Shown piece by piece: positions 1 to 36,153 of a stretch of 36,153 nt of DNA; position 1 is the stretch's first letter; each line of letters starts with the position of its first letter. Source of the DNA: Desulfosarcinaceae bacterium (GTDB lineage Bacteria; Desulfobacterota; Desulfobacteria; Desulfobacterales; Desulfosarcinaceae). The position numbers and the translations under genes were made by a program. The DNA lies in assembly GCA_030066015.1 (NCBI GenBank), contig JASJCL010000040.1, positions 1 through 36,153 of the forward strand, given 5' to 3'. The notes beneath the pieces are model-generated. The model did no database searches. It was given only the letters and a program-made list of their open reading frames with translations, and was not told where the DNA came from.

Positions 1-301
1 GTAATTGGGCGGTTACCGGGTCGGCGGCCACGATGGGGTGTTTTTGTGCGGCGTTTGACTAACCCGGCGAGGCCAGCGGCGCGTGTATCCCCTTTTTTAT
101 TTTCCGGTGCGAGGGCACCGGTGGCGGCACCAGATTTCTCGGCTTGGTGACGACAATTGCGCGCCGACGGAAATGCCCATAAGAAAGCAAACCCGAATCG
201 GCTGAATCTCTTTTGGACCGTCACGAGCGAATTGGCAGCGTGATCGTTCGGCCTTGGCCACTATCGGAATAACTAGGTTACCATAAATAAGGAGAACGGC
301 G
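1..301. other. Leader region upstream of the wax synthase gene
   Basis: No gene is recognised here. The only clear signal is the Shine-Dalgarno AAGGAG at about 289-294, eight bases before the ATG at 302. Reading frames crossing this stretch on the minus strand run into the body of the wax synthase gene and look like chance openings. No convincing promoter hexamer pair was found by eye. Confidence 0.6.
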
Positions 302-1969
302 ATGGCGCAGCGTATGTCCAATGCCGACAATTTTTGGCTTTGTATGGATGAGCCCTCAAACCTGATGGTGATCACCGGATTCATGGAGTTTGATAGGCCC
401 GTCGATTTTAATCGACTCTGCGTGACGATTGAGAGCCGCCTGGCCTCTTTCCCCCGCTTCCAGAAGAAAGTCGTCCTGCCGAGGACGGGTGTCGGCGTCC
501 CGAAGTGGGAGACGGACAAGCACTATGACCTCCGGTCTCATCTTCAGCGGGTGGCGCTGCCGGCACCGGGGGATAAGACCGAACTCCAGGAGATGATCGC
601 CAATTTGACGGTCACGCCCCTGGACCCCAACAAGCCGCTCTGGAAAGTGCACCTGATCGAAAACTACGGCAAAGGCTGTGTTCTTTTTTTCAGAATTCAC
701 CATTGCATTACGGACGGGATCGCCGGGATATATGTTCTGCTCTCCACCGCTGACACGGAACCGGATGCCCCCTGGCCGAAGCCCAAACCGAGAAAAAAAC
801 CGGACGCGTTTTCATTCGGCGCTGTGTTGCCATTCCAGACCATGGTCGATAGCGCCAAAAAGACCTTCTCCGTCACCCAGGACCTAGGTCGACAGGTACG
901 ACGGGAGATCGAAGCAGCCCTTGCCGATCCCGCCCACCTTAAACGACTCGCCAAAGCATCCAGTTGTGTGCCCACTGACTTCGCTTCCGTACTTTCCAAG
1001 TACATGCTCATGAGTTCGGATCCGGACACTGCTTTCAAGGGAAAATTGGGTGTGCGCAAACGGATCGCCTGGACCGAACCGATCGCGCTGGACAAAATCA
1101 AGAAGGTCGGCAAGGCGATCAGCACCGCCACCCTCAATGATGTGCTTGTCGCGACGGTTACCGGCGCCATGCGCCACTATCTGAAGACCAGGAACACAAG
1201 GGTCAATGAACTCGATCTGCGGGTCGCCGTACCGGTGAACGTCCGCAAACCCGGAACCGAGTTTGAGCTGGGCAACAAGTTCAGCCTGGTATTCCTGCCT
1301 CTACCGGTGCATCTGGAAGATCCGGTCCTGCGGCTCAAGGAAGTCAAGCGTCGCATGGACAGGCTCAAAACCTCGCCGGATCCCTATATCAACTTCGCCC
1401 TGCTCAGCACCATGGGCTATTTACCGCCATTTCTCGCCAAGAAGGCGGCGGCCATATTCGGCAACAAGGCCTCGGGCGTCCTGACAAACGTGCCCGGCCC
1501 GCGGCAGCCGCTTTACTATGCCGGCCAGGAGGTCAAGAACTTCATGTTCTGGGTGCCCCGCTCCGGTAAGATCGGTCTGGGAATCAGCATCCTCAGCTAC
1601 AATGGGAAGGTCACCGTGGGTATCGCCTCCGATGAGGGGTTGATGCCGGATCCTGAGGTTCTCCTGGAGGGGTTCGAGGATGAATTCAATGCCCTTCTTG
1701 ATTTGGTGAAATCCGGTAAGATTTATGAGGAGCCGCTGGTGTTGCATGACCGCTACGAAGAGGCGCAGACAGACAGCCGTGCAGTTGGGGCGGATGCAGA
1801 CGTGGCGAGTGCTACCCCGAGCCTCTGCCAGGCGACGACACGAAAGGGCAACCCCTGCAAGAAAAAAGCGTTGCGCGGGGCCGAGTATTGTAGCGTCCAT
1901 CAAGACCTGGCGGAGCAGGATACCCAGCTGAGGGATGTTGCCCAGATAATGAAAGAATTGACGCGCTAG
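302..1969 (+). CDS. Wax ester synthase / diacylglycerol acyltransferase (WS/DGAT family)
   Basis: This family esterifies a fatty alcohol (wax ester) or diacylglycerol (triacylglycerol) with acyl-CoA, usually at the membrane or lipid-droplet surface. The acyltransferase motif HHxxxDG is present as HHCITDG at residues 133-139, with PLW at 112-114, an LND segment in the C-terminal half and NVPGP near residue 395, all usual for the family. The protein has 555 residues, against roughly 450-500 for most relatives. The excess is a C-terminal tail with a Cys/His pattern: C509, C519, C530, H533, spaced C-x9-C-x10-C-x2-H, resembling small zinc-binding modules found on otherwise unrelated proteins. The start is fixed by AAGGAG just upstream. 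The next gene, a fatty alcohol dehydrogenase candidate, follows after 60 bp on the same strand. The family assignment is firm; wax ester versus triacylglycerol preference cannot be read from sequence. Confidence 0.93.
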   Translation: MAQRMSNADNFWLCMDEPSNLMVITGFMEFDRPVDFNRLCVTIESRLASFPRFQKKVVLPRTGVGVPKWETDKHYDLRSHLQRVALPAPGDKTELQEMIANLTVTPLDPNKPLWKVHLIENYGKGCVLFFRIHHCITDGIAGIYVLLSTADTEPDAPWPKPKPRKKPDAFSFGAVLPFQTMVDSAKKTFSVTQDLGRQVRREIEAALADPAHLKRLAKASSCVPTDFASVLSKYMLMSSDPDTAFKGKLGVRKRIAWTEPIALDKIKKVGKAISTATLNDVLVATVTGAMRHYLKTRNTRVNELDLRVAVPVNVRKPGTEFELGNKFSLVFLPLPVHLEDPVLRLKEVKRRMDRLKTSPDPYINFALLSTMGYLPPFLAKKAAAIFGNKASGVLTNVPGPRQPLYYAGQEVKNFMFWVPRSGKIGLGISILSYNGKVTVGIASDEGLMPDPEVLLEGFEDEFNALLDLVKSGKIYEEPLVLHDRYEEAQTDSRAVGADADVASATPSLCQATTRKGNPCKKKALRGAEYCSVHQDLAEQDTQLRDVAQIMKELTR

Positions 1970-2029
1970 TGCTGCCGCGGGATTTGGCCATCTCCCCGTT
2001 AGCGGGGGTGCCCATGGAAAGGAATCCAC

Positions 2030-3871
2030 ATGTTACCCGAGTATTTCGAATTTACCCTCCCTACCAAGTTGATATACGGCATCGGCATTTTAGGGAACAT
2101 CGCTGATTCGGTAAAAGCTTTCGGAAAACGCAGCGCCATTGTGGTTACCGATGAGGTCCTGGTAAACACCGGCCTGGTAGAGAAAGTAACGGCGGGATTT
2201 GCGGGGAGCCAAATCAAGATCGCCTGCACCTTTGACAAGGTGCCGCCCAACTCGACCATCGATACCGTTGAAGCATGTGCTGCTATGGCGACCGAAAAAA
2301 AATGCGACCTTTTCATCGCAGTGGGCGGCGGCAGCGTCATCGACACGGCAAAGGTCGCCAATCTCCTGGTGGTGAAAGGCGGCAGCCTGCAGGACCACAT
2401 GGGGGCCTATCTGCTTGACAGCAGCGAGCACCTCTTGCCGTCCATCGTAATCCCGACCACCGCCGGGACTGGATCGGAAGTCACTAAGGTGGCGGTCATC
2501 GCCGATCCGGCCAACGACGTCAAGCTGCCCTTTGCCGAAGAGCAATTTCTTCCCCAGTTGGCCATCCTCGATCCGGAGATGACCGTTTCTCTGCCTGGCA
2601 AGCTGACCGCCGCCACAGGGATGGATGCGCTGACGCATGCCATTGAAGCCTACGTCGACAAGGAGTGGTCACCGGCGTCGGATGCCCTGGCCCTGCACGC
2701 CATCAAGCTCATCTCCCACAATATTCTGCAGGCCTGCGCCAAGCCGGAGGATCTGCAGGCGCGCAGTGCCATGCAGGTGGGCAGCTTTCTTGCCGGGGTA
2801 GCCTTTTCCCATTCTATGGTGGGGATGGTACACGGCATCTCGCATGCCCTGGGCGGGGTGTACCACATCCCGCATGGCCTGGCCAACGCCTTGGTGCTCC
2901 CCGAGGTCATGGCCTACAATCTCGAGGCGCAGGTGGACCGCTATGCGGATATCGCCTTGGCCATGGGCATCTCCTTCCCCCAGGTGATCGACCAAAGCAA
3001 GAGCCTGCTGGGGTCGGACCGCCTGGACCTGCCATCCAAGCTGGCGAGCTATTCCGATGTCGATTCCCTCAAGGAACTGGTCAATACGGGTTCATACCGG
3101 GCGCGCAGCATGCTGTCCCAAGCCATCGGCAGTTTCGGATTCATCGACAGATGGGTACGCAAGCAGGCGGCCCTGGCCGCCGTCGAGAAAATCCACACGC
3201 TGAATCGGCAATTGGCCTACTTGACCAAAATGCCGCTCAACCTGAAAGACGCCGGCATTTCTGACGACTTGGATAAGATTGAGCAGGTCGCTACCACCGC
3301 CATGCAAGACGGGTCCATGCTCTACAATCCAGTCGAGCCGGAACACGAGGCGGTTGTGGAGATCGTCAAACGGCTCTATAACGCCAAGACAAAGCCCCTG
3401 CCGGTATCGAGATCAGATCTGAGACCGATGGCGGCCGGTCGGTCAAATGAGCAGTTCACCAATGTCTTTCAGAATGCCGACATGCTTTACGAGGTGCTGG
3501 TTGAATTCTATGAGCTGTTAAAGGCGAATCCCGAAATCGGCCCGAAGCTCGCGCAGAGCGACCTATGTGTACAATTTAGATATAAGAATCCTTCGGCCAT
3601 CATCACTATCGACGCCACTGGAGAGGATATCGAGATTCTAAAAGGCGCCTTTGATGGCCGCCCGGAGGTTACCTTGACCATGAAGGCGGACTTTGCGCAT
3701 AAGTTCTGGCATGGCAAGGCCAACCTGGTGACGGCCCTGACGCGCCGCCAGGTGGCCGCCAAGGGCGACGTGCCCAAAACCATAAAACTGCTGCCCATTC
3801 TGAAACCAAGCTATGCGCTCTATCCGAAGTTTCTGGTCAAAAAGGGGCTGCGCCATCTGGTGATGACCTGA
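2030..3871 (+). CDS. Iron-containing alcohol dehydrogenase fused to a C-terminal SCP2 lipid-binding domain
   Basis: Residues 1 to about 455 are a group III (Fe-type) alcohol dehydrogenase: the NAD(P)-binding GGGSVID lies at 99-105, and the metal ligands D199, H203, H268 and H282 have the family spacing. Compared with the 391-residue paralogue at 13645 it carries about 70 extra residues near 300-400. After a linker, residues ~475-610 form an SCP2 (sterol carrier protein 2) domain that aligns end to end with the free SCP2 protein at 14842; shared features include the AHKFW and ALTRRQ motifs. The likely role is reducing long-chain aldehydes to alcohols, with SCP2 holding the lipid; the chain length is inferred from the SCP2 domain and the neighbouring wax synthase. 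The SD is AAAGGA, with ATG seven bases on. The gene converges with the patatin gene after 45 bp. Confidence 0.9.
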   Translation: MLPEYFEFTLPTKLIYGIGILGNIADSVKAFGKRSAIVVTDEVLVNTGLVEKVTAGFAGSQIKIACTFDKVPPNSTIDTVEACAAMATEKKCDLFIAVGGGSVIDTAKVANLLVVKGGSLQDHMGAYLLDSSEHLLPSIVIPTTAGTGSEVTKVAVIADPANDVKLPFAEEQFLPQLAILDPEMTVSLPGKLTAATGMDALTHAIEAYVDKEWSPASDALALHAIKLISHNILQACAKPEDLQARSAMQVGSFLAGVAFSHSMVGMVHGISHALGGVYHIPHGLANALVLPEVMAYNLEAQVDRYADIALAMGISFPQVIDQSKSLLGSDRLDLPSKLASYSDVDSLKELVNTGSYRARSMLSQAIGSFGFIDRWVRKQAALAAVEKIHTLNRQLAYLTKMPLNLKDAGISDDLDKIEQVATTAMQDGSMLYNPVEPEHEAVVEIVKRLYNAKTKPLPVSRSDLRPMAAGRSNEQFTNVFQNADMLYEVLVEFYELLKANPEIGPKLAQSDLCVQFRYKNPSAIITIDATGEDIEILKGAFDGRPEVTLTMKADFAHKFWHGKANLVTALTRRQVAAKGDVPKTIKLLPILKPSYALYPKFLVKKGLRHLVMT

Positions 3872-3916
3872 ACGACGCCATCCGCCAGACGATGCGAAGG
3901 GTCTTCCTCGGCGGAA

Positions 3917-4801
3917 TCAGTCCAGGGGGCCCAGTTGGCGGGCATTGTGATATCCCTCTTGCACCAAGCGCCGCGCCTGGCGGCTTGAGAAATTGAGCAG
4001 GGATCGAAACCCGAGCATACGGGAAGGCGCCACCACGCGGATCCTCGGCCGCCTGCCGGATGGCGCCCCCCTATCCATGGCGGGCAGGCAGCCTGGATGC
4101 ACCCAGGTAAACGGCTGCCGGCGCCCCGCGCTTACCGGGCAGGTTGACTGGTAGGAGCCGCTCAATAAGTGTTCAAAGACAAGCTCAAGCCCATTGATCA
4201 GTGTCCCTGGAAACGGCATCTCTAGGTGCCCCACCGGCGACAGCAGCACCACGATGATCTCATCCATCTCTCTCTGCAGGGCGGTGAACAGGGGCGTGTT
4301 GGCCATCACGCCGCCGTCCCAGTAGGGCTCTCCGCCAATATACTGCCAGGGAAAAAGGATGGGCATGGCGCTGGATGCCATCAAATGATCGACCTCGATT
4401 TCATGCTGATTAAATAGATACAGCCGCCCGTTCACCACGTTCACGGCAGTGATGATGATGTCGATGGGGCTCTGCCGCAGGGCGGTCAGATCCAGGTGCT
4501 GCGTGATCAACGCACGCAGGGGGGCCGTGTCCAACAGGGGCTTCAGCGGTTTGCGGAAAAGGGCAGACCCCAGAGACTTTATCAGTTTGCTGCGATAGAT
4601 TCTGGAGCGATGGCCGGTCGTCCAAATCCGTCTCAGCCCTTCTACCGTCAAGCCGGATCCGATGGCCGCTGCACTGATGGCCCCTATGGAGGTGCCGCAG
4701 ATCAGATCGGGCGTCCACTGTTGCTCCTGCAAGTATTTCCAGACCCCGACGTGGAAGGCACCGCGAGCCCCGCCCCCTGTGAGAACCAGCGCTTTTTTCA
4801 T
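3917..4801 (-). CDS. Patatin-like phospholipase / acyl hydrolase
   Basis: This is a 294-residue serine acyl hydrolase of the patatin family. Visible elements are the oxyanion loop GGGARG (9-14), the nucleophile elbow GTSIG with Ser38, and the catalytic Asp162 in the DGG motif, giving an intact Ser-Asp dyad. No signal peptide is seen, so it probably acts on intracellular membrane or storage lipid. I start it at the ATG at 4801 rather than further upstream: it is preceded by GAAGGTG, puts the GGGARG loop at the normal N-terminal position and leaves only four bases after the stop of the FFLEELY-motif gene, so the two are surely co-transcribed. In context it could mobilise wax esters or triacylglycerol, but phospholipid turnover is equally possible. 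Confidence 0.9.
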   Translation of the reverse strand: MKKALVLTGGGARGAFHVGVWKYLQEQQWTPDLICGTSIGAISAAAIGSGLTVEGLRRIWTTGHRSRIYRSKLIKSLGSALFRKPLKPLLDTAPLRALITQHLDLTALRQSPIDIIITAVNVVNGRLYLFNQHEIEVDHLMASSAMPILFPWQYIGGEPYWDGGVMANTPLFTALQREMDEIIVVLLSPVGHLEMPFPGTLINGLELVFEHLLSGSYQSTCPVSAGRRQPFTWVHPGCLPAMDRGAPSGRRPRIRVVAPSRMLGFRSLLNFSSRQARRLVQEGYHNARQLGPLD

Positions 4802-4805
4802 ACCG

Positions 4806-5462
4806 TCACCTTCGGCCTTCGCTGCTGCCGCGTCCTTCAAACCAAATCTCGTCATGCCAGGCCCGCTCACGCCGGTCGATGGTTTCCACGAAGTAGTCAA
4901 TATTCTCAATTACTCGGAAGCCGGTATAGCCCTCATGGATAAAATCGAGGATTTTGCCCATACCGATGAGGTGGGCTGCCGTACGGACAGTATTGAGCGA
5001 TACCGCCACGACCCATTTTTTGCTCAGCCGGTGAAAGGTGCGCGTGACCTCCGCCCCCAACTCGATTTGGGCGATGCGCTGGTCGTAATTGTCCAGGCTG
5101 CGATAGACCTTCTGGTACTGGTCCATATTCATATCGACTCCCACACCCATGGCCATCATCTGCTCGACCATGCGATCATCCTGCGAGTCCGTGAGTTCAT
5201 GTAATTCGATGACCTTTTGTACGGCCGAGATGATGCCGGTATATATTTTCCCTTTAAGGATCTTATGCAGCTTTTTGATGCTGGTGTCCCGAAAAGTGAA
5301 GTCCTCGGGCGCATAGAGTTTTTCGAAGAAGAAGCGGCCGATTTGAGCGTATTCGGCGGTATTTTTAATGTCGGCATAGGTGGTGTTGATACGGGCCGCC
5401 TGAAATGCCTGCAGGGCTCGCTTCAAGGCGATGAAGTGGTTTTTTTCCTCCTGATCCGTCAT
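4806..5462 (-). CDS. FFLEELY-motif family protein, function unknown
   Basis: This 218-residue, mostly helical protein has no signal peptide. Near residues 43-49 it carries a variant of the FFLEELY motif (RFFFEKLYAPEDF), followed by a charged region and a long helical second half. It resembles the proteins named for this motif, whose function is not established. The start is strongly supported by AAAGGAGG seven bases before the ATG. It is followed four bases later by the patatin gene, so a role linked to that lipase (partner, chaperone or granule targeting) is plausible but inferred. It is separated from the phaR-like gene upstream by 228 bp containing a terminator, so it should have its own promoter. 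Confidence 0.7.
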   Translation of the reverse strand: MTDQEEKNHFIALKRALQAFQAARINTTYADIKNTAEYAQIGRFFFEKLYAPEDFTFRDTSIKKLHKILKGKIYTGIISAVQKVIELHELTDSQDDRMVEQMMAMGVGVDMNMDQYQKVYRSLDNYDQRIAQIELGAEVTRTFHRLSKKWVVAVSLNTVRTAAHLIGMGKILDFIHEGYTGFRVIENIDYFVETIDRRERAWHDEIWFEGRGSSEGRR

Positions 5463-5605
5463 CTGCGGGCCTCCTTTCCGATTCGACGGTGCGCGTCTGA
5501 GACTGAACGAACCTGTCTATAGATCTGGTGATGCGCCATCCTGGATCCACCTGCTGAGCGGAGATCTAAATTCGCCGACCTTGTGCATGGACCTGCCACC
5601 CCCTT

Positions 5606-5631
5606 AGAAAAAGAGGCCGTACCATTCGGCC
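5606..5631 (-). terminator. Rho-independent terminator after the phaR-like gene
   Basis: Read on the minus strand, a GGCCG/CGGCC stem (5627-5631 pairing with 5615-5619) with a seven-base loop is followed by TCTTTTTC. It lies about 60 bp beyond the stop of the phaR-like gene and upstream of the FFLEELY gene. This indicates that phaR is transcribed alone and that the FFLEELY-patatin pair is a separate unit. Confidence 0.7.
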
Positions 5632-5690
5632 ATACAGATCGGATCTGCGCTTTTTTCCGCAACCCGGTGGGCCATCAGGAGACCGACACC

Positions 5691-6344
5691 TCATTCTGAT
5701 CTTTTCGGTGATTTTGTTTTGGTTGCTGCGGGTTTTTTTCTGGTTGCAGGGGACTTTTTGCGGGGTTTTTTCTCAGCAGTTGCCTGCGCTTTCTCCAATT
5801 GCTTGACTTTTTTGTCCAGGGCTTCCACCTTGGCGGTCAAGGTCTGCAGGTGATCATTGGTCGCCAGATTCATGGCATCGAAGACTTCACCCACCCGTTT
5901 GTCGATCCGTTCGCCGATCCAGCCTTTCAGGGCATTGGTGTGCCCAATGATCTCCGTTTTTAACCGGCTGCCCTCTGAAAGCGACAGCTCTTTATTCTTG
6001 ACCAACTTGTTGACCAGTTTGTCGATTTCATCTTCCGCCATGTTGAACGCACCCTGCCACAGGGATACATATTTTTTGGCGTAGTCGGTCAGCGTCCCGC
6101 CGCCTTTACGCAGCAATTGCATCAGAAATCTTGAGGATACGGCCGCATCGTTCTCCTCGTCCTGGCTCTCCATCCCGATGAGCTGCGACACAATCGCGGT
6201 GGTTAAATCCTCACCGGTCCGGTTGTCGATGATCGCCACCTCCTCTCCTTTTTTGATCAGCTCGGCGAGCTGATTCCGGGAGATGTAACGCTTGTCAGTG
6301 GTATCGTACATTTTCCGATTGGCGTATTTTTTAATCAGGTGCAT
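5691..6344 (-). CDS. phaR: PhaR-type granule-responsive repressor with phasin-like C-terminus and basic tail
   Basis: The 217-residue protein begins with the PHB/PHA accumulation regulator DNA-binding domain (MHLIKKYANRKMYDT, then an IIDNRTGEDLT segment). A PHB_acc-type helical region follows at about 70-110. The last third is phasin-like, with a leucine-zipper-like coiled coil (about 165-190) and a Lys/Pro/Ala-rich basic tail resembling histone H1-like tails of PhaF-type phasins. Known PhaR proteins repress phasin genes until granules titrate them away. I choose the ATG at 6344 because GGAGA lies six bases upstream and it gives the standard family N-terminus; a longer TTG start at 6404 has no ribosome site. 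It is divergent from a phasin gene across a symmetric promoter/operator, as expected for autoregulation. Its ligand could be PHA or another neutral-lipid surface. Confidence 0.9.
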   Translation of the reverse strand: MHLIKKYANRKMYDTTDKRYISRNQLAELIKKGEEVAIIDNRTGEDLTTAIVSQLIGMESQDEENDAAVSSRFLMQLLRKGGGTLTDYAKKYVSLWQGAFNMAEDEIDKLVNKLVKNKELSLSEGSRLKTEIIGHTNALKGWIGERIDKRVGEVFDAMNLATNDHLQTLTAKVEALDKKVKQLEKAQATAEKKPRKKSPATRKKPAATKTKSPKRSE

Positions 6345-6411
6345 CTTATTCTCCATCTTTATCAGGGGCCCGTCTGCCGGCGGTAAAAATTTTTCCGATT
6401 TCAAAAAAGCT

Positions 6412-6476
6412 GCTTGACAAATATAACGCGTTGCATCATATTGCGACCATAACGCAATGCGTTATAAAAGTCAAGC
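6412..6476. promoter_or_regulatory. Symmetric divergent promoters and probable PhaR operator
   Basis: A long imperfect inverted repeat has arms at 6412-6434 and 6454-6476 (19 of 23 positions match). Each arm holds a -35 box next to a TATAACGCRTTGC element. Rightward: TTGACA 6414-6419, 17 bp, CATATT 6437-6442. Leftward: TTGACT (6469-6474), 17 bp, TATGGT (6446-6451). A second dyad, TTGCG/CGCAA, sits at 6441-6457. TTGC/GCAA-rich dyads agree with the TGC-rich sites described for PhaR. Binding would block both promoters at once. Confidence 0.8.
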
Positions 6477-6526
6477 CGCATTCATATGCAGGACGACAGG
6501 GACAAACATGAAAAAGGAGAACACCA

Positions 6527-7198
6527 ATGCCAGCATCAAAAACCAAGCGTGATGTAAAGAAAACCGCCACCCGCAAGGCCAATCCGCGCTACTATGTCCT
6601 TAAGACCGCAGCGGAAGCCCGCACCGGCCTGGCCCGCAAACTTAAAACCTATAACCGCAAATTCGTCGCCCAGCCTATCGAGAACGGCAAAGCCTTTGTG
6701 ACTGATCTGAAAGCCGACCCGCGTAAAACCGTCACCAAGCTGATGGATGAGGGCAAGGCGCGAATCACCGATCTGAACAAGGATGCGCGCACCCGTATCG
6801 ATGGGATACGAAAAGATGGCGGCGCTTTTTTGACCAAGGCCGGTAAAAGCCCTCGCAAAACTCTCGACGGGCTGATGGATGACGGCAAAGCGCTGGTCGA
6901 TGATGTTCGCGGCAGCACCCGCGAAAAACTTGACGATCTCGTGGTGGATCTGAAGATCGTCAAGGAGGGCGTCGCAAAGGATGCGCGCATGGTGGTGAGC
7001 GATATCTTGGACGGCGGTAAGCAAGCACTTGACCGGATACCCGGCAAGCGGCGCATTGAAAAAGAGTTGGCGAGCCGCGTGGAAGCGATACCGGCCACCC
7101 TCAATCTGCCCAGCAAGAAGGATGTTGAGCGGCTTGCCCGCCAGGTCAAAACCCTCAATGCCAAGGTCAACAAGCTGAGCAAAGCGCAGGCGGCCTAA
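6527..7198 (+). CDS. Phasin-like granule/droplet surface protein with 22-residue repeats
   Basis: This is a 223-residue, highly charged protein without signal peptide or membrane helix. Residues 51-182 are six uninterrupted repeats of exactly 22 residues, with the consensus x-D-x-GKAxxxDLxxDxRxxxDxL. The C-terminus (about 190-223) begins LPSKKDVERL and continues as a heptad coiled coil, the usual oligomerisation tail of phasins. Amphipathic 11/22-residue periodicity is typical of helices that lie on lipid surfaces (apolipoproteins, perilipins), so a coat role is likely. AAGGAG seven bases before the ATG supports the start. The gene is divergent from phaR over the shared operator and followed by a strong hairpin, so it is probably expressed at higher level than the genes downstream. 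The exact family is not certain because the repeats dominate the sequence. Confidence 0.75.
   Translation: MPASKTKRDVKKTATRKANPRYYVLKTAAEARTGLARKLKTYNRKFVAQPIENGKAFVTDLKADPRKTVTKLMDEGKARITDLNKDARTRIDGIRKDGGAFLTKAGKSPRKTLDGLMDDGKALVDDVRGSTREKLDDLVVDLKIVKEGVAKDARMVVSDILDGGKQALDRIPGKRRIEKELASRVEAIPATLNLPSKKDVERLARQVKTLNAKVNKLSKAQAA
6677..7072 (+). repeat. Six tandem 66-bp (22-residue) coding repeats in the phasin-like gene
   Basis: Residues 51-72, 73-94, 95-116, 117-138, 139-160 and 161-182 align without gaps. The first four share a D/N-(E/D)-G-K core and an R at the same later position; the last two are more diverged. The repeats are conserved as protein, not as identical DNA, which points to old duplication under selection. 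Confidence 0.8.
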
Positions 7199-7256
7199 AA
7201 CGATGCCGTGCTGAGACCCGTTGGGAGGAACACCCCCGAAGCGTGCTAAACGCGAA

Positions 7257-7308
7257 ATGGCGGTTGCCTTTTCAGGTGCATCAGTTATTCTGAACAGGCA
7301 GCCGCCAT
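7257..7308 (+). promoter_or_regulatory. Long mRNA hairpin between phasin and ferredoxin genes
   Basis: ATGGCGGTTGCCT (7257-7269) pairs with AGGCAGCCGCCAT (7296-7308) as a 13-bp stem with one G-U wobble. Inside the loop TTCAG (7271-7275) can pair with CTGAA (7290-7294). No T-run follows, so it is not a classic terminator; a processing or stability element, or a leaky terminator, fits better. Confidence 0.6.
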
Positions 7309-7382
7309 GGTCTTCTTGCCATCGGTTTGCGGCCGGCGCTCCATACAGCCCGCTCCATCTTTCTGGTATGACTGGGAGTGGC

Positions 7383-7649
7383 ATGGACCGAAATCAAGGC
7401 CTCATAGTGGGTATCCTGCAAGCAAATATTCCCGGAAAGTACCATGTGGATGAGCGGTGTATCGGCTGCGCCATCTGTGCCGAAATTGCGCCCCATAACC
7501 TCTGTTTTGATCATGCAGAGGGGTATGCCTATGTCTACAGGCAGCCCGGCAACGATTCGGAGGCAAGCCGTTGCGCCGAGGTCGTGGATATCTGTCCGGT
7601 CAGCGCCATTGGCGACAACGGTACGGGAGGTAATTTCGGGCCGGCATAA
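7383..7649 (+). CDS. Single-cluster [4Fe-4S] ferredoxin
   Basis: An 88-residue ferredoxin. One cluster is bound by C-x2-C-x2-C (CIGCAIC) and the later Cys-Pro in DICPVSAI; a second cluster motif is absent, as in the single-cluster [4Fe-4S] ferredoxins. I start it at the ATG at 7383, preceded by GGGAG; the long hairpin at 7257-7308 argues against a start further upstream. It is the first gene of the run leading into the two AAR-like genes (33 bp gap). It could serve the aldehyde:ferredoxin oxidoreductase encoded at 15280, or donate electrons to the AAR-like proteins. The second option would be unusual, since known AAR uses NADPH. Confidence 0.88.
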   Translation: MDRNQGLIVGILQANIPGKYHVDERCIGCAICAEIAPHNLCFDHAEGYAYVYRQPGNDSEASRCAEVVDICPVSAIGDNGTGGNFGPA

Positions 7650-7682
7650 ACGATAAATTTGAGGGCATCGCAGGAGGAAGCC

Positions 7683-9749
7683 GTGAAACAGGTCGTCAGC
7701 ATCAGTCTGGGCGCGAGCGCGAATGATTATGAATTTAACACTGAGTTCCTTGGCCAAGATTTCACAGTCACCCGTATCGGAACGGACGGGAATCTGGACA
7801 AGGCGGCGGAACTCCTGCTCTCCTGGGATAAACACGCTGATGCAATCGGGCTCGGGCAGGTCAAGTTGCCCTATGGCGTCGGCCCCAGATACCTGACCAA
7901 AAAACAAGACAATCACCTAAAGGAACTGGGCGCCCAAATTCAAACCCCCGTCACCTTGGGCAGTGCTCTGCGAGATGTATCCTTCGAGTGGGCCTTGAGA
8001 TACATCGAATACAAATTCGGTCACTATTTTGACAATGCCAGAGTGCTGTTTTTTTCCGGTATGAGCAGCTACCGGATTGCCAAAGTGATGTCGGAATTCA
8101 CGGATAATCTCACCTTCGCCGATCCCATCCTTGAGAACAGCATCCCCAAGTTCTTAAACTCGCTCGATGGTCTTGAATCATATGCCCATTCCGCCCATGA
8201 AGTATTTCAATGGGTGCCCAGTAAACGGCTGGCCGATTCGGTGGTGCCGATCAAGGCATGGAACGGATACATCCTTCGCAAGGCTGTTCAGAAAGCCACG
8301 GTTCTCGTGGTTCCCAGTTTCGGTTTTGATGCCTATTTGAAAGACTTCACTCTGGAGGAATTGGGCGGTAAGACGATCATCACCTCCACTGCCAGTGAGG
8401 AGCGGGTGGCCTTCCTCAAAGAGCGCGGCGTAGATGTCATCATCGATACGACCCCGAAAATCCTTGAGCGGGTCGTGGCGCCCAATGTGCTCGAAGCCCT
8501 GATCCTTGCCGCCTTAGGGCGTAATAACGACACCGTCCATGCGGATGACCTCCTGGAGATCATCAGCGCTCAAAAGATGGACCCGCGTGTTGTGTATCCG
8601 TCGGGAAGCCCGAGACGCGTCAACCGCTTTGCATTCGTGATCCACCCCCTATCCCAGGAGTTCCTGAAAAAAGATAAAGCGGTCGATATGCTTGCCAATT
8701 TCACCCCGCCTGCATTTCTGGATGCCGTTGAAAAAGTGATCGCCTATGCACCGCCGTGGGTGTATTCGCGGGTCACCGGGATAAAGTCTCCCCAGGGTGT
8801 TGAAACCGAAGGTTGGCTGCTCACGGTGGGAGGGACGCCCAAACAGATGCTGGCCCACAGTCCGGAATTTACCTATGCCCGCTTGCTGCAAGCCGCCCGA
8901 ATGGCAAAACGCATGGGCGCCCAGATTATGGGACTGGGTGCATTCACCAAGGTGGTCGGCGATGCCGGCGTCACCGTGGCGAAAAAGGCGGAGATCCCCA
9001 TCACCACCGGTAACAGCTACAGCGCTTCCGGTGCACTCTGGGCGGCCGCCGATGCCGTTCGCCGGATGGGGCTGATCAAGATCGAGAAAGGTCGGCGAAT
9101 CCAGGCGAAAACCATGGTGCTGGGCGCCACGGGCGCCATCGGTTCGGTCTGCTGTCGCCTTCTGGCCAAAGCCTTTCCCGAGATCTATCTGGTGGGCCGT
9201 AACACCGCCAAACTGCTTGCCCTCAAAGAATCGATCCTCAAAGAAGACCCCAAGACCAAAATTACGGTGACCACGAAACCCGATAAATTTTTAGCCGACA
9301 TGGATGTGATCGTTACGGCCACTTCCGGCGCGGGCAAGAAGGTGCTCGATATCACTCAGGTGAAGCCGGGATGCGTCATCACGGATGTGGCCCGCCCCCT
9401 GGATCTTTCTCCTGAAGACGTGGCCAAACGGCCGGATGTGCTGGTGATAGAGTCCGGGGAAATCGAGCTGCCGGGCAATCCTGAAATGAAGAATATTGGT
9501 CTTCCCGACAAGGTGGTTTATGCCTGCTTGGCGGAGACGATCGTGCTGGCACTGGAAGGGCGGTTTGAAGTATTCACGATCGGCCGGGATATTGAGTGGG
9601 AGAAAGTAAAAACCATCTATAAGCTCGGCCTGAAACACGGCATGAAATTGGCCGCCATTTCTGGGGTAAACGGCGTCTTCAGCGATGAGGATATCGCCCA
9701 AGTGAAAACGCTCGCACTGGAAGCCAGGAAAATGAAGCAGTCAGCTTAG
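7683..9749 (+). CDS. Acyl-ACP/acyl-CoA reductase-like protein (AAR family) with novel N-terminal half, copy 1
   Basis: The 688-residue protein has two parts. From about residue 320 to the end it follows cyanobacterial fatty acyl-ACP reductase: an ALG-x-FTKVV-like segment, then ITTGNSYSASGALWAA, the NADPH loop GATGAIG at 481-487, and YACLAET at 613-619. Cys615 of that segment aligns with the acyl-forming Cys294 of Synechococcus AAR. The family reduces an acyl thioester to a fatty aldehyde. Residues 1 to about 315 form a domain I do not recognise, shared only with the next gene here and lacking in the ~340-residue cyanobacterial enzymes. The start is the GTG at 7683, preceded by AGGAGG and matching the GTG start of copy 2. 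No aldehyde-deformylating oxygenase is nearby, so the aldehyde probably goes to the Fe-alcohol dehydrogenases. Confidence 0.85.
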   Translation: MKQVVSISLGASANDYEFNTEFLGQDFTVTRIGTDGNLDKAAELLLSWDKHADAIGLGQVKLPYGVGPRYLTKKQDNHLKELGAQIQTPVTLGSALRDVSFEWALRYIEYKFGHYFDNARVLFFSGMSSYRIAKVMSEFTDNLTFADPILENSIPKFLNSLDGLESYAHSAHEVFQWVPSKRLADSVVPIKAWNGYILRKAVQKATVLVVPSFGFDAYLKDFTLEELGGKTIITSTASEERVAFLKERGVDVIIDTTPKILERVVAPNVLEALILAALGRNNDTVHADDLLEIISAQKMDPRVVYPSGSPRRVNRFAFVIHPLSQEFLKKDKAVDMLANFTPPAFLDAVEKVIAYAPPWVYSRVTGIKSPQGVETEGWLLTVGGTPKQMLAHSPEFTYARLLQAARMAKRMGAQIMGLGAFTKVVGDAGVTVAKKAEIPITTGNSYSASGALWAAADAVRRMGLIKIEKGRRIQAKTMVLGATGAIGSVCCRLLAKAFPEIYLVGRNTAKLLALKESILKEDPKTKITVTTKPDKFLADMDVIVTATSGAGKKVLDITQVKPGCVITDVARPLDLSPEDVAKRPDVLVIESGEIELPGNPEMKNIGLPDKVVYACLAETIVLALEGRFEVFTIGRDIEWEKVKTIYKLGLKHGMKLAAISGVNGVFSDEDIAQVKTLALEARKMKQSA

Positions 9750-9760
9750 CGGAGGTCGCA

Positions 9761-11818
9761 GTGAAACGCATCATCCAGATCAGTCTCGGCGCCAGCCTCG
9801 ACGACCATGAATTTGAAACGCGATTTTTAAAGCAGTCCTATATCATCCAGCGTTTTGGGACGGATGGCGATATAGAACAGGCCTCTGACCTGATGCTCAA
9901 GTGGAATAAAAAGGCAGACGCCATCGCCCTGGGCAGCGTCCCCTTGGGCGGCTCCCCGGGCCTCAGAAAAACGGCGAACAAGAACCTGGCCGCCCTGCTG
10001 AAGCTGGGCACCAAGCTTGAGACCCCGGTTACTTCCGGCAGCACATTGCGCAAGGTCGGGCATGAGTGGTCGCTTCGGCATATCCAGTTCAAGTTCGGCA
10101 ACAACTATTTCAACAACGCCAGGGTGTTCTTCTACTCCGGCGTGACGAGCCGCTCCATCGCACGGGTAATGGCCGAGTACACCGCGAACCTTACCTTTGC
10201 CGATCCCCTGCTTGAAAATGGCGTCCCGAAGTTTATCACCTCTCTGAAGGACCTGGAGCTATATAGGGGCACCCTTCGCAGTGCACTGAACTGGATCCCC
10301 GGCAAAGGCGTTGTGGCGTCCAGCGAACCGGTCCGCTCGATGGTCGCCTATCTCATGCGACAGGCCATTCAGAAGGCGCATATCCTGGTTGTCCCCCACT
10401 CCGATTTTACAAAATATTTGGATCCATACACCATTGAAGATCTCAATAAGAAAACGGTCATCACCGCTACGGCGTATGATGACCGCATTGATTATTTAAA
10501 GGACAAAGGGGTCAGCACCATCATCGATACGACCCCCAAACTATTGAAAAACGTTGTGGGCGTGAGCGTGCTCGAAGCCTTACTCATGGTGGCGCTGGAG
10601 ATTGAGCAGGGCGCGGACCGGGATGATGACCTGCTGGAAGTGATCAGCAATATGAAGATGGAGCCTCGCGTTATTTATCCATCGGGCAAGCCGACACGGG
10701 TCAATCGATTCGCCTATATCGTGCACCCGCCCACGCAGGATGACCTGAAAAAGCTCAAACCCATCGAAGTGATAGCGGATATGGCCCCCGGCCTGATGGA
10801 CACCGTGGAGAAGGTGATGGCCTATTCCCCTCCCTTTGTCTATTCGACCGTGAGCGGCGTCCAGTCCGTGACGGGGGTGGAAGCGGAGGGCTGGCTCATC
10901 GCCCTTGGTGAGACGCCGGAGCAGATGCAGTCCCATGGACCGGAATTCACCACCAAGCGAATCCTTGAGGCCACCAAAATCGCCAAAAAGCTGGGTGCCC
11001 AAATCGTCGGAGTCGGAATGCTTCCCAAAGCCCTCAAGGATACCAGTGTGGAGGTGGCCAAGCACGCCGTTCTACCGATCACCACCGGCAACAGCTATTT
11101 TGCCTCGGCCACCCTCTGGGCGGCTGCCGAGGCGGTAAGGCGCTTGGGCTTGGTCAAACTGAAGAGAAATAAGATCCTTCGCGCCAAAGCCATGGTGATC
11201 GGAGCGACCGGCGCCGTGGGAATCATCTGCTCCCATTTGCTGGCCACCGCCTTTGAAGAAGTCCATCTGGTGGGCCGCAACATCGCCAAACTGCTGGCCC
11301 TGCAGGAAGCCATTCAAAAGGAGGCACCCAAAGTAAAGCTGCACGTGTCGACCCGGGCGGACACCAACTTGGATGCCATGGACATAATCGTGGCCACAAG
11401 TTCCGGTGCACGACACGTGCTTGATATCATGCGCGTCAAGCCGGGCTGTGTGATCACGGATATCAATATGCCCATGATTTTCACCCAGAAGCAGTGCGCC
11501 AAGCGGCCCGACGTTCTGGTCATCCGCGGCGGTGAGATACTGCTGCCAGGAGAAAATGTTGAGATGGAAGACATCGGCCTTCCCCCCGGGGTCGCCTATG
11601 CGGGACTGGCCGAAACCATCATTCTGGCCCTGGAAGGGCGTTTTGAGGTATTTACGGTGGGCGCCTCGCCCCAGTGGGATAAGGTGAGAGAGATCTACCG
11701 CATGGGCTTGAAGCATGGCATGCAGCTGGCTGCCATTTCAGGGGTTAACGGGATCTATTCAGATGAGGATATCGCGAGAGTCAGGGAGTATGCCGTCAAG
11801 GAGGCCAATCGAGCATGA
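9761..11818 (+). CDS. AAR-like protein, copy 2, lacking the catalytic cysteine
   Basis: This 685-residue paralogue of the preceding protein has the same layout with hardly any length difference; by eye about half of the residues match. The NADPH loop is GATGAVG at 481-487, and ITTGNSYFASATLWAA is kept. At residue 615, where copy 1 has the Cys aligned with AAR Cys294, it has Gly (GGA codon at 11603-11605, in YAGLAET). No other Cys lies at that site. It therefore should not form the acyl-enzyme intermediate, and may be a partner or regulatory subunit of copy 1, or use other chemistry. The start is GTG with GGAGG five bases upstream; the gap to copy 1 is 11 bp, and its stop overlaps the next start (ATGA). 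The family call is firm; activity is doubtful. Confidence 0.84.
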   Translation: MKRIIQISLGASLDDHEFETRFLKQSYIIQRFGTDGDIEQASDLMLKWNKKADAIALGSVPLGGSPGLRKTANKNLAALLKLGTKLETPVTSGSTLRKVGHEWSLRHIQFKFGNNYFNNARVFFYSGVTSRSIARVMAEYTANLTFADPLLENGVPKFITSLKDLELYRGTLRSALNWIPGKGVVASSEPVRSMVAYLMRQAIQKAHILVVPHSDFTKYLDPYTIEDLNKKTVITATAYDDRIDYLKDKGVSTIIDTTPKLLKNVVGVSVLEALLMVALEIEQGADRDDDLLEVISNMKMEPRVIYPSGKPTRVNRFAYIVHPPTQDDLKKLKPIEVIADMAPGLMDTVEKVMAYSPPFVYSTVSGVQSVTGVEAEGWLIALGETPEQMQSHGPEFTTKRILEATKIAKKLGAQIVGVGMLPKALKDTSVEVAKHAVLPITTGNSYFASATLWAAAEAVRRLGLVKLKRNKILRAKAMVIGATGAVGIICSHLLATAFEEVHLVGRNIAKLLALQEAIQKEAPKVKLHVSTRADTNLDAMDIIVATSSGARHVLDIMRVKPGCVITDINMPMIFTQKQCAKRPDVLVIRGGEILLPGENVEMEDIGLPPGVAYAGLAETIILALEGRFEVFTVGASPQWDKVREIYRMGLKHGMQLAAISGVNGIYSDEDIARVREYAVKEANRA

Positions 11819-13542
11819 TCTTCAAACTGGTGCAGAAACTCAGCCACACGTGCACGCGCTATCTCGTAAACGATGGACCTGCTCAGATCATCAACAGCTC
11901 ATACGACGCCTACAGCAGGCTTTATCGCGGCCAGATTAGCCTGGGGCTTCCCGTTTCAAAGGAATTAATTACCAGCCAGGCGGAGATCAGAAGCCAGGCG
12001 GTCCGCAAATTGGCCCTGGTGCTGTACCATATCTGTCTGAATGCGACCACCGTAAAGATCACCAGAGACGCCATCGGAAAGATTATCCACGATGAACTGA
12101 AAACCGGTCGTATTCGGCTGACCGAAAATGTCATTCTGCTTACGATAGAGCAAATCACCCACCTGGCCCTTCAGCGTTTCAAGATTCCGCGCAACGATCT
12201 GGATTCGATTTTAGAAACGGCTGGCCGGCGGCGAATTCTGAGTGAAGCGTTGCGAGTGGACCCGATACCCTCCTATTTCGAAAGCGATATCGAAGAAAAA
12301 GCGCAAAATGGGCGCGGCGACTATGAGACGGTTTATTATCGCAGTTTTACCGATGAAGGCAAAGAGATCGGTTTTCGCCGTCTGGTCAGTATGGAGGGCG
12401 TTACCGCTGGAGACAAACGTCCGGCGGTGGTGTTGGTCCCGGGTTTCGCCAACAATAGTAATTGCTTTAACATCAACAACCGCTATTCGCTGGCCAAGGA
12501 CATGGCGGACGATGGCGCCTGGGTTTACCTCTTCGACCCTCGCGGCGTCGGTGTGAACCAGGGACGCTTCGATCCACTGTATACCGTGGACACGATGATC
12601 GACTACGACTTGGCGACGCTGATTCGGTTCATCTATGCCCGCAGCGCCGGCAAACCTTCGGTGTTGGTGGGCCACAGCATGGGCGGTCTCGTCGCCGAAA
12701 ACATGCTGCTCAACTGGTCTTTGGCGCAGCGGCTCAACGACCTCGAAGGCCTTGCGCCAGCACAAAAAGATCTGCTGGCCCAGGTGCTGCCGCCGCCGCA
12801 GGCTGCCGCGCGTTACCAAAAAATGGTCAAAGGCATTGTCTCGCTGGCGTCACCGAAATTTTTCTCAAAAAAAGACCACGTCTTTTTTCCCACTTCACTG
12901 TGGCTCAATCACCTGACCCGGATATTTCGGCTCAAGAACGTTCCGGTCAAGGAGATTTCAAAAGTACTTACCGAACTGCCCCTGCTCAAACAGATGACGC
13001 GATTCGTGGCGAACCGCAATTTGGGCGACCTGAATTTTTTGATCTCACCGAATAATCATAAAAAGGACAAATACTTCGTTGAGCGCTATCTCAGAGTGGC
13101 CATGGAATCGATTCCCCTGGGACTGGGATTCCAGTGTCTGAAGGCCGTCTATAATGGGCAAGGCTTCAAACGAATGGATGGCAGCCGTTTAAACTACTCC
13201 GATTGGCTGCACATGTTTCCGGAGGAGATCCCTGTCTTCCATTTTTGGGGGGCGCGGGATAAGTTGGTGCCCCTCGACAATTTGCGCTATCGTACCCAAT
13301 ATCCCCATCGCGTCAAAAAAATATTCCACATCAGCTCTCCCAGAGACATGAAACACATCTCCATCACTTCAGAGAAGAGTCAACTCATCGATTTTGTGGT
13401 GGAGGGCGCCAATCACCTGGACCTGCTCTATGGCAAAGCGGCGGACGACATCGTCAAACCGCTGCTCATGCAGATCATTGAGAATGTATGGGGCGATTGG
13501 TCCTATCATCCCGAATGCGGGACCTCACAGGCGCGAGGATAG
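11815..13542 (+). CDS. Alpha/beta hydrolase with long helical N-terminal region
   Basis: The 575-residue protein overlaps the AAR-like gene by four bases (ATGA) and is translationally coupled to it. Residues 1 to about 190 are helical and unrecognised. From about 200 onward it is an alpha/beta hydrolase: oxyanion segment LVPGFANN, nucleophile elbow GHSMGG with Ser288, acid Asp482 in WGARDKLVP and His534 in EGANHLD, so the triad is complete. Layout and length recall PHA synthases and depolymerases, but a PHA synthase would have Cys in the elbow. It is more likely an esterase, thioesterase or acyltransferase acting on the products or substrates of the AAR-like proteins. No signal peptide is seen. 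The substrate is unknown. Confidence 0.82.
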   Translation: MIFKLVQKLSHTCTRYLVNDGPAQIINSSYDAYSRLYRGQISLGLPVSKELITSQAEIRSQAVRKLALVLYHICLNATTVKITRDAIGKIIHDELKTGRIRLTENVILLTIEQITHLALQRFKIPRNDLDSILETAGRRRILSEALRVDPIPSYFESDIEEKAQNGRGDYETVYYRSFTDEGKEIGFRRLVSMEGVTAGDKRPAVVLVPGFANNSNCFNINNRYSLAKDMADDGAWVYLFDPRGVGVNQGRFDPLYTVDTMIDYDLATLIRFIYARSAGKPSVLVGHSMGGLVAENMLLNWSLAQRLNDLEGLAPAQKDLLAQVLPPPQAAARYQKMVKGIVSLASPKFFSKKDHVFFPTSLWLNHLTRIFRLKNVPVKEISKVLTELPLLKQMTRFVANRNLGDLNFLISPNNHKKDKYFVERYLRVAMESIPLGLGFQCLKAVYNGQGFKRMDGSRLNYSDWLHMFPEEIPVFHFWGARDKLVPLDNLRYRTQYPHRVKKIFHISSPRDMKHISITSEKSQLIDFVVEGANHLDLLYGKAADDIVKPLLMQIIENVWGDWSYHPECGTSQARG

Positions 13543-13644
13543 AAATGATGCTTGACTGCTCACAGCACCGCTTGGCGGCTTGTATTCCAGGTGGATATCG
13601 TCCCGGAGAGTTGGGCCTTTTTTGACCGGATTTAGGAGAACCCC

Positions 13645-14820
13645 ATGCTACCCGAATTTTATCAGTTTCATCACCCCACAAAAGTTATCTACGGTGAGGG
13701 GCTTGTTGGCGATTTCGCGCACGAATTGGAAGAGCTGAACGTGCGCAATTTTTTCATCGTATCGGATCAGGTGATAAAGGATTTAGGCCTGGTCAAACAG
13801 GTAGCCGCAGGCCTGCAGGCGGCTGGCTTTAGCATCAGCGGCGAATTTTATGAGGTTCCGCAAGACGCCTCGATACAGGCGGTTGAAGCCATCAGTCGCC
13901 TGGCCGCTGACAGCGGTGCGCAGGGGCTGATCGCCATCGGCGGCGGTAGCGTTATCGATGCGACCAAAGCGGCCAATTTTGTCTTTTCAGAGGGCGGGGA
14001 CCTCATCGATGACTATTCAGGCGCGGCGACACTGACCCGTCCGTTGAAGCCTTTTGTCGTTATCCCCACCACGGCGGGCACCGGCAGTGAGTGCACCTTG
14101 GTGGCGGTCATCAATGATGTGGAGAACAAAACCAAGCTGGCCTTTTCCGATAAGTTTCTGCTACCCGACCTGGCAGTGCTCGATCCGTTGATGACCCAAT
14201 CGCTTCCACCAGGATTGACCGCATCCACCGGGATGGATGCCCTCACCCATGCGGTGGAGTCCTATGTGGGCGTGGATTCATCACCGCATTCCGAAGCGCT
14301 GGCCGCCGCCGCCATCCAGTACATATTCAAGTACCTTTTACGGGCGACCGAAGACGGCAACGATTTGGAAGCCCGCGGCGGCATGCTTATCGCGGCCAAC
14401 CTCGCCGGTATCTCCTTCTCACATTCCATGGTGGGGTGCGTCCACTCCATGGCACATGCCGTCGGCGGTCTCTGCCGCGTCCCCCATGGCATTGCCAATG
14501 CGATCCTCTTACCCCATGGCATGGCGTATAATTTCGAAGTGTGCAAGCAGAAGTATGCCCGCCTGGCGCCTTTGATGGGTGCGGCGGTGTCCGGGTTGTC
14601 TGTGGAAGAAGCCGCCCAGAAGGCCATCCAGGCGGTCGGACGTTTGCTGGACCGACTGTCCGCCCTGGGTGCGCTGCCCACCAGACTCAGAGATGTAGGC
14701 GTGTCGCAGGAGATCCTCCCGGAAGTCGCAGACGCTGCCGTTGAAGACGGAACAATCGTCTACAACCCGCGTGAGGTGATAGCTGAAGAGATCTTGAAGC
14801 ACTTGGAAAACGCATATTAA
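13645..14820 (+). CDS. Iron-containing alcohol dehydrogenase
   Basis: This 391-residue group III alcohol dehydrogenase has the cofactor loop GGGSVID at 99-105 and metal ligands D198, H202, H267 and H281, all conserved with the family spacing. It is the closest relative in the window of the dehydrogenase half of the fusion at 2030 (both begin MLPE, then PTK.IYG) but lacks the ~70-residue insertion and the SCP2 domain. The SCP2 domain is instead encoded by the next gene, 21 bp downstream. It is preceded by AGGAG seven to eight bases before the ATG. The likely reaction is interconversion of fatty aldehyde and fatty alcohol; the chain length is inferred from context. About 100 bp separate it from the hydrolase gene, enough for its own promoter, though I saw none that was convincing. 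Confidence 0.9.
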   Translation: MLPEFYQFHHPTKVIYGEGLVGDFAHELEELNVRNFFIVSDQVIKDLGLVKQVAAGLQAAGFSISGEFYEVPQDASIQAVEAISRLAADSGAQGLIAIGGGSVIDATKAANFVFSEGGDLIDDYSGAATLTRPLKPFVVIPTTAGTGSECTLVAVINDVENKTKLAFSDKFLLPDLAVLDPLMTQSLPPGLTASTGMDALTHAVESYVGVDSSPHSEALAAAAIQYIFKYLLRATEDGNDLEARGGMLIAANLAGISFSHSMVGCVHSMAHAVGGLCRVPHGIANAILLPHGMAYNFEVCKQKYARLAPLMGAAVSGLSVEEAAQKAIQAVGRLLDRLSALGALPTRLRDVGVSQEILPEVADAAVEDGTIVYNPREVIAEEILKHLENAY

Positions 14821-14841
14821 CGTAAAGAAAGGCAGCGAAGC

Positions 14842-15255
14842 ATGGGTGTTTTCGAAAGTTCCGCAAAATTCGAGGAAGTCCTGGTGAATTTCTTTCGGCT
14901 ACTCGCGGATACGCCGGTAGTGGCGGACAAGTTGTTGGCCTCCAAACTCGTTATCCGCTTCATCTATTCAGACCCCGATCTGGTCGTGGTTGTCGATTGT
15001 TCCGGAGACGCCGTTGATGTCCGTGCGGGCGACCACGATACCGACGCCATCGTCGAAATGATGATGAAGGCCGACATCGCCCACAAGTTTTGGTTTGGGA
15101 AAGTCAACCTAACGATGGCCCTGACACGCCGACAGATGGTGGCCAAGGGGCCGGTTCCCAAGATTTTGAAATTGTTGCCGGCCATCAAACCGTCCTATGC
15201 CATGTATCCCCAGTATTTGGAGGAAAACGGTTTTTCCCAATACAATATTCATTGA
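14842..15255 (+). CDS. Free-standing SCP2 sterol-carrier-like lipid-binding protein
   Basis: The 137-residue protein aligns along its whole length with the C-terminal domain of the fusion at 2030. Shared motifs include KADIAHKFW, the ALTRRQ segment, then KGPVPKI and LLPAIKPSYAMYP near the end. SCP2 folds bind acyl chains, acyl-CoA or sterols in a hydrophobic cavity. Since the paralogue is fused to an Fe-alcohol dehydrogenase, this one probably works with the dehydrogenase encoded just upstream. AAAGG lies upstream of the ATG. The next gene, the aldehyde oxidoreductase, follows after 24 bp. No membrane segment or signal is seen. Confidence 0.85.
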   Translation: MGVFESSAKFEEVLVNFFRLLADTPVVADKLLASKLVIRFIYSDPDLVVVVDCSGDAVDVRAGDHDTDAIVEMMMKADIAHKFWFGKVNLTMALTRRQMVAKGPVPKILKLLPAIKPSYAMYPQYLEENGFSQYNIH

Positions 15256-15279
15256 AACACCTGCCAGGAGGGGCGCGTA

Positions 15280-17160
15280 ATGGGGGGATATGCTGGTAAA
15301 CTTCTATATGTCGATCTGACATCCGGTCAGATCCAGAAAACGCCCTTTGCGACCGATTTTGCCAGAGCGAATATCGGCGGTCTTGGATTCGGAACCAGTA
15401 TTTTCGTCGATTTGATCAAAGACAAACCATCTTTTGACGCTCTATCGCCCGATAATCCCTTTATCCTGATGACGGGCCCCTTGACCGGCTGCGGTCTGGA
15501 CGCCACGGCAAGATGGGCGGTGTGCTCAAAGTCACCACTGACAGGATTCTGGGGCGATGCCAATGTGGGCGGCTACTTCGGTGCTCGTCTTAAATGCGCG
15601 GGATACGACGGTATCGTGATCACCGGGGCAGCCCATCATCCGGTATATCTTTACATCAACGACCAGCAGGTCGAGCTTCGCGATGCCACCGCATATTGGG
15701 GCAAAGATGTCTATTCACTGACCGACCTGTTGTCCCAAGAATTGAAAACCCAATCCGCAGCAAAGGGAGAGGTGCTGGCCATCGGACCGGCTGGCGAGAA
15801 GCGGGTCCGCTTCGCCAACCTGATCCATAAGAAGGGGCACGCTGCCGGCCGGACGGGCATGGGGGCCGTCTGGGGGGCCAAGAACCTCAAGGCGATCTAT
15901 GTGGCCGGAACGGGGAAAATTCCAATCGCCCGGCCTGAGCAATTAAAGGCGCTGCGCAAGGAACTCAAAGCGGTATACAAGGAGAGCATCTACATCAGCT
16001 CCATTCAATCGGCTGGAACGCCTGCCCACATGGATGTAGGGATCATCGGCGGAGATATCCCCATTAAAAATTGGCAGCTGTCAGATTGGGAGGATATCGA
16101 CGAACTGGGGCCGGCATCCATCGAAGAGAAGATACACGCCGGGAATCGCACCTGTTATGGATGCCGTGTGGCATGTAAAAAAAACGCTGAAGTAAAAGAG
16201 GGCCCATTTAAGATGGCGAAGGGTCCCGGCCCCGAATATGAAACCGTGGCCGCTTTCGGTACCCTCTGCCTGAACCCCGACATTGAGTCCGTTGCCAAAG
16301 CCAACGAGCTGTGTAATCGCCATGGAATGGATACGATTTCCTGTGGCGCGACCATCGCCTTTGCCATAGACTGCTATGAAAACGGACTCATCAGCACACA
16401 AGAAACCGACGGTCTCGAGCTCTCTTGGGGAAATGCGGCCGCCATCGTCGCCATGGTGGATAAGATTGGCAAAAAAGAGGGCTTCGGTGCGATACTGGCG
16501 GAAGGCAGCGCCCGCGCTGCAGCCGCAATCGGTCAAGGCGCGGCGGCGCTTTTGACAACGGTCAAGGGGCTGGAAGCGCCCATGCACGACCCGAGAAGCG
16601 CCCATGGTTACGGGCTCGCCTACGGCGTCTCGCCACGGGGCGCCTGTCACGAAGCGAGCCTCACCTATGAAGTCGAGGGCGGCGCGATCTACATACCGGA
16701 GTTGGCGGACCTGGCGGAGGATTTGCCCGAGGGCAGCCAAGGCCGTGCGAAACTCAATGTGGCCTGCCAGGATTACGGCATGTTTTTTTCGAATTGCGCC
16801 ATATTCTGCAATCTCGGCGGTGCGCCGCTGAATGCGACCCAGGCCGTGGCGATGTTGAACCTCGTGACGGGTTTTGACTACAGCTTGGAAGAGATCATGG
16901 GCATCGGCCGGCGAATCTGGTATCGAAAACGCGCCTTGACCAACCTTTTTGGCGCGAGAGCCAAAGATGACCAACTCCCTAAACGACTCCTGACACCGCT
17001 GGCGCAAGGCCCGACCAAGGACAGTGTCCCGGACATGGAGTTGATGTTGGCAGAGTTCTATCAACTCCGCGGTCTTGATGAAAATGGGGTCCCACGGGAA
17101 GCGATCTTGAAAGCGCTCGGCCTGAGCACCCTGGCAGACCTCTTGTATCCACCACAATAG
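15280..17160 (+). CDS. aor: Aldehyde:ferredoxin oxidoreductase (tungsten-type AOR)
   Basis: The 626-residue protein has the full family layout: the N-terminal MGGYAGKLLYVDLTSG, the pterin-binding segment AGRTGMGAVWGAKNLKA (189-205), and [4Fe-4S] ligands C292, C295 and C299 (C-x2-C-x3-C) with a further Cys at 506 or 510. These enzymes carry tungsten-bis-pyranopterin and couple aldehyde and carboxylate to ferredoxin in the cytoplasm. Here it follows the SCP2 gene by 24 bp with AGGAGG before the ATG, so it belongs to the aldehyde gene run. It may remove excess fatty aldehyde or, with low-potential ferredoxin, reduce fatty acids directly to aldehyde. The ferredoxin at 7383 is the obvious candidate partner. 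The aldehyde specificity cannot be read. Confidence 0.94.
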   Translation: MGGYAGKLLYVDLTSGQIQKTPFATDFARANIGGLGFGTSIFVDLIKDKPSFDALSPDNPFILMTGPLTGCGLDATARWAVCSKSPLTGFWGDANVGGYFGARLKCAGYDGIVITGAAHHPVYLYINDQQVELRDATAYWGKDVYSLTDLLSQELKTQSAAKGEVLAIGPAGEKRVRFANLIHKKGHAAGRTGMGAVWGAKNLKAIYVAGTGKIPIARPEQLKALRKELKAVYKESIYISSIQSAGTPAHMDVGIIGGDIPIKNWQLSDWEDIDELGPASIEEKIHAGNRTCYGCRVACKKNAEVKEGPFKMAKGPGPEYETVAAFGTLCLNPDIESVAKANELCNRHGMDTISCGATIAFAIDCYENGLISTQETDGLELSWGNAAAIVAMVDKIGKKEGFGAILAEGSARAAAAIGQGAAALLTTVKGLEAPMHDPRSAHGYGLAYGVSPRGACHEASLTYEVEGGAIYIPELADLAEDLPEGSQGRAKLNVACQDYGMFFSNCAIFCNLGGAPLNATQAVAMLNLVTGFDYSLEEIMGIGRRIWYRKRALTNLFGARAKDDQLPKRLLTPLAQGPTKDSVPDMELMLAEFYQLRGLDENGVPREAILKALGLSTLADLLYPPQ

Positions 17161-17314
17161 TTCGATTTTAGCCCCCGCCGCTGCAGCCAGGCGGGATGCG
17201 TCGGGACGATTGGATTGAATTGAGAGATGTGGGTCTCGAAACGATGCCCCCGCTCGGGAGCTGTCCACGGCATGGTATTTTAACTGACGATTCATACCCT
17301 TAAGGAGAATTGCC

Positions 17315-17617
17315 ATGACGATGAGCAAGGATGAGTTCCAGAGGAAAATGAAGCAACAACTCGACGACCTCAATGCCAAGTGGCGCAGCGAGCGCCAGAA
17401 ATTTGAGGAGATGGCCCAACACGCCACTGCGGAGGTCTTGAAAAAGGTGGAAAAAGAGTGCGAAGAGTTCCGTCAGTTGCGCAGGCAAATGAAGGAGAAA
17501 ATCATCGATCTCGAGGTGGCCAGTGAGAATGCCTGGGAAGATGTTAAGGCCAAATCAGAGGCTTCCTGGAAAGAGCTGAACGAGAGCTTCAATAAAGCGG
17601 TCTCCCGTTTTAAATAG
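17315..17617 (+). CDS. Small coiled-coil protein, possibly phasin-like
   Basis: This is a 100-residue, highly charged protein, helical and heptad-like almost throughout (about residues 5-95), with no Cys-rich site, signal peptide or membrane span. The start is well supported: AAGGAG lies seven bases before the ATG. Sequence alone gives no function. Size, charge and amphipathic helices recall small phasins and apolipoprotein-like proteins, and its place behind the aldehyde/wax gene run makes a droplet or granule surface role reasonable but unproven. The 154-bp gap after the AOR gene shows no clear promoter or terminator. Confidence 0.65.
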   Translation: MTMSKDEFQRKMKQQLDDLNAKWRSERQKFEEMAQHATAEVLKKVEKECEEFRQLRRQMKEKIIDLEVASENAWEDVKAKSEASWKELNESFNKAVSRFK

Positions 17618-18290
17618 GGTCAGCGACGCTGCAGTACCCTTTCCGGATCATTGGGCCGCACTTCGAAACGCCCTTTCGACGGCCGCCGTGCCAGCGTCGT
17701 CATCAGCGCTGCTCTTCCATATGCCATCAGATCGCTGACGGCGAGCGGTCGGTTTAAAAGGTCTAATCTTCTGAACGCACTTATTTGATCGTGAAGTTGG
17801 ATAACACATCCATGGAAATATTGGATCGGTCAAGGTACTGGATGAAACAGGATAAGCGAGAAAGCTGTTCCGACGGTGGAGAGATATGCGGGGACGTCTG
17901 GTACCTATTCGCCATCTTGGATGAATGCTCAGCCGCCGGCGCGTTGCCGAGCTCGGCAACATCACGAAGCAATTTGCGCGTCGGAACGAACACCGGTCTG
18001 TGATTGGCAGCGGGGTTTCTCAAAAAGGGATTCAATGCCCTCCGACACAGTCGGGCGGTGGCTGGCGGTTGGTTGGCCCCGTACATCTGGTATGGGCATG
18101 CCCAATTCGCGCATCACGTCCATGTTCTTGGGTTTTTTCGCGCCGTTGTAGATAAGGCGCCGTCGTCGTTTTCGTATAGGTGCATCTGGCTATCGGGCGA
18201 GGTGGTTTGGTTCTTAATTCGTTCAGTGTTTCAATTGGTTGGTGGAGAAGATAACTCCGCGACCGCTGAACTGGCTTGGAGGAGGGAAGC
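17618..18290. other. Gene-poor spacer, possibly with decayed coding sequence
   Basis: No intact gene is recognised in about 670 bp. Several short frames exist on both strands, none with a good start or known motif. On the minus strand a 69-codon open stretch (17623-17829) ends in TGA at 17620-17622 and reads like the C-terminus of a protein, but has no supported start. Degenerate remains of a gene are possible. The only clear functional signal is the GGAGGAGGG ribosome site before 18291. Confidence 0.45.
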
Positions 18291-20078
18291 ATGCATCGGT
18301 TTGAAAAACCAGACAATTTAGTTGAATTGATCGAAAACAGCCTTGAGAAGTATCCTGACAATGCCATGTTCGGAACCAAGAACAAAGAGGGGGAATACGA
18401 GTGGGTGACCTACAGAGAAGTCGGCGAACGTATTGACAACCTTCGCGGCGGTCTAAGCCAGGCAGGTATAAAAGCGGGCGATGCCGTCGGTATCATTGCA
18501 AACAACCGCGTGGAATGGGCGATCACCGCATATGCCACATTCGGCCTCGGTGGGCGGTACATCCCGATGTACGAAAAAGAACTGGTCAAAATTTGGAAAC
18601 ATATTATCAATGATGGCGGTGTCAACCTGCTGCTGGTGGCCACCCCTGAAATATATGAACAGATAGAAGCAATGCGTGATGAGCTGCCGGGACTTGAAAA
18701 GGTCTATCTGATAGAGGGCGATGGGGAAAATACCATGTCCGGCCTGGAAAAAATAGGTGCCGCCAGCCCGGTCCCCTCCATACGTCCTAAACCCGAAGAT
18801 ATCGCCGTACTGATCTATACTTCGGGGACCACGGGTAATCCCAAAGGGGTGCTTCTTTCCCATGGCAATTTTACCAGTAATGTCCTGGCCGGTAAAAAAG
18901 TCTTTCCCGATTTGAATGAACACGACCGGGGGTTGTCCATTCTACCCTGGGCGCATTCTTTCGGCCAGACGGGTGAGCTGTATTTTTACTCCCTTGTCGG
19001 CGGCTCCATCGGATTTATGGGAGATGTTACCACCCTGGGAGATGATATGGGCAAAGTCAAGCCGACCTTCTTAATTGCCGTACCGCGGGTATTTAACAAG
19101 ATCTACGCAGGCCTTTGGGCGAAAATGAACGAAAAAGGGGGACTGGCCAAGAAGCTGTTTGAAATGGGAATTGCGTCTGCAAAGCGTAAGCGCGAGCTGT
19201 CAGAAAGTGGCCAGTCGGATTTTTTCACGAATCTAAAATTCAAGATTGCAGATGCGATCGTGTTCAATAAAATTCGGGCCAGGTTCGGAGGCCGATTAAC
19301 AGCGGCTCTGAGCGGAAGCGCGACCATGAACGTTGAAATTGGGCATTTTTTTTCGGACCTGGGAATCCCTGTGTATGACTGCTACGGACTAACGGAAACC
19401 TCCCCGGCGGCGACCATGAACGGCCCATTGGCCCATAAGCCTGGAAGTGTGGGGAGACCCATTGATCATGTCAGTGTGAAAATTGATAAGATGTTTGCCG
19501 ATGGAGATGAGGATGGCGAAATCATTATATACGGCCCCAATGTGATGCAGGGATATCATAACAATCCCGAAGCCACCAAAAAAGTTATGACCGAGGACGG
19601 TGGTTTTAGAACCGGCGACCGCGGACGACTGGATGAAGACGGATACCTCTTCATCACCGGTAGAATCAAGGAGCAATATAAGCTCGAAAATGGGAAATAC
19701 GTTTTCCCTGCCGCCATTGAGGAAGAGATCAAACTGTGTCCGCTCGTGGAGAATGCCATGATTTACGGAGAGGGCAAGGCATATAATGTCTGCCTCGTTG
19801 TGCCGGATTTCATCGTGCTTGAAAAATATGCCGCGGACCATGATTTGCCGACCGATCCGCAAGCGCTGATTCAGGAAAATAAGATCCAGGAGATGATTTC
19901 GGGTGAGATCACCGAATCCTTGAAGGGGAAGTTCGGGGGATATGAAATACCCAGAAGATACACGTATCTGAGTGAAAATTTCACGCTTGAGAACGGTACG
20001 CTTACCCAGACGATGAAGTTGAAGCGGCGGGTCGTGCTGGAGCAGCAAAAAGATCAGATAAAAGCGTTATATGCATGA
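18291..20078 (+). CDS. Long-chain acyl-CoA synthetase (AMP-forming, FadD15-like)
   Basis: This 595-residue adenylate-forming enzyme activates fatty acids to acyl-CoA through acyl-AMP. The AMP-binding signature YTSGTTGNPKG spans 176-186. The A5-type segment YDCYGLTETSPA, the GYHNNPEATKK segment, the hinge region RTGDRGRLDEDGYLFITGR and a C-terminal Lys-containing segment are all present. Length and motifs fit the long-chain FadD15/FAA1-like branch. The start is the ATG at 18291, directly after GGAGGAGGG; a TTG five codons earlier would lie inside that ribosome site. It would supply acyl-CoA for the wax synthase and possibly for the AAR-like reductases. A terminator follows at once. It is a single-gene unit, about 670 bp from the gene before it. 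Confidence 0.93.
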   Translation: MHRFEKPDNLVELIENSLEKYPDNAMFGTKNKEGEYEWVTYREVGERIDNLRGGLSQAGIKAGDAVGIIANNRVEWAITAYATFGLGGRYIPMYEKELVKIWKHIINDGGVNLLLVATPEIYEQIEAMRDELPGLEKVYLIEGDGENTMSGLEKIGAASPVPSIRPKPEDIAVLIYTSGTTGNPKGVLLSHGNFTSNVLAGKKVFPDLNEHDRGLSILPWAHSFGQTGELYFYSLVGGSIGFMGDVTTLGDDMGKVKPTFLIAVPRVFNKIYAGLWAKMNEKGGLAKKLFEMGIASAKRKRELSESGQSDFFTNLKFKIADAIVFNKIRARFGGRLTAALSGSATMNVEIGHFFSDLGIPVYDCYGLTETSPAATMNGPLAHKPGSVGRPIDHVSVKIDKMFADGDEDGEIIIYGPNVMQGYHNNPEATKKVMTEDGGFRTGDRGRLDEDGYLFITGRIKEQYKLENGKYVFPAAIEEEIKLCPLVENAMIYGEGKAYNVCLVVPDFIVLEKYAADHDLPTDPQALIQENKIQEMISGEITESLKGKFGGYEIPRRYTYLSENFTLENGTLTQTMKLKRRVVLEQQKDQIKALYA

Positions 20079-20080
20079 AG

Positions 20081-20107
20081 AAAAAATGCGGTTGATGCCG
20101 CCTTTTT
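20081..20107. terminator. Terminator after the acyl-CoA synthetase gene
   Basis: A-run, GCGG (20088-20091), six-base loop, CCGC (20098-20101), then CTTTTT. With A and T runs flanking both sides it can act in both directions. It starts two bases after the stop codon. The stem is short, but the layout is typical. Confidence 0.65.
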
Positions 20108-20464
20108 CAGGAACGGCAAGGCCGGAAGCGCCCAGCGGTAAACAGCAGCGTTGACCCGCCGGTTAGAAGACGGGTCGCCCGCCTTGGATCTCGTTTCGAG
20201 GTCCTCCGATGGGCACCCGGCCGCTGTTTGGTAGAAGTGGTGCTGGCTAGACCTGACAGAAAGAGGTCTCGAAGCTTGATGAATCGGGATTCTGGGTCAC
20301 CATGGATCATCTCGTCGAACTTCATGTTAGGTCGATACGGGGCTCGGCCTGAAAAGAGGTCGGTCTATTTCTGGCCGGATTTAAACCGTTTCCGCCGCCG
20401 TACCGACGAGGTGATCCGCAGCATGCACTTTTACGGTCCACGCGCACGCGTTCAATGCACCGCG
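20108..20464. other. Convergent intergenic spacer without recognised gene
   Basis: About 360 bp lie between the acyl-CoA synthetase terminator and the stop of the leftward methyltransferase gene. Short frames on both strands show no motif, ribosome site or family resemblance. I see nothing functional beyond the terminator to its left. Confidence 0.5.
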
Positions 20465-21085
20465 TCAGCGGTTCCCAGACCGCGTGTTGGCGCACACTTC
20501 CCAGATGCGCTTGTGATGCCCGGCCCTACGAATTCTCCTTTCAGTAACCATCACCCGGTTCCACGGCGGTCCAAACAGTCTGCGCATGCATTCGCACGTG
20601 AAGAAGCGCTTTTCGATTTCAGCGGTCCTGCACCGGGTGTCGCTGGCTGAATTGAATCTTCCAAGGAAGAGTCCTCCGGCCACCAGCCTGTCCGCCAACC
20701 GCCTGACAATGGCGGTGGTAATGTCGAATGGAAAATAATGCAGGGATTGATCCGCCACGATGAGGTCGAATAGTTCTGCTGCAAACGGAAGTCCCTCCCG
20801 GATATCGGCCCTGACAATTTTCGCACCCGGAACCAGCAGTTTGCAAAGCGCCAGCGCCCTTTCAGATATGTCGATGGCACTGACCGCAAAACCAAGTTCC
20901 ATGAGCAGGCGAGTGTTATGACCGGGACCACATCCCACATCGAGGGCCCTTCGTCGGTCGCGCCCAGGCGGCACCCTGTGAATCCAGGTTGCGAGCCAGG
21001 GGTCACTCTCGCCAATGGGGCCATCATGGCGTGGGCGTGCGTACTTTCGGTCCCAGTAATTCTGGTGTAGTCCCCCCTCATCCAT
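20465..21085 (-). CDS. Class I SAM-dependent methyltransferase
   Basis: The 206-residue protein has the class I methyltransferase fold: motif I LDVGCGPGHNT (48-58), an acidic motif II (AIDIS), DIREGLPF and the motif IV/post-motif region DLIVADQSLHYFP. Resemblance is to the small TehB/UbiE-like methyltransferases; the substrate is not predictable. Its ATG overlaps the stop of the C_GCAxxG_C_C gene by eight bases, so the pair is co-transcribed. The C-terminus shows no extra domain. Confidence 0.85.
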   Translation of the reverse strand: MDEGGLHQNYWDRKYARPRHDGPIGESDPWLATWIHRVPPGRDRRRALDVGCGPGHNTRLLMELGFAVSAIDISERALALCKLLVPGAKIVRADIREGLPFAAELFDLIVADQSLHYFPFDITTAIVRRLADRLVAGGLFLGRFNSASDTRCRTAEIEKRFFTCECMRRLFGPPWNRVMVTERRIRRAGHHKRIWEVCANTRSGNR

Positions 21086-21509
21086 TTTTGGCCGTCAGAA
21101 TGTCGGACAGCATCCCTGCCACAGCTCCCGAAAGCTGCTTACATTTATCCATGTTGTGCTGCGGGCCGAGTCGATCCAATACAGAGCTGCAATTGGAAGC
21201 GCCATAAGCGCTCCTGAACCGTTCACCCAACGCCCGGGCGAGTTGGAAGACTTCCTTTTTGGCCGCCTCCCTGTCCGGTTCCATTCTTCCATAGAGGTAC
21301 CCAATCGCCACCAGACCGCCGGTAAGCGCACCGCAGGTTCCGTCAAAGGTCTTCACCGCACCGCCACCGAAGGCGCTCGCGACCCGTGGGATCTCCCTGG
21401 ACGGTCGCTTTCCGTAGGCGTCGACGATGGCCCTGGAAACTGCCTCCGCACAATGAAAACCAGCGCTATGATAGGCGACAGCTGTTTGAACGATCTCTTC
21501 TCTGTTCAT
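21078..21509 (-). CDS. C_GCAxxG_C_C family redox protein
   Basis: The 143-residue protein has the family pattern of spaced cysteines: HCAEA near residue 20, the central GTCGALTGG segment, NCSSV and DKCKQL. These small proteins are common in anaerobes and are thought to bind metal or act in redox reactions; no reaction is established. I use the ATG at 21509, preceded by AGGAAA; longer upstream frames would extend across the divergent LysR promoter. It is paired with a methyltransferase (8-bp overlap) and divergent from a LysR regulator 99 bp away, the usual layout of a regulator and its target. Confidence 0.85.
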   Translation of the reverse strand: MNREEIVQTAVAYHSAGFHCAEAVSRAIVDAYGKRPSREIPRVASAFGGGAVKTFDGTCGALTGGLVAIGYLYGRMEPDREAAKKEVFQLARALGERFRSAYGASNCSSVLDRLGPQHNMDKCKQLSGAVAGMLSDILTAKNG

Positions 21510-21554
21510 CGCGATATTTTCCTGTTGGATGCGTTGATATGGCTTGATTGAACG

Positions 21555-21573
21555 ATATGTTCGGAATACATAT
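21555..21573. promoter_or_regulatory. Probable LysR-type operator in the divergent spacer
   Basis: ATATGT and ACATAT form a perfect dyad separated by seven bases (21555-21560, 21568-21573). Within it TGT-N7-ACA is the T-N11-A pattern typical of LysR-type binding sites. It lies between the divergent LysR and C_GCAxxG_C_C starts, 36 bp from the LysR ATG. Confidence 0.55.
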
Positions 21574-21608
21574 AACTCAAATGATTTGTTTTTATAAAAA
21601 GGATAAAT

Positions 21609-22541
21609 ATGAGTTATGCAAGCATGAACCTGAATCAATTGCGAGTTTTCCATGCCGTCGCCCGTTTGCAGAGTTTCACGCGCGCTTCGACGGAGCTGTG
21701 CATCACCCAACCGGGGGTCAGCAAACATATCCAAGCGCTTGAATCCCATTATGGGATTCGGCTGTTTGACAGGCTTGGGAAAACCGTGGCGCTTACGCCC
21801 GCCGGCGAGACCTTATCTGCAGCAACGACATCCATCTTTCGGTCATTGGAGGCTGCCAAGGCGAAGATTGACGATATCAAAGGTGTCACCGGGGGCAAGT
21901 TAAACGTCGGCGCCAGCTTCACTATCGGGACCTATTTGATTCCGGAAATCTTAAGCCGGTTTCACCAGCTGTACCCCGAAGTAGAGATCACACTGGAGAT
22001 CGCCATGAGCCGGCATATTGCGCAGAAGGTGGTTTCCAACGATTTGGACATCGGCTTTCTGGGCGCGCCCGCCGGAGATGATCGGTTGGTTCTGCAGAAG
22101 ATGATGACGGATGAGTTGACCCTCGTTGTCGCTCGCGAACACCCCTGGAACCGGCGAGAAAGCGTAAACGCCGATGAATTACGCCGACAACCCTTTCTAT
22201 TGCCGGGTCCGGGTTCCGGTACGCGAAGCACCATCGAAGCGCATTTAGAGCAGGCAGGCATACGGCTGGCGAATACAATTGAGTTCGGCAATATCGAAGC
22301 CGTCAAGAAAGCGGTCGCGGCCGGAATGGGCGTGTCCTTGTTGTCCAAGCTGGCAGTGATGGGGGAGATCGGCTCGGGCGCGCTCAAAAGTCCCAAGCTG
22401 AGCGGCATCCGTCCTTTTCGTTCCCTCTATTTCGCACGCCACAAGGATAAATTTCTGTCCACGACCCTTCGGGTGCTGATCGAGATGTTGGCGACGATTC
22501 ACTTTCCCGATATGGGCAGCTCTGATCCGCTTTCCGGGTGA
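21609..22541 (+). CDS. LysR-family transcriptional regulator
   Basis: The 310-residue protein has the N-terminal winged HTH (NLNQLRVFHAVARLQSFTRA, then TQPGVSKHIQALE) and a periplasmic-binding-like effector domain from about residue 95 onward. The effector half resembles the CysB/Cbl-like and CbbR-like lineages only in general terms; the ligand is unknown. The ATG at 21609 follows AAGGA; a second ATG five codons later is possible. It is divergent from the C_GCAxxG_C_C/methyltransferase pair, the likely target. It converges with the XRE-cupin gene after 81 bp. Confidence 0.93.
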   Translation: MSYASMNLNQLRVFHAVARLQSFTRASTELCITQPGVSKHIQALESHYGIRLFDRLGKTVALTPAGETLSAATTSIFRSLEAAKAKIDDIKGVTGGKLNVGASFTIGTYLIPEILSRFHQLYPEVEITLEIAMSRHIAQKVVSNDLDIGFLGAPAGDDRLVLQKMMTDELTLVVAREHPWNRRESVNADELRRQPFLLPGPGSGTRSTIEAHLEQAGIRLANTIEFGNIEAVKKAVAAGMGVSLLSKLAVMGEIGSGALKSPKLSGIRPFRSLYFARHKDKFLSTTLRVLIEMLATIHFPDMGSSDPLSG

Positions 22542-22622
22542 CCCGACGAGACCCCATAACGCCCTGAAGCAGCACCCTCCTCAGAGATCGCCGCCGATGG
22601 TTTACGGATGGTGAGCCGCGGG

Positions 22623-23924
22623 TCATAGTTTGACCCAGAGCAGCACGGCCGCCGTCTCCCCCGTGTTCTTCCAACTCGCGGGAATCTCCCGGGTGAGGTG
22701 GATGACGCTGCCGGTCTGGAGCCGGTGGACGCGGTCGCCGAGGGTCATCTCCATCTCGCCGCTGATGAGATGGCCGATCTCCTCGCCCTTGTGATGAAAG
22801 AAGTGGCCTTCACAGCGCTGCCCGCGGGGCATCTCCAGGCGGAAGAGTTCTGTCGGATGGTCCTCCTGGGCGGGCAACAGACGCCATGCCTTGACACAGG
22901 CTCTTGAGAGGTGGGGGAGGGGTATCGGTTCGCCGTCACCGGTGTGGACCGCCGGCGCTGCGGGCTGCCCTTTTTCTCCGAAGAAGCCGCTCACATCCAC
23001 CGCAAGGATCTCGGCCATCCTTACCAGAGCGGGAAGGGAAGGGTAGATGAGGTTGCCCTCGATTTGAGAGATGGTGGAGGGGGTCACTCCCACGTGGCGG
23101 GCCAACTCCTTCTGGTTCATACCCTTGGCGTTGCGCAGGATTTTGAGCCGTCCGCCGAGGTTGAGCTTCCCCAGCAGGGGCGGCGTCTTTTCGAAGCTCA
23201 CCGCATTGTCTTCACTCCAATAGGTCACCAGTTTGTTGAGCCGGGCCGGTTTGCGCCCCTTGGCCTTGATGATGGTCAACCCGGACTTGCCGCGCTTCAT
23301 GGAGAGTTCCATCACCACTTGGGCAATCTGATTGATGCGGGCCCGCAGACGGGCGCTGTGGGCCTCCCGCTCGATTAGCCAGTAGGCGATGGTTTCCATC
23401 GCGAACAGGCGGGGGCAGGCCCTTGCGTAGAAGTGCAGGACACTTTCCTCATCCCCCCAGAGGTCTTGCATACCGGTGAGACTTTCGAAGATCAGGTGAA
23501 CGTGTCCCCCGAGGGCTTTATGGAGGTTGTTCACGGCGTCCATCACCTGCTGGGGTTTCTCCGGAGCGCCGATTTTAACCAGCTGACAGCGGCGTCCTTC
23601 GCCGCTTGCATCATAAAAATCGCGGAAGATCGTCGAGCCTTCGCCCTTGCCATTCGTGAAGCAATCCACGATGGTGAAGTTGTCGGCGTCGGCCAGTGGT
23701 CCCAGATCGGCCATCAAGGTCTTGGGCGAGCGGTCGAAGCTGACGTAGATGAGGGGGTGGTTTTGATCCCGGCAGGCGGTGGCCAGCTGGTAGGCGAAGG
23801 GCTGCGCCAGACTGCCGGCAACGTCGTACCAGATGACGTTGTCGCCGACAAAAAGACTTCCAAGGTGATCGTCCAGAGCTGCAATGCCGGTGGTCAGACG
23901 CTTCTCTTCCAAGGTTTTCTCCAA
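22623..23924 (-). CDS. KaiC/RAD55-like pseudo-ATPase - XRE HTH - cupin regulator
   Basis: The 433-residue protein has three parts. Residues ~10-245 resemble a KaiC/RAD55 RecA-type domain (TTGIAALDD start, LIYVSFDRSP, LIFESLTGM near the Walker B position). The P-loop is degenerate: at 33-42 it reads YDVAGSLAQP, with no GK[T/S], so ATP hydrolysis is unlikely. Residues ~259-315 are an XRE-type HTH (MNQKELARHVGVTPSTISQI). Residues ~365-430 are a cupin fold with HFFHHKGEEIGHLISG. XRE-cupin regulators usually sense a small metabolite; the RecA-like part may serve as an interaction module. The first in-frame start is TTG at 23924, without a good ribosome site, so the N-terminus is uncertain by several residues. 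Confidence 0.8.
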   Translation of the reverse strand: MEKTLEEKRLTTGIAALDDHLGSLFVGDNVIWYDVAGSLAQPFAYQLATACRDQNHPLIYVSFDRSPKTLMADLGPLADADNFTIVDCFTNGKGEGSTIFRDFYDASGEGRRCQLVKIGAPEKPQQVMDAVNNLHKALGGHVHLIFESLTGMQDLWGDEESVLHFYARACPRLFAMETIAYWLIEREAHSARLRARINQIAQVVMELSMKRGKSGLTIIKAKGRKPARLNKLVTYWSEDNAVSFEKTPPLLGKLNLGGRLKILRNAKGMNQKELARHVGVTPSTISQIEGNLIYPSLPALVRMAEILAVDVSGFFGEKGQPAAPAVHTGDGEPIPLPHLSRACVKAWRLLPAQEDHPTELFRLEMPRGQRCEGHFFHHKGEEIGHLISGEMEMTLGDRVHRLQTGSVIHLTREIPASWKNTGETAAVLLWVKL

Positions 23925-24099
23925 CGCGGAATCATTCTGAGGACCGTTGTCGCCCCCAACCTGTTACCACGGATCGTCTCTATGGGGCAAACCCCCGCAG
24001 CCGCAGCACTGCAGGGACCTTTCGGAAAATGCGGTTTTACTGGAATTGATCCCGCACACCCAATCAGGTGTCTTCGCAAATGAGATCTCACCAAGTGGA

Positions 24100-25110
24100 T
24101 TAGATGAGATACCGCTTGGCCTTGGCGGGTGGAAGGGGCAGCACCGTGACGAGACGGTGATCACTGCCGCTCGCTACCTGCACCTGGGCGGGTTCCTCGT
24201 TGGAGGCCTTGCTGTAGCCGGCGCAGATGGATGCCGCCAGAAGGACGGCCGCCTCGTCGCCGCCGTTGGGGATGACGACCGTGGGGCCGGGTACGCCCAT
24301 GACCTTGAGGACCAGATCACGGTCCGCGTCCACCAGCGTCGCAAGCTCGGTGTTCTCCGCCTGGGTTCTGCCCACGGCGATTTTGACCGCGGGCGTCAGC
24401 CGCAGGTGCCGGCCATGCTTCAGCAGGTGCAGTTCTCTGGGGGTATAGGTCTCCTGGTGATCGAAGAGGTCGCACAGGCGCTGGCTGTAACCCTTGTCGG
24501 TGAGCAGGCAGCCGCCCGCCGGCGACGGGTAGTCCTTGACCCCGTATTTTTCGGCCAGGGCCATCTGGGGCTTGCGGGTGCGGCCGCTGAGATCGAGGAG
24601 CCGCTCGCGGTCAACCAGACCACTCTCCTCCATCGGGGTGGGGGGCAGGCATTTGGCGCTCAGGGGCCGCAGGATGCGGCCGTCGTGCTGCGAATGCTTC
24701 TCCACATACCGCAGGGCGGATCGGTTTTGGGACATGGGACGCTGACCCATCACCTCCCCGCTGAAGAGGAAGTCGTAACCCTCCGATTCCATCATCTCGC
24801 CGGCCACGTGGAACATCAGGCTGTGGCAGTCCATGCAGGGGTTCATGTTCTTGCCGAAGCCCGCCGGCGGTGCCTTCATCATCTCCAGGTAGCGGGGGGT
24901 GATATCGCGCACGAGTAGGGGGATGTCGTGCGCCGCTGCGGCTGCGCGCGCCTTATCGGCGGAGAAGAAGGGCGTTTCGAAGCTGACCCAGGTCACCGCG
25001 ATCCCCTGGTCGCGAAGAACCAGGGCGGAGAGAATGCTGTCCAGCCCGCCGGAGCAAAGGCCCAGTGCTTTGACGGTTCGGGTTGCCGGTGAAGCTTGTG
25101 TTGTATTCAT
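24100..25110 (-). CDS. PP-loop ATP-pyrophosphatase (tRNA-thiolation-like) with NFACT-R-like C-terminus
   Basis: The 336-residue protein begins with a PP-loop ATPase: SGGLDS at 20-25, then an NPCMDCHSLMF segment and PAGGCLLTD with Cys residues, as in enzymes that adenylate and thiolate tRNA (ThiI/MnmA-like). The C-terminal ~110 residues (VGRTQAENTEL, then VPGPTVVIP and AASICAGYSKASN) match NFACT-R/DUF814 domains that bind tRNA or ribosomes. The start is the ATG at 25110, preceded by GAGGGAG. The exact modified nucleoside is unknown. It lies 175 bp upstream of the KaiC-like/XRE/cupin gene on the same strand; a functional link is not evident. Confidence 0.82.
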   Translation of the reverse strand: MNTTQASPATRTVKALGLCSGGLDSILSALVLRDQGIAVTWVSFETPFFSADKARAAAAAHDIPLLVRDITPRYLEMMKAPPAGFGKNMNPCMDCHSLMFHVAGEMMESEGYDFLFSGEVMGQRPMSQNRSALRYVEKHSQHDGRILRPLSAKCLPPTPMEESGLVDRERLLDLSGRTRKPQMALAEKYGVKDYPSPAGGCLLTDKGYSQRLCDLFDHQETYTPRELHLLKHGRHLRLTPAVKIAVGRTQAENTELATLVDADRDLVLKVMGVPGPTVVIPNGGDEAAVLLAASICAGYSKASNEEPAQVQVASGSDHRLVTVLPLPPAKAKRYLI

Positions 25111-25192
25111 GCGCTCTCCCTCGAGGATTGCTTCCCGCTGCGTCCCCCTGCACCGCCGCTGCCGGCCGGCGGTGTCTGCCGCCGCGCCGCCC

Positions 25193-28100
25193 TCACCCCT
25201 TTTCATCCGGAATGGTGGCCTGGCAGGTGTAGGCGTCGTCGGTGGTGACGAGATGATCGTCCGCCGGCCGACTGGGTTGGAAGAGCGGACGCACATCCTC
25301 CAGAATCATATAGAAGCACGGCACCAGAAACAGGGTGATGACGGTGGCGAACAGGATCCCGTATCCCAAGCTGATGGCCATGGGAATGAGGAACCGGGCC
25401 TGGCGCGAGGTTTCGAAAATCATGGGCGCCAGTCCGCCGAAGGTGGTCAGGGTCGTGAGAACGATGGGCCGGAAACGTTGGATGGCCGCCGCCTGGATCG
25501 CTTCACCCGGCCGCTGGCCGGCACGGCGCTTGCGGTTGGCCAGGTCGACGAGCACCAGACTGCCGTTGATCACCACGCCGGAGAGCGCCACCACGCCGAA
25601 CATGCTGATGACGCTCAGGCTGTAGCCCATGATCAGGTGACCCACCGCGGCCCCCACCAGACCGAAGGGGATGGCCGACATGATGATGGCCGGTTGGACA
25701 TAGCTGTTCAGGGGCACGGCCAGCATGATGAAAATAACCCCCAGGGCCAGGAGGAGACCGCGTATGAGGGCCTGCATGCTTTCGCGTTGATCGGCCCTGC
25801 GGCCCTCGAAACTATAGACCAGGCCGGGGTAGCGGGCGCCGAGTTGCGGCAGGGCCTCCCGCTTCAGGTCGGCCAGGATCTCACCGGCCCGGCTGCGCGG
25901 CTTCACGTCGGCTTCCACGGTCACTATCCGGCGGCCGTCCTTGCGCCGGATATCGGTGTAGGCCCGGCCGCGGTTGATCTCCACGGCGTCCCGTAGGGGG
26001 ATTTCACCGCCGGAGGGGGTCTGCAGAACCATCTCTTCGAGGTGGAACTCCGACTCCCTTTCCCACCGCGGCAGGCGTACCATGACCTGGATCTCGTTGC
26101 GGCCGCGCTGTTGGCTGAGGGCTTCGGCGCCGTAGTAGGCGGCCCGCAGCTGGCGGGCGATTTCGCGGGCCGTCAGACCCGCGTTCTGGGCCGCCGGCTT
26201 GAGTTGAAAGTCAAGTTGGGGCTTGCCCGGAGAGAACCCATCGTTCACGTCGCTGACGTTGGGGTAGTACGCCAGGTCCTCGGCCAGCTCGGCGCTGGCT
26301 TTCTCCAGGATCTCCATGCGTTGATGGCTCAGCTGGACCGACAGCGCAAAGCCGCGGCCGGGGCCGCCGGAATCGCTCTCGAAGCGCAGGCTCTCCAGTC
26401 CAGCGAGGATGCCCACCCGCTGCCGCCACAGCTGGGTGAATTCGGCCGTGCTGATGGGCCGCCGGTCGGGCGGCGTGAGATAAACCCGTACCTGCGCCTG
26501 GTTGGCGTTGGCGCTGGCATAGATGCCCTCCACCAGATCCTCGGCCCCGTTCTCCGCCGCCACCGCCTGGGCGGCGGTCACCAGGCGCTGTTCAACCGCC
26601 GCCGTGCGGCTGAAGGCGGCACCGAAGGGCAGGGTGGCCGAGGCCCGCGCGAAGTCCGACTCCACCCTGGGAAAGAGCTCGAATCCCAGGCGGCCGCTGC
26701 GCATGTAGCCGATGGTCACGATCAGGATGGCGATGCCGATGGCCACGGAGAGATAGCGCCAGCGGATGACACCCTTAAGGAAGGGACCGTAGCCGTGGTG
26801 GACGAAATGCAGAAAACGTCCGCTGAAGCGCTGCTGCTGGCAGTGCAGCCAGCCCAGGGGACCCCACTCGCGGCGGGGGCGCTTGTGGCCGAGATGGGCC
26901 GGCAGGATCAGCAGACTCTCCACCAGGGAGATGGCGAAGACGCAGATGACGACCATGGGGATGACGCGGAAGACCTTGCCCATGAAACCGGGAATGAAGA
27001 GCATGGGCAGAAAGGCGATCATGTTGGTGAGGACGCTGAAGACGATGGGAACGTAAATGTCGCGGACACCGGTGACCGCCGCCGTGAACCAGGGCAGGCC
27101 CTGCTGGCGATGGTAGTAGATATTCTCCCCCACCACGATGGCGTCATCCACCACGATGCCCAGGGTGACGATGAAGGCAAACATGGACACCATATTGATG
27201 CTGACCCCCAATCCGGGCAGCAGGAGCAGGGAGCCCAGAAAGGAGATGGGGATTCCCAGACTGACCCAGAAGGCCAGGCGCGCCTCCAGGAAGATCGCCA
27301 ACAGCAGGAAGACCAGCCCCAGCCCCAAATAGCCGTTCTTGAGCATCAGTTGGAGGCGCTGGCGGTAGATCTCCGAACGGTCGTTGCGCAGCTCCACGGC
27401 CAGCCCCGGCGGCAGCTCGCGGTTGAGGTCGGCCACGACCGTACGCACCGCATCGGCGACCTCGATGGGGGTCTGCTCGCCCACCCGGTATACCTCGAGC
27501 AGCACGGCAGGCTGCCCGTTGTAGGTGGAGCGGCGGTCGGTCTCCTCGAAGCCGTCGGTGATGGTGGCGATATCCTCGAGCCGCACGGGGGTGCCCGCGG
27601 TGTCGGTGATGATGGGCAGGCGGCCGAACTCGCGGGCGTAGTCCCGCCGCTCCTTGACCCGTACGAGGATATCACCGCCGGCGGTCTTGATGGCCCCGCC
27701 GGGCAGTTCCACCGCGGCGCTGCGGATCCGGGCGGCCACCTCGTCGAGGCTGAGCCCGTAGGTCCGCAGCTGCCCCTGGGAGATCTCAACGCTGATCTCG
27801 TAGTCGCGCACTCCGGTGAGATCCGCCTGGGTGATGGCGGGATGCTGCACCAGCTTGTCGCGGATGTACTCGGCATACTCCCGCAGCACCTGTTCGCGCT
27901 GGTTGCCGTACAGGGCCAGGCTGACCACGTAGCGCTGGCGGGTGGCAATGGTGATCTTGGGATCTTCGGCCTCGTCGGGGAAACTGGTGATCCGGCCCAC
28001 CTCGGCGTCGATATCCTGGGCCAGGCGCTGGATGTCGCCCCCCTCGATCATCTCCACCGTGACCGTGGCCCTGCCTTCGCCGGCCGTCGCGGTGATCTCC

Positions 28101-28360
28101 TTGATGTCGCTGAGGCCCTCAATGGCCTCCTCGATGGCCAGCACGATGCCCCGTTCCACCTCCGCCGGGCTGGCGCCGGGGTAGGGGACGCGGATGTTGA
28201 CCCGGTCCAGCTCGAAGTAGGGGAAAACCTCCTGCTGAACCTTTCTGGCCGTAAAAAGACCGCCCACCAGCAGGATCAGCATGAGGAGGTTGGCGGCCAC
28301 GCTGTGGCCGGCCATCCAGGCCAGGGGGCCTTTCCGGATCTCTGCCTCTGGAGCGTTCAT
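25193..28360 (-). CDS. RND-family efflux transporter (HAE-1/AcrB-like)
   Basis: The 1055-residue inner-membrane proton antiporter has the RND layout. The first transmembrane helix lies at about 20-38, followed by a large periplasmic loop (VFPYFELDRVNIRVPYPGAS). The TM cluster near 330-470 contains GIVVDDAIVVGENIYYH with the proton-relay Asp pair. A second periplasmic loop and the C-terminal TM cluster from about 870 onward complete it. Length matches AcrB-type pumps. The start ATG overlaps the stop of the adaptor gene (ATGA), so the two are translationally coupled. The substrate (drugs, solvents, lipids) is not predictable; export of hydrophobic compounds would fit the neighbourhood. No outer-membrane channel gene is present. 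Confidence 0.94.
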   Translation of the reverse strand: MNAPEAEIRKGPLAWMAGHSVAANLLMLILLVGGLFTARKVQQEVFPYFELDRVNIRVPYPGASPAEVERGIVLAIEEAIEGLSDIKEITATAGEGRATVTVEMIEGGDIQRLAQDIDAEVGRITSFPDEAEDPKITIATRQRYVVSLALYGNQREQVLREYAEYIRDKLVQHPAITQADLTGVRDYEISVEISQGQLRTYGLSLDEVAARIRSAAVELPGGAIKTAGGDILVRVKERRDYAREFGRLPIITDTAGTPVRLEDIATITDGFEETDRRSTYNGQPAVLLEVYRVGEQTPIEVADAVRTVVADLNRELPPGLAVELRNDRSEIYRQRLQLMLKNGYLGLGLVFLLLAIFLEARLAFWVSLGIPISFLGSLLLLPGLGVSINMVSMFAFIVTLGIVVDDAIVVGENIYYHRQQGLPWFTAAVTGVRDIYVPIVFSVLTNMIAFLPMLFIPGFMGKVFRVIPMVVICVFAISLVESLLILPAHLGHKRPRREWGPLGWLHCQQQRFSGRFLHFVHHGYGPFLKGVIRWRYLSVAIGIAILIVTIGYMRSGRLGFELFPRVESDFARASATLPFGAAFSRTAAVEQRLVTAAQAVAAENGAEDLVEGIYASANANQAQVRVYLTPPDRRPISTAEFTQLWRQRVGILAGLESLRFESDSGGPGRGFALSVQLSHQRMEILEKASAELAEDLAYYPNVSDVNDGFSPGKPQLDFQLKPAAQNAGLTAREIARQLRAAYYGAEALSQQRGRNEIQVMVRLPRWERESEFHLEEMVLQTPSGGEIPLRDAVEINRGRAYTDIRRKDGRRIVTVEADVKPRSRAGEILADLKREALPQLGARYPGLVYSFEGRRADQRESMQALIRGLLLALGVIFIMLAVPLNSYVQPAIIMSAIPFGLVGAAVGHLIMGYSLSVISMFGVVALSGVVINGSLVLVDLANRKRRAGQRPGEAIQAAAIQRFRPIVLTTLTTFGGLAPMIFETSRQARFLIPMAISLGYGILFATVITLFLVPCFYMILEDVRPLFQPSRPADDHLVTTDDAYTCQATIPDEKG

Positions 28361-29601
28361 GACGCGGGTTCCTCTTGCGGTTTAGCGTTCCGGGGCGCAT
28401 TGTCCGGGGGACGGGGTTTTACCGTGTCGGTCTGCAACGGCATACCCTCCACCGGCGCCGGCAAGGCGGTTGTGATCAAGCGGTCGCCGTCGGCCAGTCC
28501 CTCCTGCACCACCACCTGGTCGGCATCCCGCCAGACCGGTGTGACCGTGCGGATCGAGAGGGTGTCCTCGGGAGTGGCCAGCCAGACCGTGTTGCCGTCA
28601 TGCAGGGCGGTGCGGGGCAGGGTGACCACGTCCTGCAACTGCCGACCCTGAATCTGGACCCGTACGAATTCGCCGATCAAGAGCGGCGCTTGGTTGCGAT
28701 GGGCCGGTTCGAGGCCCAGCGGGTCGCGCACCTCGAGGAGGACACGGGCCATGCGACCCTCCGCGGTGAGGTCGCCCCGCAAGCGCACCACGGTTGCCGT
28801 CACCTGGTGGCCGGCCGCATAGAACACCTGCGCAGCGGCCCCCTTCTCCGAACTGGCCCGCGGGATTCGGATCCAATCCAGGCGGTCGATGGGGACCGAC
28901 ACCTCCACCCAGAACCGATCGGTGCCCACCAACTCGGCCAGCGCTTCCTGGGTGCCGATTTGAGACCCGATCGCCACGTGGCGCGACCGCACCATGGCGT
29001 TGAAGGGTGCCGTCACCCGGGTGCGCGCCAGATCCAGGCGAGCCTGCTCCAGCGCGGCCTGCGAGGCGGCCACATCCGCCTCGGCTTTCTGCAGGTGCGG
29101 TTTGCGCAGGGCCAGGTCGGCATCCACGCCGCTGTTCTTGCCGTTGAGAAGCGACCACTCCCGTCGCGCCACCGCCTGGCGGCCCTTTTCCAGGCTGAGG
29201 GCGAAATCGCTGTCCACTACCCGGCTCTCTGCCTGGTTGACGGCGAGACGATAGTCGCTGTCGTCCACTTGCAGGAGCGCCTGCCCTTGCTTGAGCAGTC
29301 CCCCCACGGTAAATTCCGGATGCAGGCGCACCACCTGCCCCCCCACGCGGGATTTAAGGACCATCTCCTCGGCCGGAATCACTAAGCCCATGGCGGTGAT
29401 GGCCACTGTGTAGGGACTGCGGGTGAGCGTCTGGGTCTCCACCAGCGGTGCCAGCGGGGCCGGCGGGCGGCGTTGGGTTTTGGGCGCCGTCCGCTTGAAG
29501 TAGGCGGCGGCGGCCACGCCCGCGCCAATGACGGCGACGATCAGCAGCAGTTGAACCGTCACCCGTATCTTGGAGGTGGCGGTGGCATCGTTCGTGGACA
29601 A
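28357..29601 (-). CDS. RND efflux periplasmic adaptor (membrane fusion protein)
   Basis: The 414-residue protein has an N-terminal membrane anchor (about 14-34), a lipoyl-like segment (VLKSRVGGQVVRLHPEFTVG), a helical hairpin (about 130-210), the second lipoyl half (APFNAMVRSRHVAIGSQIG) and beta-barrel domains. The start is probably the TTG at 29601, preceded by AAGGAG nine bases upstream; the nearby ATG is in another frame, and longer forms have a poor N-terminus. The last four bases overlap the RND pump gene. The promoter and dyads at 29712-29741 lie about 110 bp upstream of the start. Confidence 0.9.
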   Translation of the reverse strand: MSTNDATATSKIRVTVQLLLIVAVIGAGVAAAAYFKRTAPKTQRRPPAPLAPLVETQTLTRSPYTVAITAMGLVIPAEEMVLKSRVGGQVVRLHPEFTVGGLLKQGQALLQVDDSDYRLAVNQAESRVVDSDFALSLEKGRQAVARREWSLLNGKNSGVDADLALRKPHLQKAEADVAASQAALEQARLDLARTRVTAPFNAMVRSRHVAIGSQIGTQEALAELVGTDRFWVEVSVPIDRLDWIRIPRASSEKGAAAQVFYAAGHQVTATVVRLRGDLTAEGRMARVLLEVRDPLGLEPAHRNQAPLLIGEFVRVQIQGRQLQDVVTLPRTALHDGNTVWLATPEDTLSIRTVTPVWRDADQVVVQEGLADGDRLITTALPAPVEGMPLQTDTVKPRPPDNAPRNAKPQEEPAS

Positions 29602-29711
29602 AACGCATGACTCCTTCCGACAAAGGTTCGGACTGGGCCCTGTGCTCGGCGCCGCGGGTTGGGACGGTTCGGCGCAAACCATGGGTCTCAGGGGCAAGCC
29701 ATCGATGGACC

Positions 29712-29741
29712 ATAATAAGCCTTATTGGCGAAAGTGCCAAT
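29712..29741 (-). promoter_or_regulatory. Sigma70-type promoter with overlapping dyads for the efflux operon
   Basis: On the minus strand: TTGGCA (29735-29740), a 17-bp spacer, TATTAT (29712-29717); each hexamer has 5 of 6 consensus positions. Two perfect dyads overlap it: ATTGGC-N6-GCCAAT (29724-29741) covering the -35 box, and AATAAG-C-CTTATT (29714-29726) over the -10/spacer. This is a good place for a repressor, but no regulator gene is adjacent. Confidence 0.7.
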
Positions 29742-30068
29742 CCTCATTTAATGTGGCGGTGGCGCCCCGACCGTGGAGTGCAGTGGTCGCGGCGGCGACA
29801 GGTGCCGCTGAAGCTGTTGTTGAGGGCTCTTCAGGGAGGGGGAGGCGGCGAGCGCATGCGGTTCAACGGACTGACCAGACACGGCGCTTTGCGGGTCAGC
29901 GATCCGGCGTGGTCGCCCAACGGCGGGCGAATCGAAGCGTGCGGATACGGTTTGGGATTCGGCTGTATGGGGGCGGCCGGCCGCCGGGCGCACCCGGCCG
30001 CGGCGGTTGGATGGGCCAACACCGTAATGGGAAATGGGTTAGGGGTGGTGCGGCGAACACTAGCGCCC
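29742..30068. other. GC-rich spacer with hairpins, no gene recognised
   Basis: Frames on both strands here are Pro/Arg/Ala-rich chance openings without ribosome sites. Notable DNA features are the perfect palindrome GGCGGCCGGCCGCC (29972-29985) and the stem-loop GCCGGG-CGCA-CCCGGC (29983-29998), which may end transcription of the small membrane protein gene on the minus strand, though no T-run follows. Confidence 0.45.
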
Positions 30069-30323
30069 CTAAAAGATCGCCTTGAGCCCCCAAATCATCA
30101 TCGCCCACAAGCTGACGGAGAGCGGCAGGGCGATGCCCAGCCCTTTGATGAAATTGGCGCCATGCTCGGTGTCGGCCTGTCCATCATCCCATGGACGATC
30201 GCCGGCGGCGAGGTGCCGGTGACGGTGGGCCTTCAACGGTGGCGTCCAACTGCCGGCACTGCGCTCGGCGGTTGGTTGGGGATCGATCTCCCGCAGTTGA
30301 CTGGCGGTGCTTGAGGGTAACAT
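30069..30323 (-). CDS. Small single-span membrane protein, hypothetical
   Basis: The 84-residue protein has a polar, His/Asp/Arg-rich first two thirds and one clear transmembrane helix at the very C-terminus (GLGIALPLSVSLWAMMIWGL). The ATG at 30323 follows GGGAGG by seven bases, which is good evidence for translation. I do not recognise a family. It lies between the efflux operon and the DMT exporter, transcribed towards the efflux genes, but ~330 bp and the efflux promoter separate them. The tail-anchored layout suggests a membrane-bound regulator or subunit; this is speculative. Confidence 0.5.
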   Translation of the reverse strand: MLPSSTASQLREIDPQPTAERSAGSWTPPLKAHRHRHLAAGDRPWDDGQADTEHGANFIKGLGIALPLSVSLWAMMIWGLKAIF

Positions 30324-30615
30324 GATGCGGCCTCCCACATGCGGATACACGTTCTGCGCGCGATACCCGGCGCGCCTGTACCAGATTAAGCAGCTTATGT
30401 GCCATTAGAGAATTTTCTTATCGATTTCAGTATGCTATGGGACTTATCCGGGCGGCTGATGAGCGCGGTAGGCCCATAGCGGTGGGAAAGCGTCACTTAA
30501 TTGGCGGGCGCACCCGGCGGCGGTCCGCCCCACGCACGCGATGCCGGCCAACCGACTGCGGAACGGGAGCGGGGACTGCCTGCAACCACATTGCGAAGCG
30601 GTGAGGGATGGTGCC

Positions 30616-31530
30616 ATGCAGAACCACCTGGCCATACCGACCACGATCGCCGGCGCGGTGCTGATCAGTTTTTCAGGGGTCTGGGTAACCTGGTCGGGGG
30701 TGGCGCCCGAGGTGTCCGCCTTCTACCGGGTGCTCTTCGGCGGGCTGTTTCTGTTGGCAGCCGCCCTCTGGCGCAGGGAGGTCGATCTTCGCCCGCGACG
30801 AATTCGGCTCAGTGGCCGCCTGCTGCTCTGCAGCCTGATGTACACGCTCGACCTTTACTGCTACCACGTGGCCATCCTCCTTCTGGGACCGGGTCTCGGG
30901 ACCATTCTCCCCAATTTCCAGGTCTTTATTCTGGCCGCCGCCGGCGTCCTCTTTTTCGCCGAGCCGCTGCGGTGGATGACGGCGGCCGCCTTGCCCGTGG
31001 CGGTGGGCGGTCTGTGGCTGATCGTCGGCCTGGACGCCGGCCCGTCCGCCGCCGGGCAGGGGCTGGGGCTCGCGGCGGGACTTGCGGCCGCCCTCTTTTA
31101 TGCCGCCTACCTGCTCCTGCTCAGGCGGGTACAGGCCGACCAGGCGGGCACCGGGGTCTTTCGTGCCCTCATGCAGGTCTCTTTCCTGTCGGCACTGCTG
31201 CTCGGTCTGGAGATCGCGCTCCGAGGCCACTCCTTCGCCATCCCCGACCTGCGAGGGGTCCTGGCCCTGTTGGGCTTGGGGGTCTGCAGCCAAGGCATTG
31301 GCTGGATCCTGATCACCAACGCCCTGCCGCAGCTCTCCCCCACGATGGCGGGGCTGTTGCTGCTCCTCCAGCCGACCCTGGCCTTCGTGTGGGATGTGCT
31401 GATCTTCCGGCGTCCCACCTCGGGCCTCAATTGGCTGGGCGTGGGGGTGACCCTGGTGGGGATCTACCTGGGAATGGCCCCCCGTCGTAAAGGTGGGGAT
31501 CCATCACAAGATGGGACCCCATCGAAATAG
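30616..31530 (+). CDS. DMT-superfamily transporter (EamA type)
   Basis: The 304-residue protein has ten predicted transmembrane helices in two EamA repeats (about 5-140 and 155-290). The paired signals include SGVWVTWSGVAPEVSAFYR in the first repeat and LLLLQPTLAFVWDVLIFRR near the end. Such proteins export amino acids or metabolites. I choose the ATG at 30616, with GAGGG upstream; starting 75 bp earlier would add a polar leader without a ribosome site. The substrate is unknown. It is divergent from the small membrane protein gene and convergent with the DUF218 gene. Confidence 0.9.
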   Translation: MQNHLAIPTTIAGAVLISFSGVWVTWSGVAPEVSAFYRVLFGGLFLLAAALWRREVDLRPRRIRLSGRLLLCSLMYTLDLYCYHVAILLLGPGLGTILPNFQVFILAAAGVLFFAEPLRWMTAAALPVAVGGLWLIVGLDAGPSAAGQGLGLAAGLAAALFYAAYLLLLRRVQADQAGTGVFRALMQVSFLSALLLGLEIALRGHSFAIPDLRGVLALLGLGVCSQGIGWILITNALPQLSPTMAGLLLLLQPTLAFVWDVLIFRRPTSGLNWLGVGVTLVGIYLGMAPRRKGGDPSQDGTPSK

Positions 31531-31580
31531 GGGGGCTAGCGGAACGGGGAGCCCCGTCCCGTGCGGGGCGGCACGGTGGC

Positions 31581-32351
31581 TCAGGATTCGGCGCCGATGG
31601 GCCGCAAGCGGTAGTAGAGCAGCCCCAGGCGCTCGTGCAGGGCGGCGCTGGTGACGCTCAGGGCCGCGGCCGAGGGCAGCCAGCTGCGCCAGTCGAAGCG
31701 CTGCGTCGCCCAGGTGCGCCGGTAGGCCGGCACGGGCAGCACCTCGAGGCCGACCGCCTCGAACAGCCGAACGGCCCGGGGCAGATGGAGGGCCGAGGTG
31801 ACCAGGATGGGGCGCCGGTAGCCCTCGCGGTCGCAGATCTTGCGGCTGTAGAAGGCGTTTTCGGCGGTGTCCCGACTCATGGTTTCGGGGTGCAGTCGAC
31901 CGGCGGGCACGCCCAGGTCGACCAAGATGCGCTGGTCGATCAGGGCGCCGGCCTGGGTGTGGCGCGAGACCTGTCCCGATGCGAGAATCAGCGGTAGATT
32001 CAGCCGCCGCTGCAGCCGGGCGGCGGTGATCAGGCGGCCGGCCATGTCACCGGCGGGAAAGCCGATGCCGGTGAGATCTTCGGCACGGTCGAAATAGCCG
32101 CCGCCCAGGAGGATGATGACGTCTCCGGCGATATCGTCGGGCAGGGGGTGGCGGTTCTCCAGTCCGCGGGACAGAAAAACGGCTGCTGGGCTGGTGGCGC
32201 TGAGCCACAGGACCAGGCCCAGCAAAAAGGCCGTGCCGGCGGCCGCGCCGCGTTTGCGTACCCAGCCGCGAAAGGCCAGGTAGAAGAGGATCAGCACGAA
32301 GATGCCCGGCGGCAGCAGGAAGGGGGCGATCAGCTTTTTGATGACAAACAT
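31581..32351 (-). CDS. DUF218 / ElyC-SanA-YdcF family envelope protein
   Basis: The 256-residue protein has two N-terminal membrane helices (about 8-28 and 36-57) followed by a DUF218 domain: GDVIILLGGGYFDR, ILASGQVSRH and the conserved segment TAENAFYSRKI, with LVTSALHLPRAVRLFE later. Related proteins (ElyC, SanA) act in envelope integrity and peptidoglycan or lipid-carrier metabolism. The ATG is preceded by AGGAAA. It is divergent from the metallophosphoesterase gene (159 bp gap) and convergent with the exporter gene (50 bp gap). Confidence 0.9.
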   Translation of the reverse strand: MFVIKKLIAPFLLPPGIFVLILFYLAFRGWVRKRGAAAGTAFLLGLVLWLSATSPAAVFLSRGLENRHPLPDDIAGDVIILLGGGYFDRAEDLTGIGFPAGDMAGRLITAARLQRRLNLPLILASGQVSRHTQAGALIDQRILVDLGVPAGRLHPETMSRDTAENAFYSRKICDREGYRRPILVTSALHLPRAVRLFEAVGLEVLPVPAYRRTWATQRFDWRSWLPSAAALSVTSAALHERLGLLYYRLRPIGAES

Positions 32352-32510
32352 GGGGCGGGTTTCCTATAGTGTCCGAGATGCAGATCCAGTGGCGCCGCCG
32401 GCCATGACGCGTCCCGGTGCACGGGCAGCGGCGGCAAGCGGCCGGCAGCATCATCCTACGGTGAAAAAAGTTCGCAATGCAAGCCTCTGGAACAGGAGCC
32501 CGGACGCCCC

Positions 32511-33119
32511 GTGAAAATCCTCTGCGTGGCCGATACCGTCGAGACCTGCTTGTACGCCGCCTTCGATGCGGCGCGCTTCGGCGATGTGGACCTGGTCCTC
32601 TCCTGCGGGGATCTGCCGCCGGAGTATGTCTCCTTTCTGGTATCCGCCACCGGGGGACCCGTCTACTACGTCCGCGGCAACCACGATATCCGGTACGACG
32701 CCAAACCGCCGATGGGGGCGATGGACCTCCATGGGCGGATCGTCGATTACCAGGGGATCCGCATCCTGGGCCTGGAGGGCTCGCGCTGGTACAACGGGGG
32801 GCCCATGCAGTACTCCGACGGGCAGATGCGCGGGATGATCCGCAAGCTCTGGCCCCGCCTCTGGTTCCGCAAACCGGTGGACATCATCTTCACCCACGCG
32901 CCGCCGCGGGGCGTGGGTGACCGCGAGGATCTGTGCCACCGGGGCTTCCGGAGCTACAACCGACTGATCGAGCAACTGCGGCCGCGCTACTTTATCCACG
33001 GACACATCCACGCCCATTTCGAGACCATGGAAGCGCGCACGACGCTGGTGGACACGACGAAAGTGATCAACGCCTATGGACACGTCTGCATTGAGATCGA
33101 TGGTCGACAAACTGATTGA
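32511..33119 (+). CDS. Calcineurin-like metallophosphoesterase
   Basis: The 202-residue protein has the metallophosphoesterase motifs SCGDLP (GD), RGNHD (GNHD), FTHAPP and HGHIHAH (GHxH). The first motif, normally D-x-H, is ADTVE: the Asp is kept and the His is replaced. Several members of this subgroup share that variation in my recollection, so it need not mean loss of activity. The start is GTG at 32511 without a strong ribosome site. Its end overlaps the next gene by about 20 bp, so the two are coupled. The substrate is unknown; phosphodiesters or nucleotides are usual. Confidence 0.87.
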   Translation: MKILCVADTVETCLYAAFDAARFGDVDLVLSCGDLPPEYVSFLVSATGGPVYYVRGNHDIRYDAKPPMGAMDLHGRIVDYQGIRILGLEGSRWYNGGPMQYSDGQMRGMIRKLWPRLWFRKPVDIIFTHAPPRGVGDREDLCHRGFRSYNRLIEQLRPRYFIHGHIHAHFETMEARTTLVDTTKVINAYGHVCIEIDGRQTD

Positions 33120-34194
33120 GCGCTACAGCACCTATCGGCGCAACTCCCGCGAAGCGGGCCAGGCCAAGTGCTTCGACGACCGCCAGCGCAGCGAGGCGGC
33201 CTTTGACGCCAAGGACCGGGGCACGCGCAGGGTGCCCCTGGAGGAGATCACCGGCAGCGTCGGCCGCTACCAGGATTTTGACCGCCAATTTCGGCCCAAA
33301 TCCCACATGCCTTCGGACCGGCTGGAGCAGATCCGCGCCGCCATGAAGCGCGGTAAGCGGATGCCGCCCGTCAAACTCTACCAGATCAAGGATGAATACT
33401 ACGTCGTCGACGGCCACCATCGGGTCGCCGTCGCGCGGGAATTGGGGCTGACAGAGATCGCCGGTCGGGTGATCGAGTTCATGCCCTCGGCGGACACGCT
33501 CGAAAATGCGCTCTACTGCGAGCGGGCGGCCTTTGCCGAGGTCACCGGACTGGCAGAAAAGATCATCCTCACCGAACTGGGCCACTACCCCTATCTGATC
33601 CGACAGATCCGCGACCACCAGCGCTATCTCCGGCGCGAGAGCGACGCCCAATGGACCCTGGCAGAGGCAGCGCGGGACTGGTACGACACCATCTACACAC
33701 CCATGGCGGCCCTCATCGAAAAGGGCAACCTTCTGACCTCCTTTCCCGAGCGGACCATGGCCGATCTTTACACCTACATGGCCTTTCACCAATGGGAGCT
33801 GGGTCGCCGACGGCGCTACGGGCTCGGCATCGACGAACTGATTCCCAAAAGCATGGAGGCGTTTCGCACCAAAATGGCTGGCAAAAAACGATCCGATTAT
33901 CCGGAGATGCTGCGGGGTATCGTGGCCTTCATCCTCATGCACGTAGAGGCCCGCCACGAGGAACGCCTCATCGAGAAACTCTACGCCCTTCCCGAAGTGA
34001 CCGAAGTGCATGCCGTCCACGGCGCCGTGGATATGTTGGTCAAGATCCAATTGACCCGCGATCTGCTCACTTCGGATGCCGAGGTGATCGGCCATTTCAT
34101 CAGCGACAAGGTCCGCCGCATCAACGGTGTGCGCTCCACGCAGACCCTCATTCCGGGGATCTCGCGGGTCAAACCCGTCGCGCCGCCGGCGTGA
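33100..34194 (+). CDS. ParB-like N-terminal domain protein with C-terminal Lrp/AsnC-type RAM domain
   Basis: The 364-residue protein has a ParB/Srx-like domain at about 50-125 (RMPPVKLYQI, then VVDGHHRVAVARELG). A helical middle region (about 140-280) is unrecognised. The C-terminal segment (LPEVTEVHAVHGAVDMLVKI to GVRSTQTLI) has the pattern of the RAM effector-binding domain of Lrp/AsnC proteins. No classic HTH is visible, so it may not be a DNA regulator. Two starts are possible, 33076 and 33100, both inside the end of the metallophosphoesterase gene; I prefer 33100 because a GAGAT sits before it. It is probably co-transcribed with that gene. Confidence 0.72.
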   Translation: MVDKLIERYSTYRRNSREAGQAKCFDDRQRSEAAFDAKDRGTRRVPLEEITGSVGRYQDFDRQFRPKSHMPSDRLEQIRAAMKRGKRMPPVKLYQIKDEYYVVDGHHRVAVARELGLTEIAGRVIEFMPSADTLENALYCERAAFAEVTGLAEKIILTELGHYPYLIRQIRDHQRYLRRESDAQWTLAEAARDWYDTIYTPMAALIEKGNLLTSFPERTMADLYTYMAFHQWELGRRRRYGLGIDELIPKSMEAFRTKMAGKKRSDYPEMLRGIVAFILMHVEARHEERLIEKLYALPEVTEVHAVHGAVDMLVKIQLTRDLLTSDAEVIGHFISDKVRRINGVRSTQTLIPGISRVKPVAPPA

Positions 34195-34315
34195 CCGGCC
34201 GTCGCCCGGTGGTGCGCGGGGAGACCCGTCCGCCCGCGTTTACAATCGGTCGGTGCTGTGTTAAGGCCATGCACCAACCCACCTGAAAGACCAACAATTG
34301 CACGTGAGGAAGCAG

Positions 34316-35986
34316 ATGACCACTGAACGCGAAAGCATCGAGTTTGACGTCCTGATCGTCGGCGGCGGACCGGCCGGGCTGGCCACCGCCATCCAACTGG
34401 CCCAGGCCGCCCAGGCGGCCAATATGGAGCTGGAGGTGGCCCTTATCGACAAGGGTGCCGAGATCGGCGCCCACGAGGTCAGCGGCGCCATCCTCAACCC
34501 CATCGCCCTGGCCGAGCTGATTCCCGACTACGCCCAGCAGGAGTGCCCCATCGAGGCCACGGTGCGGGCCGACGGCTTCTACTTCCTCACCGCCGACAAG
34601 GCCTTTCGCCTGCCGCTGACCCCCAGACCGATGCGCAACGAGGGCATGCACGTGATCAGTCTGGCGCGCTTCACCCGCTGGCTGGGGGATCGGGCCGAGG
34701 CGCTGGGGGTCAACATCTTCCCGGGTTTCGCCGGCACCGACGTGCTGTACGACGAGAGCGGCCGGCGCGTCACGGGGGTGACCACCGGCGACAAGGGCCT
34801 GGGGCATGACGGCCAGCCCAAGGCCAATTTCGAGGCGGGCATCGACATTCTCGCCAAGGTGACGGTCTTCGCCGAAGGCGCCCGGGGCAGCCTGACCGAG
34901 ACGGTCGCCAAGAAGCTGCGCCTCTACGCCGGCAAACTGCCCGCTGTCTTTGAAACCGGCATCAAAGAGGTGCTCCTACTACCGGAAGACAATGCCTTCG
35001 CCCAGCAGCCGGCCAACGACATGCACTTCATGGGCTACCCCCTGCCTCTGGACACCCCCGGCGGCGGCTTCCTTTACGAGATGGGCAGCGGCAAAGTGGC
35101 CATCGGCTACCTCACCGGGCTGTGCTACGACGATCCCCAGGTGGATCCCTACGACGCTTTCATCCAGTTCAAGCAGCACCCCTTCATCCACCAGCTCATT
35201 GCCGGGGGCAAGGTGATCGAACAGGGCGCCCGCACCGTCACCACCGGTGGCCTCTACACCATGCCCAAGCTGGCCGTGGACGGGGGCCTCTTCGTGGGCG
35301 GCTGTGCCGGCATCCACAACACCCCGGCCCTCAAGGGGGTCCACCTGGCCATGAAGTCCGGCATGCTGGCCGCCGACGCCATCATCGAAGCTCTCTCCGG
35401 GGAGCGCAGCGACGCCGCCAGTCTGGCCCGCTATGCCGAGCTGGTGAAGCAAAGCTGGATCCAGTGCGAACTGGAGGAGGGGCGCAACACGGCCGCCGCC
35501 CTGGCCAAGCCGTCGCCCATCAAGTTTCTCCACCTGGGGGCCCAGTACTTCACCGGCGGCAAGGGGCTCCGCGAACGGCTCCCCCTGGAGGCGGACAAGG
35601 ACACCCTGCGCCACCACCAGGAGATCGCCTTTCCCTTTCAGCCCGTGGCCAAGGAGAGTTACGACGGGGAGCTTATGGTGGACAAGCTCACCGGCGTCTA
35701 CCTGGGCAAGGTGATGCACCGCGAGGACCAGCCCTCCCACCTGGTGGTCCACGACACCGATCTGTGCGTCACCCGCTGCTGGGAGACCTATCGCAGCCCC
35801 TGCACGCGTTTCTGCCCGGGCAAGGTCTACGAGATCGTCCAGGATCCCAAGACCCTCGATCGCTCCCTCAAGCTCAACCCCTCCAACTGCTTCCACTGCA
35901 AGACCTGCGACATCAAGGACCCCTTCGCCAACATCACCTGGACCTGCCCCGAAGGGGGCGAGGGGCCCAACTACAGCCAGGTCTGA
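34316..35986 (+). CDS. Electron transfer flavoprotein:quinone oxidoreductase
   Basis: The 556-residue protein is a full-length ETF-QO: the FAD-binding GGGPAGLA near the N-terminus, the quinone-binding central region (VGGCAGIHNTPALKGVHLAM) and a C-terminal [4Fe-4S] domain with the motif NCFHCKTCDIKDP and TWTCPEGG. It passes electrons from acyl-CoA dehydrogenases via ETF to the membrane quinone pool, so it serves beta-oxidation of the fatty acids handled elsewhere in the window. The ATG at 34316 follows GAGGAA by seven bases; an upstream TTG is not needed. No etfAB genes are adjacent. A strong hairpin follows. Confidence 0.95.
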   Translation: MTTERESIEFDVLIVGGGPAGLATAIQLAQAAQAANMELEVALIDKGAEIGAHEVSGAILNPIALAELIPDYAQQECPIEATVRADGFYFLTADKAFRLPLTPRPMRNEGMHVISLARFTRWLGDRAEALGVNIFPGFAGTDVLYDESGRRVTGVTTGDKGLGHDGQPKANFEAGIDILAKVTVFAEGARGSLTETVAKKLRLYAGKLPAVFETGIKEVLLLPEDNAFAQQPANDMHFMGYPLPLDTPGGGFLYEMGSGKVAIGYLTGLCYDDPQVDPYDAFIQFKQHPFIHQLIAGGKVIEQGARTVTTGGLYTMPKLAVDGGLFVGGCAGIHNTPALKGVHLAMKSGMLAADAIIEALSGERSDAASLARYAELVKQSWIQCELEEGRNTAAALAKPSPIKFLHLGAQYFTGGKGLRERLPLEADKDTLRHHQEIAFPFQPVAKESYDGELMVDKLTGVYLGKVMHREDQPSHLVVHDTDLCVTRCWETYRSPCTRFCPGKVYEIVQDPKTLDRSLKLNPSNCFHCKTCDIKDPFANITWTCPEGGEGPNYSQV

Positions 35987-36015
35987 TCTATACCAACTAA
36001 AGCCATCTCAGTGAT

Positions 36016-36046
36016 GCCGCCCGGTTTTCCATTCCGGGCGGCATTT
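36016..36046 (+). terminator. Strong hairpin after the ETF-QO gene
   Basis: GCCGCCCGG (36016-36024) and CCGGGCGGC (36034-36042) form a perfect 9-bp GC stem with a nine-base loop, 30 bp after the stop. The tail ATTTGCC has only a short T-run, so termination is likely but not ideal. The remaining bases to 36153 contain no recognised feature. Confidence 0.7.
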
Positions 36047-36153
36047 GCCCATATCGCTGCAAGTCCCTCACCGTCACCGTCCGCGTTCGCCTGAAGCGCT
36101 GAACGCTGCGCTTATCCCACCCAAAGCATTGCCCCTGAAGAGCCGGTACACGG

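Follow-up and report, generated by a model that had tools for sequence, protein, structure and literature searches.

A tandem pair of genes in a Desulfosarcinaceae bacterium, termed here A and B, encodes two related proteins, the first with a cysteine aligned to the acyl acceptor of cyanobacterial acyl-ACP reductase (AAR) and the second a paralogue in which this residue has been lost. Taken as a whole, the evidence is best explained if A reduces fatty acyl thioesters and thereby provides this sulfate reducer with the aldehyde needed to make wax esters, a reading that we consider reasonably probable. In the open-access literature searched, no description was found of an aldehyde-forming enzyme for wax-ester synthesis in anaerobic sulfate reducers, and the locus offers a testable candidate for this step of the anaerobic pathway. 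The window, by which is meant the whole stretch of 36,153 nucleotides that was analysed, spans positions 1-36,153 of contig JASJCL010000040.1 (assembly GCA_030066015.1). Two tandem open frames had been reported in the initial annotation, and both were found, with the following features.

7683-9749, plus strand: gene A, AAR-type reductase with an N-terminal AAR-like domain, 688 residues
7683-8618, plus strand: N-terminal domain of A (residues 1-312), AAR-like in predicted fold, lacking both the glycine loop and the catalytic Cys
8625-9749, plus strand: C-terminal domain of A (residues 315-688), predicted AAR domain
9123-9143, plus strand: dinucleotide loop GATGAIG of A (residues 481-487, corresponding to AAR 162-168)
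9525-9527, plus strand: Cys615 codon of A, acyl acceptor by alignment to AAR Cys294
9585-9587, plus strand: Arg635 codon of A, aligned to AAR Arg314 (NADPH phosphate pocket)
9761-11818, plus strand: gene B, paralogue of A that shares its two-domain layout but has lost the catalytic Cys, 685 residues
11603-11605, plus strand: Gly615 codon of B, in place of the catalytic Cys
11663-11665, plus strand: Ala635 codon of B, in place of the NADPH-phosphate Arg

Both frames begin with GTG, preceded a few bases 5' by a purine stretch resembling a ribosome-binding site, and the stop codon of B overlaps the ATG of the following frame (11815). The two proteins are 50% identical over their N-terminal halves and 58% over their C-terminal halves. 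A and B are genuine, closely spaced genes.

Both C-terminal halves resemble AAR, as had been proposed from the sequence, and also the AAR-like half of PigE. For A, the best NCBIfam match is NF053554 (E 1e-55, below the curated cut-off), and the match to TIGR04058 (E 6e-20) scores 71.8 bits against a curated cut-off of 449.7, on which account the protein is placed by its sequence as a relative of the cyanobacterial equivalog rather than a member of it. The same region finds AAR in the PDB by sequence (6jzq, E 2e-13) and by Foldseek (E 1e-19), and in VIA its model superimposes on the AAR structure with Z 31.8 (326 residues aligned, rmsd 3.4), the next unrelated family being glutamyl-tRNA reductase at Z 13.1. 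The predicted structure thus assigns the C-terminal half to the AAR fold and not to another Rossmann family. In AAR, Cys294 is the acyl acceptor, Arg314 belongs to the NADPH phosphate pocket and residues 162-168 form the dinucleotide loop (PMC7089970). Across 69 A-type rows, the column of Cys294 holds cysteine in 63 of 65 that are readable and serine in the other two, while Arg635 is present in 65/65. The protein from the window has Arg506, Lys510 and Arg635 at the positions of AAR Arg189, Arg193 and Arg314; position 510 is lysine or arginine in 64 of 66 A-type rows, and Arg506 is retained in only 46 of 66. The GATGxxG dinucleotide loop is also present in A, and the glycine loop is retained in A and B alike. 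A probably converts fatty-acid thioesters to fatty aldehydes.

The pair had been described as two reductases, which proves wrong because the catalytic cysteine is kept in A only. Among 27 B rows, 25 of them readable, the Cys294 column is glycine in 24 and serine in one, and Arg635 is replaced by alanine, serine or threonine in all 25. Since both residues are lost, the sequence marks B as no second reductase but as a conserved, non-catalytic paralogue that retains the AAR shape. The B sequences form a single clade (support 100/100). Compared with five relatives, B has a dN/dS of 0.07-0.19 wherever the ratio is defined; four closer pairs gave about 0.07-0.21, and the values for A are about 0.03-0.17. 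Many of the values rest on near-saturated synonymous sites; by these ratios B is under purifying selection. Such constraint, together with retention of the glycine loop and of the T, N and Y of TTGNSY in 26/26 readable B rows, could also be expected of an active enzyme of other chemistry, for example a transferase that binds acyl-CoA or ACP, but the loss of both the acyl-accepting cysteine and the NADPH-phosphate arginine from every one of the 25 readable rows makes this quite unlikely. As a non-catalytic paralogue, B would probably form a hetero-oligomer with A, or hold acyl-CoA in the manner of the AAR C294S mutant.

The N-terminal half had been thought to resemble no known family, and indeed no Pfam or NCBIfam entry matched it above cut-off and its profile found no PDB sequence with E < 1. 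The accompanying suggestion of a new domain is borne out in that respect, but other proteins besides the pair have this domain, and both its predicted structure and its profile alignment bring it nearest to the AAR fold itself. Its AF2 model (pLDDT 87.8) is placed by VIA closest to AAR (Z 14.5) and to the AAR-like carmabin TAD (Z 14.1), with 247-265 residues aligned and malic enzyme, the next family, about 3 units lower at Z 11.0. In hhalign the N-terminal profile aligns in register with that of the C-terminal AAR half (p 1.6e-4, 168 columns, probability 50%), pairing PVTLG with PITTG, SGMSSY with GATGAIG and KTIIT with GCVIT in agreement with the order of predicted secondary-structure elements. 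Seven control families gave p 0.076-0.32 against the N-terminal profile, and the unrelated Fe-alcohol dehydrogenases, the one Rossmann dehydrogenase family among the controls, gave p 0.018-0.025 against the C-terminal profile; shallower profiles of the two halves gave p 0.01-0.08, and their global alignment found nothing. Because VIA puts the model closest to AAR and the profiles of the two halves match in register, the domain is probably a diverged, non-catalytic copy of the AAR fold that has neither the catalytic cysteine nor the dinucleotide loop, so that a domain without a family is accounted for as a likely pseudo-AAR. It has near-invariant residues of its own (D147, K230, P258 and E271), and may therefore bind or do something specific. 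The polar pair D147 and K230, near-invariant in fused and separate forms alike, would also suit another two-lobed Rossmann-like domain, of the type I sugar-binding or malic-enzyme kind, recruited for ligand-binding regulation of the reductase. Sugar-binding proteins do head the Foldseek E-values for the model, where AAR stands tenth, and malic enzymes reach the VIA score given above; the VIA ranking and the paired motifs of the profile alignment nevertheless leave this the less probable origin, though one that deserves some weight.

The same domain had been described as shared only by the pair, yet at least four phyla have it, both fused to AAR and as separate genes. The fused form is present in Desulfobacterota, Bdellovibrionota, Pseudomonadota and some Actinomycetota. 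Among 33 Actinomycetota genomes with a stand-alone N gene, a separate AAR gene adjoins it in 25, the N gene lying upstream on the same strand, and in six no AAR gene was found near it although the contig continues. N and AAR belong together. One relative (locus L064, genome G392) has the AAR part alone with no N match in its assembly, and N may therefore be dispensable. At nine Actinomycetota loci a class III aminotransferase lies between the separate N and AAR genes; the one scanned is best matched in NCBIfam by putrescine aminotransferase, with the aminotransferase half of PigE third. By analogy with PigE, this split arrangement hints at a possible further use of these parts in making amines.

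The surroundings of A and B in the window bear on the likely fate of the aldehyde, and comprise the following genes.

302-1969, plus strand: WS/DGAT (wax ester synthase / diacylglycerol acyltransferase; PF03007 E 3.7e-39, PF06974 E 5e-44)
2030-3871, plus strand: Fe-alcohol dehydrogenase with a fused SCP2 (lipid transfer) domain
3917-4909, minus strand: patatin-like lipase
5691-6404, minus strand: PhaR-like granule regulator (PHB_acc_N)
6527-7198, plus strand: phasin-like granule protein (28.4 bits, slightly below the Pfam cut-off of 28.8)
7221-7649 (start provisional), plus strand: single-cluster [4Fe-4S] ferredoxin directly 5' of A (PF13370, domain residues 76-131)
11815-13542, plus strand: alpha/beta hydrolase, its start overlapping the stop of B
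13645-14820, plus strand: second Fe-alcohol dehydrogenase, putatively aldehyde to alcohol
14842-15255, plus strand: stand-alone SCP2 protein
15280-17160, plus strand: aldehyde:ferredoxin oxidoreductase (AOR) family protein
18276-20078, plus strand: AMP-binding acyl ligase, putatively for fatty acid activation

The PhaR-like and phasin-like proteins are also compatible with PHA granules. The WS/DGAT passes TIGR02946 (393 bits, cut-off 310), and a WS/DGAT lies inside 18 of the 19 loci with B that have room for it. The alpha/beta hydrolase adjoins B in 17/21 loci and was found in 0/27 loci without B. To judge from these family assignments, A and B sit in a wax-ester storage cluster. The initial annotation had envisaged an anaerobic fatty-aldehyde route: an aldehyde-forming role is indeed likely, but with WS/DGAT, alcohol dehydrogenases and granule proteins nearby the context speaks for wax-ester storage rather than a hydrocarbon route. 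The absence of ADO, also remarked upon there, extends to all 17 genomes searched with PF11266, the window's own included (the Synechococcus control was positive).

An AOR in the window and a ferredoxin directly 5' of A could be read as a reverse or ferredoxin-driven pathway, in which AOR would reduce fatty acid to aldehyde and the AAR-like proteins would handle or oxidise it. An AOR, however, occurs in only one of 14 loci with B having room; the ferredoxin is better conserved (20/23 loci with B, 14/34 without), but nothing links it to AOR, and such a pathway appears improbable. A weightier alternative, though still an unlikely one, is that the reductase feeds aldehyde or alcohol into alkyl-ether or other modified membrane lipids. 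Alkyl glycerol ether lipids have been reported in sulfate reducers (PMC5552659, PMC11150832), and WS/DGAT is missing from 22/22 tested Bdellovibrionota with the fusion, which means that the fusion family has no fixed link with wax esters. In these bacteria the fusion gene adjoins genes for a lipid kinase of the YegS type, a reductase of the NAD_binding_4 family and a protein with DUF3419, as identified by family at locus L147 and by BLAST clusters at L149, L150, L151 and L154. Against this stand the WS/DGAT and granule proteins of the window, the near-constant WS/DGAT of the B loci, and the fact that in tested Desulfobacterota WS/DGAT tracks the fusion, being present in 10 of 11 fusion-bearing genomes but in 1 of 30 that lack the fusion. 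WS/DGAT is also present in 7/7 tested Pseudomonadota and Actinomycetota, a sample of fusion-bearing genomes only, with no controls.

In the favoured wax-ester role, acyl-CoA or acyl-ACP would be supplied by the AMP ligase or by fatty acid synthesis, the acyl group transferred to Cys615 in the C-terminal domain of A, and the acyl-enzyme reduced by NAD(P)H to the aldehyde, which an Fe-alcohol dehydrogenase of the cluster would convert to the alcohol for esterification by WS/DGAT into the granule. The N-terminal domain, itself without catalytic function, would assist the catalytic domain to which it is joined in docking, substrate handling or product hand-over, a role parallel to that of ADO in cyanobacteria; Actinomycetota encode these two parts in separate genes that lie side by side. 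More tentatively, several phyla may possess a second class of AAR, composed of a catalytic subunit and a degenerate AAR-fold partner, separate or fused, with B as an extra dead copy in wax-ester-making sulfate reducers and with non-catalytic twins replacing ADO in aldehyde handling. If so, one A and one B would together contain four units of the AAR fold, a single one of them catalytic, and bacteria would have a further route to wax-ester alcohols. Such a natural pairing of active and inactive copies would lend itself to the study of fatty aldehyde transfer, which is relevant to bio-alkane and fatty-alcohol production.

The acyl reductases known from wax-ester synthesis are FarA, AcrB, Acr1 and FcrA (PMC11948995). 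They serve the same proposed step, from acyl thioester to aldehyde or alcohol ahead of WS/DGAT, but belong to other families than A. The HMG-CoA reductase fold of FcrA (PF00368) is distinct from the families matched by A and B, and was found in none of 10 related genomes. FarA and AcrB are larger proteins and contain PF07993, whereas the five PF07993 matches in the window's genome all fall in frames of 348-406 residues; frames of about 440 residues (E about 1e-39) are present in three related genomes. Nearer to A are the thioester-reductase domains of PigE and TamH (prodigiosin and tambjamine; NF053554), through which AAR-like reductases outside cyanobacteria were already in print (PMC8341465, PMC9594044); the initial claim of such an enzyme is borne out by A. 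In PigE and TamH the reductase domain is joined to a class III aminotransferase. Scans of A and B found no such domain; both carry the AAR-like N-terminal domain instead, and A scores far under the NF053554 cut-off. The likeness to PigE returns in the nine split Actinomycetota loci. The carmabin TAD (PDB 9E4S, 9E4U, 9E4X, 9E50 and 9E56), assigned to the carmabin pathway by its depositors' naming and for which no publication was found, has an AAR-like fold, is the second-best structural match to both halves and is 19-20% identical to the C-terminal half of A. Cyanobacterial AAR itself (TIGR04058; PDB 6JZQ, 6JZU, 6JZY and 6JZZ) shares with that half its predicted fold, the catalytic cysteine, the GATGxxG loop and the NADPH-phosphate arginine (Arg635), at 24-26% identity in structural alignment; A differs in its extra domain and total length of 688 residues, and the system of the window in its wax-ester context, its inactive paralogue and its lack of ADO.

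The tandem genes A and B are closely spaced on the same strand:

7683-9749, + strand, tandem gene 1 (A), GTG start, 688 aa
9761-11818, + strand, tandem gene 2 (B), GTG start, 685 aa

A ribosome-binding-site-like stretch is found a few bases upstream of each GTG, and an alpha/beta hydrolase gene begins at 11815, overlapping B's stop codon. The two proteins share 50% identity over their N-terminal halves and 58% over their C-terminal halves, and with A as query against the window's own genome (5.73 Mb in 155 contigs, 97% complete) A and B were the only copies found.

The initial annotation described both C-terminal halves as cyanobacterial-type acyl-ACP reductase (AAR), and for A this is borne out by structure. 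Residues 315-681 match NF053554, the AAR-like half of PigE (E 1e-55), and TIGR04058, cyanobacterial AAR (E 6e-20), both under the curated cut-offs, and the C-half also finds AAR among PDB sequences. The proposed comparison with the AAR structure places AAR first: the AlphaFold2 model of A (pLDDT 85.3) aligns to 6jzq_A with Z 31.8 over 326 residues in VIA-align, the next unrelated family being glutamyl-tRNA reductase at Z 13.1. According to the available sections of PMC7089970, Cys294 of AAR is the acyl acceptor, R189, R193 and R314 hold the NADPH phosphate, and a C294S mutant holds stearoyl-CoA with no thioester formed. The equivalents of C294, R189, R193 and R314 in A are Cys615, R506, K510 and R635.

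The same annotation took the pair to be two reductases, which does not stand, as only A has the catalytic Cys. Across 65 public-genome loci and the window (69 A-type and 27 B rows in all), the Cys294 column of readable A-type rows holds C in 63/65 and S in 2/65, whereas readable B rows hold G in 24/25 and S in 1/25; R635 is present in 65/65 readable A-type rows vs 0/25 B rows, which have A, S or T there. In B, 26/26 rows retain the glycine loop as well as T, N and Y in TTGNSY. Judged from sequence, then, B is not a second reductase. Such a protein might be a recent pseudogene, a reading ruled out by its full length in 24 of the 26 fetched B-carrying loci (a contig end cuts the remaining two) and by purifying selection: dN/dS is 0.07-0.19 for B against five relatives, where defined, and 0.04-0.10 for A, and ~0.07-0.21 and ~0.03-0.17, respectively, in four closer pairs, synonymous sites being near saturation in the wider comparisons. 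These low ratios mark B as a maintained protein. At L028, a public-genome locus, two tandem A-type genes (7738-12070), both with the catalytic Cys, stand in place of A and B.

In a tree of 89 C-domains the B rows form a single branch with support of 100/100. Serine at the Cys site was considered as a trait of this clade and rejected, since the two Ser rows (L054, L055) branch apart in a clade of their own (100/100); the loss of Cys in these rows therefore looks independent of B. Further losses are a Ser in L093, one among three copies in its genome, and an Ala in L069, the sole N-AAR fusion found in genome G097, an assembly with 8% contamination. The deep C-domain alignment of 124 rows, in which some genes are present twice because they were fetched two ways, has 93 C, 24 G, 6 S and 1 A in this column. 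The locus counts leave out the window's own genome (L001, L002), and the first C profile leaves out L067 and the second piece of L057. Alignment A1 comprises 76/84 rows of at least 640 aa, omitting five long-tailed Desulfamplus A proteins, L012 A (odd end) and L042 A and L056 A (start cut). Those Desulfamplus proteins (L014, L017, L019, L022, L027) have low-complexity C-terminal tails of ~90-130 residues and a total length of 780-820 aa; the single tail scanned, from L017, has no Pfam match.

The N-terminal domain (N, residues 1-312 of A) was folded alone because the search list for the whole model was filled by the C-half, giving no verdict on N. Its model (pLDDT 87.8) has AAR as best VIA-align match (Z 14.5, 247 residues), followed by the AAR-like carmabin TAD at 14.1, for which no paper was found in the open-access literature, and, lower down, malic enzymes (11.0) and glutamate dehydrogenases (9.5). 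Ranked by Foldseek E-value, sugar-binding proteins are on top and AAR is tenth. Profile-profile comparison of N with C by hhalign, with growing depth, gave p 0.019, 0.0099 and 1.6e-4, the last with a probability of 50% over 168 columns; dropping the context pseudocounts gave p 0.078 and 0.021, shallow profiles gave a weak signal and global alignment none. Aligned pairs include ADAIGLG/AQIMGLG, TPVTLG/IPITTG, SGMSSYRIA/GATGAIGSV and KTIIT/GCVIT, in a register that appears to agree with the two predicted secondary-structure strings. Seven unrelated window families, used as controls, gave p 0.076-0.32 against N and 0.018-0.71 against C, the lowest values against C coming from the two Fe-alcohol dehydrogenases, which are the Rossmann dehydrogenases of this control set. 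We consider it likely that N is a diverged copy of the AAR fold in which the cofactor loop and the Cys have been lost. Since it retains its own set of near-invariant residues (D147, K230, P258, E271), it is unlikely to be simple filler.

As the initial annotation anticipated, N searched alone falls into none of the Pfam or NCBIfam families, nor does any PDB sequence match its profile with an E-value under 1. The domain had also been thought to be shared only by the pair, but it occurs in several phyla, fused and stand-alone, and this conservation rules out an artefact of chance or composition. The N profile (alignment A2, 87 of 88 N rows, L042 omitted) matches 34/144 Bdellovibrionota genomes, 33 of the 34 in open frames of 678-791 aa, with the Cys present in the AAR part of 20/20 checked. 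Fused forms are also found in Desulfobacterota, in Nocardioides (L058, L059) and in Pseudomonadota, where 398 searched genomes gave two clear matches on top of the starting one. N is rare in evenly drawn samples of the window's phylum, tallied in 3/296 and 3/297 genomes with one chance-level match in each tally, and was tallied in 6/60 close relatives. Four matches were taken as chance and kept out of the N profiles: L070 (E 4.3e-4), which on reading resembles a periplasmic binding protein with a permease behind it, and, on weak E-value with the sequence unread, L074 (E 0.0047) and L096 and L097 (E 1e-4 to 6e-4). In one relative, L064, the AAR part stands by itself, and its 1.9 Mb assembly gave no match to N.

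A stand-alone N gene of ~300-340 aa occurs in 33 of 296 Actinomycetota genomes (labelled by the phylum of the Nocardioides genome at the centre of the search), two of the 33 being cut by a contig end. Its public name is presumably 'quinate 5-dehydrogenase', under which nothing was found in the open-access literature; the one such protein scanned has no NCBIfam or Pfam family. In some genomes N and AAR are fused, and 25 of the 33 carry a separate AAR-like gene next to N, downstream on the same strand; this gene-fusion evidence suggests that the two parts work together. Two of the eight genomes with no neighbouring AAR gene are contig-border cases. A class III aminotransferase gene, its family read in two cases and otherwise assigned from resemblance to the first one, lies between N and AAR in nine of the 25 (L139, L141, L143, L155-L157, L159, L168, L169); the row in L139 is near coaX-, birA- and greA-like genes (BLAST clusters with L137).

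Around the pair, the window encodes WS/DGAT, two Fe-alcohol dehydrogenases (one SCP2-fused), a PhaR-like regulator and a phasin-like protein, together with a patatin-like lipase, ferredoxin, alpha/beta hydrolase, SCP2, AOR and an AMP ligase. Fe-alcohol dehydrogenase and SCP2 occur together twice, fused at 2030-3871 and as two adjacent genes at 13645-15255, and the tail at the C-terminus of the WS/DGAT (302-1969) weakly matches an HGGxSTG domain (20 bits vs a cut-off of 29). Among loci with room (L042, L051, L056, L063, L064 and L067 removed), those with B differ from those without it in WS/DGAT (18/19 vs 4/26), a PhaR-like match (14/14 vs 1/11), ferredoxin directly upstream of A (20/23 vs 14/34) and hydrolase directly downstream (17/21 vs 0/27). 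WS/DGAT was also surveyed in 80 genomes: 18 with the fusion outside Bdellovibrionota (G393 omitted), 22 of the 34 Bdellovibrionota with a match and, without a match, 30 Desulfobacterota and 10 Bdellovibrionota. In Desulfobacterota it is present in 10/11 genomes with the fusion (the exception being G097) vs 1/30 without (G019), and in Pseudomonadota and Actinomycetota, where all genomes surveyed bear the fusion, in 7/7. It was found in 0/32 Bdellovibrionota (22 with and 10 without the fusion), and the wax-ester claim is therefore limited; there the fusion adjoins lipid genes without WS/DGAT. In L147, L149-L151 and L154, whose five parent genomes gave no WS/DGAT, the fusion clusters with a YegS-type lipid kinase, an NAD_binding_4 reductase and a DUF3419 protein in an uncharacterised lipid cluster.

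Beyond an AAR fold with its Cys, we infer the following scheme. The best-fitting step would be conversion of an acyl thioester to a fatty aldehyde by A, using Cys615 and NAD(P)H; an Fe-alcohol dehydrogenase would reduce the aldehyde to an alcohol, which WS/DGAT would esterify. N and B would be non-catalytic AAR-like partners, whose role would most likely be, by analogy, to organise substrate uptake or aldehyde hand-over, in parallel with the docking of the oxygenase ADO in cyanobacteria. ADO itself was found in 0/17 genomes, in line with its reported absence here.

The available parts of PMC11948995 name FarA, AcrB, Acr1 and FcrA as wax-ester reductases. FcrA was found in 0/10 genomes. The window's genome has five matches to PF07993, each in a frame of 348-406 aa; this broad family also matches 13/14 control genomes. 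No report of an AAR-type reductase or of the N-domain in sulfate reducers was found in the accessible portions of the open-access literature, and the available text of a fatty-acid review (PMC6222795) has nothing on wax esters of sulfate reducers. AAR-like reductases outside cyanobacteria are already known, as the accessible parts of the reports on PigE (PMC8341465) and TamH (PMC9594044) indicate. PigE combines a reductase with an aminotransferase, and the N-aminotransferase-AAR row of Actinomycetota is a possible split counterpart of it.
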